Below, in pieces: positions 1 to 64,000 of a DNA stretch of 64,000 bases (position 1 is its first letter; the number at the start of each line of letters is the position of its first letter). Made by a program: the position numbers and the translations under genes. Origin of the DNA: Nodosilinea nodulosa PCC 7104 (GTDB lineage Bacteria; Cyanobacteriota; Cyanobacteriia; Phormidesmidales; Phormidesmidaceae); NCBI RefSeq assembly GCF_000309385.1, contig NZ_JH976537.1:5715178-5779177 (forward strand), in the 5' to 3' direction. The notes under the pieces are model-generated. The model worked only from the letters and a program-made list of their open reading frames with translations. It made no database searches and was not told the origin of the DNA.

Positions 1-582
1 CCGATTCGCGATGCGCCACCATCCAGCCGACGACATAGCGACTGAAGACATCGAGAATCACATAGAGCTGAAAGTACGTCCATTTTTGGTGGCTACGGAG
101 CTTTGTGATGTCCCAAGACCAGAGTTGATTGGGCGCGGTGGCCAACAGTTCTGGCTTGGTATACGTGGGATGCTGGCGTTGCTGACGCCGGTCTTGGGTC
201 TCGCCATCAGCGGCCAACAGTCGATACATGGTCCGTATCGAACAGAGGTAGATGCCTTCATCCAAGAGCGTGGCGTAGACCTCAGCCACCGAACAATCCA
301 TAAATCGTTCTGAATTGAGCCAGGCTAACACCTGCTGCTGTTCTGCCACAGACAGGGAGCGCTGCGGTTTAGGTCGAACCGGCGTGGACGGGCTACGCTG
401 ACGATACAGGGTGGCTCGACTGACGCCTAACGCCAGGCAAGCCGGGGCAACGCCCACGTCGAGCGCCAGGGTCTCAGCAGCACGGTTCAGTCGGGCTCGT
501 CGCAATGGATAGGACTCAGAGAGATCCCCATTAACTGCGAAGTCTTTTTTTTGGATATCGATGATCAGTTCGGCCTGCTGCT
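1..582 (-). pseudogene. IS3-family transposase, DDE integrase-core segment (frameshifted, partial)
   Basis: In the frame one base off from the N-terminal segment the minus strand reads through a typical IS3 OrfB: QAELIIDIQKK, then SESYPLRRARLNRA, a helix-turn-helix GVSRATLYRQR, the TMYRLLAADGE block, and the first catalytic Asp in NQLWSWDITKL followed by YVILDVFSRYVVGW. The remaining DDE residues lie beyond position 1. I found no convincing ATG start in this frame, so it depends on the upstream segment. The one-base offset near 580 makes this a pseudogene unless a programmed shift operates there. Confidence 0.75.
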
Positions 583-932
583 ATTTTGTGGCGCAGCTGT
601 TGATTCTCTCGGCGCAATTGCGCCAGCTCTTGTTGAACCGGATGCGGAATTGTGGCTTTGCAGCCCCGCTTATTATCGGCCAGCGCTTGCAGTTGCCCCT
701 GTTGTCGCTGGTTGCGCCAGGTACTCAACTGCGATGAGTACAGCCCTTCTCGTCGCAGTAAGGCCCCGATTTGACCCAGCTCAGTGCACCGATCTGCAGC
801 TTGTACCATCTCGAGCTTATAAGCGGCGGTGAATTGACGGCGGACAGGTTTTTCTAGAACTTCGGGATCTAGACGGGCGGCTTTCCCATTGTTTTCAGGA
901 TTCAAGAGCTGCGATTGCATAGAGTCTGACAT
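531..932 (-). CDS. IS3-family transposase, N-terminal HTH segment
   Basis: This 133-residue frame has the helix-turn-helix and leucine-zipper layout of IS3 OrfA: a FTAAYKLEMVQAAD-type recognition region near residues 34-47, a STWRNQR stretch, then a coiled segment rich in Q, L and R (QLRRENQQLRHKIA). After KIA the frame turns into unlikely residues (AGRTDHRYP) and stops. Shifting by one base at about position 580 continues the coil as QAELIIDIQKK and joins the integrase core. The natural protein is therefore probably one chain, and the stop at 531 is an artefact of a one-base indel. Confidence 0.75.
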   Translation of the reverse strand: MSDSMQSQLLNPENNGKAARLDPEVLEKPVRRQFTAAYKLEMVQAADRCTELGQIGALLRREGLYSSQLSTWRNQRQQGQLQALADNKRGCKATIPHPVQQELAQLRRENQQLRHKIAAGRTDHRYPKKRLRS

Positions 933-959
933 GCGGGATAACCGTTCCTTCTACTCTAA

Positions 960-1277
960 TTGGGACTGGCTAAGCTGTCTCATCTATTGTTGTCACAGTG
1001 GGAACAGAAGGCTCAAATCCGGCAGTATGCGGTCGGGGCCGGAACCAGCATGAGCACCTATCTGCTGGACTGCGGCCTGAAGCGGCGGCGGCAGGTAGAA
1101 GGGCCGCTGATTAACCTGAGCCTCTTTCAACAGCTCGCGGAACTCACAGAAGCCCTCAAGAGCAAGGGTCAGGGCCATCAGCTTGAAGATGTCCTGGAAC
1201 TCATTTGGGAGGTGCGGCGAGAGATCGCGCTGAGAAGACTGGGTGACGCTATCGAAAAGGTATTACCAAAATCATGA
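960..1277 (+). CDS. MobC-like mobilization protein, 5' end probably lost
   Basis: This small basic protein has the KAQIRQYAVGAGTSMSTYLL stretch typical of the ribbon-helix-helix of MobC relaxosome accessory proteins, followed by a helical tail. MobC proteins help the relaxase open the origin of transfer. It overlaps the relaxase start by 4 bases, the usual mobC-mobA coupling. The only in-frame start is a TTG at 960 right after a TAA, and the IS3 element abuts it, so the native N-terminus has probably been replaced. It may still make a shortened protein. Confidence 0.65.
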   Translation: MGLAKLSHLLLSQWEQKAQIRQYAVGAGTSMSTYLLDCGLKRRRQVEGPLINLSLFQQLAELTEALKSKGQGHQLEDVLELIWEVRREIALRRLGDAIEKVLPKS

Positions 1278-2497
1278 ACATCAACTATTCCAAGGGAGCC
1301 AACCCTTACGGGCTAACGAGCTATGTCCTATCCCCTGAAAAACAGGAGCAAGGGCAAGCTGAGCCCATCCTGGCAACTAACATGGTGGGGCTAAATGCCG
1401 AGGAACTGGCGGAGGAGTTTCGCTTCGTCCATGACTACAACCCTCGGGTAAAAAAGACGATGGTGCATTACTCGGTGAGTTTATCGCCCCAGGAGCACAA
1501 AAGCCCGGAGGAGATCAGCGCCATTTCCAACGCCGTGCTGGAAAGGACTGGCCATCAGGACTGCCAGTATTTTGTGGTGGAGCACCATGATCGCCAGGCG
1601 CGGCATCAGGTGCAGCATTGGCACATCGTCACCAGTGCCGTCGATATGCACGCCAAGTGGGTCGATGATGCCTTCATCAAAATTCGGCTGAAGCATCTAG
1701 AACGGGAACTGGAAGAAACCTTTGGCCTAGAGCAGACGAAGGTTCGAGCTAAGCCAGAGCGCTACAACCTGACCACAGGAGAATATCGGCTGAAGGAACG
1801 CACGGGTGGGGAGCTGACGAAGGAAAAGCTGTGGCGATCGCTCCAAACACACACCGCAGACCAGCCCTCGATGCTGATGCTGGTGACACGGTTGAAGGCG
1901 GCGGATATCTCCGTGCGGCTCTATGCCCGCGATGGCCAGATCGATGGCATTAGCTATGGCATGGAGGGCATTGCTTTTCCGGGGTACAAACTCGGAGCGG
2001 CCTACTCCTTCAAGGGATTGCAACGGCATCTGGGGATAGACCACGCCCCCGAACAGGATGAATTGCTGCGCCGAGTGAATCTGCTGACGGCTCAGCAGTG
2101 TCGGCAGTTGGTGAAACAGTCCAAGGATCGAGATTCAGCCGTGATACCCCAGGTGGAAGAAAACTCCACAGTTCAACTGGAGTTAGCTCAGGATATGTTG
2201 GCGATCGCGCTCCAGGTCTTCACCATCAACCATCAGGCGGGAAGAACGCAGGAAACCGAGGCTGGCGTTTGGCGGCTTTCGGGTAAGCGCTATGCCTCAA
2301 GCTATGACTCCGCTGCCCGCGAGTTCTCACTGACATCCTTGGACGATAGAGGACTAAGGATTCAAGGGCAGGTTGAAGGGGAAGCCCTGAGAGTGACCGC
2401 AGCTCAGCACATTCAAGAACATGACTTGGCGGCATTCGAAGAGATGCGGCGGATTGTGGATATGGTCTCCGTTCAATCTCCATTGCAGGAGCTGTAG
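1274..2497 (+). CDS. Relaxase / mobilization nuclease
   Basis: A 407-residue relaxase of the MobA/VirD2 type, which nicks one strand at the origin of transfer and is carried covalently into the recipient. The metal-binding three-histidine motif is visible as HQVQHWHIV (H111, H115, H117), and Y17 in the N-terminal GLTSYVL stretch is a candidate nicking tyrosine. The N-terminal 170 residues form the nuclease. The last 70 residues (from about G337) resemble a C-terminal module also found in four other proteins of this element. It overlaps the upstream mobC-like gene by 4 bases. Confidence is high for a relaxase; the MOB class is not assigned. Confidence 0.9.
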   Translation: MNINYSKGANPYGLTSYVLSPEKQEQGQAEPILATNMVGLNAEELAEEFRFVHDYNPRVKKTMVHYSVSLSPQEHKSPEEISAISNAVLERTGHQDCQYFVVEHHDRQARHQVQHWHIVTSAVDMHAKWVDDAFIKIRLKHLERELEETFGLEQTKVRAKPERYNLTTGEYRLKERTGGELTKEKLWRSLQTHTADQPSMLMLVTRLKAADISVRLYARDGQIDGISYGMEGIAFPGYKLGAAYSFKGLQRHLGIDHAPEQDELLRRVNLLTAQQCRQLVKQSKDRDSAVIPQVEENSTVQLELAQDMLAIALQVFTINHQAGRTQETEAGVWRLSGKRYASSYDSAAREFSLTSLDDRGLRIQGQVEGEALRVTAAQHIQEHDLAAFEEMRRIVDMVSVQSPLQEL

Positions 2498-2551
2498 AGC
2501 GTCTTTGGCTGGTGGTTACAGTAGAATCAAATCGAACGCACACCATCCTAA

Positions 2552-3694
2552 ATGGCGACTCAGATTCCATCCCTTTCTGCACCACCGGGATATCGACCTC
2601 AGGCTGACGATACAGGCTCTGAGACCGATTTGTTGTGTTTTCATCTGCTCAGTCAGCGCACTCCGACAGAGCGGGTAACCATGGCGGCTACCATGATGCA
2701 AAGTGCCCGGAAACTTTCCCTGCATTGCTTGAGCCGCCAGTTTGCCCACCTTTCCCCCCAGGCCTTTGCCCGTAAACTGGCGGAAGCCTGGTTACAGGAA
2801 GACTGCCCCCCCGATTACATTCCTACCGGCTCTGAAATGACCTGGATTCAGGATTCGACCGAACTGGCCGCTCAGCTTCACCGCATTTTTGCCGTCGTCG
2901 GTGTTCCCTACTATGTGACTGGGGGCACGGCGGCGATTACCTATGGCGAACCGCGCACCACTCGTGATTTAGACGTGGTCATTTCTGTTCCTCGTGATGC
3001 CTTGACGCCTCTGGTGACAGCCTTAGAAGCCGCTGGGTTTTATGTTCCTGGCGTAGACGATGCGATGACGGGTCGCATGCGCACCCTGCAAGTCACCCAG
3101 GTGGCTACCATCTCCCGAGCTGATTTGGTGTTGGCCGATGATAACGAGTATGAACGACTCAAATTTCAGCGTCGCCGCCTGATTCCCTGGCCTGACGGCA
3201 GCGAAGTGTATCTGGTCTCGCCAGAAGATGTTGTAGTCAATAAATTGCGGTGGGGTCAGCAGAGTCAATCGGATAAGCAATGGCGGGATGTTCTAGGCGT
3301 GCTCAAGACTCAGCAGGAGCAGTTGGACTATGAGTACATGCACCGTTGGGCGGCGGAGTTTGACCTCTCAGGAGGTCTAGAGCAGGCCACTCTAGAAGCT
3401 GGGGTGAGGGCGATCGCAGACCAGCAGTGGGCTACGGCTATCTATCCCGCCATCAATCGCGCCTTCGAGCTGGCCCAGGCGCGTAACCGTACCACCCAGC
3501 CCCGTCCTGGACTCGATATCGCAGACGGCAACCGGTACAGGCTAACCCGAGACAGCGCCGCTCAAACCCTGACCGTTGTCGCCAAGACGGATGATCGGGA
3601 AATTGCTCGATACGATTGGCAGGGCACTGTTTTGACTACTAGTCCATCCTTACAGGATCGGCAGCAGTGGCGTGCCATTGCTCAGCGGGTGTGA
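2552..3694 (+). CDS. Nucleotidyltransferase-fold protein with C-terminal element-specific module
   Basis: The central part (residues about 115-225) is a minimal nucleotidyltransferase fold: YYVTGGTAAITYGEPRTTRD followed by LDVVI, with the GG motif and the TRDLD acidic pair, and SPEDVVVNKLRW downstream. This resembles the AbiEii and MNT class, some of which are toxins that modify tRNA or proteins. The N-terminal 70 residues are helical. The tail from G326 (GNRYRL) matches the C-terminal module of the relaxase and primase. It lies 54 bases after the relaxase on the same strand. No antitoxin partner is next to it, so a role as a transferred modifying enzyme or a solitary toxin is speculative. 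Confidence 0.7.
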   Translation: MATQIPSLSAPPGYRPQADDTGSETDLLCFHLLSQRTPTERVTMAATMMQSARKLSLHCLSRQFAHLSPQAFARKLAEAWLQEDCPPDYIPTGSEMTWIQDSTELAAQLHRIFAVVGVPYYVTGGTAAITYGEPRTTRDLDVVISVPRDALTPLVTALEAAGFYVPGVDDAMTGRMRTLQVTQVATISRADLVLADDNEYERLKFQRRRLIPWPDGSEVYLVSPEDVVVNKLRWGQQSQSDKQWRDVLGVLKTQQEQLDYEYMHRWAAEFDLSGGLEQATLEAGVRAIADQQWATAIYPAINRAFELAQARNRTTQPRPGLDIADGNRYRLTRDSAAQTLTVVAKTDDREIARYDWQGTVLTTSPSLQDRQQWRAIAQRV

Positions 3695-3704
3695 GGCCGC
3701 CCCA

Positions 3705-5369
3705 TCAAACCAGCTCCAGAGGACGATCCCAGCAGGATTGCGGGGAGAGCCGCTGAACGAAGCGAGCGAACTGGTCAAAGTCAGGTTTTCCCAATCGACA
3801 AGTTTGGATAGAGTCCGCTTCGACCAGCAGCAAAGTGCCCCGGTGCTGGGCAGAGATCTGCAAGCTCCCATCGAAGGGGCTTTCAATTCGGTAGGTGCGC
3901 CCTTCAAAGGCGGTTCCTGTAGCGCTGCTATGTTGCCCTACGTTTTCTAAGATACCTCCAGCCTGCTGAATCACGGTATCCACCTGCTGCCAGTAGCTTT
4001 GAACCTGCTGCTGCATTAATTCTCGATATTTCCTCGGCATTGGTTTGCCCTCAGCTACCCGCTGACCGATGGTTTTGATTGATTCCAAAGTGCTCTCAGG
4101 GGCATCCATGGCTCTGGCGATTCGGTACCAGTCCCGGAGTTGGATGAGCGTCGAGTTCTGCAAGTCGGAAGGATTTGAACTTGGGGCGGACAATCGCCGA
4201 TAAGCCTCGATCTGTTTGGCAATCTCTACCTGAGTGCTCGTCGGGCAGCGAGCCTCAAAAACACCTCGGTCTAAGCGCCGTACCCGCTTCCACAGAGCCG
4301 CTTCATTCCCTCGATACACGCTGGCTGGCTGGCAGGTGTCAGGATTAACCAACGCCAGGCAGCGGCGGAGCTTGTCGTCGTCATAGCCAAAGGCATCGCC
4401 GACGCGGTGAATCAGGGCTTCAGCGCGATCGCCCACCAGCGGAACCCCATTGGCGAAGGCCCAATTCTCGCTGCCATAGAGTTCTCGGGCGGCGGCGACC
4501 AGCGACATGGACTCATCCTGGTAAAGATCTTGGCCATCGAGAAGATCTCGAACTCTGGCGGTCACCAGGTCTGCTAGATGAATGGCTCCTTGGCCTGTAA
4601 CGGTTCGCAAGGGCGGCAAGGGCAGCCTAGGTTGGTAGTCGATGGGGCGCTGTTCTACCTGCCGGGAGGATGAGCTAAAGAGACCGATTTCAGACAGATT
4701 CTCAATTTCGACTGGCTCAACTCGCTGAAAGGATAGGTAAGGATTCCCGCTGGGGCCAATCGTAGGAGCTAGAACGGTAAAACGACCGGCTCCCAACACT
4801 TCGCCAACGTGTTCCCCGCCCGGTGTTAACGCAAAATTGGTAAAGCCTGGCGAGGTTTGCAGCTTGACGGCGAATCGCCAGCCGCCGCTGTGGGTGCGCT
4901 CGGTAAAGGTGTCTTTGAGGCGAGGATGCTGATCCAGCCACTGGACGATCGCTTGATCACAGGCATCGGGTGACTCAAAGCCCTTGGTATCGAAATCAAT
5001 CCAGGCCAAGCCCTGATGCCCCCCGAGAGACCCCACCCCGGTTTGAGGATGGACAAACCACTGGCGTAGTTCCTGCTGAGTCGGCAATCGGTTCTGGAAG
5101 TGGTGGTGAAAAACTAGATGGGGAATCCCATGCCCATCGAGGTAGGACGGGTTTTTGCCGGTGAATAGGGGGTTGGGTCGAAGCTGCCCGTCCTGCCAGT
5201 GGCACTCAACATGATCGTAGATACCCCGCTGCGGCTTCGCGGCCACGATGCGGGGATAGCGATAAGGATCTTGAGCTGGGGCAACAGGGAGGGCAGGCAG
5301 GTGACGGGCTGCTAACCACTGCACCGTCGCCCAGACGCCCGCATTGTGGGGAAGGGCCATGGCCATCAC
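3705..5369 (-). CDS. Bifunctional DNA primase-polymerase
   Basis: The N-terminal 240 residues match the prim-pol domain of plasmid and phage replication proteins. The catalytic acid pair is in LAWIDFDTKG (D125, D127), followed by ERTHSGGWRF (H160) and the conserved EVLGAGRFTVLAPTIGPSG. The middle is helical. The end carries a DWYRIAR helix region and the shared C-terminal module (residues about 490-541), both mirrored in the upstream helicase. It starts 14 bases after the helicase stop, so the two are cotranscribed. It probably primes replication of the element or of the transferred strand in the recipient. I saw no helicase domain in this protein itself. Confidence 0.85.
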   Translation of the reverse strand: MMAMALPHNAGVWATVQWLAARHLPALPVAPAQDPYRYPRIVAAKPQRGIYDHVECHWQDGQLRPNPLFTGKNPSYLDGHGIPHLVFHHHFQNRLPTQQELRQWFVHPQTGVGSLGGHQGLAWIDFDTKGFESPDACDQAIVQWLDQHPRLKDTFTERTHSGGWRFAVKLQTSPGFTNFALTPGGEHVGEVLGAGRFTVLAPTIGPSGNPYLSFQRVEPVEIENLSEIGLFSSSSRQVEQRPIDYQPRLPLPPLRTVTGQGAIHLADLVTARVRDLLDGQDLYQDESMSLVAAARELYGSENWAFANGVPLVGDRAEALIHRVGDAFGYDDDKLRRCLALVNPDTCQPASVYRGNEAALWKRVRRLDRGVFEARCPTSTQVEIAKQIEAYRRLSAPSSNPSDLQNSTLIQLRDWYRIARAMDAPESTLESIKTIGQRVAEGKPMPRKYRELMQQQVQSYWQQVDTVIQQAGGILENVGQHSSATGTAFEGRTYRIESPFDGSLQISAQHRGTLLLVEADSIQTCRLGKPDFDQFARFVQRLSPQSCWDRPLELV

Positions 5370-5383
5370 CGGATAGGGAAAGG

Positions 5384-8300
5384 TTAGGGTTCTAAACCAG
5401 CGGGTTGCCGTTGAGCGGTTTGAACAATCAACGCACGACTTTGAATTAGCTCGGCAAAGGTCTGAAACCGCTGGGCATCGACGTGGGTAATTTGGGAGAG
5501 GGTGATCTGGCCCTGCTCTAGGTTGAGGAGATCCCCTCGACCAGTAGCCGCGATGCTGAGGTGATGGTCGTTGCCGTGGATTTGGTACGTTTTGCCGCTG
5601 AAGTGTTGGCCTTCGCTGTCCTGGGTACCGACGAGGTTGAGGATGGAGCGGGCCTGCTCAGTGACGGTGGTGATCTGAGCCTGCCAGGCGGATTCATCGC
5701 GGGTCATCGCCTGGAGGTCGCGATCGCCCAGCGCCTGTCCTACCATTGCACCCCGGCTGATTACCTCAATCTGCTTCAGGTGCTTCTCTGACCGGCCAAC
5801 ATCGCGAGCATGGCGGTACCACTGCCGCAGGACGTCGATGGTGGGTTGAGCCGTGGTTGGCGGGGGCGATTGGGTTTCCTCGACAGCTAGAGGAGCCTCA
5901 ACCGGCTTTTCATCAGGCGATTGGGGCGATTCTGTCTGGTTCCAGGCCGGATCGCCCTGAACGAGTGCGGTTAGAGGTTGGGCTGTCCCTTCAAAGGTTT
6001 CCAGAGAAAACAGACTCGGCTGTTCTTCTGCGGTCAGTGGTATTTCAGGGGCCAGGGCGATCGCTGGACTGATTGGCTCGTCAGGAATCGCGGGTGCTTC
6101 GCTGGCCTGACTGACCGGATCCGCCACCGGGTTTTCTGAAGGTTCGATCTGAGGATGCACCTCAATGGCCTCTGAGCCATCGACCATCACCACCGGGGTG
6201 CTCTGCCGCAGCCATTCGAGATAGCGGTCCTTGGCATGAACCGGAAAGCCCGTCACAGGCACCCGACCCAGCTCGGGGCTGCCGGAATCGGTGCTGGTGA
6301 GAATGACCTCGGTTTTCTCCGCCAGCGCTCTGGCATCGGCCATGAACGCTTCGTAAAACCGGCCATCTGCGGTTTTGGTCAAGAGCAATGCATCTGGATG
6401 CTGCGCCTTCAGATCGAGGTAGGCTTTGATCTCTGGCTTCAGGGAGCTAGGCTCACTGGCAGCAGGTGTGGGTTGAACCGTAGAAGTCACATCTGCCTGA
6501 GATTGAACTGACTGAGCCTGAAGTTGCTGCTTTGCTGCCTCAGCAAAGCCCTGATGCTGGATATTGCGGGAGAAGGTTTGGGCAAAGAGCCGATCCGGGG
6601 CTCTCAGCTCTCCCCCTCGAATCGGGTCTTGGGTAGCGATTTCCTTGAACCGAAGTTGCCCGTTCCCTTGAATCTTAAACACCATTTCGGTGTCGATAAA
6701 AGTGTCGCCGTTTTGCTCCAGGTAGTGGGTCAGGTACAGCTCATCGAGCTGCCGCTCCACCACCAAAGGAATATAGGGCTCATTCTCGATTTTGAGGTGG
6801 TAGTCTTCGCCTACGGTGACCACTTCTCGAATCCCAGCTTTCTCCAGGAAGTTGGCGATCCGCTTTTCGATTTGGCCCTGCTGCTGTTTGGGTGGGAGAA
6901 TTCCGCCAGCAGAAGGGGTGGGCTGGGTTGAGACTGGAGAAAGCGGCGGCAGCAGGGGCTGAGGTTCCCGAACAGGAGTAGGGGCAGGTGTCGCCGCGTC
7001 AATCACTTCCAGTTTGGGGAGCTGAATGCCCAGATAATCACGGGCGATATCCTTGTGGTCGAAGGCGGCTAGGGTATACTGGCGCTGGTTCATCAGCACC
7101 GTGAGGGTTTGCTCCAGCCGTTCGGGAGGCACCACCACCTCCATGCGATCCGCCACGGAATGAAAATCGTTGCCCACCGAAGCAATTAGGGCTTCATCGA
7201 GGAAGTATTTCGCCCCCGATTCTTTGGCCTTGGGAGCCTGCAAGACAAAGCTGTCGCCATTGGCCTGGGCCTTGAGAATTAGCAGTTCGTCGAGGGTCTT
7301 CACTGCGCCCCGGCGACTGGTCAGATCGGTGAGAAACGCCTTGACCTGGTAGCCCTGCTTAAAGGCAACCGGCTCTTTATCCAGCTCCTCACGGATATCA
7401 AATTCTTTGGGCATCACCAGCCCCTGGCGCACCTGGCCCTGATGGTCGGTGAAGTTCACTAACTTGCCTTTGGGGTACTTCTCGAAGGCTTTGATAATGT
7501 TGCCGGTAAAAATCTGCCGCTCCACCCGACCGCTCTGCTGAAACTTATCGAAGAGGCTGTAAACGTCGTTGCCAAACCAGTCCTGGGCTTGAGGTGTGAT
7601 ATTCACCGCCCCTTCTCGCCAGCTATTGAGCTTTGAGAGGGGCACGGTGATCTGCCGGGCGGAGTCCGCGACCAGCAGGCGCATCTTCCAGTTGTTGGGC
7701 GCAGCAGGGCTGCCGGGGCGAATCTTCTGATCGATGTTGGACACCACGCCGTAGAAGACACTCTGGGTGGTGCCGGAGACAATGCGAACCGGGGTGCCAC
7801 TGGGGAATTGCTCAAGGGTGGAGGAGACCTGGTCGAATTGTTTGTCGAGGCGATCGCTGAACTTGTTGGCCGCCGACTCTTCCTTCTTGGTGGCGAGAAC
7901 GGCGGTACGGTATTGTTCAGTCGCTTCGGTAAGGGCAGCGATCGCCTCATCCGCCCGCTGCTTTGACGGAGCCTCCAGCACTTCCGGGTCATGCTCCTCC
8001 AGCGTTTTCACCGCCTCCAACCCCAGCCCCTCCCGCAGCACATTCACCGCCTGAAGCTGAGTCAGCGGTTTGCTGGCACTCTTGGCATCGACAATCTCCA
8101 GATACACCGGCCCGGTGAATTCCGTCTTCACGGGGCTGTCGTCAGGAATCACCTCCATCCGCGCCGTGGTGCGGGCATCGAGGTCGAGTTGGTCTGCCTC
8201 CAGGATGCTCTCGCCCATGGCACGGGCCTGATCCACCAGTTCTTTGTACTCGGATTCAATCAGGTCATAGACCGCTTCCTGCTGCTCAATCGGTAGTAGG

Positions 8301-11300
8301 GGAATCGCCCCGGTCACCCGCTTAATCAGGGCCACCTCTGAACCGTCGTTTTGGGCTTTGAGGGTGGGGAAGTCTAGCTGGGCATTGAGTTCCAGATCAT
8401 CGCTCAGCAGTTCATTGACCACCTGCTCCCCGTAGGCATTCATAAAATCCACCACATTGCTGATGGAGATGTCGGTCTCCCGTGACGCCGTGGTGTTGGC
8501 GTTGAGGCTGGCCATCTTGCGGCAGAGGATTGCCCCCGGTCGCTTCTCGGCAGGGAGATCGCCCATCAGCAGGGTGTAGCTGGGCAACTCCACCTGCCCG
8601 GTGCGGTGAATGCGGCCCAGCATTTGCATAAAGACGTTGATATCTCGCTCGGCCTGGGCGACGATCATGTGACGGGGGCGCTGGTCGGCGAACTTTTCTG
8701 AAGCGTGGAGCGAAATTCCGGTGGAGCCGGAGCAGTTCAGCAGGATGGCATCGGCATCGCCCGCATTGAAGAGAGCTACGGCTTCAATCTTGGCTTTGGA
8801 AGAGGTTTCGGTCTCGGTGCGAACTTTGTAGGTGGTCGTACCATCGGGGGCATAGTCCAGTCCGGCTTTGCGTCCGGTGACTTCGCTGATCCGGTAACCG
8901 GCCTGCTCCAGTCGCTGCTCAATATAGTCGATGGGGCTGATGGGAATGCGGCTGAAGTCCCCTTCCCGAATAGATTCCAGGGCATCTTCATAGGCGAAGA
9001 GTCCTTCATCGCCGAGTTCTGTGTCGGTGAGGCGGTGCCGATCGCTCTGCCCCTTGTAATTCCGCAACACTACATCCCGCGAGCGTTCCAGATAGCGTTC
9101 CAGCAAGTTGGAGAAGGAGAGGTCGAGGCGATCGCCATGCTTGAGGTCATGGGCATCGGCGTACCCCTGGATGAAGCTGCCCATGGTGTTGGCCACGGCG
9201 ATCACTGGCTTCTGGCCGTTTTGCAAGGAGTGAATCGCCTCCTGCACCGTGGCTTCAGACTTCTGCGCCAGCAGCCCTTGCTCGATACAGTTGTGCATCA
9301 AGGAGGTGAAATTGGTGCTTTTGGCCCCAACTTCGCCGATCGCGTTGTCGTCTCCCAGGGCTTTGGCTTCTTTTTTGAGTTCTTTGTCCAGTTCCTTCAC
9401 GGCTTTCTGTTTGGCCCGGTCAAAGTCTTTGATCGCTCGCATGGCAGCAGAGAATTCATCAGCCACCTCGCGCTCTACCGGCACCACTTTGGCCTCGAAG
9501 CTGACGCCGTCATAGGAGCGCTCGCGCCTGAGCATCTGGCCCGAGGCAACAAACTTACTGGCCACCATTTGCTGGAGAGGCACCCCGCCACGGGTGAGGA
9601 TATTCTCCAGAGCATCCATGCTGCTGACGGCCAGGCGCAGGTCGGTGCGACGGGCATAAAGATCCATCACATCGGGACGCTTGGCGTAGGTGGCAGAGGA
9701 GTAGAAGACACCGGAGGAGAGGTCGATGAGCTGGCGAACAAACTCGGCTCGATCTGGGGCTTGATTCTTTAGCTGCCATTCGTTCTTGGTGCCGCCCGCT
9801 TCATGGGCTTCATCCAAAATCAGGATGGCATTGGGGGCGAGGGCTCTCAGGAACTCCCGACGCAGGGGCTCTTTTTTGCCCACTGTTTGCAACTGACTAT
9901 AGGTCGTAAAAATAGCGCTGTGATTGTTGAGAGTGCCGGAGCGCATCATCTCCAGCATGGCTTTTTCTTGCTGGGCACCTCGACCCGTGAGCAGTTCACC
10001 GCCGTTGGGCAGCGGAATTTGAATGTTGATGTCGGTAGCAAAGGGGTGAAACTGATGGGTGCCAATGTCGGAGACATCGCGCATCATGTCGGCATAGAGG
10101 GTCTTATCTTTAGTGACGAAGATGGCGTGCTTGCCCTGCTGCTGGGCATAGCGCATGATGCTGGCACAAATTCGGCCTTTGCCAATGCCGGTTTGATCGC
10201 CTGTGATGAAACCCTGCCCGCGCTCCAGATTATCGATCGCCAGCGCTGATGTATCCACCTGCTCTGCGCTGAAGTACTGGTGGAGTTCTTGAATTGAGGC
10301 GTAGCCCAGCCGGGTGGCCAGATACTCGTCAATATCGCCATGGCGCTGCTCGAAATTATCCAGCGCCGCTTGGGCGGCACTCACCATGTTGAAGGGAATC
10401 AGCGTCTGGGAAGAAACGCCTTGGCTTTTGGGGAGATACGCCACCTGCTTGGGTTGGGCGTAGGCATCTTCTGGTGTTGACGTTGTGTTGGATTCGGGGG
10501 AGATTTCCATGGGAATGTCCTTGCCTAGTGCTGAAGGGTGGCGCTCAGGGCCATGAGCCAGGCTTCCAGGTGGGTGTCTTGATGGACTTCCAGAAGCGGC
10601 TCGAATTGGGTCTGGGTCGGTGAAAATGGCGTCGTCGGGAAGGTGGTTTGCCCCATTCCCGTTAGCCAGAGAGCTTCGCTGAAGGTTGAGTTGTGGAGAA
10701 TGAAGGCTTCCGCCCACTCCAGCCGCCAGGCCCATAGGTTGAAGGTCTCCGGGTCGTTCTGGGTTAGCAGTGGAAAGTCCTGGGAGGGATGCAGATCGCT
10801 CAGGCCACGGGCCAGCAGGGTTTGAGTGGCTTCGAGGGTCGCGATGTCTAGCCAGCTCTGAATCATTCCGTCGAGGCGTTCCACCATCAGGGCTTTGTAG
10901 GTCTGCTCGTCGAGAGCTTGCAGGCTCTGAGGCACTTTCACCACGAACAACGAACTGTTGTGGGGCGGTGCCCAGATCTGGGGATAGGTGTCGTATTGGC
11001 CCATGGGGTAAGGTCTCCTTGAGTTCAGCGAAGGTGGTTTTGAGGTCAGGGACTTGGGCAGCGGGGAGATGCCGGGTAGACGGTCCCCGTCCGGCAATGA
11101 CGATGACATCGATGGGGAATCCTGCGCCCTGCTTGCGGTAGAGGTCACCGGAAATTGAGAAATGATCGGTGACGGCGTACTGGTTGTAGAGGACGTAGAA
11201 GAAGGCCCGACTTTCGCGGGTGTTGTAGCGCTCAGACCTGAGCTCTGGGTCAATTCCCTTTTTGCCTCCCAGAATCAGCACCGCTCTCCCGTTGTCTTTC

Positions 11301-11968
11301 ATTGCCTCCAGGGCTTTGAGGGCGATCGCCTGATCCACCTGGGTCGTCCAGGTATCGGCAATGGGGAAGCGCTGGGTGCGGTGGTTGGCTCCCTTAACCG
11401 AGCCAAAGGGCGGGTTGCAGATGATTCGGTCTACTGGTTTCTGGGGCTGATAGCTGGTGGCATCGTGCTGGGTGAGCTGCCGGTAGCCTCGGGTCTGGAG
11501 TTCGGCCAGGCGATCGCCGTTAATCTCATTGGCCATCACCTTCTCTGGATTTGCCCCAATCAGCAGCGCCCCGTTTCCGGCGGTGGGTTCGTAAACCCAT
11601 GTTTCAGGAGTAATATCAGCCAGAACGGAGGCCAGATAGGCGATGGGAACCGGGGTGCTGTACGCCTGCTGGAGGACAGAGGTAGACGAACGAACGGTGA
11701 GATTGGGCTGTTGCTCCAGCAGATCCACTAGGCGATCGTAGGCGTCGTAGGTGGTGGGGCACTGAGCGATGCTTGGGCCGGAGGCGCGCACCACCGCTGC
11801 TTCCATGGCTTCATCGACCACTTTAGTGAGCGGATCACCGGGGATGATGAGCTGTCCTAGAACGTCCGTTGCTTCCCGTCTGGCCTCAGTGATCCGGGCA
11901 TAGCTGACACCGGCCAGGAGGCGATCGCGGAAGTGCTGAATGAGCTGCTCTTTGGCATCGGGTTGCAT
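5384..11968 (-). CDS. N6-type DNA methylase region plus Strawberry-notch (SBNO) helicase, open as one 2194-residue frame
   Basis: The first about 320 residues are an adenine DNA methylase: EPTAGNGALL (127-136) binds AdoMet and NPPF (185-188) is the catalytic motif. From M487 a Strawberry-notch superfamily-2 ATPase follows, with Walker A GDQTGIGKGR (590-599), LDEAH (718-722) and a GRIHRTGQ motif VI. The last about 70 residues (from G2125) carry the module shared with the relaxase and primase. Residues about 322-486 look like out-of-frame translation (rich in S, R and P), and a better coding frame with its own ribosome site lies there. The cell may therefore make a methylase and a 1708-residue helicase starting at 10510 rather than one fusion. 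Gap to the primase is 14 bases. Confidence 0.8.
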   Translation of the reverse strand: MQPDAKEQLIQHFRDRLLAGVSYARITEARREATDVLGQLIIPGDPLTKVVDEAMEAAVVRASGPSIAQCPTTYDAYDRLVDLLEQQPNLTVRSSTSVLQQAYSTPVPIAYLASVLADITPETWVYEPTAGNGALLIGANPEKVMANEINGDRLAELQTRGYRQLTQHDATSYQPQKPVDRIICNPPFGSVKGANHRTQRFPIADTWTTQVDQAIALKALEAMKDNGRAVLILGGKKGIDPELRSERYNTRESRAFFYVLYNQYAVTDHFSISGDLYRKQGAGFPIDVIVIAGRGPSTRHLPAAQVPDLKTTFAELKETLPHGPIRHLSPDLGTAPQQFVVRGESASEPASSRRADLQSPDGGTPRRNDSELARHRDPRSHSNPAGPWPERSASLPGLSTANPERPGDLQPMGLAAGVGGSLHSPQLNLQRSSLANGNGANHLPDDAIFTDPDPIRAASGSPSRHPPGSLAHGPERHPSALGKDIPMEISPESNTTSTPEDAYAQPKQVAYLPKSQGVSSQTLIPFNMVSAAQAALDNFEQRHGDIDEYLATRLGYASIQELHQYFSAEQVDTSALAIDNLERGQGFITGDQTGIGKGRICASIMRYAQQQGKHAIFVTKDKTLYADMMRDVSDIGTHQFHPFATDINIQIPLPNGGELLTGRGAQQEKAMLEMMRSGTLNNHSAIFTTYSQLQTVGKKEPLRREFLRALAPNAILILDEAHEAGGTKNEWQLKNQAPDRAEFVRQLIDLSSGVFYSSATYAKRPDVMDLYARRTDLRLAVSSMDALENILTRGGVPLQQMVASKFVASGQMLRRERSYDGVSFEAKVVPVEREVADEFSAAMRAIKDFDRAKQKAVKELDKELKKEAKALGDDNAIGEVGAKSTNFTSLMHNCIEQGLLAQKSEATVQEAIHSLQNGQKPVIAVANTMGSFIQGYADAHDLKHGDRLDLSFSNLLERYLERSRDVVLRNYKGQSDRHRLTDTELGDEGLFAYEDALESIREGDFSRIPISPIDYIEQRLEQAGYRISEVTGRKAGLDYAPDGTTTYKVRTETETSSKAKIEAVALFNAGDADAILLNCSGSTGISLHASEKFADQRPRHMIVAQAERDINVFMQMLGRIHRTGQVELPSYTLLMGDLPAEKRPGAILCRKMASLNANTTASRETDISISNVVDFMNAYGEQVVNELLSDDLELNAQLDFPTLKAQNDGSEVALIKRVTGAIPLLPIEQQEAVYDLIESEYKELVDQARAMGESILEADQLDLDARTTARMEVIPDDSPVKTEFTGPVYLEIVDAKSASKPLTQLQAVNVLREGLGLEAVKTLEEHDPEVLEAPSKQRADEAIAALTEATEQYRTAVLATKKEESAANKFSDRLDKQFDQVSSTLEQFPSGTPVRIVSGTTQSVFYGVVSNIDQKIRPGSPAAPNNWKMRLLVADSARQITVPLSKLNSWREGAVNITPQAQDWFGNDVYSLFDKFQQSGRVERQIFTGNIIKAFEKYPKGKLVNFTDHQGQVRQGLVMPKEFDIREELDKEPVAFKQGYQVKAFLTDLTSRRGAVKTLDELLILKAQANGDSFVLQAPKAKESGAKYFLDEALIASVGNDFHSVADRMEVVVPPERLEQTLTVLMNQRQYTLAAFDHKDIARDYLGIQLPKLEVIDAATPAPTPVREPQPLLPPLSPVSTQPTPSAGGILPPKQQQGQIEKRIANFLEKAGIREVVTVGEDYHLKIENEPYIPLVVERQLDELYLTHYLEQNGDTFIDTEMVFKIQGNGQLRFKEIATQDPIRGGELRAPDRLFAQTFSRNIQHQGFAEAAKQQLQAQSVQSQADVTSTVQPTPAASEPSSLKPEIKAYLDLKAQHPDALLLTKTADGRFYEAFMADARALAEKTEVILTSTDSGSPELGRVPVTGFPVHAKDRYLEWLRQSTPVVMVDGSEAIEVHPQIEPSENPVADPVSQASEAPAIPDEPISPAIALAPEIPLTAEEQPSLFSLETFEGTAQPLTALVQGDPAWNQTESPQSPDEKPVEAPLAVEETQSPPPTTAQPTIDVLRQWYRHARDVGRSEKHLKQIEVISRGAMVGQALGDRDLQAMTRDESAWQAQITTVTEQARSILNLVGTQDSEGQHFSGKTYQIHGNDHHLSIAATGRGDLLNLEQGQITLSQITHVDAQRFQTFAELIQSRALIVQTAQRQPAGLEP
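10508..10524 (-). promoter_or_regulatory. Internal ribosome site and ATG likely starting the helicase
   Basis: An AAGGA Shine-Dalgarno-like sequence precedes an ATG at 10510 in the helicase frame by 7 bases. It directly follows the stop of the 159-residue frame. If used, it gives a separate 1708-residue helicase. Confidence 0.55.
10525..11004 (-). CDS. Unrecognised 159-residue protein encoded in another frame between methylase and helicase
   Basis: This frame lies wholly inside the long methylase-helicase frame but reads more like a protein. It is rich in W, L and E with amphipathic helices (ALDEQTYKALMVERLDGMI, FNLWAWRLEWAEAF), and its codons end mostly in G or C like the neighbouring genes. 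An AAGGAG ribosome site sits 10 bases before the ATG at 11004. The stop is 14 bases before the in-frame ATG at 10510 that begins the helicase proper, which itself has an AAGGA site. This is the spacing of three consecutive genes. I do not recognise the family. Confidence 0.6.
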   Translation of the reverse strand: MGQYDTYPQIWAPPHNSSLFVVKVPQSLQALDEQTYKALMVERLDGMIQSWLDIATLEATQTLLARGLSDLHPSQDFPLLTQNDPETFNLWAWRLEWAEAFILHNSTFSEALWLTGMGQTTFPTTPFSPTQTQFEPLLEVHQDTHLEAWLMALSATLQH

Positions 11969-11974
11969 GAGGAC

Positions 11975-12226
11975 TCATGGCTCCACCGTCGCTGAGGGTG
12001 CTTCCGGGTCGCCCCAGTAGTAGCCCCACCAGGCAACGCTGTTGTCCGAGGGACAATAGCGGTAAACTTCGGCTCCACCAAAGAAGACCGAGACATCTTC
12101 CGGGACGAAGGGGAGGTACTGCTGGAGAACGGCTTGCAGGGCTTGGGTCAGTTCGCTGATGCTCTCGGGTAAGGCAGCTTCAGCGACTTCAGCCTCAATT
12201 GGGGCGGGTGTCATAACAGAGTTCAT
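11975..12226 (-). CDS. Small unrecognised protein (83 residues)
   Basis: I chose the ATG at 12226 because an AAAGGA site stands just upstream and because it overlaps the stop of the preceding lipoprotein gene by 4 bases; longer in-frame starts would run into that gene. The protein has an acidic helical N-terminal half and a tail with FFGGAEVYRYCPSD and an aromatic WWGYYWG stretch. I see no signal peptide and no known motif. It sits between the lipoprotein and the methylase in a minus-strand operon of the conjugative element. Confidence 0.6.
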   Translation of the reverse strand: MNSVMTPAPIEAEVAEAALPESISELTQALQAVLQQYLPFVPEDVSVFFGGAEVYRYCPSDNSVAWWGYYWGDPEAPSATVEP

Positions 12227-12894
12227 GGGTTTGTCCTTTCGTTTTGAATGACCGAGTTGGCAAAAGCAATCAGGGTGGCCTGGGAGCCGTAGCGGATGCC
12301 GACGCCATAGCGCACCCCGCTTTGCTCCCAAAAAATCTTGGACGTGTCGCAGTTAGCACCGCAGACAAAGGGAATGAAGAAGCCAGTGATGCCGTTCGTC
12401 AGGGCGACAGTGCCCATGGCTTCCGGCGATCGCGCCACCGGCTGAAAGTCAGGCTCAAGTTCGTAGGCATAGAGGGATGCCACCTTGGGAGTGTCTTGAA
12501 AGACCTGCTCGCCGGAGAGAAAACCGAAGGAGCAGCTGTCGTCGCCCTGGCAGTCGGCAGTCGCATCGAGGGAGATTTCGTAGTGGGAAGCGGTAGCGAT
12601 TGTGAGGTGGGGAACGACCTGCTGGAAGTGGCCATCGGGGGTGATCGGCACGTTCAGGTAGGGCTTCGAATGTCCGTCTGACGGCACCAGAGCATCGGCG
12701 GGAATGAGGGTAGGGAGCACGATCGCGAGTTGAGTCTGTTGCTGGAGCTTGGGCAGCAGGCTTTGGAATTCCGGTAATACCGTTTGGGCACCGGGACTAG
12801 GGGAGGTTTCCTGTCCTTGGGCGACCATGCAGCCGGAGAGGAAGACAATTCCACAGAGGAGGTAAATGAGGAAGAAGTGGCGAAGGCGAATCAT
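12223..12894 (-). CDS. Putative lipoprotein of the conjugative element
   Basis: The first 22 residues form a lipoprotein signal with the lipobox LSGC, so Cys22 would be acylated and the protein anchored on the outside of a membrane. The mature part (about 200 residues) contains paired cysteines (TADCQGDDSC, VCGANCD) and no enzyme motif I can name. The gene lies in a run of secreted-protein genes downstream of the GH19 hydrolase. It overlaps both neighbours by 4 bases, so it is translationally coupled. A structural role in the mating channel or envelope is plausible but unproven. Confidence 0.7.
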   Translation of the reverse strand: MIRLRHFFLIYLLCGIVFLSGCMVAQGQETSPSPGAQTVLPEFQSLLPKLQQQTQLAIVLPTLIPADALVPSDGHSKPYLNVPITPDGHFQQVVPHLTIATASHYEISLDATADCQGDDSCSFGFLSGEQVFQDTPKVASLYAYELEPDFQPVARSPEAMGTVALTNGITGFFIPFVCGANCDTSKIFWEQSGVRYGVGIRYGSQATLIAFANSVIQNERTNP

Positions 12895-13547
12895 GGTTCT
12901 GGAGGAGGAAAGGTGTCATCGGTTAGCAGGCGATAGGTGTCGGGGAAGCTTACGTGGAGTTGCTTCAGGGCGTTCACTTGCTCAGCAGAGAGGAGATACA
13001 GCCCGTGTTCGGCGTTGATGTGGGCCGTCAGACTTTGCTGAAAGGCATCGAGGCTGCCCAGTTGGGCGATCGCGTGTTGATAGCGCTGAAGTTCCAGGCT
13101 TTCAGCGGCTTTGGCGGAAACGTAGCTACTGAGGGGACGGCGGATAGAGGTGGAATCGACGATGCGATCGCACCCCCGCTGCGGGTCAACGACAATCACC
13201 TCATCGCTGGCATCGAGAGGATTGGTGGTAACAAAGTCGGGATAGATGCCCAGGAGATAAACGGTTTGGCCCTGGTCTTGTACAGTGCCGAAAACATCGA
13301 AGCGTTAGCCGAAGGTCTCCAGGCAGATCCGTGCCGTGTCGGGAAGTTCAACACCAGGCAGCGGACTGGGCAGATAGGACTGAGCTGCCACGGTAGGAGA
13401 AGGCTGGATCGGAACGGGAGCCAGCAGCGCCGAGGGTTGTGGATTTTGGCCCCAGCCCAGCAAAGGCAGTGTCACCAGCAAGAGTCCGACCGTGAAGCTC
13501 AGACAGAGGGTGACTACTGTGCGGTTAGAAAAGTGACGACAGGCCAT
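12891..13547 (-). pseudogene. Secreted or membrane protein gene broken by an in-frame TAA
   Basis: An ATG at 13547 opens a frame with an N-terminal hydrophobic segment (TLCLSFTVGLLLVTLPLLGW) and a Pro-rich linker, which stops at a TAA (13305-13307). The same frame then continues without interruption as RFDVFGTVQDQGQTVYLLGI and on to a stop at 12891; the full span is exactly 219 codons including the internal stop. The downstream part has a soluble helical domain ending FPDTYRLLTDDTFPPPEP. The break is a single nonsense codon, not a frameshift. A GTG inside the second part could still give a 102-residue fragment. Function unknown; it ends overlapping the lipoprotein gene. Confidence 0.7.
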
Positions 13548-13548
13548 G

Positions 13549-13962
13549 TCACTGCTTCTGCCCCCACTGAGCCTGGAGCTGCTGCACCAACTGCACTGCG
13601 GTAACCTCAGGGACACCGAGTTCGATCAAGGTGCGGCTATCCATCGCGCCGCCGCCGCCACCAACGACCTGCCAGGCATTGTCCTGACGGGTCAAAAGCA
13701 TTTCGCCACCGCCATCGCCCAAAAGCCAATCCACCAGGGCATAGTTACCGACTACGGCGACGTGGGACACGCGGGGATTCGCATCCTTAGGTTGGCCTGG
13801 AAAGGTTAGGGCTTGAACCACTGCTGTGGTGATCGTGGAAGTATCGGTCTGGACATCGGCGATCGCAGGCGGAATGACCGGCAATAGGCCCGATAGGGTG
13901 ATGACGATGGGGAGCCCCATCAAGCCAGCGATAACCACGAGTGCAAACAATCGACGAATCAT
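13549..13962 (-). CDS. Secreted or membrane-anchored hypothetical protein
   Basis: A 137-residue protein with an N-terminal hydrophobic segment (residues about 4-35, ending near AIADVQ) that acts as a signal peptide or anchor. The exported domain has VAVVGNYALVDWLLGDGGGE followed by MLLTRQDNAWQVVGGGGG. This pattern recurs in cyanobacterial exported proteins without a defined role. It lies downstream of the GH19/peptidase gene and immediately upstream of the nonsense-disrupted gene, with stop and start one base apart. Confidence 0.65.
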   Translation of the reverse strand: MIRRLFALVVIAGLMGLPIVITLSGLLPVIPPAIADVQTDTSTITTAVVQALTFPGQPKDANPRVSHVAVVGNYALVDWLLGDGGGEMLLTRQDNAWQVVGGGGGAMDSRTLIELGVPEVTAVQLVQQLQAQWGQKQ

Positions 13963-13997
13963 GGGAATGACCTCATTAGGAAAAAGGGAATAAACCG

Positions 13998-16397
13998 TCA
14001 GCCGTTGACGCGATAGATATGGTTGGCGCTCTGGCTGCCGTAGTAAGCGTCGTAGGAGTCGCGGCTGCCGACCCAGCGAAACTGGGCTTTACTGGATGAG
14101 TTAGAAATGACCTGGGTACAGCCGTCATTCATGCAGAAACCGATGTGCTCGCCCTGACTGCCCCGAAAAACGATCACGTCTCCGGCATGGGCTGAAGCTG
14201 TCGTCACCCGAGTTCCGGCACCCTGCTGCAAGTCAGCTTCGACGGAAGGAACATAGTTGGGATTGCTACCGATTTTGTGGCCGACCGCATCTGCGAGAAC
14301 CCGGTTTACCTCATAGGCACAGGCCAATTCACCACTCCCCGGCCCACCTTCTGAAGACTCGTTGTAGTGGGCGTTGATGGCATTCACAATCTTTTGCTCG
14401 GTGGCGTTGCCATTGGAGCGAGCAATCAGCTGTCCGGGATGGTTGGCGCTGGTGAGATTGGTGTCGGTGGTCGTGGCCACGGTGGCGCACTGATTGAGGG
14501 CTCCTAGAAACTGATCCGCCTGCTGCGCCACCTGATCGCTCTTGTCGCTGTCGTTGACGATGTGGCGAGCGCCGACAAAGTCATGGTTCTGGCCGCTGAT
14601 GTACTGACCCAAACGGTTGCCGGTGAAGGTGCCATCGCGCATGCCTTCCACGGCAATTGTGGCGGCTAGGTCTGGCTGGTTGGCCAGTTCGGGATGGTTG
14701 ATCAGGTCTACGCCGAGGCGGTTTGACCAATACTGGTAGTTGCTCTGGCCCGTGAGCTGCACATCGCCGCGACCGTAGTAGCAGCCGGGGCCATATTCAC
14801 CGCAATAGCCGCCGTCTTCATTGCGAGGCCGAAAGTTGGTTTCGGTTTCGGCGGTGGCCAGAATGTAGGCGAGCTGGGCGCGATCGGTGATGCCTGCCCG
14901 TTGCGCCGCTTCCAAGAGCTTGGGCACCGTCGTTGCAGCGGCAGACGATTCCGTGGGCGGCACCTGGCTCATCACCTTGGCCAGACAAGGGCTATCCACA
15001 GTCACCGCACTGAGGAAATCCGGTTCGTTGGCCTGAATCAGGGCATCAATCTGCTGCTGCACTTCAGCAGGCAATGGTGGGATGTCGGGAATATCGCCTG
15101 GCGGGGTGCCGGGAGTCTCACCGACAAAGACAATGCCTTTTTCCTGGGCGCTGAACCAGGGGATGGGGCCAATGAAGTAGGGCGTACAGCCCAGGTCAAT
15201 CAAGCCGTGGTGGCAGACCCGGAAGTAGATACCAAAGCTGCCGCTGCCGGTCGATTCATCGGTGTTAGTGAGCACTACTTTGAAGACCGGGCCAAAGGGC
15301 AGGCGACCCGTCGGTTCTTGCCCGCCGTTGATCGCGCCTAGAATGCCGTGTCCACCCGGCACCATTTGCGCACCTGGCCCGGTGCCGCCTTTAATCCACT
15401 GCGCCCCATGCAGTCCTCTGGGGTCACCCGCAACCCCAAGGGAGACGGGAGAGTTGAGTTCCAAGTAGGCGCAACCTCGGGATTGAGCACACTGATAGGT
15501 GAAGCCGACTTTGTCACTGCCGGTGATGGAGCGCTGGGTGGGGGTGCTGCGGTGCTCCATTGGGCCGTAGGTGACATCGTCAATGGCGATGAAGCCGAAG
15601 TAGCCTGCGGTAGGGGCATTGGGAAAGGCGGCAAAGGGCACCTGGGAGAGCCCCGGCACCTGGCCGACAAAGGTTTGCTGCCAGCCCTGGAGGTTTGCCA
15701 AGGGGGTTTGGGTAAGACCGGGGATGGCGTTGAAGCTGTACTGGCTCAGATTTAGGTCGCCGAGGGAGAACTGACCCAGCAGGTCGTTGCTGGCCAGTTC
15801 GGAGAGGGGGCTGCTGCCGAAGTCACTCAGGTTGAGGGATTGCAGGGCCAGGTTGCTGAGGGCAGCAGGGTCGAGGTTGTTGACGTTGAGGCTGACCAGG
15901 TCTTTGAGGATGGGTACCTGGTCGAGGGTGCGCTGGGCCAGTTGGGGAATAGCATCGACCAGGCTGGCGAGGGTTTGTTGGGCGATGAGGGGAAAGTTGG
16001 CCAGGCTGATGCCGTTGAGGTTGAGCCCGGTGAGTTGAGCAATGGCAGCAAGGTTGAAGGTTTGCAGGCCAAAGGCGTCTTGTAGGTCACCGAGCATCAG
16101 CACCTGGTCGATGGGGGTGTTTTCTGACCAGATGCGGGAGGGGTTGTAGCCCAGCTGCGCGGCGAGGGAATCCGGGATTTGTAGGGAGCCAGATTCGCTG
16201 ATGACAGGCAGGGTGGAGAAGTTGATGTGGCCCCAGTCGGGGACAATTGCCCCGTTGTAGAGGGTGGAGGGAATATGCTCGTCCCAGGCGTCGGCATGGG
16301 CTGGGGAAAGCCCAAGGATGGGAGCCAGCAGCAGGAGAAGGGCGAGAAGGCTGGCGAGGAAAACGGCTGTTAGAGTTTTGGGAAGGTGGCTGGGCAT
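13998..16397 (-). CDS. Secreted cell-wall hydrolase: GH19 lysozyme-like plus C-terminal cysteine amidohydrolase-like domain
   Basis: A 799-residue exported protein with a signal peptide (cut near ALSPAHA, residue 35). Residues about 40-240 are leucine- and asparagine-rich, with irregular repeats of an NL/SL type. A cysteine-containing middle region and a Pro-rich linker follow. At about 500-620 there is a glycoside hydrolase 19 fold: YILATAETETNFRPRNEDGG with the likely acid Glu, and YYGRGDVQLTGQSNY. The last 110 residues look like a CHAP/NlpC-type domain, with Cys near 692 (ELACAYEVNRVL) and His near 749 (GEHIGFC). Conjugation systems use such VirB1-like enzymes to open peptidoglycan for the channel. 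Confidence 0.8.
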   Translation of the reverse strand: MPSHLPKTLTAVFLASLLALLLLLAPILGLSPAHADAWDEHIPSTLYNGAIVPDWGHINFSTLPVISESGSLQIPDSLAAQLGYNPSRIWSENTPIDQVLMLGDLQDAFGLQTFNLAAIAQLTGLNLNGISLANFPLIAQQTLASLVDAIPQLAQRTLDQVPILKDLVSLNVNNLDPAALSNLALQSLNLSDFGSSPLSELASNDLLGQFSLGDLNLSQYSFNAIPGLTQTPLANLQGWQQTFVGQVPGLSQVPFAAFPNAPTAGYFGFIAIDDVTYGPMEHRSTPTQRSITGSDKVGFTYQCAQSRGCAYLELNSPVSLGVAGDPRGLHGAQWIKGGTGPGAQMVPGGHGILGAINGGQEPTGRLPFGPVFKVVLTNTDESTGSGSFGIYFRVCHHGLIDLGCTPYFIGPIPWFSAQEKGIVFVGETPGTPPGDIPDIPPLPAEVQQQIDALIQANEPDFLSAVTVDSPCLAKVMSQVPPTESSAAATTVPKLLEAAQRAGITDRAQLAYILATAETETNFRPRNEDGGYCGEYGPGCYYGRGDVQLTGQSNYQYWSNRLGVDLINHPELANQPDLAATIAVEGMRDGTFTGNRLGQYISGQNHDFVGARHIVNDSDKSDQVAQQADQFLGALNQCATVATTTDTNLTSANHPGQLIARSNGNATEQKIVNAINAHYNESSEGGPGSGELACAYEVNRVLADAVGHKIGSNPNYVPSVEADLQQGAGTRVTTASAHAGDVIVFRGSQGEHIGFCMNDGCTQVISNSSSKAQFRWVGSRDSYDAYYGSQSANHIYRVNG

Positions 16398-16580
16398 AGC
16401 TCCCAGGGCGAGGGGTGGCGGATGGAGTTCCCTCGGAGGCCCTGTATGCCAAAGGTTAGGGGGCGGCTATGGCAGGTTTATGGAAAAGATGGGCAAATAT
16501 TGGGTAGCTAGATCCAAAAAGCTGGCGTCTACCCTGAGTGCGGCATGGTACATTTGCATCCATCCGCTAATTGAACCACC

Positions 16581-16925
16581 ATGATCCAGATCATCCGCAG
16601 CCGTGCGGAACCCGAGCAAATGCTTCAGATGCTAGAGGCTCTGGGAATCTACATTAAACTAGCTGTAGATGTTGAGCGTAGGATTCTAGCCGGAGGTGGG
16701 GAACTTCACACCGATTGTGAGCTTATTTTGCTGGATGATGGCAGTGAGCAGGCCAACATTTGGGGGGCTGATTGGTATCCACTCAGGCAAGCGGTTGGGT
16801 ATGAATCACTCATCAACATTCGCCCTAGTGCGAATAATAGGTCGATGGAAATTCAAGAGCCTGTTCTGCGGGAAGACATTAGCCAAATCGTGCAATCTCT
16901 TTTGGGCAACGTTGAATGGCAATAA
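16581..16925 (+). CDS. DUF5674 family protein
   Basis: A 114-residue protein containing the family hallmark: IKLAVDVERRILAGGGELHT, then a D/C pair and ELILLDDGSEQANIWGADWYP. The biochemical role is unknown. It overlaps the next gene by 10 bases, so they form a two-gene unit. The pair stands apart from the conjugation operons, on the opposite strand, just before the large ATPase gene. Tight overlapping pairs of this size can be toxin-antitoxin modules, but nothing in the sequence proves that. Confidence 0.85.
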   Translation: MIQIIRSRAEPEQMLQMLEALGIYIKLAVDVERRILAGGGELHTDCELILLDDGSEQANIWGADWYPLRQAVGYESLINIRPSANNRSMEIQEPVLREDISQIVQSLLGNVEWQ

Positions 16926-17281
16926 ACTGGGACATTCTCAAGGCACAGTATCTTCAGGCTAACCGGGCGACTCAGCTAGATAGTTTGGCCCTGAATTTGA
17001 CGCGGATTCAGCTCTTGGCGAAGAGCGGCACAGATGAGTCGGTTGCTCAACACCTAGTCAGGGAGAGTCAGTTTTTTATTGAATGGGCTGTCCCAAATGT
17101 TGATTTGGAAACGGATGTAGCTTTCGCAACTGAGCTGGTAGATTTGCAACGATTGCTGAGTCGATGGAAGCTAAGTTGGTCAGAGCTTTGGGCTAGTGAG
17201 AATAAGCGACAGGAGATTGCGATACTGGCTCAGCAGTGGTGCGATCGAATTCACAGGCGACTTGAACTGTCAGCAAGTTAG
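16916..17281 (+). CDS. Hypothetical partner of the DUF5674 protein
   Basis: A 121-residue, mainly helical protein (NWDILKAQYLQANRATQLDS, LALNLTRIQLLAK, ESQFFIEWAVP, RRLELSAS) with no catalytic motif I recognise. The ATG at 16916 lies inside the DUF5674 gene, so translation is coupled. The same order with DUF5674 would be the best clue to function; I know of no characterised member. Confidence 0.75.
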   Translation: MAINWDILKAQYLQANRATQLDSLALNLTRIQLLAKSGTDESVAQHLVRESQFFIEWAVPNVDLETDVAFATELVDLQRLLSRWKLSWSELWASENKRQEIAILAQQWCDRIHRRLELSAS

Positions 17282-17602
17282 TGAAGAGGTAAATGTCTTT
17301 TCCAAGATCCAATCTACGTGACGGTTGGTATTCAATTTTCCTGGCGGGCGATCCTTTACAACAGTACCAGCACTCTGTTTAGAGACTGTTAGCAACACAA
17401 TCACTGATTAGATTTCTCTGGCTGTTAAACAGAATCCATATTCATCAGACATTTCAGAAAAGATATAGAAGCTCTAAATACTTCACCGCTTGAGATGCGT
17501 TATAGTTCAAGAGAACTAGCATATTCGCAGACATAGTATCGATACCCTCTACAAATTTTCAATTCTAGACTTCTATATATAACTATGAGGATTTAGTTAT
17601 AG
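17282..17602 (+). other. AT-rich intergenic region upstream of the large ATPase gene
   Basis: About 320 bases without a gene, clearly AT-richer than the DNA to the left. It marks the left edge of the AT-rich cargo. TATATA-like stretches near 17574-17580 could be part of a promoter, and an inverted repeat surrounds the ribosome site of the next gene. Confidence 0.5.
17578..17601 (+). promoter_or_regulatory. Inverted repeat enclosing the ribosome site of the large ATPase gene
   Basis: TATAACTA and TAGTTATA form a perfect 8-bp inverted repeat separated by 8 bases (TGAGGATT) that include the GAGGA ribosome site, ending one base before the ATG at 17603. As RNA it would put the ribosome site in a hairpin loop; as DNA it could be an operator. 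Confidence 0.45.
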
Positions 17603-20600
17603 ATGCCAACCTCAGCTTCAGAATCTCATGACTTCTCGTTACTTGCTCAAGTTGTTGAGTTGAGGAACGCATGGGAGCGAAATCACTCTGAGCGAGCACA
17701 GGGTGGATTGCTATCAATTAGTGGTTTTGAATACCAATTTCTGTTAACGCTTCTAAAAATCATATCTCTATGGAAGGCATCAACTGATATTGAACGCCAA
17801 GATTTAGAAGTAGCCAAAGGTGTTCTTTCAGAAGCTATTTCCGATATTATTGAGACTGGGAAATATATTACTTTAACTCAGGCAAAGAGAACCCTCTCTG
17901 CTAGCGGTCTCAGGAAAGCTCTTGAGGAGTTATGGCAAATTTTTATACTCGCTTCTACCAAAACTCCTGAGCTAGCAAAACGTCTCGAATTTGTAATCTC
18001 AGGCCAGTTAGAAGGAGATGAAAATCCCCAGCAAGTTATACAGGGATGGAGAACCCGATCTCAAGGATATCCTCAAGAAGAATTGAGATTATTTAAGGAA
18101 ATTATCCGCTATGAAATAGTTCCTGATCCAAGAGTTGATCTTTTAACTGAACTACAAGTTCTTGTGAGGAATGAAGATGCAGAGACGACAATTGCACGCT
18201 GGTTAGGGTATTTTCTTCAGCTTGGTTCTGGGTTTTCTCCAGAGAGTATAAGTACATTAATCTGGAAAGAGCTTTCTAGCGACGGAAGCCTAAAGGCATT
18301 TCGTACAACCCTTGCTAGACTATTCAGTCGTTCTCAGAGCCGACTTTCAGCTGTTCGAGAGACGCTTGGTCGAGATATTATTCTGCCTAGAGTTGAGCTT
18401 TCGGCGTTACGACGAGCTTTACATGAGAACAACATTACTCTCCTTGTCGGCCCCTCTGGTTCAGGAAAGTCGGCGCTCTGCAAATTAAGTGTCCTGCAAG
18501 AATTTAATCAAAAATTTGACTGCTTATTTTTACAAGCATCTGACATCACTATTTTTACTGAGTCTTCAGAAGTAAATGCTAATCAGAAACTAAGAAGGCT
18601 TGACGAGCTTTTAAATGCGCAGATTACTCAAAAACCTAATCTCATCATAATTGATGACCTGGGTGACGTAGATAATCACCACTTGGATGCTGTTTTAGAC
18701 TTGCTGCAAAACACTTTGGCTGCTGGTACATTTGCAAATGTCCGTTTCATTCTTGTTGCTCATATAGATGCTAAAAATCGTATCCATGAAAAGATATCTG
18801 CCAGATTGGGAAGCAGTTCTATATACACTGATGTCGAACTACCGCAACTTCCTGTAGAAGAACTTGAGTCTTCTGAGAACCTACCTGATAGTATTGTCAA
18901 GCTGATTCAGCGATATCAAGAATTTGGACCTGCGCTCAATTTGAAGTTAATTGATTGGCTAGTTCGCAGTATTGAACAAAATAAAATTGATATACCTGTT
19001 TTTAGAAACGATCTAGACTTGCTTACTTGGTTTTGGCAAGACTACATTCAAAATGGGCAAAAAATTAGCGATTTAAGTCGAGCATTAATAAAAATTTCTG
19101 AGGGGCTGGCCGATAAATTTGTGCCTGATCTTCCGTGTCATTTCGATCCATCTATTGATAGTAGCACTTTACACGCTTTGGTAAGGCGTGATTGTCTTCA
19201 TATTGTGGACGAGCGGCTCGCTACCACTCATCGCTTTGTTGGAGACTGTGCAAGGTTTCAATATCTTCGAAGCTACCGTAGGGAGATCGAAGGAAAACAC
19301 TTAGTAGAAAGGTTGCAAAATCCGTTTTGGGTTCAACCAGTTCGCTGGTTTTCACTACAGTTAGCATTAGAAGAGGAGCAAAGGGAAACTTGGCAGGAAA
19401 TTTTTTGTGAAGCTTTAGAATGCAAGCATTTACAACTTTTGGATTTGCTTTTAGATGGTGCAATTTTAAGCAAGCAACCAAGCTGTGTTTTGCAAGGATG
19501 CCCAGACGGAAGCCTGTCTTTTATAATTGAACGTATCATTGTTCGCCTTCTAGGGATTGCAACAACACAATACTCCTTTTATGCAAATGACTATAAATCT
19601 AAGCCTCTCCAAACACGCATTAAAATTCGAGAGAAATTAACCGGAATTCCTCAACCAGAGTTTTGGGAACCTATATGGCGTTGGCTCTTTTGCCAAGATC
19701 CCGAAAACATACTTGAAGAATCATGCATAGTTTTTAAGGCAGCGGAGGCTTGGTTGAACTGGAGTGAGAAGGCACAAGAGTTTTCGCTTCGAAATGAAGT
19801 TGCTAAATTTACGCTTGATTTAGCACAAAAAGTATTGTTGCCTGATCCTAAGCCACGAGGGCGCAGTATTGACTCTGCAGAACTTGAGGAGTTATTTAAA
19901 CGAAAACAGAAAGAGATCATCCCGCTACCGGAGCCACCTAGGATAAGAAGCTACTATTTGGGTGATTTTGAGGAAAATGCTTTTTCTTGTATAGTTTTTG
20001 CTCTCCGCATCACTCAAGAACGTGCAACATGGTTTCTCAGAGTATTGGCAGGCCGAGAAATTATCCCGTCAAACAAACTAGAACCAACTGAAGTTTCATC
20101 TTTTCTTAGCAGACCTGGTGTGGGAATACTTGAAACGCCGCATCCACAAGGCCCCTCAGGAGGAGTTGATTACCGTTTCCGAAAGTTCATGCTTAACCGA
20201 AATGGTCTGTATCTAAATGCAGTTATCCTTACCAATCCCCAACTTGGAGTCGAGTTATTCTTAGCTTTGATAATTAAACCGCCAAGCTACCGCTATGAAA
20301 ATGATGCGGATTTTGATTGGGATGATCGACATCTCGGTATAGCTGGCTCTGATGACATTGATGTTTGTACCTTCAAATTCCTCCCATTGCTCTCATTGCT
20401 AGAAATTGATGAAGTGGTTGCCATCAAAATCATTAATATTCTTTGCAAAATTGCGACAAAAAACAACCAAAAGAATTACGAAAGAATCGACCAAAGGACA
20501 ACTTCCTTAGAAGATCTTTCAATTGATCCTCTTCGGGCTGATACACATGAGCTTAGTTTAATTATTGAAAACGTCAACAAGCAATTTGAAGGAGAATGCA

Positions 20601-22957
20601 AAACTCTTTACTGGCACCGAAACAGTCCGCTTTCCCCCAAAATTATTAACTGCCTTCTTATGACATTGGAAGGATGGCTTTACAGTCGCCCTTCTAGGCA
20701 TAAACTTGAATGCTCTGTAGATACCATATTTAATCAAAGTGATACAGTTGCGCTTCTAGGCGTTTTAGTGACATTGGCGAAATGTGACTCTCGTCTCTTA
20801 AGTGGCTGCCTAATGCCGCTCACTTCATCAGTACAGTTACTCGTATGGTTAGAGTTCGAACAGATTGATAGTAGTGGCCAAAACTATGTTTTCGACAGCA
20901 TTGGTTCTAGAAAACTTGTAAAGGAAGAGCAATGGGAACTGCTGGAGTTTAATCGACTTTCATACCGTAAGCATGATTTGTTGAGAATAATTTTGAGCTT
21001 ATGGGTGAATGAAGTTATCCCGGATAAAGCAAAAACAAAAGTTTTGAATAACTGGGACAATATTCAGCTTGCATTAGTTCCAGAGGTAAGCCGCAGAAGA
21101 GCCTTAAAAATTCGTGCGTGGTTTGAACCAAACAATTGGAAAAGAGAAATTAATCATCAAGATGAACATGAGTTCCAGTTTGTTGGAAACTTACCTGAAG
21201 ACGACGAAACTGATGCCAGAGCTGAGAATGCACTTCTAAATCTCCAGCACCTTCAGCTGACAATGACATGTCGGAAAATTATTGATGGAGAACAGGAAAA
21301 AACCTTAGAGCTCCATGACCATCTAGAAGATATTTTGACCAGTGATGAAAAAATTGAAATGCTTAGGAATACTCTCGAATCAAAGTCATTTCTTGATGTT
21401 GTCTGGGCATCTGTTGCGATCATCCTACAGCCACCACTCAAACCTTTAAATCAAGAATTAGAAGCTGACTTAAGTTATTTGGCGGAAACTCTTGTGAATG
21501 CTCCTTTCTCCTTGGATCGTTTCAGTCGTTGTCAGGTTTTCAACGTAGATGCTAGTGCCTTTATTTCTCATATAGCTCCTAACTTAATAATGAGGCTTAA
21601 GTCTGACAGCGAAATTCTTGCTACAACTTTTCGATGCTTAATTGGAGCGCGGAATCGAGATACATCAGCTTTCTTGAGGTCTTGGCTTGAGGATTATGGG
21701 TTTGAACATTCGCTTACTCAAAAAATTATCAGTTTAGCTCCTTATATTGCCCGATTAATAACGCTAACTCATGCTTTAGCTTATGCTAGATGTATTCAGA
21801 AAGTTGCCAGATCTGATGGCTCTTATATAGTTCCACGCCCTGAAGAAATTGACTATGAAGTTGGCAAGAGAGAGGATCTTCAAGTTCAGGAGGCTTGGGT
21901 AAGCTTACAGCGTGACTTCACCGAGAATAAGTTGCAACCGATTACGATTTTTAATGCCTCTGAGTGGGTCCCAGAAGCCTTGAATGAGTCTTTACAAAAA
22001 ATCCCTGCATGGCTTAAGGGAAGATATGTTCATCATTCTTTTGACTGGGAATTCTTATTGGCGATATTAGTACCCATATTTCGAACCGTAGAACAAAGTG
22101 ACAAAAACTCAGATTACGTTGTAGACCTAAAGAATCAAGTAATAGCTGAGTTGATTTATGAACGAGAAAATACATATTTTGAATTTAAAGCTAATGAAGA
22201 AAAGAAGCATATTTATAGTGGCTCACGTGTACACATACATCTTTATCAATCTCAGTCTCAGATTTTAGATGAAATACTTAATCCAAGAGAATCAGGTTTT
22301 TTGAGACAGTTAGATGAAATCATTTGTGAATTCAAGGAAATCAGTCTGATTGACTGTATTTTCCTAGAGCATGTGATTGATAGACTGATATACAGTTCTG
22401 CTGATAGTTCTGCCGCTGAAAAAAGAAATATTTCCTTGCATCATCAAGCAGTCTTTGCAATTGGAGATTATCTCAATGAATTTACACAACAGTCGACATC
22501 TGAGCTTAAGACCCTTGGAAGAACAGGGAATGCTTGGGAACGAATGATTGAACTTATTTCTCAAGAGCCTAAGTACACTGTAGATGTGGCTTTTATAGAT
22601 CGGTTTGCTGTGGATTTCGTCAAACGTTACCAAAAACTTTTATTTCCTAATTCTCGTTTGAGGTGGAGGCTTTATCGCACCGCTACATTTAAAAATTTCA
22701 AGCAATTACGGCGAATAATTTTTCGGTTTCTGATTGAAAAGCCGAAAATTGTTTCTAATGACAAGAGCGAAGAGAGTAAGGTTTTGGTTCAAGTTTTAGC
22801 CGAACTCTGGGATTCTGACTACACCTGGATAGTTGATAGACAATCTCGATGCAAAAACTTAAAGCTTTTGCTTAGTCAATTACAGAAAATTGATGCAGTA
22901 GGAGCAAGCCTTTTAGCAGATCAAGTGGCTGATTCTTTGTCGAATTCTACCAGTTAA
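17603..22957 (+). CDS. Giant P-loop ATPase with nuclease-like N-terminus, candidate Avs/STAND antiviral protein
   Basis: A 1784-residue protein. Residues about 34-115 have GFEYQFLLTLLKI, then E77/D81 and LTQAK (93-95). This pattern resembles the Cap4/DUF4297 class of PD-(D/E)xK nuclease, where GFxYQ, an acidic pair and QxK are conserved. Residues 278-480 hold a P-loop ATPase: Walker A GPSGSGKS (283-290), Walker B LIIIDD (347-352). The remaining about 1250 residues are helical without named motifs, as in sensor regions. The order nuclease, STAND-type ATPase, long C-terminal sensor is that of Avs proteins that detect phage proteins. The gene is AT-rich and I saw no HIP1 site in it, so it is probably a recent arrival. 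Antiviral function is inference. Confidence 0.65.
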   Translation: MPTSASESHDFSLLAQVVELRNAWERNHSERAQGGLLSISGFEYQFLLTLLKIISLWKASTDIERQDLEVAKGVLSEAISDIIETGKYITLTQAKRTLSASGLRKALEELWQIFILASTKTPELAKRLEFVISGQLEGDENPQQVIQGWRTRSQGYPQEELRLFKEIIRYEIVPDPRVDLLTELQVLVRNEDAETTIARWLGYFLQLGSGFSPESISTLIWKELSSDGSLKAFRTTLARLFSRSQSRLSAVRETLGRDIILPRVELSALRRALHENNITLLVGPSGSGKSALCKLSVLQEFNQKFDCLFLQASDITIFTESSEVNANQKLRRLDELLNAQITQKPNLIIIDDLGDVDNHHLDAVLDLLQNTLAAGTFANVRFILVAHIDAKNRIHEKISARLGSSSIYTDVELPQLPVEELESSENLPDSIVKLIQRYQEFGPALNLKLIDWLVRSIEQNKIDIPVFRNDLDLLTWFWQDYIQNGQKISDLSRALIKISEGLADKFVPDLPCHFDPSIDSSTLHALVRRDCLHIVDERLATTHRFVGDCARFQYLRSYRREIEGKHLVERLQNPFWVQPVRWFSLQLALEEEQRETWQEIFCEALECKHLQLLDLLLDGAILSKQPSCVLQGCPDGSLSFIIERIIVRLLGIATTQYSFYANDYKSKPLQTRIKIREKLTGIPQPEFWEPIWRWLFCQDPENILEESCIVFKAAEAWLNWSEKAQEFSLRNEVAKFTLDLAQKVLLPDPKPRGRSIDSAELEELFKRKQKEIIPLPEPPRIRSYYLGDFEENAFSCIVFALRITQERATWFLRVLAGREIIPSNKLEPTEVSSFLSRPGVGILETPHPQGPSGGVDYRFRKFMLNRNGLYLNAVILTNPQLGVELFLALIIKPPSYRYENDADFDWDDRHLGIAGSDDIDVCTFKFLPLLSLLEIDEVVAIKIINILCKIATKNNQKNYERIDQRTTSLEDLSIDPLRADTHELSLIIENVNKQFEGECKTLYWHRNSPLSPKIINCLLMTLEGWLYSRPSRHKLECSVDTIFNQSDTVALLGVLVTLAKCDSRLLSGCLMPLTSSVQLLVWLEFEQIDSSGQNYVFDSIGSRKLVKEEQWELLEFNRLSYRKHDLLRIILSLWVNEVIPDKAKTKVLNNWDNIQLALVPEVSRRRALKIRAWFEPNNWKREINHQDEHEFQFVGNLPEDDETDARAENALLNLQHLQLTMTCRKIIDGEQEKTLELHDHLEDILTSDEKIEMLRNTLESKSFLDVVWASVAIILQPPLKPLNQELEADLSYLAETLVNAPFSLDRFSRCQVFNVDASAFISHIAPNLIMRLKSDSEILATTFRCLIGARNRDTSAFLRSWLEDYGFEHSLTQKIISLAPYIARLITLTHALAYARCIQKVARSDGSYIVPRPEEIDYEVGKREDLQVQEAWVSLQRDFTENKLQPITIFNASEWVPEALNESLQKIPAWLKGRYVHHSFDWEFLLAILVPIFRTVEQSDKNSDYVVDLKNQVIAELIYERENTYFEFKANEEKKHIYSGSRVHIHLYQSQSQILDEILNPRESGFLRQLDEIICEFKEISLIDCIFLEHVIDRLIYSSADSSAAEKRNISLHHQAVFAIGDYLNEFTQQSTSELKTLGRTGNAWERMIELISQEPKYTVDVAFIDRFAVDFVKRYQKLLFPNSRLRWRLYRTATFKNFKQLRRIIFRFLIEKPKIVSNDKSEESKVLVQVLAELWDSDYTWIVDRQSRCKNLKLLLSQLQKIDAVGASLLADQVADSLSNSTS

Positions 22958-22996
22958 GCGATTATTTGGCTTCCAAGCTGTCGGGATGGAAGAGGG

Positions 22997-23006
22997 AAGT
23001 ATAGGT
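22997..23006. repeat. Target-site duplication, left copy (IS4-family element)
   Basis: AAGTATAGGT occurs here and again at 24487-24496, directly outside the inverted repeats of the IS4-family element. It is an exact 10-bp duplication. Confidence 0.9.
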
Positions 23007-24486
23007 GAATGTCACTGACGTAAGCCCTATCAAGCTACCAGCTTAGCTTTCAGGACTGAGCGGGGTTCCTGCATTCTCGGGAACGGTTTGGGACGACGTT
23101 TGACGACTCGGGGTTCTGAACGGTTGGGGCGAAAGGGAACAATCAGCTCTTGCACAGCGCTTAACAAGGCCTGGTAGCCTCGCTGTTGCTGGGATGGAGC
23201 GAGATGGAGAAACTCGGGTCGGAAGTGATTAAATTGTTGCCGAGTGCCCTGAAGGGAGAGCCGTAACGCGTCGACCTCAGAGTCGGCAGTCGCCTCCCAC
23301 ATGAGGGTTCGCAGCAGATTGTAGGTCAACAGATGAACCCAAATGCTTTTGGTCACCATAGCGGGCGTTTTGGCGGCAATCATCTCCATAGCTAAGGTGG
23401 TCTTGAGATGCCTGAGATTGACTTCGGTGGCCTGCCAGCGGAGGTGATAGAGTTCGGCCAATTTAGCTTTGCGATACCGCTTGGCGTCCATCAGGGTGGT
23501 CACCACTACGATGTTGGTCGGTCGAAACCCAGGCGTCTGAATGGAGAGAAAGACTTCGCGTACCTCAATCGACTCGGGTAAGGCTTCAAACTCCTCAGGC
23601 GAGAGGGCGTCGGGGCATTGCTTGGGGCGTTGCCACCGGACAATGTGGTCGCCAATCCCAAGCTTTTTGCCACGCCTGAAATCGCAGCGGCGCTGATGGT
23701 GCTTGCGAAAAACGGCATCGGCTCCCGTCAGCGCGACCCAGGCCAGATCCACATAGGTGCCATAGGCCGAATCGGCCACCACCACATCCTCTGGGCGCAG
23801 GGTCTGGTAAAGTTGGCGGGCTAAGCGCCACTCACTCACCCGAAAAGGAGCCATCGCTACCTCCAAGACCGCTCCCGTAGTCACGCAAAACCACACCTGA
23901 AGCTTCAACAGCGGAAAGCCACAGCCCGTCTTCTGATTGCTGTGTTGGGGATACGCCGCTTGATTGGCCTTGGTATCACTCATCAAGACCGTCGTGGCAT
24001 CAAAGGCCTTGACTCGGCGACCACACCACCGTTGTTCCGGGGATACTTTCCGTTGTAACGCCCTCGTCACTCGCTTTAGTAGGGGTGGGAAAATGGACTC
24101 GCTCAGGCGCTTACGCGCTTTACTGTACCCCCCGGTATCGGCTGACGGCGGCTCTAAGCCCGCCAGGCTCATCCAGGCCACCACCCGCTTGACCGCATGG
24201 CTGAGACTGCCATCGACATCAAGAACTTGGGAGATCCAACTCCACAGCACTACCATTGGGGTGTAGAGCACTTGGCGATAGGCGATGCCTTGTTCGTCCA
24301 CTACAGCCTGGACTTCGGCTTCCGGTAGAACCTTGGCAAAGGGTAGACCGATACTGTTTTGGTATTTCTCCTTGAGGACATCCGCACGATTCGGCATCAT
24401 AGAGACATGGTTTTGGGTTTCGACGCTTCGATCTTTACAGATCAAGCGCTTGAAGCCTTTTCTGCTCTCTTATGTCAGTGCCATTC
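23007..24486 (-). mobile_element. Complete IS4-family insertion sequence (1480 bp)
   Basis: Both ends are visible. The terminal repeats are GAATGTCACTGACGTAAG on the left and, reading inward from the right, GAATGGCACTGACATAAG (16 of 18 match). It carries one transposase gene on the minus strand and is flanked by a perfect 10-bp target duplication, so the insertion is fairly recent. It landed in the last codons of the gene to its right. Confidence 0.92.
23030..24445 (-). CDS. IS4-family DDE transposase
   Basis: A 471-residue transposase that appears intact. The first Asp is in VKAFDATTVLMSDT, the second in VVVADSAYGTY, and the IS4 signature Y-(2)-R-(3)-E-(6)-K is LYHLRWQATEVNLRHLK. The tail is basic. 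The gene fills the element between the terminal repeats. It probably remains able to move the element. Confidence 0.92.
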   Translation of the reverse strand: MICKDRSVETQNHVSMMPNRADVLKEKYQNSIGLPFAKVLPEAEVQAVVDEQGIAYRQVLYTPMVVLWSWISQVLDVDGSLSHAVKRVVAWMSLAGLEPPSADTGGYSKARKRLSESIFPPLLKRVTRALQRKVSPEQRWCGRRVKAFDATTVLMSDTKANQAAYPQHSNQKTGCGFPLLKLQVWFCVTTGAVLEVAMAPFRVSEWRLARQLYQTLRPEDVVVADSAYGTYVDLAWVALTGADAVFRKHHQRRCDFRRGKKLGIGDHIVRWQRPKQCPDALSPEEFEALPESIEVREVFLSIQTPGFRPTNIVVVTTLMDAKRYRKAKLAELYHLRWQATEVNLRHLKTTLAMEMIAAKTPAMVTKSIWVHLLTYNLLRTLMWEATADSEVDALRLSLQGTRQQFNHFRPEFLHLAPSQQQRGYQALLSAVQELIVPFRPNRSEPRVVKRRPKPFPRMQEPRSVLKAKLVA

Positions 24487-25483
24487 AAGTATAGGTGGCT
24501 TTCGGCGGCGATAAGTGCCTATTCAATAGATTCCTAGCCACATCAAACTGCTGAAAATCCTGGGTTTCCAGCCGCGAAACCACCTTCTCTCCATCCACCG
24601 CCAGCACCTGCCCTCGTCCGTCCTTGGCGGTCACCGAAAGTTGATTGCCCGCCATTTTCAGCCGATAGTGCTGGCCCTCAAACTCCTGTAGCCCCGTCAG
24701 GGCAAAAAACTGTTGCACCATTTCCACCGCCGATCGCTCCTCCGGCGATAACTCCGCTACCGCCTCACCTGCTGACTCAGCCCGATCTTCGCTGCTCTCA
24801 GCCGCCAGCGCCAATCCTTCAATCTGCTCCCCTAATCGCGGGTCATACTCCACCTGCCCATCGGGCAGCACCTCTACTACCAGCACCGGAGGTTCCACCA
24901 ACAGCTCAGGGTGGGTAATTGACGATTCGCTCAACTCCTGCCCTATCAGCCGTTCTGCTGCGCCATAGGGAATGCGCTCCAAATGGGGAGCTAGCTGCTT
25001 GACCGGCTCATGGTGAAAGCAAGATACCCCGTCGATTTCAATATCGACAATCTCTCCGTCGATCACCTCCACCTCACCCGGCAACGTGGACAGCTCCACC
25101 ACCTGCCGTAGATAGGCGACCTGCTTCGGCGGCAGTTGCAACAATTGCTCCCGCAGATCACCCTCTAGCGCCCCGGCCACGATCGCATCGCCGATCTGAA
25201 TCCGCACCGGGACGCTCTCTAGCTGGGGTGGCGGCCCAGGGTTGAGGAGTCGGGGGTCATGACCAGTTAGCCGCTTCTGCTCATCGTCAAGGTCTGTGAT
25301 ACTTACCCAAACCGGAGCTACCCCTGGGCGCTCTTCCAGTAGGGGGGGTGCCTGCTCTAGCTTTTCCTCCTCGGCCCGCTCCTGGAGCCGTACCTTGGCC
25401 AGCATCTGGGCGATCGCATCCAAAATCGAATTAATGTCGTGCTGCACTTTTTCAGCACTGTGGGGAGAGCCGCCAAGGATCAT
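24485..25483 (-). CDS. VirD4-adjacent protein with shared C-terminal module, 3' end replaced by IS
   Basis: A 332-residue acidic protein that follows the coupling-protein gene by 17 bases. Residues 1-60 are helical and charged, the middle is beta-rich and acidic, and residues 268-325 (FEGQHYRL, QLSVTAKDGRGQVLAVDGEK) form the cleanest copy of the module also found at the ends of the relaxase, nucleotidyltransferase, primase and helicase. The TGA stop is partly made by the IS4-family element. Without the element the frame continues SLFHPDSLEAK and stops at 22962-22964, so 11 residues were lost, probably without destroying the module. An adaptor role between cargo and VirD4 is inference. Confidence 0.7.
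   Translation of the reverse strand: MILGGSPHSAEKVQHDINSILDAIAQMLAKVRLQERAEEEKLEQAPPLLEERPGVAPVWVSITDLDDEQKRLTGHDPRLLNPGPPPQLESVPVRIQIGDAIVAGALEGDLREQLLQLPPKQVAYLRQVVELSTLPGEVEVIDGEIVDIEIDGVSCFHHEPVKQLAPHLERIPYGAAERLIGQELSESSITHPELLVEPPVLVVEVLPDGQVEYDPRLGEQIEGLALAAESSEDRAESAGEAVAELSPEERSAVEMVQQFFALTGLQEFEGQHYRLKMAGNQLSVTAKDGRGQVLAVDGEKVVSRLETQDFQQFDVARNLLNRHLSPPKATYT
24487..24496. repeat. Target-site duplication, right copy (IS4-family element)
   Basis: Second copy of AAGTATAGGT, matching 22997-23006. Joining the flanks at a single copy restores the C-terminus of the neighbouring gene. Confidence 0.9.
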
Positions 25484-25500
25484 GGGTCACCTCGCAAAGG

Positions 25501-27288
25501 TCAAAACACATCCTGAAACTGCTTGAGAATCGCCGGGTCTTTGAGATTGGGCGCACTGGCTGTCGCCTGCTTGGGTAGCGGGAAGAACTTCTCGGCAATC
25601 GCCATCCGAGCCGCCAACTGCTCGCGGGTGTACTCCTCCGAGTTGAAGTGCTGGCGGGAGGCTGCAATCAGTCGTTCTCGCACCTTGGGCCAGCGAGCCT
25701 TGCTCCAGGCTTCCTGGTCGATGTCGGCTTTAGGCACCTTCACTTTCAAAATCAGAGGAATGGAGCCTTCGTCCTTGCGGCTGTAAGCCGGGTTAATCAG
25801 CACGCATTTGCCCGTGGTGAGCTTGTTGAACTGGGCGGGTTCCACAATGGCTCGCTTCTGGGTATGGCCAGCGGTGCTGGTGCTGCCGCCGCCTTTGCCC
25901 GTGCTCTTGGTCTTGGATTTGATCTCCACCTCCTCTTCTCCCAGGTAATCGCTGAAGAGGCGAGCGCTGTCGGGGTCTTGGGGGTTGAATAGGGCTTTCG
26001 TGGCACAGCCGCCGAGAATCGAGCGGCTCACCTCGCGGGAGTAGGCCTTCTCTAGCTGGGTCAGGTTTTGAAAGCCCACGATCGCCACCAGGCCATCAGA
26101 GCGGTTTTCGTTGAGCCACTGGGTCAGGTAAGGCAGATACAGCGTCGGCAACTCATCCAGGGCCAGCACCAGCGGGTCACTGCGCTTGCGGGTGACGTTG
26201 CGGGTAACAATCAGGTGTAGCAGGGTGGCGACCAGGGGCGCGACCGCTTCCCGCCGCTGACGATCCAGCCCCAGAATCAGCAGCTGTTTGCCTTCCAGAT
26301 CCAGCGGCAGGGTGGTCTGACCGCAGAAGGCGGTGACCAGCTCCTGGCTCAGAAAGCGGCTGAAGACCTTGCTTGCCATGCCGATGACCCCAGCTACCGT
26401 TTTCTCAGACCCGGCTAACTGCAAAAGCTGCGAAAAGGCCAAATACACCCAGTTGCTCATAGCCCAGTCGCCCCCGGCGTCACCCCGTTCTTTGGCGGTA
26501 CGAATGCGGCTCGGTAAATCCGACAGGCTCAAGATCGCCGAGGCCATCATCAAATCCGGCTCGGGCATCCCCTTGGCCAGCATCAGAATTGCCTGGGTCA
26601 GCTGGTCACCGGCATCGGCGAAAAACTTGTCTTCAGACGCATTGGCCGAGAGGGCAAAGTTGCGGTTCATCACCGTGGCAATCTGCCGCGCCATCAGGGC
26701 ATCGTCCGCATCCCGCAGAAAGTCCAGGGGATTGCAGACCTCGCTTTCAGGATAGCCGGGGGCAAAGATGCTGACGGAGTAGCCCCGTTTGGCGGCATAG
26801 GCGGCCAGCACTTCGGTCTGGTCAGGATACTTAAAGTCGTAGACGATCGCGGGCGTCCCCTGATCCAAAGCTGAACGGATGGTGGGGTTGATCATCGAGA
26901 AGGTCTTTCCCGAACCGGGGGCTCCACAGACGGCAATCCCCCGCTGAGCATCGGGCAACCAGAGACTGCGACCGCTGTTGATCTGGTCTTTGGCGTTTCG
27001 ACTAACGCTGCCAACATACAAGGTGACGGCATTGTGGCGATGGTCCTGGAGTTGCTGCATGGCCTTTTTTCGGGCGGCGCGTTTCTCTCCGCTTCCAGCC
27101 AGATAGCCTCGGGCCAGTTGGCCTTTTTTCTGGTTCTGGCCAACAAATGACATGACCAGCATGGCCGCGATCGCACCCACAAGCACTAGCCCGTTCTGCC
27201 CCTGCAAGGAATGAAAGATGTTATTGCCGGTGCTGGTAATGCCGTCGGGAACGGGAGTAACGCCGATGTAGGTTTTTGGGGCGGTCAT
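25501..27288 (-). CDS. Type IV coupling protein (VirD4/TraG/TraD)
   Basis: The inner-membrane ATPase that feeds relaxase-DNA to the secretion channel. It has a short N-terminal membrane segment (GLVLVGAIAAMLVMSFVG, about 33-50), Walker A GAPGSGKT (122-129), IVYDFKYPDQ, and a Walker B-like LVLALDELPTLYLPYLTQW followed by IVGFQNLTQLEKAYS, which matches the TraG/TraD motor. It has one clear N-terminal transmembrane segment where many VirD4 proteins have two. A Gly/Ser/Thr-rich insert (SKTKSTGKGGGSTSTAG) lies near residue 485. It overlaps the VirB9-like gene by 4 bases. Confidence 0.92.
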   Translation of the reverse strand: MTAPKTYIGVTPVPDGITSTGNNIFHSLQGQNGLVLVGAIAAMLVMSFVGQNQKKGQLARGYLAGSGEKRAARKKAMQQLQDHRHNAVTLYVGSVSRNAKDQINSGRSLWLPDAQRGIAVCGAPGSGKTFSMINPTIRSALDQGTPAIVYDFKYPDQTEVLAAYAAKRGYSVSIFAPGYPESEVCNPLDFLRDADDALMARQIATVMNRNFALSANASEDKFFADAGDQLTQAILMLAKGMPEPDLMMASAILSLSDLPSRIRTAKERGDAGGDWAMSNWVYLAFSQLLQLAGSEKTVAGVIGMASKVFSRFLSQELVTAFCGQTTLPLDLEGKQLLILGLDRQRREAVAPLVATLLHLIVTRNVTRKRSDPLVLALDELPTLYLPYLTQWLNENRSDGLVAIVGFQNLTQLEKAYSREVSRSILGGCATKALFNPQDPDSARLFSDYLGEEEVEIKSKTKSTGKGGGSTSTAGHTQKRAIVEPAQFNKLTTGKCVLINPAYSRKDEGSIPLILKVKVPKADIDQEAWSKARWPKVRERLIAASRQHFNSEEYTREQLAARMAIAEKFFPLPKQATASAPNLKDPAILKQFQDVF

Positions 27289-28049
27289 GGATGCGTGGCC
27301 CCCATAGGAACAGGCAGAGTGGAGCTTGGTTGGGAAATTGGAGACAGTCCCATCTCGGCCAGTCGGGACACAACCGCCATCGAGACGCCAGCGGCATCAG
27401 CAGCCGATTGAGGCATGGAGCCGTTACGGACTCGGGCCAAGAAGTCTTGGATTTTGGAGACAACGGGGCTGTCAGCGGGGATGAGGTGGGATGCGATCGC
27501 GCTATTCAATCCTCGTTCCACATTGGCGAGGCTGACTGCTCGGCCACGGGTGGTGACGATCGCGGACGATTGAGGAGTGGTGGTGGGTGCAATGGCCACC
27601 GTCGCATACTGCGGATCGCCCGAGCCATAGTTCACCTGAAACTGATAGACCTTGCGCCCTTCGGTTGAATCCGTCACCACCGTCAGCAAGGTAGAAGCCG
27701 TCTCCGGCAGGTTCTCGAAACGAATCCCCGTCACCCGCCTGAGGTGAATAACGCTGGCTCCGGCTCCATCACAGTTGCCGGAGTCCCCTTGACCGCAGAG
27801 ATTGCCGTCAAAATCCAGGGTGAGCCGACTGGGATCATCCAGCCACACCCGCTGAATCACTTCCCCGGTGCGGGTAAAGTCTAGGTTAGTGCCAGAACCG
27901 GGCCACACGGAAATCTGAGCACCGCCCCCCGTGAGGCCCTGGGCCTGGGCTTCCGAGAGTTGGCGCACGATGGGGGCGCAGAACGCGGGTTTTGCGATCG
28001 CCAGCAGTGAGGCTAAAGCCAACGGCAGCACTAGAGAAAACCGTTTCAT
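27285..28049 (-). CDS. VirB9/TraK-like outer channel protein
   Basis: A 254-residue exported protein with a signal peptide (cut near PAFCAP, residue 25). The N-terminal beta domain has AQISVWPGSGTNLDFTRTGE, VWLDDPSRLTLDFDG and GIRFENLP, which together fit the TraK/VirB9 family that forms the outer part of the type IV core complex with VirB10 and VirB7. The C-terminal 90 residues are helical and do not look like a classic VirB9 C-domain. Two cysteines (LCGQGDSGNC) may form a disulfide. It overlaps VirB10 by 4 bases upstream and VirD4 by 4 bases downstream. Confidence 0.78.
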   Translation of the reverse strand: MKRFSLVLPLALASLLAIAKPAFCAPIVRQLSEAQAQGLTGGGAQISVWPGSGTNLDFTRTGEVIQRVWLDDPSRLTLDFDGNLCGQGDSGNCDGAGASVIHLRRVTGIRFENLPETASTLLTVVTDSTEGRKVYQFQVNYGSGDPQYATVAIAPTTTPQSSAIVTTRGRAVSLANVERGLNSAIASHLIPADSPVVSKIQDFLARVRNGSMPQSAADAAGVSMAVVSRLAEMGLSPISQPSSTLPVPMGATHP

Positions 28050-29512
28050 AGCGCCACCTCAAAGGAGGTTCCGGTGAACACCTGCACCGGCTGACCAGCG
28101 GGGATATACCAGACATTGGGGCGACTGAGAATGTCCTTGATTTCCTGCTGCTGGCGATCGCTCACCTGATCATGGAGCGCATCAAAGCCCCCTTCCAGCA
28201 CAGCTCCCAGAATATTCGGAGCGGGGTTGGTGGTGGTTGAGGAGGAATAGAAGACAGATCCCGTGGAGGTTTGACTGTTAGGACGATTGAGAATTTCGCC
28301 CACCTTGCCCAGGGCTCCCATCAGGGCCACACCCGCATCCAGGCTTTGGATTTGTCCGGCATCATGGTTGTATTCGGAGGCCATCAGGGGATTGCCCTGG
28401 TCGCCTTGAATCAGCACGGCACCAGCTGGTATTGGTACTACTTGATTGCCGCTCGCAGTAGGAATCACCACTGCAATCACCGACAGCTCCACTAGGCCGC
28501 TCTCGGAAATCGTATCGACCTGGGTCACCATCTGAGTGCCTGCGGGCAGGGCCACGGTGCCATCTGCCGCCAGAATTGGTTCGGTGAGCTGAAGGCCAAA
28601 CCGCTGGGGCTGCTGGGTACTGTCCAAATCCTGCGCCCAAACAACCGGGGTGCTCAAAGTCGCAGCAGCTTTGGCTCCGGCTAGAATGCTGACGACATGG
28701 CTGGGCACTCCAGAGAGAATCGCGGCGGCATCGGCCTCATAGCGAGTCTGGTCGGGATTGTCGGCTTTGGGAGCCTCGTCTGTCGTGGGAGACGCATCGG
28801 CTACCGTTACGGATGCGGCGGTCGAGGGTTTCTCCGTGTCGTAACTGATCTGTCCGTAGCTGCCCAAGGTCGCTGCTGTTTGCCACTGTTTCACCGGATC
28901 GACATGAACCACAGGAGCGGATGAAGCAACTGGAGCCGATCGCACCGGAGCCGAGTAGGACGGCGGCGGGGCATAGGTCACCGGAGCGGGATGACTGACG
29001 GGCGGGGTTGAGACCGCCGTCGCTGGGATTGTGGATGTGGTGACTGGTGGGGATGAGGCCATAGGCTGTGCCTTGTCATCCTTCAGCGCCTGGGTTTGGG
29101 TGCCCAGGGCTTCAACGGTCTTGAGCCTGCCGATTTCATTGGGGTCAGTCTCTGGTTGGGCCGGGCTGGCAGTTGTTGCTACGGCAGGGGCGGTATCGGC
29201 TGCGGTGGCTGGAACTTTAGCGGGCGCATGAACGCTGTGGAGGAAAAGGGCGACTAGGCCGATTGCGATCGCCAACCCCGATCCCACAAACACCGCCTTA
29301 GCCCAGGGATTGCTCCACAGCTGCGGTTGAGTCGTCGGATCGGATTCCGGTTCAAAGTCTTCGGAGTCGAGAAGGGGTGACGGGGACGGAATTGCCGAAG
29401 CAACAGGCTCATCGCTGTAGCCGGTGAGCGCCGCCAGGTGGCTGAGTTCGTCGGTCTCCTTTGGATGCTGTTCTGTATCAGGTGAGGGGTTTAATACCAT
29501 GGTCAACGTCAT
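28046..29512 (-). CDS. VirB10/TrbI-like channel protein
   Basis: A 488-residue protein with the VirB10 layout: a cytoplasmic N-terminus (about 75 residues), one transmembrane helix (KAVFVGSGLAIAIGLVALFL, about 71-90), a long periplasmic linker rich in Pro, Ala, Ser and Thr (about 95-260), and a C-terminal beta domain with RFGLQLTEPILAADGTVALP, PAGTQMVTQVD, and a closing VWYIPAGQPVQVF. VirB10 spans both membranes and links the ATPases to the outer pore. The ATG lies just after the stop of the upstream VirB8-like gene. Confidence 0.88.
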   Translation of the reverse strand: MTLTMVLNPSPDTEQHPKETDELSHLAALTGYSDEPVASAIPSPSPLLDSEDFEPESDPTTQPQLWSNPWAKAVFVGSGLAIAIGLVALFLHSVHAPAKVPATAADTAPAVATTASPAQPETDPNEIGRLKTVEALGTQTQALKDDKAQPMASSPPVTTSTIPATAVSTPPVSHPAPVTYAPPPSYSAPVRSAPVASSAPVVHVDPVKQWQTAATLGSYGQISYDTEKPSTAASVTVADASPTTDEAPKADNPDQTRYEADAAAILSGVPSHVVSILAGAKAAATLSTPVVWAQDLDSTQQPQRFGLQLTEPILAADGTVALPAGTQMVTQVDTISESGLVELSVIAVVIPTASGNQVVPIPAGAVLIQGDQGNPLMASEYNHDAGQIQSLDAGVALMGALGKVGEILNRPNSQTSTGSVFYSSSTTTNPAPNILGAVLEGGFDALHDQVSDRQQQEIKDILSRPNVWYIPAGQPVQVFTGTSFEVAL

Positions 29513-29675
29513 TCCTTAATTAGGATTCGGGGCGAGTTGTTGAATGTCTAGGTCGCGGATTTCGGTGATTTCCAAACCGTTCTCCCGCAGTCGATACACC
29601 GCCTTTTGCAGCGGCGTGGAGGTCTCAGGGAGCGGATCAGCAGCCGATTCAACCGCCCGGACGAAGAGGCTCTTG

Positions 29676-29678
29676 TTA
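29676..29678. repeat. 3-bp target duplication TTA, left copy (IS5-family element)
   Basis: TTA here and at 30590-30592 flank the IS5-family element. TNA duplications of 3 bp are typical of IS5-family members of the IS1031 type. Confidence 0.7.
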
Positions 29679-30589
29679 GAGGACGTTTTAAAAGATCTGA
29701 GGGGTCAAAAATTATGCCAACCGCCTGACCATAATACGGATCATGGCCAGGTAGATGAGGGTCTCTGAGGTTTCGGGTAGCAGTTCATAATCTCGCACCA
29801 AACGTCGGCACCCCATCAGCCAACCGAGGGTACGCTCCACCACCCAGCGTTTCTTGAGCAGCACGAACCCTTTAGTTTGTTGAGGTCGCAGCACGACTTG
29901 GAGAATCCAACGACAGGTATCCATCACCCACATCATGAAAGCAGGGCCATCAAAGCCCCCATCCGCCCAAATAATGGTCAGTCTCGAGATGGCAGGCCCC
30001 ATCGCTTTGACGCGCTTGAGGAGTTGCTTACCCCCCTCACGCTCCGGCACACTGGCGGCGGTGACCAGCACCCGCAGCACCAAGCCGAAGGTATCGACGC
30101 CCAGAAACCGTTTACGTCCTTTAATCTTTTTGCCCGCATCATAGCCAACGGCCTCATGCACCATGGCCGCGCTTTTCACGCTCTGACTATCGATGACGGC
30201 TTCTGACGGTTGAGGGTGTCGGTCTTGCTCAATCCGAGTCCACTCGCGCAAGTGGTCATGAATGATGATCCAGGTGCCGTCCTTGCGCCAGTTCCGGAAG
30301 TAGGTGTACACCGTCTGCCATGGCGGAAAGTCTCCCGGCAAGGCCCGCCAACGGCACCCTTCTACCAGGAGATACATCATGGCATTGAGCAGCTCCCACA
30401 GATCCACGCTGCGGGGTCGTCCGCCTGGTTTGGCCTCAGGCAGCAAGTCACTCAGCAGCTCGTATTGGGCACGGGTTAAATTGCTGGGGTAGTCTTTACT
30501 CATCGTCTCACTCCGGCATTGCTGACTTCTATCTGCAACTTACACGGAGTGAGCTTTTTTACCCACGGACCGACTTTTCAAACACCCTC
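29679..30589 (-). mobile_element. Complete IS5-family insertion sequence (911 bp)
   Basis: The left end starts GAGGACGTTTTAAAAG, and the right end read inward starts GAGGGTGTTTGAAAAG (13 of 16 match). A single transposase gene fills the interior. Bounded by TTA duplications, it cleanly splits the VirB8-like gene. Confidence 0.85.
29712..30503 (-). CDS. IS5-family DDE transposase
   Basis: A 263-residue transposase, apparently intact, with an N-terminal LTRAQYELLSDLLPEAKPGG and RPRSVDLWELLNAMMYLL block (DUF4096-like), ALPGDFPPWQTVYTYF, the first Asp in AVIDSQSVKSA, the second in IIWADGGFDGP, and the Glu in KKRWVVERTLGWLMGCRRL. This is the usual single-frame IS5/IS1031 layout. Confidence 0.93.
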   Translation of the reverse strand: MSKDYPSNLTRAQYELLSDLLPEAKPGGRPRSVDLWELLNAMMYLLVEGCRWRALPGDFPPWQTVYTYFRNWRKDGTWIIIHDHLREWTRIEQDRHPQPSEAVIDSQSVKSAAMVHEAVGYDAGKKIKGRKRFLGVDTFGLVLRVLVTAASVPEREGGKQLLKRVKAMGPAISRLTIIWADGGFDGPAFMMWVMDTCRWILQVVLRPQQTKGFVLLKKRWVVERTLGWLMGCRRLVRDYELLPETSETLIYLAMIRIMVRRLA

Positions 30590-30592
30590 TTA
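30590..30592. repeat. 3-bp target duplication TTA, right copy (IS5-family element)
   Basis: Matches 29676-29678 and restores the interrupted reading frame when one copy is removed with the element. Confidence 0.7.
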
Positions 30593-31191
30593 AAGGGAAT
30601 CGCCAACCCCTGTGGATGGGTGGGGTCAAAAATCAGCAGGTTGGCAACCATGTCTACTTGCCAGTAGCCTGCCTCTAGCGCTTTGGGCGTAGAAATCGTC
30701 TCAATGTTGAGCACGCTCTGGGCGCTGCCGCTGAAGATTCCAGGAGGCGTAATCGCCGCCACCTGGTCGAGAAAAGCGGTGCGAAAGTCTTCTTTGAGGG
30801 CAAAGGAGGCTTGCCAACTGGCGGTGGTGATGCGCCCATGGTTCACGGGGACTCCCTGGTCAGCCGGGGCGCTGGCAGCGGCAGGTGCTGTCGTCTGCCC
30901 CTGGCTATTCCAGGTAAACATCAGACCCATAGCGGTTTTGACGAACTGTTGGATCACCTCCGGGGTGCGTTGACTGGGGTCAACGGCTTCGGTGCTGATG
31001 GAATGGCCATCCACCAGCTGCACCAGGGAGGGCACGGGGCGATGGGCCAGGTGGTTGATGCGAGCGGTATTCAGCAGGGTCATCACCAGCAGCAGGCCCT
31101 GAATGCCGAGGGTGACCAGCACGAACAGCGGCAGAATGTCGGACGAGTGAAAGCGACGGGAGCGGTTGAGGAGTTGCATCGAAGGTCTCCT

Positions 31192-32292
31192 TTAGCGAAA
31201 GGAATGGAAGTAGTTTGGTGACACGGCGTAGGAACCGAGCATGGTGACCATGCGGGCTGAGCCGCTGGTGATGATGTTGAAGACGGCCAGACCACCTCCT
31301 GCTGCAATGGCCAGCGCCAGAGCGGGAGCCAACAGGCCGATAATCACTAGAAAGCCGAGGGTGTCGGTGACATCGGCGTTGACCACGACCACCCCCGCCA
31401 GGCCGACGATGATGTTGTAGGACACCTGGGCCATGCCCAGGCTGAAGAAGCCGGTCAACCAGGCAAATAGGGGTTTGGCTTCAAAGGGCAGCAGACTCCC
31501 GGCAACGGCAAATGGCCCCATCAGGCCGGTGAGCAGCAGGGAGATTTCCAGGATGTTGGTGAAGGCCCACTGAAAGGCCAGCAGCACGTATTGGACGATT
31601 TCTTGGTTGACGGAGCCGAGGAATCCGGCGAAGAAACCGGCGGTGCCAAAGACGGCTCCTGAAATTGGGTTGTCTTCGGCCTGGGCGGTCTGCACGGCTC
31701 CATCAATGCCTCGGGCAATATTGCGGAGGGAATCAGGCAGAGGCAGAAAGCCCTGGTAGTCGTTGATGGTGGCCTGCACCTGGGCATTGGCGGCTTTGAG
31801 ACAGTCGATTTGCTTTTGCCCTACCATGCCTTCGCACTGACTGAGCTGGGCGCTGATCTCGCCCGCAACGGCGCTGCGGGAGGTGGCGGCCTGGACGGCA
31901 TCGCGCAGTTTGACATCCAGCAGGGTGACTTCGAGCACCTGGTTGGAGAGGGTATGGATGACGCCGCGCAGGCTGACGGTGGAGACAGCCAGCAGGTGGG
32001 CGTTGTTGGCCAGCAGGCAGACGACGATGATGGGCCAGATCAGATTTTGCAGCGGGCGGGTGAGGTCGCCTTCGACGATGAGCTGTCGGCCAAACTGGAC
32101 GATGAAGAAGATCAGGGCACCGGCTGCGAAGATGGCGGCGGTCTGGTTGATGGCGACGTACAGGGTGCTGTCGAAGATGGTCAGCCACTGCTGGTCCCAG
32201 GCTTGGGCGATGCTTTGGGAGGTGTCGAGCCCTTGCTGGAGGATCTGGCTGGCTCCGGTGACGGCGAGCCAGGGGAGAGGGGAAGATGTCAT
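31192..32292 (-). CDS. VirB6/TrbL-like polytopic membrane protein
   Basis: A 366-residue inner-membrane protein with about six hydrophobic segments (around 50-70, 85-105, 215-235, 245-265, 275-300 and 310-340) and a hydrophilic central loop containing two cysteines (SQCEGMVGQKQIDC). This is the VirB6/TrbL pattern: N-terminal periplasmic start, large central loop, Gly/Ala-rich C-terminal helices. It forms the inner membrane part of the DNA channel. It starts the visible secretion operon; the VirB8-like gene follows 12 bases downstream. No VirB4 gene precedes it, which is unusual. Confidence 0.78.
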   Translation of the reverse strand: MTSSPLPWLAVTGASQILQQGLDTSQSIAQAWDQQWLTIFDSTLYVAINQTAAIFAAGALIFFIVQFGRQLIVEGDLTRPLQNLIWPIIVVCLLANNAHLLAVSTVSLRGVIHTLSNQVLEVTLLDVKLRDAVQAATSRSAVAGEISAQLSQCEGMVGQKQIDCLKAANAQVQATINDYQGFLPLPDSLRNIARGIDGAVQTAQAEDNPISGAVFGTAGFFAGFLGSVNQEIVQYVLLAFQWAFTNILEISLLLTGLMGPFAVAGSLLPFEAKPLFAWLTGFFSLGMAQVSYNIIVGLAGVVVVNADVTDTLGFLVIIGLLAPALALAIAAGGGLAVFNIITSGSARMVTMLGSYAVSPNYFHSFR

Positions 32293-32357
32293 GGGGGTGC
32301 TCCCTGAGCGAGGGTGAGGGATATCACCTCAGGCTAGGGAGCGGATATGACTGGGAG

Positions 32358-32471
32358 ATGGAAGGGATGAGAGAAATTCATGATGGCCAAGATGCAGATT
32401 TAGTGGGGCTTGATGACAAGCGCAATCAGATCATCCTGATCTTCCGGCCCCTGACAGAGAACTATTCCTGA
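32358..32471 (+). CDS. Possible small protein or gene remnant (37 residues)
   Basis: An ATG at 32358 opens MEGMREIHDGQDADLVGLDD and continues with hydrophobic residues to a TGA at 32471. It is protein-like but very short and lies in the junction between the conjugative operon and the NACHT gene, so it may be the tail of a gene lost at the junction. No family recognised. Confidence 0.25.
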   Translation: MEGMREIHDGQDADLVGLDDKRNQIILIFRPLTENYS

Positions 32472-32631
32472 GTGCGCGATCGCACGAAGCAACCGCCTGC
32501 CGTGTCGTCCGCAAGCGGGGCAACCTGCGGGTAGTGATCGAGGTGTGAGGAATAAAACCGCTAAGATAAGACCTATATAAAAGACTGCTTATTTCGGTTT
32601 AAATCCCAATTTAGGATGCTTTTTTTACCGT
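32472..32631 (+). other. Junction and promoter region upstream of the NACHT gene
   Basis: Non-coding stretch with AT-rich motifs (GACCTATATAAAAG near 32566-32579) that could be a promoter for the NACHT gene. It marks the right end of the recognisable conjugative genes. I saw no att-like direct repeat or tRNA. Confidence 0.35.
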
Positions 32632-34938
32632 ATGGCCAAGCGATCGCTGAGGGCCTCCCCCGCTGGTATTCAGCGGGCTAAGCGGGCGTTTGCACTCAAG
32701 GGGTGGACCCAGGACAACCTAGCCGGGGAGGTGAATCTCAAGACCCGGCAGCCGGTCTGGCGATTTTTTACCGGGCAACCGGTCGATCGGCAGGTATTTG
32801 TGGAAATTTGCCAGGTGCTCGATCTCGACTGGCGCGAGATTGCCGCCGACCCGCCCGCCGACTTTGTCGAGCCTGGGGAACGGTTGACCCCGCCGCCGTT
32901 GACGGTGGATAAGCTGGTGGCCGAGGTGCGATCGCAGCACTACGACACCCTTCAGCACCAGTGCGGCATTTTGCAGCTGCTCGACATCAACCGCCCGGTC
33001 AACATTGATGACATCTACGTGGATGTCAACATTCTCGCAGCCGTCGCCAACCAGCAGTGGTTGGACATTGCAGAGCTCAATACCCTGGCTCCGACCGAGT
33101 TTGGCCGAGTAGGGCTGGGAGGGGTTGAGATTCCCCAACTGTCCGGTATGGAGGCGGTAGAAACCTACTCAAAACTGAGGGTTCTGGGCAAGCCGGGGGT
33201 GGGCAAAACCACCTTGTTGCAGCATCTGGCTGTGCAGTGCAACCAGGGCGAGTTTGCCGCCGACCAGGTACCCATTTTTATGGCCCTGAGGGAGTTTGCT
33301 GAAGCCGCCAACCGCCGGGACGACAGCAGCCTGTTTAGCTACATTCACCAAACCCTTGGCCTCACCACCGCCCAGCTCGAAACCCTGCTCAGCGAGGGGC
33401 GCATGCTGGTGTTAATGGACGGCATGGATGAGGTGCTCAACCAGGACATCAGCGCCGTTATTCGAGAGATTCGCAGTTTCTCAGACCAGTACCACCGCAA
33501 CCGCTACGTGGTGTCGTGCCGTACAGCGGCCCAAAAGCTGGCCCTGCACGGCTTTACCGATGTCGAAATCGCCCCCTTTAGCCCGGCGCAAATTGCCACC
33601 TTTGCCCAAAAGTGGTTTGTCGCCCTGGGCCGAGCCGCCACCCCCGAGGGGCAGGCCAAGGCAGCCAAATTTGTCGAAAAACTGGATCTGCCCGAAAACT
33701 GGCAGTTTCGCCAGCTCGTCGTCACGCCACTATTTTTGCACCTGGCCTGCTGGCTATTTCAGGGGGAGGGGCAGTTTCCCAGCAAGCGCACGGCCTTTTA
33801 TAAACAGGGCCTCGACCTGCTGCTGGGCAAGTGGGATGAGACCAAGGGCGTGGAGCGCGACGATATTTACCGGGGTTTTTTGCTGCCCCAAAAAATGAAG
33901 CTGCTGAGCCAGCTCGCCGCCGTCACCTTTGAGCAGGGGCAGTACTTTTTTGAGCAGCGCACCATCGAGCAATACATCGAAGACTACCTGCAAAACCTGC
34001 CCGGCACCCTGCTCGAACCCGAAGAACTCCAGCTCGAAAGCGAGGCGATGCTAAAGGCGATCGAGGCCCAGCACGGGCTGCTGATCGAGCGAGCGCGGGG
34101 TATTTTTTCCTTCTCTTACCTGGCGTTTCAAGAATACCTGACGGCGCGCAAGATTGTCGCCACCCACAACCTCAGCGCCCTAGAGCAGGCCCTGGGCGGG
34201 CTGGTGGACCACATCACCGACCCCCACTGGCGCGAGGTGTTTTTGCTCACCGCCGCCATGCTGCGCAGCGCCGACTCTCTCGTGCAGCTGATGAAGCAGG
34301 AGATCGATGCTCTGGTAGCCCAAGACCCCCACCTGCAAGACTTTTTAATGTGGGCCAGCGAAAAATCTCAGGCCATACCCGCCGAGCCCAAGCTGGCCAC
34401 CACCCGCGCCTTTTACCTGGCCCTGGCCCAAAGCCCCCACGCCGCCGACCAGTTTGCCCTGGCCAGCACCCTCGATCAGGGCGTCTTTTTAGATGCGGCC
34501 TTAGAAAGCCTGCTGGTAGAATTTGCCCGCGACCACAGCCGAGATTTTGCCTACGTGCACGCCTGTAGCGAGGCGCTCAACAACATTTTGGTGATGGTGA
34601 TCGACGCCGGGTTTTACAAATCGATCCAGCAGCTGAGAGATCGGCTGCCCGCCTCGCACCACAGCCAAGAACGGCTGCAGGCCTGGTGGCAAGAAAACTA
34701 TGCGGCCTGGGTCGATCAGCTTCAACGGTCGATCGCCGAATACCGCAATATTCACCATCCCTGGCAGTTTAGCCCTGAGCAGCAGCAGGTGCTCAAGCGC
34801 TACTACGACGCCAACCAGCTGCTGGTGGACTGTTTAAACAGCAACTGCGAAGTGACCGCAACCATTCGCCAGGAGATTGAGGCGACGCTGCTGCTGCCCC
34901 AGCAGGAGCTAGAGGACCGGGAGTGGCAGGGGGAGTAG
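32632..34938 (+). CDS. Bacterial NACHT NTPase with N-terminal helix-turn-helix
   Basis: A 768-residue protein. Residues 12-72 are a Cro-like helix-turn-helix (AFALKGWTQDNLAGEVNLKT). A NACHT NTPase follows: Walker A GKPGVGKT (186-193), Walker B LVLMDGMDE (259-267), and a sensor-like YVVSCRTAA. The winged-helix part has FSFSYLAFQEYLTA (about 495-510). The C-terminal region has helices ending YYDANQLLVDCLNSNCEVT, matching the NACHT C-terminal helical domain common in cyanobacteria. bNACHT proteins are known antiphage NLR-like sensors; here the missing separate effector suggests the HTH or C-terminal domain signals. The gene is GC-rich like its surroundings, so it is probably an old resident. Confidence 0.87.
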   Translation: MAKRSLRASPAGIQRAKRAFALKGWTQDNLAGEVNLKTRQPVWRFFTGQPVDRQVFVEICQVLDLDWREIAADPPADFVEPGERLTPPPLTVDKLVAEVRSQHYDTLQHQCGILQLLDINRPVNIDDIYVDVNILAAVANQQWLDIAELNTLAPTEFGRVGLGGVEIPQLSGMEAVETYSKLRVLGKPGVGKTTLLQHLAVQCNQGEFAADQVPIFMALREFAEAANRRDDSSLFSYIHQTLGLTTAQLETLLSEGRMLVLMDGMDEVLNQDISAVIREIRSFSDQYHRNRYVVSCRTAAQKLALHGFTDVEIAPFSPAQIATFAQKWFVALGRAATPEGQAKAAKFVEKLDLPENWQFRQLVVTPLFLHLACWLFQGEGQFPSKRTAFYKQGLDLLLGKWDETKGVERDDIYRGFLLPQKMKLLSQLAAVTFEQGQYFFEQRTIEQYIEDYLQNLPGTLLEPEELQLESEAMLKAIEAQHGLLIERARGIFSFSYLAFQEYLTARKIVATHNLSALEQALGGLVDHITDPHWREVFLLTAAMLRSADSLVQLMKQEIDALVAQDPHLQDFLMWASEKSQAIPAEPKLATTRAFYLALAQSPHAADQFALASTLDQGVFLDAALESLLVEFARDHSRDFAYVHACSEALNNILVMVIDAGFYKSIQQLRDRLPASHHSQERLQAWWQENYAAWVDQLQRSIAEYRNIHHPWQFSPEQQQVLKRYYDANQLLVDCLNSNCEVTATIRQEIEATLLLPQQELEDREWQGE

Positions 34939-35174
34939 GGGGAGTTTTGAGTTTTAGATTGAGGCGGGGGAGCCGTACCCTACGGATAGCGGGATAGAAA
35001 GATGGTAAGGAAATGAAGAAATTTCCTACGGTTTCCACCAAATCAACCGATTCAAACGTGGCTTAAACAGGAGTTGAAACACCGCTGCGACATACTTTAT
35101 GTAAGCGCTACATAACGTCTGCACAACTGCTGAACGGCTAATTTATCAACCGCAAATCTGCGAGGAGATCGATC

Positions 35175-35351
35175 ATGCCACGCCTGATTGGAAAACAGTC
35201 AAATAATAGCTGGTACGTGACGCTGGTTTTGATTGCAGCGATCGCCGCCGCTGGGTCGTTAGAATATCTCGGCGTAATCAACGTCATCCCCGGCTTTGGC
35301 AGGGAGAGATTGTTGAACGAACAGTCTTCCATGCAAAGTAATCGCACCTAA
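35175..35351 (+). CDS. Small single-pass membrane protein (58 residues)
   Basis: A strong ribosome site (GAGGAG) lies 7 bases before the ATG at 35175. The protein has a polar start, one membrane helix (SWYVTLVLIAAIAAAGSLEY, residues 12-31), a VINVIPGFGR stretch and a polar tail. It is followed by stem-loops and then the PRC-barrel gene in the same direction. Small proteins of this design are common in cyanobacteria; no function is known to me. Confidence 0.6.
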   Translation: MPRLIGKQSNNSWYVTLVLIAAIAAAGSLEYLGVINVIPGFGRERLLNEQSSMQSNRT

Positions 35352-35377
35352 AAATACCTCCCTTTCCAAGGGGGACA

Positions 35378-35397
35378 GAGGGGATTTTTATCCCCTC
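35378..35397 (+). terminator. Perfect 8-bp stem-loop downstream of the small membrane protein gene
   Basis: GAGGGGAT and ATCCCCTC pair perfectly around a TTTT loop, 26 bases after the stop codon. There is no clear T-run after the stem, so it may be a dispersed palindromic repeat rather than a factor-independent terminator. Confidence 0.45.
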
Positions 35398-35466
35398 CGC
35401 AGGTAAGTTTTTCCAAGGGTGAGATCTGATCCCCCCGATTTTTACCAGAAAACAATTATCCGTTAT

Positions 35467-35483
35467 CCCCCTTGAAAAGGGGG
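35467..35483 (+). repeat. Short palindrome of the CCCCCTT-AAGGGGG type
   Basis: CCCCCTT-GAA-AAGGGGG forms a perfect 7-bp stem. Related C/G blocks occur at 35360-35375, so the 35350-35490 stretch looks like a small palindromic repeat cluster as found dispersed in cyanobacterial genomes. Confidence 0.45.
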
Positions 35484-35547
35484 CAGACCTTTTTCCAAGC
35501 CAGACCCCTTTCATCAACACCCCACTTTAAAAAAGGACTTTTACACC

Positions 35548-36831
35548 ATGTTTAAAGGTAGAGACTTGATCGGTAAAGCCATCGTCTCCTACGACGCTGG
35601 GGAAAAGTTTGACCTGGTGAAAGACCTAATTTTTGACCAGCAGAGTAACCAGCTGCTGGTCTTTTTGGTGCGGGAGGGGGGCTGGCTCAAGCACGCCCAG
35701 GTGCTCTTGCTCAGCGATGTGCAGGCGATCGGAGTCGATGCGGTGATCACCTCCTCTCAGGGGGCGATCGCCAATGCCCACAGGCTACCCACCATCGGCC
35801 CCATCATTCACCACAACACTATTCTCAAGGGCACCCGCATTCTCACCCTCGATGGTCGTGATCTGGGGGTAATTGTAGATCTCTACTTTGATGAGACCAA
35901 CGGTAAGGTGGATGGCCATGAGGTGTTAGGCGGGCTGTTTGCCGATCCTTACTCGGGGCGATTCTTTGTGCCCGCCATCGACACCCTCAAGATTGGGCGC
36001 GATGTAGCCTTTGTGCCCACCCAGACGGCCCAGCTCATGGAAGAGCAGGTGGGCGGGTTGAGGGGCGCGATGCAAACCGCCAGCGGTCAGCTTCAGGAGA
36101 CCGCCCAAATCACGGGCGATACCCTGCATGAAATGGGGCAAACCGCCAGCGAACGGTTCCAGGCAACGGCCCAGGTGACGGGCCAAAGCCTCCAGGAACT
36201 GGGCCAATCGGCCAACGGTGGGCTCAGCGAAACCGTTCAACTCACCAACGAGCGCCTCCTCCTAGGCCACTCTGCCAACGAAGTGGCCCAAAACCTAGCC
36301 CAACCTCTGCACGGCCTGGGCCGCACCACATCTACGGCCATGACCAAGGCCATCCTTGATCCAGAGGCGCAGAAGGCCTTTGTTACCGGCAAAGTTTCAA
36401 ATCGCGAGGTGATCACTCCGACTGGTAGTTTGCTGGTGCTCCAGGGGCAGCACATCACCCACGAAACTGCCGATGCCGCCGAGGCGCTGGGCGTTTTAGA
36501 TGACCTCTACCGCGCCGTGGGGGGCAGTTGGGCGGTGCCCCCGGAAACCAGGGCAGCGGCAGCAGTGGCCAGGGTTACAGTTGAGCAGGCCGAGGGGCGG
36601 CGATCGCAGCACCTGGTGCGTAATGAAGCAGGCTCGATTTTGGTAGCACCGGGGCAAATTGTTACCCCAGCGGTGATTGAGCGAGCCAAGTTTTACCACC
36701 GCGAGGGGCTGCTGCTGCAAGCGGTGGGCCTGACGGCGGAGGCAGCCCTGCAAAGAAGGGCCAGCAGCGCGGCGGTGGTGGCGGGCGATCGCCTGCAAAA
36801 CACCAGCACTAGCTTTGGCAATCAGCTTTAG
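35548..36831 (+). CDS. PRC-barrel domain protein
   Basis: A 427-residue protein. The N-terminal part holds two PRC-barrel beta domains: GRDLIGKAIVSYDAGEKFDL to about residue 75, and KGTRILTLDGRDLGVIVDLY to about residue 160. The middle (165-265) is a helical, Gln/Thr-rich repeat region (GQLQETAQITGDTLHEMGQT, ERFQATAQVTGQSLQELGQS) that could form a coiled coil or amphipathic surface. The C-terminal part has NREVITPTGSLLVLQGQHIT and SILVAPGQIVTPAVIERAK, which also look like paired beta modules. No signal peptide. PRC-barrels bind RNA or protein partners; the exact role is unknown. A ribosome site AAAGGA precedes the ATG. Confidence 0.85.
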   Translation: MFKGRDLIGKAIVSYDAGEKFDLVKDLIFDQQSNQLLVFLVREGGWLKHAQVLLLSDVQAIGVDAVITSSQGAIANAHRLPTIGPIIHHNTILKGTRILTLDGRDLGVIVDLYFDETNGKVDGHEVLGGLFADPYSGRFFVPAIDTLKIGRDVAFVPTQTAQLMEEQVGGLRGAMQTASGQLQETAQITGDTLHEMGQTASERFQATAQVTGQSLQELGQSANGGLSETVQLTNERLLLGHSANEVAQNLAQPLHGLGRTTSTAMTKAILDPEAQKAFVTGKVSNREVITPTGSLLVLQGQHITHETADAAEALGVLDDLYRAVGGSWAVPPETRAAAAVARVTVEQAEGRRSQHLVRNEAGSILVAPGQIVTPAVIERAKFYHREGLLLQAVGLTAEAALQRRASSAAVVAGDRLQNTSTSFGNQL

Positions 36832-37242
36832 ACCGAGGTAAGAGGGCTTTGGCATTAGGTGCGGCAGACCGCTAACGATCTGCGACACCGCAGCGCTCGG
36901 GCGCTAGAGGCTAAGCACATTCAAGCCGCGCTGGGGTGACCTGTGACTTGCGTGATTTTGGGTCAGCAGGATCAGGCGATTCTCAATGGGGTGAGTTAAT
37001 TACCCACCATTTTCAACTAGTCCGTTAACCTCAACCAATTCACCCATGAAATAAAACTTCTGTATATAACAATAGCCCCATAAATCGATTGACTTTACCA
37101 ATTAAGTAGGTCTAAATACTTCGCAAAAGGATACCAACATGAGTATTAAAGATTGACAGTTCTTCTGGCTCCTGGCTTCTGTCTACCTAATGACAGAATA
37201 TCCCGCGTTGAGTTAATACCCGAAAATAGAAAAGTTCTGATT
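36832..37242 (+). other. Intergenic region, no gene seen
   Basis: About 410 bases. The first 100 bases contain GC-rich inverted segments (GCAGA...TCTGC near 36868-36887) that may end the PRC-barrel transcript. The rest becomes AT-rich and probably holds the promoter of the BON-domain gene. I see no convincing reading frame. Confidence 0.4.
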
Positions 37243-37608
37243 ATGAAGAAAGTGATTACCCTGGTGCTGGGTAGCTTGCTGTTGCTAGGTGCTACAGCCT
37301 ACAGCACTTCGGCTGACTCAGCTAATGCAGACGGCGATCGCGGCAGCAACTCATCCCAGGACGGTGGCGCGGGTAACTCTTTGGCCAACGATGGCCAGCA
37401 AACACCGGGCAATTTGGCCAGCGAGGTGAGTGAGACCCTAGCTACCAATCTACCGGGTAGTCGGCTCACCGTTCAGGTTATAGAAGGGGTCGCAACGATT
37501 AGCGGAAACGTACGCAGTCAAGAGCAGTTTGACAAAATCGAATCTCTAGCGATGGATGTAAAAGGGATTAACTCAGTCTCAATCACTGCCGAAATCGGCC
37601 CAGGCTAA
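37243..37608 (+). CDS. Exported BON-domain protein
   Basis: I prefer the ATG at 37243, because it gives a normal signal peptide (KKVITLVLGSLLLLGATAYS), over a longer start at 37153. After a low-complexity Asp/Gly/Asn/Ser linker (about 25-60), residues 60-118 form a BON domain: SRLTVQVIEGVATISGNVRS, then QEQFDKIESLAMDVKGINSV and SITAEI. BON domains bind phospholipid and are linked to envelope stability under osmotic stress. It stands next to the PRC-barrel gene in what looks like a stress-response neighbourhood. Confidence 0.8.
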   Translation: MKKVITLVLGSLLLLGATAYSTSADSANADGDRGSNSSQDGGAGNSLANDGQQTPGNLASEVSETLATNLPGSRLTVQVIEGVATISGNVRSQEQFDKIESLAMDVKGINSVSITAEIGPG

Positions 37609-37649
37609 GACTCAGTAGCCCATAATTAAGCAGGTCAAAAAGGCACAAA

Positions 37650-38135
37650 ATGAGCATTGTTAAAACCCTAATTGTCAACGCTGATGCCGAATGCCGTTAC
37701 CTTACCCCTGGGGAAGTGGACCAGATCAAAATCTTTGCTGCCAGTGGTGCCCGGCGGATTAGGTTAGTGCAGGCCCTGGCCAATGGCCGCGATCGCATCG
37801 TCAAACAGGCGGCTATGCAACTCTTTCAAAAAAATCCTAGTTTGGTTGCCCCCGGCGGCAACGCCTACGGCAAAGACATGACCGCCACCTGTCTGCGCGA
37901 CATGGACTATTATCTACGCCTGGTCAGCTACGGAGTCGCCGCCGGAGACACCGACCCCATAGAAGAAATTGGCGTGATTGGCGTGCGCCAAATGTACAAC
38001 TCCCTCGGCACCCCAATGGCGGGAATAGCCGAAAGCATTCGCGCCATGAAAACGGCAACCACTTCACTCCTGTCAGCCGAAGACAGCAGTGAGGTTGGCA
38101 CTTATTTCGATTATCTGATTCAGGTATTTCGGTAG
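37650..38135 (+). CDS. Allophycocyanin alpha-type subunit paralogue
   Basis: A 161-residue phycobiliprotein of the allophycocyanin alpha family. It keeps the bilin cysteine and its surroundings ([19 protein letters not shown]81), the [14 protein letters not shown] segment, [15 protein letters not shown] and the closing YFDYLIQ. It differs at many usually invariant sites ([34 protein letters not shown]), and some residues recall ApcD (MYNSLG, IRAMK). No apcB, linker or other phycobilisome gene is adjacent, so it is an orphan paralogue, perhaps for a special core position or for stress light conditions. Which paralogue it is cannot be fixed here. Confidence 0.85.
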
Positions 38136-38169
38136 GCTACCCCAACCTGACATTTAAACGGATACTTCC

Positions 38170-38388
38170 ATGACTATCAACCTTGCTACATCTGTCTCTG
38201 CGCTCGAAACAGCTTATGGTTGCCGCAGCGCGATCGCTCAAAAGCAATCTGTAGGGGTTAGGCATCTCTGTCCCTGCTGCTCATACACCTTGCTGCGTCA
38301 CGTGCGATCGAACCAGGTGTACTGGCGCTGCAGCCGCTGTTATCAAGCCATGCCCTTACTGGGAGATGGCGTCGTTTTTATCGCTTAG
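38170..38388 (+). CDS. Small zinc-ribbon protein
   Basis: A 72-residue protein whose C-terminal half carries two CxxC pairs, LCPCCSYTLLRHVRSNQVYW followed by RCSRCYQAMPLL, spaced as in a zinc ribbon. The N-terminal 25 residues are unstructured. It lies 35 bases after the allophycocyanin-like gene, so it may share its transcript. Small cyanobacterial proteins with this finger are of unknown function; nucleic-acid or protein binding is possible. Confidence 0.65.
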   Translation: MTINLATSVSALETAYGCRSAIAQKQSVGVRHLCPCCSYTLLRHVRSNQVYWRCSRCYQAMPLLGDGVVFIA

Positions 38389-38448
38389 CCGGCTGTACTG
38401 CCTAGTGGTTCTTCCACCTGAATCATCTATTTCAGCGGAGTCATCAAG

Positions 38449-38994
38449 ATGTCTTATAAAAGTCAGATTCTTCCCAAAACTGACCTATTCAAGGATGTTC
38501 AGATTCTGGTTGTTGACAATGATACCGACAGTCGAGACCTATACGCATTTTTGTTTGAAACCTACGGCGCTCAGGTAGCGAGCATGGAGTCAATTGCCGA
38601 CGCCTTGACTCATTTAGAATGCTTCATCCCCGATATTTTGATCTGCGAAACGAGATTCTGCAATGAAGACATCCTGACACTGATTCAGAGAATAAAGACT
38701 GTTGATCTAGATCGAAGACGGGTAATCCCAACCCCGATTCTAACTGTTTCAGCTTATTACTCAGCCAATTTCATCTATAATCTGTTAGCAATGGTTGAAA
38801 ACCATCTACTTAAGCCAATTGATATCGATTGCTTGGTTGACGAAGTTTGGAATTTAGTTAATCCGTTGAAAAAGCCCCAAAAAGCCAACATCAAAGACTG
38901 GGTCATGAAACACATAACCCAAACTAAGCAGCAGGCTGTTGCCAAAACGCATTCTATAGAGGTGCCTAGCCATAGCGACGGCCAGTTCGCTTAA
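38449..38994 (+). CDS. Atypical response-regulator receiver protein
   Basis: A stand-alone receiver domain with a 50-residue tail and no output domain. The fold markers are clear: VQILVVDNDTDSRDLYAFLF (acidic D23 and D25), LTVSAY (switch Ser101) and HLLKPIDI (K122). At the phospho-acceptor position the usual Asp is Glu67 (PDILICETRF). Glu there often mimics the phosphorylated state, so the protein may be constitutively active or regulated by binding. The tail is Lys/Gln-rich. It may act with the neighbouring phycobiliprotein and zinc-ribbon genes. Confidence 0.8.
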   Translation: MSYKSQILPKTDLFKDVQILVVDNDTDSRDLYAFLFETYGAQVASMESIADALTHLECFIPDILICETRFCNEDILTLIQRIKTVDLDRRRVIPTPILTVSAYYSANFIYNLLAMVENHLLKPIDIDCLVDEVWNLVNPLKKPQKANIKDWVMKHITQTKQQAVAKTHSIEVPSHSDGQFA

Positions 38995-39191
38995 GTTATC
39001 GGGAACCGTCATCAGAAAAGGCTCAGGCGGCAAGTTGGCAGGAACAACCCTTTGAATATAGGTAACCTGAGTGAAGTTCACCGCAGGAATGTAAAAAATA
39101 ACTACATTATAAAACAAATCATACCTTCACTTAGACAGGTGAGTGAGACATTTTTGAGTAATCATCTGTGCCAGCGTCGCCCTTCTGAAAT

Positions 39192-39473
39192 ATGGCCTAC
39201 CTCCTTTCTCTGTTAAGTTCTAAGTCGTCAGATCAAACTCTACGACAGAGCCTGTTGCCCATCCTTTGCTACTACATAAATAGCACAACGGACATTCAGA
39301 TTGTGCGAGTTATGGATGAGGCAAAACTTCATTTTGAGCGCGTTGTATTTCCAGCGGAACGAGTTTTGTTTGAGACATTCCCAGAATCCTATCTAGAAAT
39401 TCACTCGCCTTTTCCAGACGGGGATCGGACAACTCGCTCTGAGTGCAGATTTTTTCAGATCAATGAACGATAA
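39192..39473 (+). CDS. DUF1830 family protein
   Basis: A 93-residue cyanobacterial protein with the DUF1830 core: ILCYYINSTTDIQIVRV, then HFERVVFPAERVLFETFPES and YLEIHSP. The role is unknown; members are restricted to cyanobacteria. It overlaps the next small membrane-protein gene by 11 bases. Confidence 0.85.
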   Translation: MAYLLSLLSSKSSDQTLRQSLLPILCYYINSTTDIQIVRVMDEAKLHFERVVFPAERVLFETFPESYLEIHSPFPDGDRTTRSECRFFQINER

Positions 39474-39690
39474 ACCACCAATAGCCATCTTTCAGAAGAC
39501 CCTATGGCCAAAGGTCTATCCGACGACCTACCCTTCCCCACGGCAGCAGCAAAAATATATTTTGCTAGGAATTGGAGCCATTCTTTTTGTGGCAGTTTGG
39601 TATGGGTTTCTTTTTCGGTTAGTTAAAAACTCTGGCTGGGTTCGCCCTCGCCTAGGCATTACGGTTGATTTGTCCGCTATGAGGACGTAA
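39463..39690 (+). CDS. Small membrane protein (75 residues)
   Basis: One clear membrane helix (KYILLGIGAILFVAVWYGFL, residues about 31-50), a Pro-rich cytoplasmic or lumenal N-terminus and a basic C-terminal tail (VKNSGWVRPRLG). Its start lies inside the DUF1830 gene and it ends 2 bases before the glucan-enzyme gene, so the three are one operon. No family function known to me. Confidence 0.65.
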   Translation: MNDKPPIAIFQKTLWPKVYPTTYPSPRQQQKYILLGIGAILFVAVWYGFLFRLVKNSGWVRPRLGITVDLSAMRT

Positions 39691-39692
39691 TC

Positions 39693-41480
39693 GTGGGCGT
39701 TACGACCAATATCAAGGGTATGGGTTCGATGCTGCACTCCCAGGGAGTAGCGTTTCGGGTGTGGGCTCCTTATGCGCAGCAAGTATCGGTGATTGGCTGC
39801 TTTAACGACTGGGACAGCACCCGTCATCCCATGCAGGCTGAGGAAAATGGCTACTGGTATGCCAACGTAGCTGAGGCTCGGGCAGGCGACCAGTATCGGT
39901 TTCTACTGTCTACGCCCCAGGGAGAGTTCAAGCGCATTGATCCCTATGCTCGCGAGGTGACCAACTCGGTGGGCAATGCGATTGTCCACAATCTGAATTT
40001 TGATTGGCAGGGGGATGATTTTCAGATTGCGCCATGGAATCAACTAGTCATTTACGAACTCCATATCGGCACCTTTAACGACCAGACTGACCTCAACAAT
40101 CCTGGCCAGTTTTCTTCGGTGACCGCACGGCTAGAACATTTGCAAAAACTGGGGGTCAATGCCATTCAGATTATGCCGGTGGGCGAGTTTGCGGGCGATC
40201 GCTCCTGGGGCTATAACCCCGCCCATATTTTCTCCGTAGAGATGGCCTACGGCGGCCCACTGGCGTTCAAGCAGTTCGTCAAACGTGCCCATCAGGCCGG
40301 TATCGCGGTGATTTTGGACGTGGTTTATAACCACTTCGGCCCCAGCGATCTCGACCTCTGGCAGTTTGATGGCTGGAGTGAGAACGATCACGGCGGCATC
40401 TATTTCTACAACGACGACCGGGCCACAACACCGTGGGGCGAAACTCGCCCCGACTATGGCCGGGGCGAAGTGCGTCAATACATTCTCGATAACGCCTATA
40501 TGTGGCTGCAGGAGTATCACGTTGACGGCCTCCGATTCGACTCCACACTCTACATTCGCACGGTCAATGGTTCTAATGACTGGGATCTGCCGGAGGGCTG
40601 GAGCCTGCTCCAAGCCATCAACGACCTCGTTGCGCGAAAATTCCCCGGTCGAATTACCATCGCCGAAGACCTGCGCAACAACAACTGGCTCACTAAGGAT
40701 GTGGGTGCGGGCGGGGCCGGATTCAGCACCCAGTGGGATGCCAACTTTGTCCACCCCATTCGTCAGGCGGTGATTGCCTCAGACGATGAGCAACGTTCCC
40801 TAACGGCCATCCGCGACGCCATCGGCTATCGCTATAACGATGACGCCTTCGAGCGGGTGATCTATAGCGAATCCCACGATGCCGTTGCCAACGGCCATGC
40901 TCGCTTACCCCAGGAGATTAGCCTGAACGACCCCAAGGGCTGGTATGCCCAAAAGCGATCGACCCTGGCGGCGGCGATGGTCTTCACTGCTCCGGGCATC
41001 CCCATGCTGTTTCAGGGACAAGAATTTCTGGAGGGGGGCTGGTTTCGCGACACAGTGCCCGTCGATTGGGATCAAGACGATGAATTTCACGGCATTGTGC
41101 GACTGTACCACGACCTGATTCAGTTGCGGCTTAGCCGGGACGGCTTTACCCGTGGCCTCTGCGGGCAATCCATTCAGGTCTACCACCTGCACGACGATCG
41201 CAAGGTGATCGCTTTTCACCGCTGGGATCAGGGGGGCACCGGGGATGACGTGGTGGTAGTCGCTAACTTCTTCCACGCAGCCCAGGATAACTACACCATC
41301 GGCTTCCCGGCAGCAGGCACCTGGAAGCTCCGATTCAACAGCGATTGGCGCGGCTATAACGACGACTTTAGCAACCATTTCAGCACCGATGCGATCGCAG
41401 CACCAGGCTCCTACGACGGACTACCCTGGCATGGGTCAATTTCCATCGGCCCCTATAGTGTGCTGATTTTTTCGCAGTAA
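39693..41480 (+). CDS. GH13 alpha-glucan branching-type enzyme
   Basis: A 595-residue amylase-superfamily enzyme starting with GTG. Residues 15-95 are a CBM48 domain (FRVWAPYAQQVSVIGCFNDW). The catalytic barrel shows ILDVVYNHFG, nucleophile D283 in GLRFDSTLY, acid E325 in ITIAEDLRN and the third motif SESHD (H395, D396). A beta-sandwich ends the chain. The best fit is a short branching enzyme or a related glycosyl-trehalose hydrolase; the usual GlgB length is longer (over 700). It may make or trim glycogen-like glucan or osmolyte precursors during stress. It lies in an operon after two small genes. Confidence 0.85.
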   Translation: MGVTTNIKGMGSMLHSQGVAFRVWAPYAQQVSVIGCFNDWDSTRHPMQAEENGYWYANVAEARAGDQYRFLLSTPQGEFKRIDPYAREVTNSVGNAIVHNLNFDWQGDDFQIAPWNQLVIYELHIGTFNDQTDLNNPGQFSSVTARLEHLQKLGVNAIQIMPVGEFAGDRSWGYNPAHIFSVEMAYGGPLAFKQFVKRAHQAGIAVILDVVYNHFGPSDLDLWQFDGWSENDHGGIYFYNDDRATTPWGETRPDYGRGEVRQYILDNAYMWLQEYHVDGLRFDSTLYIRTVNGSNDWDLPEGWSLLQAINDLVARKFPGRITIAEDLRNNNWLTKDVGAGGAGFSTQWDANFVHPIRQAVIASDDEQRSLTAIRDAIGYRYNDDAFERVIYSESHDAVANGHARLPQEISLNDPKGWYAQKRSTLAAAMVFTAPGIPMLFQGQEFLEGGWFRDTVPVDWDQDDEFHGIVRLYHDLIQLRLSRDGFTRGLCGQSIQVYHLHDDRKVIAFHRWDQGGTGDDVVVVANFFHAAQDNYTIGFPAAGTWKLRFNSDWRGYNDDFSNHFSTDAIAAPGSYDGLPWHGSISIGPYSVLIFSQ

Positions 41481-41760
41481 GATCTTTGGCTGAGGCGGGC
41501 GAGCAAAAAGCTTAATGCTAAATAGGAAGGCCAACTTAAACCCAGCTTCAGTTTCCAGGTTTAGACTCCGCTCAACCCTCTGCCCAGCAACGGATCGAGC
41601 ATTAAGCAGAGTCGAAATGCGACTTATCTTATAGATAATCAGACCTATTTACTCACGAGGAATTATCATTTGAGAAGTATCACCCATTTTGGAGTTGCTT
41701 GGCGAAGTTATTCATAGCTCTTTTTTGTTGATATAGCTGTTTAAAAACGGAGTAAATTGC

Positions 41761-42282
41761 ATGCTAAATAAGATTGTGGTAGCCACCATTAACCTGGACG
41801 CAAGTAGCACTATTTTCGACCACGCTCTGATGCTGGCAAAAGCTACAGGGGCTCATTTAGGGATACTCTATGTAACCGACTCTGACGAAGTTAACGAAGA
41901 CTTGCCGGCCTATTTAGAAAGCCTCGAACCCTTCCTCAGCGGAGACGGCATCGATCCATTTTGCTACGTAGGGCAATTTGAAGCCTTAGAACCCGATCGC
42001 TTTGGGGCGTTGGTCAAAAAAGCAGTCTCTGAGGGGGTTACTACCGATTGTATTCACTGCTTTGGCAATCCAGAAATGGCCATTAATGAATTTGCCGCTG
42101 CATGGAATGCCGATCTGATCGTCTTGGGCCGGCGGGGACGTTCAGCGGCAGCAGAGCTTTTCTTCGGCAGCGTGAGCAATTTTACCCTGCACAATGCCCC
42201 TTGCTCTGTCTATATTGTGCATGAATCCCACAGAGCAAATCCTGAAAATGCAGTAGAACAGACAGCAGGACTATCAACCTAA
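41761..42282 (+). CDS. Universal stress protein (UspA family)
   Basis: A 173-residue single Usp domain. It opens KIVVATINLDASSTIFDHAL, has ADLIVLGRRGRS, and the ATP-binding pattern G-x2-G-x9-G-S is present (GRRGRSAAAELFFGSVSN), so it probably binds ATP. The tail after HNAPCSVYIVH is variable. The 280-base gap upstream probably contains its own promoter. It sits among ion-pump and stress genes, which fits a general stress regulon. Confidence 0.92.
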   Translation: MLNKIVVATINLDASSTIFDHALMLAKATGAHLGILYVTDSDEVNEDLPAYLESLEPFLSGDGIDPFCYVGQFEALEPDRFGALVKKAVSEGVTTDCIHCFGNPEMAINEFAAAWNADLIVLGRRGRSAAAELFFGSVSNFTLHNAPCSVYIVHESHRANPENAVEQTAGLST

Positions 42283-42352
42283 ATCATGGATGGCCTCTTG
42301 AACTGAATGAGTAGGCTACAGCAAATCACAGATATTACAAGCAGGAGATTTT

Positions 42353-42661
42353 ATGTCAACGTCCAAAAAACGGAGTCAGTATTTTCAAGACATTCGCCAT
42401 CTGCATCGCATACTAGCCCCGATTATGGTTTTGCCTTTGCTGCTAACCCTAATCACAGGAACACTTTATCAAATCGCAGATCTGGTGGGCAAAGGGGATG
42501 TCTTTGGTTGGCTATTAGATTGGCATAAAGGAAATTTTGGCCGACTGAATTTAGACGTAATCTATCCCTTCTTTAATGCCATTGGTCTGCTGGTGCTCCT
42601 ATTCACAGGCATCTCTATGTGGTGGCATATGCGGCGCAGACCTAGCAAACGCCCGGTTTAA
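42353..42661 (+). CDS. Small membrane protein, PepSY-associated TM type
   Basis: A 102-residue protein with two membrane helices (about 23-45, ILAPIMVLPLLLTLITGTLY, and about 70-90, AIGLLVLLFTGISMWWHMRR). It has the HRILAPIM and GTLYQI style of the PepSY-associated membrane family, without the PepSY domain. Histidines at the helix starts (RHLHR, WWHMRR) could bind haem or metal. It follows the Usp gene by 70 bases and precedes the magnesium-type ATPase. Confidence 0.65.
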   Translation: MSTSKKRSQYFQDIRHLHRILAPIMVLPLLLTLITGTLYQIADLVGKGDVFGWLLDWHKGNFGRLNLDVIYPFFNAIGLLVLLFTGISMWWHMRRRPSKRPV

Positions 42662-42759
42662 GCGCGATCGCCAGGTTCAAGTGCGCGATCGTCCTAGGGA
42701 ACTGGTCTTCGACCATCGCGCGCCACCAAACCGAACCCTAGACCTTGGGAGCTAACCCT

Positions 42760-45279
42760 GTGCCTCAAGACCTTTCAACTTTTTGGGATCTGACCACCGA
42801 ACAGACCCTGGATCAGCTCAAGAGTAGCCCTCAGGGGTTAAGTTCCCAGGCAGCCCAGCAGCGGCTGAGCCAATCTGGGGCCACCAGCCTGAAGCCGAAG
42901 CGGCAGGCGCGCGCGCTGGTGTTGTTGCTGAACCAGTTTAAGAGTCCAATTATTTTGATCTTGATGGCGGCGGCGGTGCTCTCCAGTTTTCTAGGGGATG
43001 CTCTCGATGCCGTGATTATTCTGGTGATCGTGCTGCTCAGCGGACTGCTAGGGTTCTGGCAAGAGCGGGGGGCCGCCGATGCCGTCGCCAAACTGCTGGC
43101 GTTGGTGCAGGTGAAAGCCACCGTTTTGAGAGATGGCCAGGTCCAAGCCATTCCCCATGACGCGGTGGTGCCGGGGGATATTGCGGTGCTGGCGGCGGGG
43201 GACAGCATTCCCGGCGACTGCCTGGTGCTGGAATCTAACAATCTGTCGGTGAATGAAGCCGCCCTCACCGGAGAAACCTACCCGGCGGACAAGTTGAGGG
43301 GGGTGCTGCCTGCCGAAACCGGCCTCAGCCAGCGCACCAACACTCTGTACATGGGCACCAGCGTGATCAGCGGCACCGGGAAGGCCATTGTGGTGCAGAC
43401 CGGCCAGCAGACTCAATTTGGCCAGGTCTCAGAACGGCTTAAGCTCAGACCGCCGGAAACGGAGTTTGAAACGGGCCTGAGCAAGTTTGGCTACTTCTTG
43501 ATGGAAGTGACGCTGATCTTGGTGGTGCTGATTTTTGTCGCCAACGTCTACTTGCAGCGGCCCGTGCTGGATTCGTTTTTGTTCTCCCTGGCCCTGGCCG
43601 TCGGGCTGACGCCGCAGCTGCTGCCTGCGATCGTCAGCGTCAATTTGGCGCGGGGGGCCAAGCAGATGGCGAAAAAGCAGGTGATTGTGAAGCGGCTGCC
43701 TGCGATCGAAAACTTTGGCAGCATGAACGTGTTCTGCACCGATAAAACTGGCACGCTGACCGAAGGAGAGGTGGAAATTCACGGAGCCGTGGATATAGAC
43801 GGTAACGAGAGCGAGCGGGTTCTGTTCCACGCCTATTTGAATGCCGCCTGTGAATCTGGCTTTGTTAACCCGATTGATGCCGCCATTCGGGCTTACCAGA
43901 CCTTTGACATCGCGGGCTATCAGAAGCTAGATGAGGTGCCCTACGACTTCAACCGCAAACGGCTCAGCATTCTGGTTGCCCATGGTGATAATCGCCTGAT
44001 CATTACCAAGGGTGCGCTTAAGCCGATTTTGGCTGTGTGCTCAACGGTGGAAACGGGCGAGGGCAAGATCATTGACCTGGCTGATCGGCGAAGCCAGATT
44101 GAACAGCGGGCAGAAGACCTGGGCGGTGAAGGGTTTCGGGTTTTGGGCGTGGCCTACCGCGACTTCAGCGCCGATTCCTTTAGTCGGGACGACGAAAACG
44201 GTATGACGTTTTTAGGCTATCTGGCCCTGTTTGACCCGCCCAAAGCTGGCATTGCAGGCACCCTCAAGGCGTTAGGACAACTCGGCATTACCACCAAAAT
44301 GATCACCGGAGACAGTCGGGCGGTGGCGCTCAGTATCATTCAACAGGTGGGGTTGCCAAAACCCATGGTTTTGACCGGGGAAGACCTGCGCCAGCTCAGT
44401 GATGAAGCGCTGATGCACCGGGTGGGACAAACGAATGTCTTTGCCGAGGTGGAGCCCAACCAAAAAGAGCGGATTATTCTGGCCTTGAAAAAAGCGGGGA
44501 ACGTGGTGGGCTACCTGGGGGATGGCATTAACGATGCCTCGGCCCTCCATGCCGCCGACGTGGGGATTTCTGTGGAGAGCGCCGTCGATGTGGCCAAGGA
44601 GGCCGCCGATATTGTGCTGATGCAAAAAGACCTGGATGTTTTGGTTGAAGGGGTAAAAGAAGGGCGGGTGACCTTTGCCAACACGCTCAAATACGTGTTT
44701 ATGGCGACGAGCGCGAATTTCGGCAATATGTTTAGTATGGCGGGCATTTCTCTGGTGCTGCCCTTCTTGCCTCTGCTGCCCAGCCAAATTCTGCTGACGA
44801 ACCTGCTTACCGATTTTCCCGAAATGACGATCGCCACCGATCGCGTCGATCAGGCCATGGTCAGCCAGCCCCGCCGCATGAATATCGGGTTTATCCGCAA
44901 CTTTATGCTGGTGTTTGGGCTACTCAGTTCTGTGTTTGACTACCTCACCTTTGGAGCGTTGCTGCTGCTGCTCCATGCCGATACGGCCCAATTTAGAACC
45001 GGGTGGTTTGTGGAATCGGTGATTTCGGCTTCGCTGATTGTGCTGGTAATTCGGACTCGGCAGTCGATTTTAACCAGCAAGCCCGGCAAATATTTGCTGG
45101 CGGCCACGATCGCGATCGCCGTAATTACTGTCTTGCTTCCCTACACCCCACTAGCAGACCTGCTGGGGTTTCAAGCCCTGCCGATTGAGTTCCTGCTGGT
45201 GCTGGCCGCTATTGTCGGCCTCTATATTCTCAGTGCTGAAACCGTTAAGCATGTGTTTTATCAACATGTCCGGTCTTAA
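42760..45279 (+). CDS. P-type ATPase, MgtA-like magnesium importer
   Basis: I chose the GTG at 42760 because a GGGAG site lies 8 bases upstream; a TTG at 42745 would overlap that site. The 839-residue pump has an N-terminal actuator (LTGETYPADK), the phosphorylation motif [49 protein letters not shown], and about ten membrane helices. FVNPIDAAIRAY after the P-domain and the long DFPEMTIATDRVD tail match the P3B MgtA/MgtB group, which moves Mg2+ inward. It follows the small PepSY-like gene. Confidence 0.9.
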   Translation: MPQDLSTFWDLTTEQTLDQLKSSPQGLSSQAAQQRLSQSGATSLKPKRQARALVLLLNQFKSPIILILMAAAVLSSFLGDALDAVIILVIVLLSGLLGFWQERGAADAVAKLLALVQVKATVLRDGQVQAIPHDAVVPGDIAVLAAGDSIPGDCLVLESNNLSVNEAALTGETYPADKLRGVLPAETGLSQRTNTLYMGTSVISGTGKAIVVQTGQQTQFGQVSERLKLRPPETEFETGLSKFGYFLMEVTLILVVLIFVANVYLQRPVLDSFLFSLALAVGLTPQLLPAIVSVNLARGAKQMAKKQVIVKRLPAIENFGSMNVFCTDKTGTLTEGEVEIHGAVDIDGNESERVLFHAYLNAACESGFVNPIDAAIRAYQTFDIAGYQKLDEVPYDFNRKRLSILVAHGDNRLIITKGALKPILAVCSTVETGEGKIIDLADRRSQIEQRAEDLGGEGFRVLGVAYRDFSADSFSRDDENGMTFLGYLALFDPPKAGIAGTLKALGQLGITTKMITGDSRAVALSIIQQVGLPKPMVLTGEDLRQLSDEALMHRVGQTNVFAEVEPNQKERIILALKKAGNVVGYLGDGINDASALHAADVGISVESAVDVAKEAADIVLMQKDLDVLVEGVKEGRVTFANTLKYVFMATSANFGNMFSMAGISLVLPFLPLLPSQILLTNLLTDFPEMTIATDRVDQAMVSQPRRMNIGFIRNFMLVFGLLSSVFDYLTFGALLLLLHADTAQFRTGWFVESVISASLIVLVIRTRQSILTSKPGKYLLAATIAIAVITVLLPYTPLADLLGFQALPIEFLLVLAAIVGLYILSAETVKHVFYQHVRS

Positions 45280-45285
45280 AGCTAC

Positions 45286-45303
45286 GCCCTAATTAGGTAG
45301 GGC
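45286..45303 (+). terminator. Stem-loop between converging genes
   Basis: GCCCTA and TAGGGC pair perfectly around a 6-base loop just after the ATPase stop. A second stem, GCAAAC/GTTTGC (45302-45316), follows at once. The position between converging genes suggests transcript ends, although there is no strong T-run. Confidence 0.45.
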
Positions 45304-45367
45304 AAACGGCGTTTGCTCCTACGGTTCGGTCTTTGCTGAATCGGGGTTACGCGGTTCGGATTTGGGA

Positions 45368-45715
45368 TTAGGCTGTGGTGGGATGCTCTAGTGAATGGGG
45401 CCGTTGCTCAACATGCGGGTCCATTGGCGAGGCGCTGGCCTGAGACAGTTGACGGTTAGCGACGTCAAGATCGTAGGCCAACTGATCGATCTGGGATCTG
45501 AAGTGAGAAATTTTTCCCATGCGCCGAATCATCGCTGGGAGCGAAATCAGGACGCCAAACAGCACTCCCAAGGAAAAGGTGATCAATAGAATCAGCGCCA
45601 TAGATGCCTGAGCTTGCCAACCCATGAACTGTACAAACACAGGGGTTGAGTTTTGCAGGGCAAAGACACCAGCCACTATCGCAATTAACAGAGCAAGCAG
45701 CGTAAATATTTTCAT
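45368..45715 (-). CDS. LapA-domain membrane protein
   Basis: A 115-residue protein with the LapA/DUF1049 layout: helix 1 (LLALLIAIVAGVFALQNSTP), PVFVQFMGW, helix 2 (ALILLITFSLGVLFGVLISLP), then a cytoplasmic coiled segment (ISHFRSQIDQLAYDLDVANR) and a polar tail. LapA proteins affect envelope and LPS assembly in proteobacteria; the cyanobacterial role is unclear. A strong AAGGAG precedes the ATG. Confidence 0.85.
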   Translation of the reverse strand: MKIFTLLALLIAIVAGVFALQNSTPVFVQFMGWQAQASMALILLITFSLGVLFGVLISLPAMIRRMGKISHFRSQIDQLAYDLDVANRQLSQASASPMDPHVEQRPHSLEHPTTA

Positions 45716-45741
45716 GTATTGATCTCCTTTTTCATCAGCGT

Positions 45742-45855
45742 TTAATCTAGATACTTTGATTTTAAGTCTTTGGCTTCTGGATCAATTGCCGTTAACAAAT
45801 CATCAACAAACTCCTCGACTATAAGGCCATCGTCGTCGTTTTGATTACGGTTCAT
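45742..45855 (-). CDS. Possible 37-residue acidic protein or gene remnant
   Basis: An ATG at 45855 opens an acidic frame (MNRNQNDDDGLIVEEFVDDL) ending LKSKYLD just before lapA. The same frame extends upstream about 20 more codons without a start, to residues that look protein-like (FINYFENRWFDSRFELFVYD), so it may be the end of a decayed gene. Not recognised. Confidence 0.3.
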   Translation of the reverse strand: MNRNQNDDDGLIVEEFVDDLLTAIDPEAKDLKSKYLD

Positions 45856-46104
45856 ATCGTAAACGAACAATTCAAACCGAGAATCAAACCATCGGTTTTC
45901 AAAATAGTTGATAAACCTAGAGCGTTAAAATAACGACCTTTCAACGCGATGGTAAGGAGTGAAATAGCGCCACGTCTACCCTGGACATTCCCTCAGAGGA
46001 AAGGACTAGTGCCCCCGCGATAGCCCTTCTGGGCTGGTCTTCGACCATCGCGCCCACGCTCAGTCTTTCAAATTGTCGTTCAAGTCTTTAAGGAGGCTTT
46101 GACC

Positions 46105-47064
46105 ATGACATTTACACTAGATTCAGCCCGCTCTATTTTTCCTGATACCCAAGTGGCTGATGCGGTTCCACTCGTCGTACAAGCCTGCAACCAACTTAGC
46201 GCCGAAGACCAGCTCGCTTTACTTTGGTTTGCATATACCGAAATGGGTATTACCATCACCCCGGCGGCCATGGATGTCGTCAACATGATGTTTGCAGACA
46301 ATATTTTGGCCCAAATCAAGCAGATGCCCGCCTTAGAGCAAACCCAGGTCATGTGCGACCTGGTCAACCGTGCCGATACTCCCATTTGCCATACCTATGC
46401 CGCCTTCGGCACGAACGTCAAGCTGGGATTCTGGTATCAGCTCAGCGAATGGATGCAGCAGGGCATCGTGGCTCCTATTCCAGAGGGTTATAAACTGTCA
46501 CCTCAGGCATCCGAGGCGCTTGAAGCGCTCCGCCGCATCGAAGGAGGGCAACAGCTCACCGTCCTTCAGGATCTGGTTGTCAACATGGGGTATGCCTCCA
46601 CGGGGGCAATGCCCACGGTTAAAGATCCGGTGATTCCTCCCAAAGAGGCGGCCCCGCGCACCCACATTAGTATCCGGGGCATCAATAATCAAACCGTCCT
46701 CAGCTATGTGGACTGTATGAATGCCTTTGACTTTGAGGCGGCAGTGGCTTTATTTGCTGAAGAGGGTGCCCTAAAGCCCCCTTTCCAGGAGCCAGTTGTG
46801 GGTCGAGAAGCCATTCTCATCTATATGCGCAACGAATGCTATGGCCTGAAGCTATTGCCAGAGCAGGGGATTTCTGAACTCGCAGATGCAGGCTTCACCC
46901 AAATTAAAATAACCGGAAAAGTGCAAACCCCTTGGTTTGGCAACCGGGTAGGCATTAACCTGGCGTGGCGGTTTTTGCTAAACCCGGCGAGTCAGATTTT
47001 CTTTGTCGGTATTGACGTGCTGGCGTCTGCCAAAGAGCTGTTGGATTTGGGGCTGGTGCGGTAA
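46105..47064 (+). CDS. ocp: Orange carotenoid protein
   Basis: The ATG at 46105 follows AAGGAGG by 8 bases and gives 319 residues, the standard length. The N-domain has MTFTLDSARSIFP, YTEMGITITPAA and GFWYQL; the C-domain has RTHISIRGINNQTVLSYVD, GKVQTPWFGNRVG and INLAWRF. The carotenoid-binding Tyr44, Trp110, Tyr201 and Trp288 and the Glu244 of the interdomain bridge are all present. Position 155 is Gln instead of Arg (LTVLQDLVV), which removes the Arg155-Glu244 bridge partner and a residue needed for phycobilisome docking. Blue-light photoprotection by this paralogue may therefore differ from OCP1. No fluorescence recovery protein gene is adjacent. Confidence 0.93.
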   Translation: MTFTLDSARSIFPDTQVADAVPLVVQACNQLSAEDQLALLWFAYTEMGITITPAAMDVVNMMFADNILAQIKQMPALEQTQVMCDLVNRADTPICHTYAAFGTNVKLGFWYQLSEWMQQGIVAPIPEGYKLSPQASEALEALRRIEGGQQLTVLQDLVVNMGYASTGAMPTVKDPVIPPKEAAPRTHISIRGINNQTVLSYVDCMNAFDFEAAVALFAEEGALKPPFQEPVVGREAILIYMRNECYGLKLLPEQGISELADAGFTQIKITGKVQTPWFGNRVGINLAWRFLLNPASQIFFVGIDVLASAKELLDLGLVR

Positions 47065-47218
47065 ACGGGCAATCACGACAAAGTCAACACTGGAGGTCGG
47101 ACTGAACTGGGTTAAAGCGCCTGCTCAAGACGAGCTTTCCTCAGACTCGCAAAAGAAAGCGCTGTCGATGTTCCCCACCCGTCTGCAAGACGGCAGTATT
47201 TGGATTGAGATTTAAAGC

Positions 47219-49999
47219 ATGGGCACCTGGCATCAACTTGACTCAGCCGAGGTCTTACAGCAACTCGACACGAATGCCGATCGCGGTCTCAGCCAGGTGG
47301 AAGTGGCGCTCCGGCTAAAAAAATATGGCTTCAATGAGTTAACCGAGCAGCCGGGGGAAAGCCTCTGGAAGATTCTGTGGAAGCAGTTAACCGCCGTCAT
47401 GGTGGTGGTGTTGATCGTAGCGGCCTTGATTTCCCTGGCGCTGGGCGACTACATCAATGCCGGGGCAATTTTAGCCATTGTGGCCTTTAACGCCATTTTG
47501 GGCGTGCGACAAGAGTACCAGGCCGGAAAGGCGATCGCAGCCCTGAAAAAGCTGGCGGTGTCCACCGTGAAGGTGCGTCGCGACGAACGCGTCCAGGAGA
47601 TCTCGGCTCGGCTGCTGGTGCCCGGTGACATTGTGCTGCTGGAAACGGGCAATCTGGTATCCGCCGACTACCGGCTGCTAGAGACCTCTAACCTGCGAAT
47701 TCAGGAAGCCTCGCTAACGGGAGAATCGGAGCCTACGAACAAGACGGCGCAACGGCGGTCGCCTGATGGCGGAGCGCATGACGGGTCGAAGGGCGACCAG
47801 GCCGATCTGCCCCTGGGCGATCGCCACACCATGGCCTACATGGGCACCACGATTACCTACGGGCGGGGGCTGGCCGTCGTCACCGAGACCGGCAACCACA
47901 CCGAGCTAGGCCACATTGCCACCGCCATTCAAACCGTCAAGCCGAAGCCGACCCCGCTGCAGCAGCGGCTTGACCAACTTGGGGTCAAACTGGCCCTTAT
48001 TACCTTAGTTCTGGTCGCCATCATCTTTGGGCTGGGGCTGCTGCGGGGGGAAGAACTGGGGTTCATGTTCCTCACCGCCGTGAGTTTGGCCGTGGCCGCC
48101 GTGCCTGAGGGCTTACCCGCCGTGGTCACCATTTCCCTGGCTTTGGGAGCCCAGCGGATGCTGAAGCAGCACGCCCTGATCCGTAAACTCCCAGCGGTAG
48201 AAACCCTGGGCTCGGTGACGGTGATTTGTTCCGATAAAACCGGCACCCTAACCGAGAACCGGATGACCGCGACATTGCTGGCGGTAGAAGGGCACCGGCT
48301 GGATTTAACTCCACCGCAGTCGCGCTCCGGCGACACCTACGACGATCTGGCGGGTCAACTCCAGGCCCAGCCCGAACTGGCATGGCTGCTGACGGGGGCC
48401 ACCCTCTGCAATGATGCGATCTTGGAAGCAGATGCGGATCGGCCCCATCAGTTTCATATCGTGGGCGATCCGACGGAAGGAGCCCTGGTAATGGCGGCGG
48501 CCCGGCTGGGGTTATGGAAGGCGACCCTAGAGCAAGCCTTGCCTCGGGTGGCCGAACAACCCTTTGACGCTGTGCGGAAACGGATGACCACGGTGCATAG
48601 GCTCTCAGCCGCCACGGTGCCCCTGTCAGTGCCGCTGAAACAGGTGATGGCGGAGTGCTCGCCGTCCCATCAAGACGCGAGTATTGCGTTTACCAAAGGC
48701 AGCGTAGACAGTCTGCTGGAGGTCTCCACGCAGATTTGGGTGCATGAACGAGTCGTCCCGATGGATGAGCAATGGCGACAAAAAATTATCGACAACAATG
48801 ACCAACTGGCCGGCAATGGCCTGCGCGTCTTAGGCATTGCCTTTCGCACTCTGGATACGGCATCCTCTGATGCCGATGGAGACGTGCTGGAGAAAAACCT
48901 GATTTTCATCGGCATGGTGGGCATGATTGACCCGGTGCGGGCCGAAGTCAAAGAAGCGGTGCTGATGTGCCAGGATGCGGGCATTCGGCCCGTCATGATC
49001 ACGGGGGATCATCACCTTACGGCCCAGGCGATCGCCCGTGAACTAGGCATTGTCCCCAACGACCCGATGCTGACGGGCAACGCGCTGTCGGAGCTGTCCG
49101 AGGCCGCCTTGGGCGATCGGGTGGAAGAAATTTCGGTCTATGCCCGCGTTTCGCCCCAAAACAAACTGGACATCGTCAAAGCCCTGCAACAGCGAGGCCA
49201 CATTGTGGCCATGACCGGGGACGGGGTGAACGACGCCCCCGCCCTGAAGCAGGCGGATATTGGCATCGCCATGGGGATTACGGGCACCGACGTGGCCAAA
49301 GAAGCCGCCGACATGATGCTGCTCGACGATAATTTTGCCACCATTGTCGCGGCGACCAAAGAAGGCCGCGTCATCTATGACAACATTCGCAAGTTCATCA
49401 AGTACACTCTGACGGGTAATGCCGGGGAACTTTGGGTGATTCTGCTGGCACCCTTTTTGGGGCTGCCGCTGCCCCTGATTCCGCTGCAAATTTTGTGGAT
49501 CAATCTGCTGGCAGATGGCCTCTTGGCCCTGGCCCTGAGCGTAGAACCCGCAGAACGAAAAGTCATGCGCCGCCCGCCCCGGCACCCGGATGAGAGCATT
49601 TTTGATCGGGGTGTGGGTCGCGGCATTGCCTGGATCGGGCTTTTGCTGGGACTGGTGCTGCTGGCGATCGCCTATCGCTACTGGTCTACGGGGCAGGCCG
49701 CCTGGCAGACGATGGTATTCACCACTCTGGCCCTATCCCGCATGGGTATGGCGGAGGCTATGCGTTCCGATCGCGATTCTCTTGTTCGCATTGGCCTGCT
49801 GTCCAACCGCCCCCTCTTAGGAGCCGTGGTGCTGACCTTTGGCCTGCAAATGGCGGTGGTCTATGTCCCATTTCTGCAAACCGTGTTCCAAACCACCGCC
49901 CTATCGGCGATCGATCTGGCCCTTAGCGTGGCCTTGAGTGGCATCGTGTTTGGGGCGATCGAGCTAGAGAAGGTGTTGATTCGGCAAAAGCCCCACTGA
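47219..49999 (+). CDS. P2A-type P-type ATPase, calcium-pump-like
   Basis: A 926-residue pump with all main motifs: [13 protein letters not shown] (actuator), [20 protein letters not shown] (membrane helix 4, the P2A ion site), [20 protein letters not shown] (phosphorylation), [32 protein letters not shown]. It has about ten membrane helices. The PEGLP site and the N-domain fit Ca2+ or Na+/K+-like P2 pumps; calcium efflux is the usual assignment for cyanobacteria. It precedes cbpA by 17 bases, which suggests one stress transcript. Confidence 0.92.
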
Positions 50000-50016
50000 A
50001 AGGAGAGTCTGCCGCT

Positions 50017-51000
50017 ATGTCCACCGCCACCGACTTCAAAGACTACTACGCCATTTTGGGCGTCAGCAAAACGGCCACGGCGGAAGAAATCAAGCAAGCC
50101 TATCGTAAACTGGCCCGCAAATATCACCCGGATGTGAACCCCGGCGATGCCACCGCTGAGGAAAAGTTCAAAGTCCTCAACGAAGCCAACGAGGTGTTGT
50201 CGGACCCACAGACCCGCGAAAAATATGACCAGTTTGGCAAGCACTGGAAGCAAGGATTTGCCGGAGAAGCGGCGACTCAGGGCCGGGGAGCCCCGACGGC
50301 GGGCTTTGGTGATGAGCAGGACAGCCCCTTTGGCCAGTACAACAGCTTTGAAGACTTTATCAACGATTTGCTGAATAGTCCCGGCGGCAGAGGCCGGGCC
50401 AGAGGCACCCATTACCGCACCTCGGCGTCGGACCCGTTTGCCGACTTTCGCAGTCAGGCCCCCGCCCCCGATACCGAAGCGGCGATCGCCCTGTCTTTTT
50501 CAGAAGCCTTTCATGGGGTGCAAAAACGGTTGCAGCTAGACGATGAGACTATCAATGTCCGCATCCCTGCCGGGGCTAAAGGGGGCAGCCGGATTCGGCT
50601 GAAGGGCAAAGGTCGGCCCAGCCCGTTTTCTCAGCAGCGGGGCGATCTGTACCTCACGATCGAACTGTTTCCCCACCCATTTTTTCGCTTTGCCGGTGAT
50701 CACCTGGTCTGCGACGTGCCGATCCGCCCTGATGAAGCGGTCTTAGGGGCTCAGGTGCAAGTGCCGACGCCCGATGGCCCGGTGACGATGACGGTGCCTA
50801 AAGGGGTGCGGTGTGGGCAGTCGCTGCGGCTGCGGGGTAAGGGCTGGAAATTACCCCAGGGCAACCGCACCGACCTGATGGTCAAACTTCAGATGGTCTC
50901 GCCCCAGGAATTAAGTCAGATCGAGCAGGACTGCTATGAGAAAATCCGCGCCGCCAGCACTTTTGACCCCCGTTCTGCCCTTGAGGAGGTAACCCTATGA
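50017..51000 (+). CDS. cbpA: CbpA-type DnaJ co-chaperone
   Basis: A 327-residue type-II J-protein. The J-domain (residues 6-70) has [20 protein letters not shown] and the HPD motif in [13 protein letters not shown] Gly-poor linker with [12 protein letters not shown] follows, then two client-binding beta domains ([38 protein letters not shown]). There is no zinc-finger cysteine cluster, which distinguishes it from DnaJ. It stimulates DnaK ATPase. A ribosome site (AAAGGAGAG) precedes the ATG. It overlaps the next gene by 4 bases, the modulator CbpM. Confidence 0.93.
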
Positions 51001-51293
51001 CCGAGTTTGGCCTGTCTACTACGGTGCTTTCTGCCGAAGGCGATCGCCTGTATACGTTTGAGTACGCGGCTTTGGTGACGGAAACGTCTATCACGGTGAT
51101 TGAGCAGTTTGTGCAGGTAGGGCTAATCGAGCCGGTGGGCACAATGCTGCATGCCCGAGAAATTGCCCGGATCGCCCAGATCCGGCGACTGCGTCGCGAC
51201 TTGGGGCTTAACCTGGTGGGCGCGGCAATGGTTTTAGATATGGCCCAGGAAATTGCTCAACTGCGGGCACAGGTAAAAGCCTTGCAGAGTTGA
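50997..51293 (+). CDS. cbpM: CbpM-like modulator of CbpA
   Basis: A 98-residue MerR-like helical protein with [20 protein letters not shown] and [20 protein letters not shown]-type helices, the pattern of CbpM, which binds the J-domain of CbpA and blocks its action on DnaK. The ATGA overlap with cbpA couples their synthesis. It has the expected length. Identification rests on the family pattern and on the gene pair. Confidence 0.85.
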
Positions 51294-51351
51294 GGGTGGC
51301 AGGGTGTGCGATCGCGCAGCGTGACGCTAAATTAGGCCAAAGGCCCAGCCG

Positions 51352-51579
51352 TTATGCTGCCGACTGAGCTGCCCCGATTTCAACGCTGACGGAATCGAAT
51401 CGGGCATCTCCAGGACGGTAGGATAGCAGTTCCATGCCAATTGGTTCGCCGCTGTCGGGGTCTTTAATGAGAATGACCCCATCACCCAATTCTGTGCAGA
51501 GTTGATTAGGGCGTGGGCTTTGCCAAAAGACTGTTAGCAATTCCATCTCTGGTTCGTAGAAGACTTTTACTTGAGCCAC
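51352..51579 (-). CDS. DUF2283 family protein
   Basis: A 75-residue protein of the DUF2283 type: VKVFYEPEMELLTVFWQSPR, GDGVILIKDPDSGEPIGMEL and a C-terminal VSVEIG. Short beta-sheet proteins of this family often sit next to a small toxin-like gene, and here the gene overlaps the upstream 102-residue gene by 13 bases. It would be the antitoxin-like member if this is a toxin-antitoxin pair. Confidence 0.8.
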   Translation of the reverse strand: MAQVKVFYEPEMELLTVFWQSPRPNQLCTELGDGVILIKDPDSGEPIGMELLSYRPGDARFDSVSVEIGAAQSAA

Positions 51580-51875
51580 AGCACTACTCCTTCTTTAATG
51601 GCATCGGTTTGATAAGCCGTGATTAGGAACCCTTCCCCATTTAAGCGTCGAGCAACGGCAACGGCCCAACGCTGGGGCTTACGCAGGCAATAAAACAGCA
51701 AGATGTTGTGATCGCGGCTGCTTTGACGGATTTCATCGGGGTTTTGTAGGGCTTGCTGCACAAGGTCTTCGAGACTGGCGATATCGGGATGCTTGATGAT
51801 GAGCTTTTGCCAGTAGGCATCGGTGGTTCTAACGCTAAAGCCGAGGGGAGTCGCAATTTCAAAACGGATGGTCAT
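51567..51875 (-). CDS. Toxin-like small protein paired with DUF2283
   Basis: A 102-residue protein with AYWQKLIIKHPDIASLEDLV, QALQNPDEIRQSSRDHNILL, FYCLRK and a closing GFLITAYQTDAIKEGVVLW. This is the pattern of small phage- or plasmid-type proteins that accompany DUF2283 and are often annotated as DUF4258/PBECR-like possible RNases. No catalytic residues can be proven here. It is the middle gene of a three-gene run (81, 102 and 75 residues). Confidence 0.65.
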   Translation of the reverse strand: MTIRFEIATPLGFSVRTTDAYWQKLIIKHPDIASLEDLVQQALQNPDEIRQSSRDHNILLFYCLRKPQRWAVAVARRLNGEGFLITAYQTDAIKEGVVLWLK

Positions 51876-51878
51876 AGA

Positions 51879-52124
51879 TTATGCCGCCTTGGCCGAGTCG
51901 GCGTGATGCCAGGTGGTGAGGCAATCGCGGGTGTCGGAGATAACGAGGCCGAACCATTCGAGGCGTTCGAGGTTTTCGGTGATGGCGACGAGTTTACCTT
52001 GATATATTTGCTGGTGAACTGAGCCGCAAACCAGTTCAAGGCGTTTGCTGGCGGGGAACTGGGTAGCCTGGCGTTTGAGATCTTGGAGCGACACAAGATA
52101 CCTCGCAGGATGCTGTACTCTCAA
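51879..52124 (-). CDS. Hypothetical protein (81 residues) in the DUF2283 operon
   Basis: Protein-like frame with PARYLVSLQDLKRQATQFPA, KRLELVCGSVHQQIYQGKLV and LEWFGLVISDTRDCLTTWHH. Its TAA stop is 3 bases before the ATG of the 102-residue gene, so the two are likely cotranslated. I recognise no domain. It is the first gene of the run and could be regulatory. Confidence 0.5.
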   Translation of the reverse strand: MRVQHPARYLVSLQDLKRQATQFPASKRLELVCGSVHQQIYQGKLVAITENLERLEWFGLVISDTRDCLTTWHHADSAKAA

Positions 52125-52206
52125 GCATAACTAAGAACAGCAGAGTGGGCAGTCGCTAACGGGTAGCTCGATGTGTAACCGCATTTCCTGATCGAAAGCG
52201 GAGGCA

Positions 52207-52611
52207 GTGATGACGCTTAACCTATTTGACACGGTGCGGCTAAAAGAAGATATCGCGCTGGACAATGAGGCCAAAGCACCTGCCGGAACGCTGGGTTCAA
52301 TTGTGGAGGTGCTGCATCAGGGCGAAGCTTACCTGGTGGAGTGCTTTGGAGGCTGGGTGAAGTACGACGCGGAGGGGAATTTTGAACCCTCTAACCGAGA
52401 AGACCCGGAAGCGTTTGTGGAGACCCTTGGGGTGGAGACGGTTTACCCACATCAGCTACAGCTGGTGAAACCGGCTGAGGAGAGTGTGGGGGTGCGGGCG
52501 CAGTTGCTGATGCTGATTGAGGAGATGCCGGAAGTGCTGCTAGAGGAGGTTAAGGATTTTGCTGAGTTTATTCAGCAGAAGCAGCTGAGGGTGACGCGGG
52601 CGTCTGAATAG
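52207..52611 (+). CDS. DUF4926-type protein with C-terminal DUF2281-like tail
   Basis: A 134-residue protein. The first 75 residues are an SH3-like DUF4926 fold: LFDTVRLKEDIALDNEAKAP, GTLGSIVEVLHQGEAYLVEC. The tail (MLIEEMPEVLLEEVKDFAEF) is like the DUF2281 helical segment. Both families are tied to small toxin-antitoxin loci, but no partner gene follows on this strand. It is divergent from the DUF2283 run. Confidence 0.75.
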   Translation: MMTLNLFDTVRLKEDIALDNEAKAPAGTLGSIVEVLHQGEAYLVECFGGWVKYDAEGNFEPSNREDPEAFVETLGVETVYPHQLQLVKPAEESVGVRAQLLMLIEEMPEVLLEEVKDFAEFIQQKQLRVTRASE

Positions 52612-52760
52612 TAAGATGGTGCGTTGTGGCTGAGGCGGGGAGATAGCGATCGCTAATATTCTGCAAGCCGACAATGCACCCTATGCGCTGAAGCTGCGAA
52701 TGAATCTTTAGACTGTCGTCTCATGGTTAAACCAGTGGCTCGCTTATAAAAGTACTCGCC

Positions 52761-53852
52761 CTACATCCTTCTTTCTCGAGCTGAAAGATTACAATACCAG
52801 TTCAAGTATTTCACATAGATAGAGTCATTTTTGCCTCTGACCATTCCGAGAAAGTTGATTTTCCCTCTGAGCATTTCCCTAAAATCAGTGACTTCTTCTT
52901 CAGGTATTTCCAGTGATTTAGAAAGCAATTCAGCATGTCTTTTTCGAGCAGAATCCAGGCCATATTTATCCCAAATATGCAGCATCATGCTAATCTTTCT
53001 TACAAAGTCACGCTTTACATTGGGGAACTGGTTTACAGTTATACCTGTCACTTCCTGGTGATGGCTTTTATGCTGCAAGCGAACTTTTTTCCAATTAATT
53101 TCGAATCCATTTTCTCGAACAATTGAAACTAAGCTGCTGCCCAATACAGTTTTTTCCTCGTCTTCTTTTACATCAGAATCTATATATGCCAACCTTTTAG
53201 GAAAGACAGGCAGTGTTGTTGAGAAAGTAATATCATCAGCATATCGTGTAAAAGTACAGTGATTCTCTTTCGCTAGTAATCGGAGTTGACTATCTAGCCG
53301 AGCACAAATCATATTGGAAACTACAGGGGATGTTGGAGCACCTTGAGGCAACTTCCTCGAGAAACAACAAATTTGAGCTAAAACTCTTGAGACATCGGCA
53401 GGCAAATTATAAGGAGGGGCCATAAAAATTCCTCTCACTCGACCAAAGTGGATACTATCAAAAAAGTCCTTTAAGTCAATATTTAAAACAAACCGTTTTC
53501 GCAAATGTGGTCTTGCATTTGTTAATATGCTTCGGCTTGGGACAAACCCATGCACAGGAGCCTTAGGGTCATAAACACTATACAAAACCTGGCTAAGTTT
53601 TCTCTGAATAATCTTTAGAGCAGTAGAAGGTGCTGAAATCTTTCTCATTTGGCCAGATTTTTTTGGCACTTTGAACTCTAAATACTTCTCGCTATCAGGC
53701 ACTCTATAAATATGATAAATCAATCTATCATACGTAACATCTAAAAGAGCTGCTACATCTCTTGGATCCTTTAGACTTAGAAACTTTTTCTTAAGCTTCT
53801 CACAGTCTTCAAGAAGGATTAAGCTTGAATTGATTTCTGTTTCCGTCAACAT
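52761..53852 (-). CDS. Retron-type reverse transcriptase
   Basis: A 363-residue RT. Motifs in order: KVPKKSGQMRKISAP (about 61-75), NIDLKDFFDSIHF (D126), QGAPTSPVVSN (170-180), RYADDITFS with catalytic YADD at 204-207, GFEINWKKVRL, and the retron-specific EVTGITVN (VTG 268-270). A helical C-terminal extension ends LRGKINFLGMVRGKNDSIYV. The VTG motif and size fit retrons rather than group II introns (no maturase or HNH domain). The upstream 240 bases contain a matching msr-msd candidate. The gene is AT-rich with no HIP1 site seen. Retrons make RNA-DNA hybrids that guard against phage. Confidence 0.9.
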   Translation of the reverse strand: MLTETEINSSLILLEDCEKLKKKFLSLKDPRDVAALLDVTYDRLIYHIYRVPDSEKYLEFKVPKKSGQMRKISAPSTALKIIQRKLSQVLYSVYDPKAPVHGFVPSRSILTNARPHLRKRFVLNIDLKDFFDSIHFGRVRGIFMAPPYNLPADVSRVLAQICCFSRKLPQGAPTSPVVSNMICARLDSQLRLLAKENHCTFTRYADDITFSTTLPVFPKRLAYIDSDVKEDEEKTVLGSSLVSIVRENGFEINWKKVRLQHKSHHQEVTGITVNQFPNVKRDFVRKISMMLHIWDKYGLDSARKRHAELLSKSLEIPEEEVTDFREMLRGKINFLGMVRGKNDSIYVKYLNWYCNLSARERRM

Positions 53853-53905
53853 TCTATCTTCTGCGTAGAGAATGTATAGATATTAAAGAGTGATAAGAAT
53901 AAGAA

Positions 53906-54065
53906 AGATGTCTGCAAAAGCTATCTTCGTCTTGTGCCCAAGCGTCGTAAGAACCCATGAGATTACCATAGGATCTACTACAGCGAAACCTGGGGCATAA
54001 AGCTATCATTGAAATACACCATCGCAATTAGTCAATGGAAATTGATACTTTATATGCAGACATCT
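53906..54065 (-). ncRNA. Retron msr-msd non-coding RNA
   Basis: On the minus strand an 11-bp perfect inverted repeat bounds the region: AGATGTCTGCA (54065-54055) and TGCAGACATCT (53916-53906), like the a1/a2 ends of retron ncRNAs, about 160 nt apart and 53 bases before the RT start. Within it an imperfect hairpin runs from 53996 to 53936 (GCCCCAG pairs with CTTGGGC), with the inner stem CCTATG/CATGGG (one G-U) around loop GTAATCT, a likely msd. The msr part with CCAT...ATGG precedes it. Boundaries and the branching G are inferred. Confidence 0.72.
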
Positions 54066-54095
54066 ATTGAGCAATAATAGCTTATTTTGGTTAGG

Positions 54096-55604
54096 CTATT
54101 GTTTCTTTGAATATATTTTTTTATAAATCCTTTTTTTCTCGTAGCTTGCTGCCCGGCATTTTGGTTCCGTCCGTAATGTCATTTTGTAATAAGCTATACT
54201 TTCTCGATCTTGGTCTAATAAGCTCAGAGTTAAGCCGATTTCTCTGCTAATAATATAGTGATCTGGTGGAAGTGGTTTGAGTGCAAGGGCATTCTTGTAA
54301 GACTCTAATGCTTCTCTATAATTTTTTGATTTAGCGAGAGTCCTTCCTTTTTTCCACCAAACTTCATAGTTTTTCTCTTCTAGGACAAGTGCTTTGTCGT
54401 ATGCAATAAGTGCTTGATCATATTTCCCAACTTTCTCTAGTGCATCGCCTTGCTTTTCTCTAGGAAAATAGTTTTTAGGATCTAGCAAAGATGCTTTCTC
54501 ATAAGCTTCATCTGCTTCAGCAAAACGTTCAAGCTGTTTGAGTATATTTCCTCTTTGAATCCATGAAGCGGATTTATTAGGCTCCTGTTCTATTCTTTTG
54601 TTGCAATCAACCAATGCTTTCTCTAATTCTCTTCGCTCTGCTTCCTTCTCCTTTTCTAATATAATTGGTAGCTGGTATTCATCAATATTTTCTCTTAGGA
54701 AGCGATTTCGGCTCACCTGAAATGCTTGCTTGATTGAAAATCCCAAGCCTAGATGGTAGTAAAATTCGACTAAAAAACTGATAGATATTTTTTCTTCAAG
54801 ATCTTGACTTATAGCTATTAGAAAATCGATGTGGCGAACGATTGCCATGGCTTGGTCTTCTAAATAGCAGCCATTTAGGATGACGCACTGTGTATTTGTG
54901 GAAAGCAGTTGAAATAACTCTTCCAACAATTTGTTAGATTTTTCGGCTTCTTTGTTTTCGGAACGGTTTTCAAAAATTAAGTTGCTAATTCCTGCCTCAC
55001 GGCCAGAAATATAAATAATATAAGGTTCAATCGTCGATAAGGCTTGAGACAGATCGGATGCCTTAACATATGGCTTATCAAGTAGAGGCTCAAAGACTGG
55101 ATCTCCCTTGCCTTCTTTTAGTCTTGCTACTGTTGCTCTATTGAGGGCATTTTCAATCTCTTCAATTTCTTTTCTCCTATGTAATGATTCTGTTTTTTGG
55201 GGATTAGCCGATAGTAATAAAATTCTCCTGGAAGCAAGGCATGATGAACTTTTATTATTATTAATGTCTTTATTGGTGTGAAGATGGATATGATTTTCTT
55301 TGGCGCTTGACTTATTTTCAAGCAATTCATGAAAGACATTCTCTAGTACATTAATGAAATTTTCGGGAAGCTGAATATGAGGTCCAATGTAAGCAGTTCC
55401 GCCTTCTAAAAGTGTTTGAAAGTTGACACTATTATCCCTGTTAATTTGCTGAATCCTTTGATCTGAAATTAAAGCCTCTTTCAGTTCAGAATCTTGCGAT
55501 ATTTTTTTATTGACATGATCAATTAGTTCATGGGTGGTTATGTTTTTATTGCTGCGCAATTCTTGGGCAATTATTTGACACAGTTTATCGACTGGATCTG
55601 GCAT
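54096..55604 (-). CDS. CHAT-like (caspase-family) protein with TPR tail, catalytic His lost
   Basis: A 502-residue protein. The N-terminal 95 residues are helical (an effector-associated-domain type) and include LLEGGTAYIG (65-74), a motif repeated in the next gene. Residues 126-300 follow the CHAT pattern: RRILLLSANPQKTESLHRRK, YIIYISGREAG, VILNGCYLEDQAMAIVRHID and FYYHLGLGFSIKQAF. Cys246 of the NxC motif is present, but the His of SGHG is Arg202 (SGREAG), so protease activity is doubtful. Residues about 340-480 are TPR-like repeats. It lies 244 bases upstream of the retron RT on the same strand, and is AT-rich. It could be a retron-linked effector or an independent NLR-type signalling part. 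Confidence 0.7.
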   Translation of the reverse strand: MPDPVDKLCQIIAQELRSNKNITTHELIDHVNKKISQDSELKEALISDQRIQQINRDNSVNFQTLLEGGTAYIGPHIQLPENFINVLENVFHELLENKSSAKENHIHLHTNKDINNNKSSSCLASRRILLLSANPQKTESLHRRKEIEEIENALNRATVARLKEGKGDPVFEPLLDKPYVKASDLSQALSTIEPYIIYISGREAGISNLIFENRSENKEAEKSNKLLEELFQLLSTNTQCVILNGCYLEDQAMAIVRHIDFLIAISQDLEEKISISFLVEFYYHLGLGFSIKQAFQVSRNRFLRENIDEYQLPIILEKEKEAERRELEKALVDCNKRIEQEPNKSASWIQRGNILKQLERFAEADEAYEKASLLDPKNYFPREKQGDALEKVGKYDQALIAYDKALVLEEKNYEVWWKKGRTLAKSKNYREALESYKNALALKPLPPDHYIISREIGLTLSLLDQDRESIAYYKMTLRTEPKCRAASYEKKRIYKKIYSKKQ

Positions 55605-55616
55605 TTTTGCACTCGA

Positions 55617-56051
55617 TTAATCAGCTTTGCCTTGAATGTGAATTTCACCAATGTATGCGGTGCCGCCTTCAACTTTGGTTTGCCATCCTTTAGCCTGGTC
55701 AAAATTATTTTGCGTCATGTTACTCTGATCGATTATTTTTCCAGCATTTATTTCTTTTGCCAGCGCACGAATCTCGCCAGAAAACTCAGGATCCTCATCC
55801 ATTGAGACCTGAAGATAGGCAGCAATTTGATTTATTTGTTCAGGTGTGATTTTGCTAGTCTTTTCGATGGAGGATTTTACATTCTCAACAGAAGGTCTCC
55901 CTCGAAGCTTAGTCCAGATCCGCTTTAACAATATATCCATTTTGGAAATTGCTTCTGCGGTGAACTTTTTTGCAAGCTCTCCAGAGCCTGACTCTATGAA
56001 TGTTTGGAAAGCCAGAATAGCAATAGCGGTAGCTGTTATAGGTTCAGTCAT
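55617..56051 (-). CDS. Small signalling-type protein with C-terminal GGTAYIG motif
   Basis: A 144-residue protein. An N-terminal amphipathic or membrane-like helix (ATAIAILAFQTFIESGSGEL) precedes a helical domain (AAYLQVSMDEDPEFSGEIRA). A polar Asn/Gln linker (NMTQNNFDQAKG) leads to VEGGTAYIGEIHIQG (127-141). Such a glycine-containing motif after an N-rich linker resembles cyanobacterial proteins that work with CHAT, NACHT and other signalling proteins. The same motif occurs in the CHAT protein downstream (12 bases away) and in the small frame upstream. This suggests a homotypic contact. Function is otherwise unknown. Confidence 0.75.
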   Translation of the reverse strand: MTEPITATAIAILAFQTFIESGSGELAKKFTAEAISKMDILLKRIWTKLRGRPSVENVKSSIEKTSKITPEQINQIAAYLQVSMDEDPEFSGEIRALAKEINAGKIIDQSNMTQNNFDQAKGWQTKVEGGTAYIGEIHIQGKAD

Positions 56052-56148
56052 TGAATCTCCTGTTGATTTTCACTATTACAAAATCCTCGTTTCCAATATG
56101 CTATATGAATAGTCTCTAAGTTTCTTGCAAAACTTGTGGGCAATACGG

Positions 56149-56289
56149 CTAATTAAATTTTTCTTTAATATTCATCATTTTGTGTCCTGCCTTAGCTAGG
56201 GATAATCGCCGAATATGGGCAGTACCCCCTTGAAACCCATAGATTTCGGCACCTTTCACAGTAATCATACCCAACAGCTCATTGACCAT
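56149..56289 (-). CDS. 46-residue frame with a third GGTA[YH]I motif, possibly a gene remnant
   Basis: An ATG at 56289 opens a short frame, MVNELLGMITVKGAEIYGFQ then GGTAHIRRLSLAKAGHK, whose GFQGGTAHI resembles the VEGGTAYIG of the two downstream proteins. A TGA lies immediately upstream. It may be a real small protein or the end of a decayed signalling gene. No ribosome site stands out. Confidence 0.35.
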   Translation of the reverse strand: MVNELLGMITVKGAEIYGFQGGTAHIRRLSLAKAGHKMMNIKEKFN

Positions 56290-56438
56290 TGTAAATCAAG
56301 GGTTCTAGATCGTCGTCCCAAGATTAGATAGTTCAACTTACACGCTGCATAAGTCAGCGAAGCCTTGATGCAATCCATTACTAAGTCAGGCAGTCCTCCA
56401 AATTTCTTCATGTTTAGGATAGGCAAAGGGCTTTCGCC

Positions 56439-56478
56439 CGTGCCCATCATGGCTGAGTATCCTACAACGATGGGCACG
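56439..56478. repeat. 10-bp perfect inverted repeat (CGTGCCCATC / GATGGGCACG)
   Basis: The arms are 20 bases apart. It may be part of a dispersed palindromic repeat or a terminator of the island. Confidence 0.45.
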
Positions 56479-56501
56479 CTTCGCTTTGGCCATCCTACGG
56501 T

Positions 56502-56798
56502 TTAACCCACTGGTCTATCGCGCCTCAATAAACTAAACACCTCCCCCTGCTCTGGGGTAATCAAAATCCCTGACTCCGGTATCGCAATCAACTGGTTCCA
56601 GGTCGCCTGTTCCGCATAGTTCAGCACATGCAGCAGGTTAATCGTCGCCCACACTCCCTCCGGCGAACCAATCACCAAATGCCGCAACCGCTCGCGCCCC
56701 GACTGAGCTTCTGGATTTGCCAGCAATAGCGGGCTGGTCGCCTCCCGTTTCTGGGCCGACGACACCAAATATGGCAATGGCCCAACATGCTTCTGCAT
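56502..56798 (-). CDS. Conserved cyanobacterial hypothetical protein (98 residues)
   Basis: Protein-like frame with RERLRHLVIGSPEGVWATIN, LLHVLNYAEQATWNQLIAIP and a closing GEVFSLLRRDRP, a pattern I associate with unnamed cyanobacterial proteins. It is GC-rich, unlike the AT-rich block to its left, so the island's right edge is near 56.4 kb. No domain known. Confidence 0.6.
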   Translation of the reverse strand: MQKHVGPLPYLVSSAQKREATSPLLLANPEAQSGRERLRHLVIGSPEGVWATINLLHVLNYAEQATWNQLIAIPESGILITPEQGEVFSLLRRDRPVG

Positions 56799-56883
56799 CT
56801 ATGCACAATGCTTCTGTCATAGAGCAACTTTGAATGTGCAGCGCTCGCATTCGAGTTTGCTCAATACACAATGCCGTTGTCAT

Positions 56884-57204
56884 GCATGCAATTCAATGAT
56901 TCACGCTTTGTATCAATCCTGCTGAGCCAAACTGTCTTTCGACCCTTGGCCCATGCCACCAGTTATCCCTAGATTATGGGGTCGCCTTGGGGCGATGTGC
57001 CTAAGCACTATTAGAGCCGTTCTGCCGGGGTTTTGCGCAAGATTTTGCGATCGCGATCGTTCACTCACAGTTTGTATCGTAGTCCATCAACTCAAACCAG
57101 AAATCAAGCCCCCAGCCCACACACTAATCATGGGATCGATGCCCCTAAACCACAATATCGGTGTCGTTCTTCTCTAGAGCTGGCAACAACATGAGAACTC
57201 GACC
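56884..57204 (+). other. Intergenic region upstream of phosphoketolase
   Basis: About 320 bases; I see no convincing gene. It probably contains the phosphoketolase promoter. Short A/T runs occur, but I cannot fix a promoter. Confidence 0.4.
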
Positions 57205-59619
57205 ATGACACCCCAGACGCTTGCTCCAGACCTACTCCACAACCTAGATGCCTACTGGCGGGCGGCCAACTACCTGTCGGTGGGGCAAATTTATCTATTC
57301 GACAATCCCCTGCTCAAACGTCCGCTCACCCTGGCCGACATCAAGCCCATGCTGCTGGGCCACTGGGGCACCACCCCTGGGCAAAACTTCATCTACGCCC
57401 ACCTCAACCGGGTGATCAAAAAATACGACCTCGACATGATCTACGTCTCTGGCCCCGGCCACGGCGGCCCGGCGGTGGTGGCCAACACCTATCTAGAGGG
57501 CACCTACAGCGAGATCTATCCCCATATCACCCAGGATGAAGCCGGACTGCAAAAGCTTTTCAAACAATTTTCCTTTCCCGGCGGCATCCCCAGCCATGCC
57601 TCGCCAGAGTGCCCCGGTTCGATTCACGAGGGTGGTGAGTTGGGCTATTCCCTCAGCCACGCTTTCGGCGCAGTGTTCGATAACCCTGACCTGATCGTGG
57701 CCTGTGTGGTAGGGGATGGCGAGGCGGAAACCGGTCCCCTGGCCACGGCGTGGCAGTCCAACAAGTTTCTGAACCCCGTCACCGATGGCGCGGTGCTACC
57801 GATCCTGCATCTCAACGGCTACAAGATTGCTAACCCCACAGTGCTGGCGCGGATCGAACCGGAAGAGCTGGACCAGTTCTTCCGGGGAAACGGCTGGACG
57901 CCCTATTACGTCGAGGGCGATGACCCGACGCTGATGCATGAAGCGATGGCCACGACCCTCGATCGCGCCATTAAGGACATCCACCGCATCCAGCACGATG
58001 CCCGCATTTTAGGTACCACCCAGCGCCCCCGCTGGCCGATGATCGTGCTCAGGTCGCCCAAGGGCTGGACGGGGCCGAAATGGGTGGATGGCGTGCAAAT
58101 CGAGGGTACATTCCGGACGCATCAGGTGCCGCTCTCCGATCCACGGACGCATCCCGAACATCTGACGCAGTTAGAAGCCTGGCTGCGCAGCTACCGACCG
58201 GAGGAACTTTTCGATGAATCGGGGCGACTGAAACCGGAGCTGGCAGAACTGGCACCAACGGGCGATCGCCGCATGGGAGCCAACCCCCACGCCAACGGGG
58301 GCCTGCTGCTGCGCGATCTGGTCATGCCCGATTTTCGGGATTACGCGGTGGATGTCCCGGCCCCCGGCTCGGTGCAGGCTGCCGATGCCCACGAACTGGG
58401 TGTATTCCTGCGCGATGTGGTTCAGCTCAACCGGGAGCAGCGTAATTTCAGAATTTTTGGCCCCGACGAAACCCTCTCCAACCGTTTGGGATCGGTGTTT
58501 GAAGTCACCAACCGCCAGTGGGATGCCCAAACCCAGGCTAACGATGAGTTTCTGTCCGCCGATGGTCGCGTCATGGAGATGCTGAGCGAGCACCAGTGCG
58601 AGGGCTGGCTGGAGGGCTATCTGCTCACGGGGCGGCACGGCCTGTTCAACTGCTACGAGGCGTTCATCCACATCATCGACTCAATGTTCAACCAGCACGC
58701 CAAGTGGCTGAAGGTGACGGCAGGGCTACCGTGGCGACGCCCGATCGCATCATTAAACTATCTGCTGGCCTCCCACGTCTGGCAGCAAATGCACAACGGC
58801 TTCACCCACCAAGACCCAGGGTTTATCGATCATGTGGTGAATAAAAAAGCCTCCGTAGTGCGCGTCTACCTGCCGCCCGATGCCAACTGCCTGCTGTCGG
58901 TGTGGGATCACTGTTTGCGCAGCCGCCACTACGTCAATGTGGTGATTGCGGGCAAGTACCAAGCGCCCCAATGGCTAACGATGGCGGAAGCCGTCAAACA
59001 CTGCGCCGCAGGCATTGGCATTTGGGACTGGGCCAGCAGCGACGGCGGTGCTCAACCCGATGTGGTGATGGCCTGCTGTGGCGATGTGCCCACCCTGGAG
59101 ACCCTGGCCGCCGTTTCGATTTTGCGGGAGCATTTGCCCAACTTGAAAATCCGCGTGGTCAATGTCGTTGACCTGATGCGGCTGCAACCGGAACGCGAGC
59201 ATCCCCACGGACTCAGCGATCGCGATTTCGACCAGCTGTTCACCCAGGATCGCCCCGTCATCTTCGCCTTCCACGCCTACCCGTGGCTAATCCATCGGCT
59301 GAGCTACCGCCGCACCAACCACGGCAACATCCACGTGCGGGGCTACAAAGAAGAGGGCACCATCACTACGCCCTTTGACATGACGGTGCTGAACGACCTC
59401 GATCGCTTTCATTTGGTTATAGATGCGATCGATCGCCTGCCCCATTTAGGGGCTCAAGGGGCTGACCTGAAGCAGGCGATGCAGGCCAAGCTCATCCACC
59501 ACAGGCAATACATCCACCAGCACGGTCAGGACTTGCCAGAAATTCGCAACTGGCAATGGAGTTCCGGGACAACGCTGCCAGCCCAACCGCTGCGGGGAAA
59601 AACATCTGTAGTGACCTAA
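57205..59619 (+). CDS. xfp: Phosphoketolase (xylulose-5-phosphate/fructose-6-phosphate)
   Basis: An 804-residue thiamine diphosphate enzyme that splits xylulose 5-phosphate or fructose 6-phosphate to acetyl phosphate. Motifs: [60 protein letters not shown] (ThDP site) and [13 protein letters not shown]. The length fits the family (about 790-830). In cyanobacteria this route supplies acetyl-CoA from sugar phosphates in the light or in stress. It is followed by a coiled-coil gene and a P-type ATPase on the same strand. Confidence 0.95.
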
Positions 59620-59674
59620 AACAAGGCAAACAAGTCCGCTACTTGGATCGATTTAACCCACAAGAGGAATCCCC

Positions 59675-60100
59675 GTGAGCACTGCCATTGATAACTTTAC
59701 CCAGCAACTTCACGACAATTTAGAAGCGGTTGAAGCTCGGGCGAAATCGCTGAAGAAAAATATCCAATCTTTACCGAAAAAAACGCAAGCAGAGATTCAA
59801 GCGGCCCTCGACAAAGCCAAAACAAATCTGGACGTCCGGAAACAAGAAATTGACGATTACCGGGCCAAGCTCAGCACCCAGTTGGCAGAAAAAGAATCTG
59901 AGGTGATGTCGAATATTGAAGACTGGAAAGCCAATCGCGAAACCGAGAAACTCAAGCATCGGGCCGATAAAGCTGAAGACTACGCGGCTACCGTGACCTT
60001 CTTGGCAGTGGCGGCGATGGAGGAAGCCGAAACATCAACCCTAGCCGCGATCGCTGCCAGACTTGATGCCGAAGCCGCTGCGGGAATTACAGAGCAGTAA
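59675..60100 (+). CDS. Coiled-coil stress-type protein
   Basis: A 141-residue protein with a GTG start after AAGAGGA. It is nearly all helix: heptad patterns through NLEAVEARAKSLKKNIQSLP, KKTQAEIQAALDKAKTNLDV and QLAEKESEVMSNIEDWKANR. The C-terminal 35 residues are Ala-rich (TVTFLAVAAMEEAETSTLAA). No enzyme motif. It lies between phosphoketolase and the P-type ATPase; a structural or membrane-associated stress role is guesswork. Confidence 0.7.
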   Translation: MSTAIDNFTQQLHDNLEAVEARAKSLKKNIQSLPKKTQAEIQAALDKAKTNLDVRKQEIDDYRAKLSTQLAEKESEVMSNIEDWKANRETEKLKHRADKAEDYAATVTFLAVAAMEEAETSTLAAIAARLDAEAAAGITEQ

Positions 60101-60253
60101 GCCGCGATTAAACTGGGCCTTGCCTTCGTCAGCCAGTTTGTCGAAATCCCTGAGGATGTGGTTTGACTGACCACACCATTGAAGGTCACGAGGCCCTGGC
60201 TGATCAAGTCAAGCCTTTCAATTAGTGCCACTGGACTGATAGAGACTTGAACT

Positions 60254-62935
60254 ATGGAGGTAGCCGTTGTGAATCATGGCTTTGGAGTTCAATTTAATAC
60301 AGCTAATACAGAAGCTGGCCTATCTGAGCAAGAGGCAAGCGCTCGACTCAAGCAAGAGGGCTACAACGAACTCCCCTCGGCGCGATCGCGCAATCTTTTT
60401 GTGATCGCCTGGGATATTGCCCAAGATCCCATCTTTCTCTTGCTGGTTGGCGGCGGCATCATTTATTGGGTTTTAGGCGACCTGCAAGAAGCCCTGATTT
60501 TGCTAGGGTTTGTCTTCTTCATTATGGGCATTAGCCTCTACCAGGAAGGCAAGACCGAACATGCCATGGAAGCCTTGCGCAATCTCTCCAGTCCCCGTGC
60601 CCTGGTAATTCGGGATGGACAGCGCCAGCGGATTACCGGGCGAGAGGTGGTGCGGGGCGATGTTTTAGTCCTGGCGGAGGGCGATCGCGTGCCTGCGGAT
60701 GCGATCGTGCTGTCCTGCTCCAATCTGTCCACCGACGAATCGTTATTAACCGGAGAATCTGTCCCGGTGCGCAAAGTTGCCGCTGACATCGACGCTCAGC
60801 ACGGCAAGATGGCGCGTCCGGGGGGCGATGATTTGCCCTTTGTCTATTCCGGCACGCTGGTGGTCCAGGGGCAGGGCATCGCCCAGGTGCGGGCGATCGG
60901 GGCTCAAACCGAGATGGGCACGATCGGCAAAGCCCTGCAAGGCGTGAAGCTCGAAGCCACCCCCCTGCAGCAGGAAATGACTCGGTTGGTAAACCGTTTG
61001 CTAGGCATCGCCCTATCGCTGTGTGTGGCGATTGTGGTGATTTATGGCCTGACCCAAGGCCATTGGCTCCAGGGCATTCTGGCCGGCATTACCTTGGCGA
61101 TGGCCATCTTGCCGAATGAGTTTCCGGTGGTGGTGACCATCTTTTTAGCCCTAGGGGCCTGGCGAATTTCCCAGCGCCAGGTCTTAGCCCGTCGCGCCTC
61201 TGCCGTCGAAACCCTGGGGTCTGCAACCGTTCTGTGTGTGGATAAAACCGGAACTCTGACCCTGAACCAAATGGCGGTGCAACAGCTCTTGGCCTATGAC
61301 CCATCAGACCCCGCTTTAGCCAACGCCTACCCCTATGACTTGGGTTCGCAGGCCCAAGCGCCCCTGCCCGAAGCGGTGCATGAGTTAGTCGAATTTTGCA
61401 TTCTGGCGAGTCAGCGCGATCCCTTTGACCCGATGGAAAAGGCCTTCAACCAGCTGGGCGATCGCTATCTTGCCGATACCGAACATATCCACAACGATTG
61501 GCAGCTATTGCGAGAATATCCATTGTCGCCGCAGCTATTGGCCATGTCCCACGTCTGGCAGTCAGCGGATGGTAAACAGTATGAAATTGCGGCCAAAGGT
61601 GCCCCTGAGGCGATCGCCGACCTCTGCCATTTTACGCCCGCCCAGCAGCAACGGCTGGCCCTTCAAGTGAGCCAAATGGCCGAGCAAGGGTTGCGGGTGT
61701 TAGGGGTGGCCAAAGCGCCGCTGGATACACCGCCGCCCTCCTTGCCGCCCCACCCCTCCCTCAATCCCCAGCATTTGCCCGACCAGCAGCACGACTTTCC
61801 CTTTCAATTTCTCGGCTTAGTCGGCCTGTCAGACCCCGTGCGCCCAACCGTGGCGGCAGCGATTCAAGAATGCTACACCGCAGGCATTCGCGTGGTGATG
61901 ATTACGGGAGACTATCCCGGCACGGCTCAAACCATTGCCCGCCAAATTGGCCTGATGCAGATGGGTGCCATCATGACCGGAGCGGAACTAGACGCGATGG
62001 ATGAGGCTGAACTCCAGCAGCGGATTCAAAGCACCAATATCTTTGCCCGAGCCGTTCCCGAACAGAAATTGCGGTTGGTAAATGCCCTAAAAGCGAAGGG
62101 TGAAGTCGTCGCCATGACCGGAGACGGGGTGAATGATGCCCCGGCCCTGAAGGCGGCTCAAATCGGCATCGCCATGGGCCAGCGCGGTACCGATGTGGCC
62201 CGTGAGGCGGCGGCCTTGGTGCTGTTGGATGATGATTTTTCGTCGATCGTGCAGGCCGTCAAGCTAGGCCGACGAATCTTCGATAACCTCCGCAAAGCCA
62301 TGGTCTATTTGCTGGCGATTCACATTCCCATCGCGGGGATGTCGTTGATCCCGGTGTTGTTTAAGCTGCCCTTAGTTTTACTGCCCGTTCACGTGGCCTT
62401 TCTCCATTTAATTATTGATCCTGCCTGCTCGATCGTCCTCGAAGCCGAACCCGCCGATCCCACCGTAATGCAGCGTCCACCCCGCCCGGCCAAGGAACCT
62501 TTATTTGGGCGAAAGACGGTGAACCTAGCCCTGTTAAAAGGCGGCGGCATCTTGGCGATCGCCCTCGTTATTTTTGTTGCCTCGCTCTACCGCGGCCAGG
62601 GTGAACTCGATGCCCGTGCGCTCACGTTTACGACATTAATTTTGGCCAACTTAGGCCTCATTTTGAGTGAAAGTTCAAGCTCTCGCCTCAGCTTAAGCAT
62701 CCTAAAATCCCCCAATACTGCTCTGTGGTGGGTGATGGGTGGAGGGCTATCTTTTCTGGCGATGGTGCTTTACGTCCCCGTGTTGCGTCGGTTGTTTAGT
62801 TTCGCATTCCTACATCCGATTGACCTAGCCATTTGTTTGATCGGTGGGTTAATTTGTCTCATTTGGTTTGAGCAGTTGAAGGGACTAAGCCAACCCCGAA
62901 AAGGAGTTAAATCCTCGTCGAGAAAACCTGCTTGA
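60254..62935 (+). CDS. P-type ATPase, P2-like cation pump with PNEFP helix-4 site
   Basis: An 893-residue pump with STDESLLTGESVPVRK, phosphorylation motif VLCVDKTGTLTLNQMAVQQL, MITGDYPGTAQT and [20 protein letters not shown]. In helix 4 it has AMAILPNEFPVVVTIFLALG, where classic calcium pumps have PEGLP. This change is typical of a bacterial subgroup with an uncertain ion. About ten membrane helices are visible. It is the third P-type ATPase in 20 kb. Confidence 0.9.
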   Translation: MEVAVVNHGFGVQFNTANTEAGLSEQEASARLKQEGYNELPSARSRNLFVIAWDIAQDPIFLLLVGGGIIYWVLGDLQEALILLGFVFFIMGISLYQEGKTEHAMEALRNLSSPRALVIRDGQRQRITGREVVRGDVLVLAEGDRVPADAIVLSCSNLSTDESLLTGESVPVRKVAADIDAQHGKMARPGGDDLPFVYSGTLVVQGQGIAQVRAIGAQTEMGTIGKALQGVKLEATPLQQEMTRLVNRLLGIALSLCVAIVVIYGLTQGHWLQGILAGITLAMAILPNEFPVVVTIFLALGAWRISQRQVLARRASAVETLGSATVLCVDKTGTLTLNQMAVQQLLAYDPSDPALANAYPYDLGSQAQAPLPEAVHELVEFCILASQRDPFDPMEKAFNQLGDRYLADTEHIHNDWQLLREYPLSPQLLAMSHVWQSADGKQYEIAAKGAPEAIADLCHFTPAQQQRLALQVSQMAEQGLRVLGVAKAPLDTPPPSLPPHPSLNPQHLPDQQHDFPFQFLGLVGLSDPVRPTVAAAIQECYTAGIRVVMITGDYPGTAQTIARQIGLMQMGAIMTGAELDAMDEAELQQRIQSTNIFARAVPEQKLRLVNALKAKGEVVAMTGDGVNDAPALKAAQIGIAMGQRGTDVAREAAALVLLDDDFSSIVQAVKLGRRIFDNLRKAMVYLLAIHIPIAGMSLIPVLFKLPLVLLPVHVAFLHLIIDPACSIVLEAEPADPTVMQRPPRPAKEPLFGRKTVNLALLKGGGILAIALVIFVASLYRGQGELDARALTFTTLILANLGLILSESSSSRLSLSILKSPNTALWWVMGGGLSFLAMVLYVPVLRRLFSFAFLHPIDLAICLIGGLICLIWFEQLKGLSQPRKGVKSSSRKPA

Positions 62936-62983
62936 GAAGTTTGGCAAGCAGTCAATGATCCCGTTCACTCACAAAAGGCAGCT

Positions 62984-64000
62984 ATGACACAGCAATTATC
63001 GACTCCCCCCTCGGCAAAACCCAGCACTGCCAACGGTGCCGCTCCCAAGGCTTACATGGTGGGGGGTGGGATTGGCTCCCTAGCCGCCGCCGCCTTCCTG
63101 ATTCGCGATGGCCATATTCCAGGCCGCAATATCACCATCTACGAGGCGATGCCAGTCTTGGGCGGCAGTCTGGATGGTAACGGCAGCCCCACGCAGGGTT
63201 ACACCATGCGCGGCGGGCGGATGCTGACCACCGACAACTATGAATGCACCTGGGATTTGTTCAAATCGATCCCGTCCCTCAGTGCTCCTGACCAGACGGT
63301 CTTTGAGGAGACGATCGCCTTCAATCAGCTCCACCAGTCCCACGCTAGGGCGCGGCTCGTCGATCGCCATCGCGCCAAGCTGGATGTCGAGTCGATGGGT
63401 TTTTCGATGCAGGATCGGCTTGAACTCCTCAAACTCACCGAGGCCGACGAAGCCAAACTGGGCACCAGCCGCATTACCGATTGGCTATCGCCGCCCTTCT
63501 TCACAACCAACTTTTGGTTCATGTGGTCAACGACATTTGCGTTTCAACCCTGGCATAGCGCGGTGGAATTCCGCCGTTACCTGCATCGGTTCATGATGGA
63601 ATTTTCCCGCATCGAAACCCTGGCTGGGGTCAAGCGCACGGTCTACAACCAATTTGATTCATTGGTGCGACCGATGGTGAGCTGGCTGAAGGGGCAGGGG
63701 GTGAATTTTGTCGTTGACTGCACCGTGACCGACTTTGAACTAAAGACTGACCAGGGCAAGATCGTCGTCACCGGCATTCACCATCGGCGCGACGGCACGA
63801 CAGAGACCACAGCGATCGGCGATGACGATTTGGTGTTCTTTCAAAACGGGTCGATGACCGATGCCTCCAGCTTTGGGTCAATGGCGAGTGCGCCCCAAAA
63901 GTTAACCAAAGAGGATAGTGGCGGCTGGTTGCTCTGGGAAAAGCTGGCCTACGGCCATCCTGAATTCGGTAACCCAGCGGCATTCAACTCTAGTATTCCA
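62984..64000 (+). CDS. ohyA: Oleate hydratase (partial, runs off the right edge)
   Basis: The first 339 residues of a FAD-binding hydratase of the myosin-cross-reactive-antigen family, which adds water across the double bond of oleic acid. The Rossmann motif is AYMVGGGIGSLAAAAFLIRD, followed by ITIYEAMPVLGGSLDGNGSP and GYTMRGGRMLTTDNYECTWD. FFQNGSMTDASSFGSM is typical of the family. A usual member has about 580-650 residues, so roughly half is missing. The enzyme is best known in Firmicutes and gut bacteria; a cyanobacterial copy is less usual. Confidence 0.93.
   Translation, partial: MTQQLSTPPSAKPSTANGAAPKAYMVGGGIGSLAAAAFLIRDGHIPGRNITIYEAMPVLGGSLDGNGSPTQGYTMRGGRMLTTDNYECTWDLFKSIPSLSAPDQTVFEETIAFNQLHQSHARARLVDRHRAKLDVESMGFSMQDRLELLKLTEADEAKLGTSRITDWLSPPFFTTNFWFMWSTTFAFQPWHSAVEFRRYLHRFMMEFSRIETLAGVKRTVYNQFDSLVRPMVSWLKGQGVNFVVDCTVTDFELKTDQGKIVVTGIHHRRDGTTETTAIGDDDLVFFQNGSMTDASSFGSMASAPQKLTKEDSGGWLLWEKLAYGHPEFGNPAAFNSSIP

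Follow-up and report, generated by a model that had tools for sequence, protein, structure and literature searches.

What kind of protein does the long gene at positions 17603-22957 of the window encode, the window being the whole 64,000-nucleotide stretch of Nodosilinea nodulosa PCC 7104 DNA analysed here (host genome G000, 6,891,283 bases), and what would that protein act against? A sequence-only reading had taken it for an Avs/STAND-type antiviral protein carried by a conjugative element, and had described the gene as AT-rich and free of HIP1 sites. The counts bear out this description: the gene has a GC content of 0.396 (40%) and a GC3 of 0.321, the 2-kb blocks lying entirely within it are at 0.405 and 0.403, with 21 of the 32 window blocks at 0.55-0.60, and it contains none of the 53 HIP1 sites (GCGATCGC) of the window. 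The HIP1-free run, 11.5 kb at 13859-25410, exceeds the length of the gene, and 14-16 kb has normal GC nonetheless. The open reading frame starts with ATG and continues for 1784 residues without an internal stop. We judge it to be real because it has homologs 81% and 53% identical and because dN/dS is 0.267 over 1784 codons in comparison with the closest of these, from Leptolyngbya sp. PCC 6406; at this value the protein is under purifying selection and therefore kept functional. The gene and the conserved stretch before it are located as follows:

17603..22957, + strand: whole gene, predicted to encode a nuclease-like effector, a STAND NTPase and a long C-terminal sensor (open reading frame and homologs)
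17451..17553, + strand: upstream non-coding stretch, 76% conserved just 5' of the G336 homolog, whose protein is 81% identical

The middle of the protein is the part that Pfam detects. At E 0.1, 17 families match, all weakly and all within residues 256-391, and AAA (PF00004) is the sole family passing its cut-off (21.7 bits against 21.2), with nSTAND1 and nSTAND3 matching the NTPase only below theirs. A P-loop, a Walker B motif and a downstream histidine motif are arranged in the STAND layout, between the N-terminal effector and the C-terminal sensor, and the histidine H543 is nearly invariant in 13 aligned rows. On these motifs the ATPase is STAND-like, as the earlier reading had proposed, and the H(D/R)....(W/C) pattern around H543 is common to Avs4. 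The NTPase signal in profile comparisons is non-specific, since a NACHT control compared at full length by hhalign reaches 92.1% across 121 columns of the NTPase, so only the hhalign result for the C-terminus is specific. The features of this part are:

18386..19297, + strand: STAND NTPase and winged-helix region, about residues 262-565, limits estimated (Pfam AAA/nSTAND, hhalign)
18449..18472, + strand: Walker A motif GPSGSGKS, residues 283-290
18644..18664, + strand: Walker B motif IIIDDLG, residues 348-354
19229..19255, + strand: HRFVGDCAR, residues 543-551, corresponding to HDIYEEWAL in E. coli Avs4

The C-terminus had been described as lacking known motifs, and Pfam indeed has no match over its ~1220 residues; it is not free of relatives, however, since profile-profile comparison shows it to be distantly homologous to the Avs4 sensor. 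For this comparison we used four groups: P, the four-protein clade of the window protein (window, PCC 6406, L. boryana and G388); Q (Geminocystis, G105, Paraburkholderia and Aromatoleum); R (G358 and six plasmid proteins); and an Avs4 group of five (two E. coli proteins annotated Avs4, Haliscomenobacter, Hymenobacter and G428). G072, which consists of two ORFs, was excluded from the group profiles, with ORF 1 placed in the tree and ORF 2 in the single-protein hhalign set. Compared as whole proteins, P and the Avs4 group gave 99.2% (E 7.2e-20). With the sequences cut 300 residues after the P-loop, leaving the C-terminus only, they gave 96.0% (E 4.8e-9) over 594 columns, and 94.4% once the G428 row was taken out of the Avs4 group. 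The other C-terminal comparisons connect the groups further (P-Q 99.8%, P-R 96.9%, Q-Avs4 99.6%, R-Avs4 99.9%), and the controls were clean, with all 23 unrelated proteins at or below 0.5% and all 12 reversed comparisons at or below 0.6%. The parts of the sensor are:

19298..22954, + strand: C-terminal sensor, about residues 566-1784 (C-terminus-only hhalign)
20171..22198, + strand: sensor part covered by the alignment with the Avs4 group, residues 857-1532 (hhalign)
22100..22954, + strand: end of the sensor that diverges fastest, about residues 1500-1784 (identity blocks against L. boryana)

The relation between P and Avs4 is carried by diverse Avs4 relatives and is centred on residues ~930-1090, a region that contains WHR..LLMTLEGWLYS and on which most single-protein matches also centre. 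When the Avs4 side is reduced to the two E. coli proteins, P reaches 1.6% with its C-terminus and 21.6% at full length, and against single proteins the values range from 0.2% for EcAvs4b and Sphingomonas to 92.7% for Haliscomenobacter and 98.0% for Geminocystis, with G004 at 0.0%. The hhalign alignment of P with the Avs4 group does not extend past residue ~1532, and the far end, residues ~1500-1784, has 31.3 and 39.3% identity to L. boryana compared with 49.7-63.4% in the other full blocks.

Single-model searches miss this relation. At E values up to 1 the window protein is not matched by any of the Avs models. Scanning G000 with the PADLOC Avs4 model at E 0.001 gave no match, and the L. boryana homolog matches this model at E 0.0065 over residues 998-1065 only. 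In the PDB, the window protein and the 4-row and 7-row profiles gave P-loop matches only, without a match to Avs4 (8dgf). A 13-row profile did match 8dgf; its alignment already holds Avs4-like rows, and we therefore set this match aside as proof and used the group-against-group comparison with controls instead. The earlier statement that the protein cannot be placed in a known Avs group thus stands as far as the Avs models go, but not at the level of the superfamily, where the C-terminal comparison puts it with Avs4. In a tree of the NTPase and following region (22 rows, 973 columns, arbitrary root, uneven letter make-up in 14 rows), P forms one long branch (100/100) apart from the Avs4 group (100/98) and is joined to the Q rows at 100/99; G072 and the R rows stand together, also at 100/99, and G004 is long and of unsure place.

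The N-terminus had been noted for a nuclease-like GFxYQ / acidic / QxK pattern, which is present and conserved: in the four-protein clade GFEYQ (41-45), E77, D81 and Q93-A-K95 are all invariant except Y44 and A94, and G41, F42, D81 and K95 are invariant across eight N-termini of the wider family. The features of this part are:

17642..18322, + strand: putative Cap4/DUF4297-type (PD-(D/E)xK-like) effector domain, about residues 14-240 (profile matches, Pfam via a relative, LmuA model)
17723..17737, + strand: motif GFEYQ, residues 41-45 (N-terminus alignments)
17843..17845, + strand: D81, candidate metal-binding acidic residue (invariant in eight N-termini)
17879..17887, + strand: QxK motif Q93-A94-K95 (K95 invariant in eight N-termini; Q93 and K95 in the clade)

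The profile checks that had been suggested came out unevenly: the NTPase matched as described above, and the N-terminus alone matched no Pfam family, PF14130 included, at E 1. The link to Cap4 is made through relatives. A tblastn search of 72,556 plasmid records with residues 1-241, at an E limit of 10, gave seven matching records, four from L. boryana, one from Enterobacter hormaechei (5e-6), one from Agrobacterium (1e-3) and one at the chance level of E 8; two of the seven were sampled. A profile of the clade's N-terminus matches the Enterobacter protein at E 7.3e-15 and the Agrobacterium STAND protein at 2.8e-17 in a set of 28 sequences, and the Agrobacterium protein (L068:4007-6859) in turn matches Cap4_nuclease (PF14130) at E 2e-5, with 25.4 bits just under the cut-off of 26.2. 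Matches to the PADLOC LmuA model are seen for the window protein at 7.7e-4 (residues 38-362) and the L. boryana homolog at 1.5e-5, as well as for both the Agrobacterium and the Enterobacter proteins. On these matches the N-terminus is most likely a Cap4-type nuclease domain, in agreement with the earlier suggestion of a DUF4297/Cap4-like N-terminus.

By the same kind of comparison the N-terminus differs from the E. coli Avs4 effector, with which it is not alignable (hhalign 0.6%). Against the N-termini of other groups the values are 0.1 to 35%, with Paraburkholderia, at 0.1%, again not alignable, and a profile search of 292 genomes returned the window's own copy only. AlphaFold models were unusable, with a mean pLDDT of 39.0 for residues 1-600 (1-266 below 50) and 29.2 for residues 600-1784; both inputs had the PCC 6406 homolog as sole second row, and the models were excluded from fold searches and claims. 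In the Enterobacter hormaechei plasmid protein (L067:4980-9689) the window-type N-terminus is followed by nSTAND5, repeats recognised by eye and S1 RNA-binding domains (four stretches), so this protein possibly has an RNA-related sensor.

Related sensors carry other effectors: PNP_UDP_1 in G105 (1.5e-12), TIR_2 in G428 (6.9e-23) and caspase in G072 (6.5e-13), where the sensor is split over two ORFs. The Geminocystis protein has no recognised effector. Conversely, the window-type effector also precedes other STAND proteins, those of Agrobacterium and Enterobacter. Effector swapping among related sensors is typical of Avs/NLR-like immunity. Varied effectors were reportedly part of the original Avs work, so that effector variety by itself is not new.

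Two further arrangements were seen among these relatives. On a Haliscomenobacter hydrossis plasmid (L047:760-6763), a gene for an MBL-type hydrolase (SHWDNDH and PHHGS by eye) is followed by an NTPase and sensor protein that matches PADLOC Avs4 at 5.4e-157. The N-terminus of the latter matches the PADLOC Avs2, LmuA and RT_UG9 models and has GFSGSG by eye, with no protease match in Pfam; it is probably a trypsin-like domain, placed ahead of the Avs4-type NTPase and sensor in one protein, and this protein and the hydrolase may together form a nuclease-protease pair built on the Avs4 scaffold, an arrangement that would fit the nuclease-protease pairs described in the portion of PMC12799240 available. 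In L038:3885-9211, a caspase-STAND protein and a separate downstream ORF jointly cover the Avs4-type layout.

How, then, should the protein be classified? Like Avs4 (AVAST type 4; PADLOC PDLC02169), it is a single large gene product with an N-terminal effector, a STAND NTPase and a long C-terminus, and the sensors of the two are homologous by profile-profile comparison. In E. coli Avs4 the effector is an Mrr-like nuclease, and the trigger assigned to Avs4 is the phage portal protein. The clade is not filed as Avs4, because both the Avs4 model match and the E. coli Avs4 effector type fail; its branch in the tree is separate, long and fully supported. By sequence comparison it is a divergent clade of the Avs4 superfamily with a probable Cap4-type effector rather than Avs4 itself. 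With Cap4/DUF4297 nucleases it has in common the GF..Q, acidic residue and QxK pattern and the link via the Agrobacterium protein, but Cap4 of CBASS carries a SAVED sensor, whereas here the domain would be joined to a STAND NTPase and an Avs4-like sensor. The PADLOC candidate family PDC-M54A (G004 protein, L041:5464-10407) resembles it in a GGFEYQ...QAKHS N-terminus, with a weak NTPase alignment (hhalign 51.4%), and differs in its C-terminus, which reaches at most 0.4% with any group. Avs1-Avs3 and Avs5 have the tripartite STAND design in common with it, but to PDB Avs2 (9o4e) the 13-row profile aligns in the NTPase only (262-457), among the best 60 of 492 matches.

It is highly likely, in our opinion, that the gene by itself encodes an NLR-like antiphage protein which belongs to the Avs4 superfamily and works like an Avs protein, in line with the Avs/STAND proposal of the earlier reading; the three-part layout, the sensor homology to the Avs4 group, the indirect Cap4-type relation of the N-terminus and the different effectors on related sensors all point in this direction. 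In such a protein the ~1220-residue C-terminus would bind a conserved phage protein made in infection. Binding would free the STAND NTPase, which could then bind ATP and oligomerise, and the oligomer would bring the N-terminal Cap4-type nuclease domains together to cut DNA. Cutting would stop phage growth, probably at a cost to the cell. Avs1-4, in the portion of PMC12931631 available, act via nucleases after sensing terminase, portal or Ksap1. More tentatively, and with somewhat less than an even chance of being right, the clade could represent a separate AVAST-like type, with an Avs4-derived sensor rebuilt at its C-terminal end, a phage trigger other than portal (perhaps particular to cyanophages) and a Cap4-type nuclease, on a scaffold that would carry six kinds of effector (Cap4-type, E. 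coli Avs4-type, PNP, TIR, caspase and, by motif, trypsin-like).

The surroundings of the gene bear on the question of its target. Upstream are a DUF5674 gene and a 121-residue ORF without a Pfam match (16581-17281); parts of this stretch match 23 of 60 genomes of the order, its own included and several places in some, so it is not tied to this gene in particular. On the other side are:

23030..24445, - strand: IS transposase, directly downstream, one of at least six near-identical genomic copies
25501..32292, - strand: conjugation block, with a coupling protein at 25501-27288 and TrbI at 28046-29512

Conjugation genes thus do lie beside the gene, and for four of them (27285-28049, TrbI, 30559-31179 and 31192-32292) there are counterparts on L. 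boryana plasmid2, close to the homolog and in an orientation relative to the gene opposite to that in the window. Apart from the conjugation block, no flanking ORF is common to the four clade loci as fetched (window, L005, L006 and L037, the last with little flank), which is why the gene would appear to act alone, as cargo of mobile elements.

This location, together with a far C-terminus that diverges fastest and hence a trigger that may differ from that of Avs4, is what speaks for the same machine sensing competing plasmids or conjugative elements, or guarding its own element, instead of phage. Defence genes commonly travel as cargo, however, so location says little about target; many of the relatives are plasmid-borne merely because a plasmid collection was searched; and the Avs triggers named in the available portion of PMC12931631 are phage proteins. 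We regard a plasmid-directed role as unlikely and prefer the antiphage one. Next to the PCC 6406 homolog lies a gene for a 1057-residue protein (L005:4287-7460, - strand) with a DFDGD motif, presumably as in two-barrel RNA polymerases; a search of the window for D.DGD-type motifs gave one DADGD only.

The distribution of the family is patchy. The nearest named homologs come from Leptolyngbya, with four L. boryana plasmid records at 53% identity behind PCC 6406 and G388, where the gene is broken, at 48%. The gene occurs in 2 of 63 genomes of the order, its own included, and in a sample of the phylum 3 of 292 genomes match, two of them with distant Q relatives. A 7-row profile matched 65 of 386 genomes at E 0.001, mostly in the P-loop region only; the matches reaching past the NTPase were those of the window, G145, G105, G388, G072, G428 and G358, and these were retained together with G004, which matched profile positions 185-484 only. 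Relatives on plasmids were sampled from the matching records (4 of 54, of which 2 were used, 4 of 38 and 6 of 28). Viral contigs, queried with a 7-protein alignment and with the window protein, contained no relatives, and phage records no match to the window protein. Two more weak matches to the family profile lie in the host genome itself, at C2:75900-76034 and C1:1562640-1563188, in open frames of 1523 and 819 residues.

A relative with a known non-defence role, which the earlier reading had named as a sign against it, did not turn up: two relatives are annotated Avs4, others match Avs4 or candidate defence models, and most are annotated just as hypothetical, ATP-binding or NACHT proteins. 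The literature covered, open-access with few subscription papers, contained nothing on this clade and no assay of it. STAND proteins and such effector domains are described for multicellular prokaryotes in the portion of PMC7159879 available, which would speak for a non-immune role, for instance in signalling or cell-death control in filamentous cyanobacteria; the homology of the sensor to Avs4, the patchy occurrence and the base composition unlike the surroundings argue against it, and we consider such a role very improbable. That the protein is a Lamassu-type, LmuA-like effector rather than an Avs-type receptor is scarcely credible in spite of the LmuA model matches, since the model spans 373 positions and lacks a sensor of 1200 residues, no partner gene is common to the four clade loci as fetched, and the related sensors of G105, G428, G072 and Geminocystis lack this N-terminus. 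LmuA of Lamassu has the SMC-like partner LmuB beside it.

If the protein is of the Avs4 superfamily, as we prefer to read it, the Avs4 sensor family would extend to a deep cyanobacterial branch missed by the PADLOC Avs4 model, and model-based counts of Avs genes in cyanobacteria may be too low. A single sensor scaffold is seen with several effectors, and the Cap4-type effector in turn with other sensors. The trigger, if found, would show how a sensor of protein shape changes its target.

Elsewhere in the window there is an AT-rich island on the - strand (52761-53852, 54096-55604 and 55617-56051). It contains a retron-type reverse transcriptase (PADLOC RT-Protease_XI, 2.2e-135) adjoining a TPR protein, the middle of which is CHAT/caspase-like by eye, and on these features the island (52761-56051) is likely to be a second defence system.
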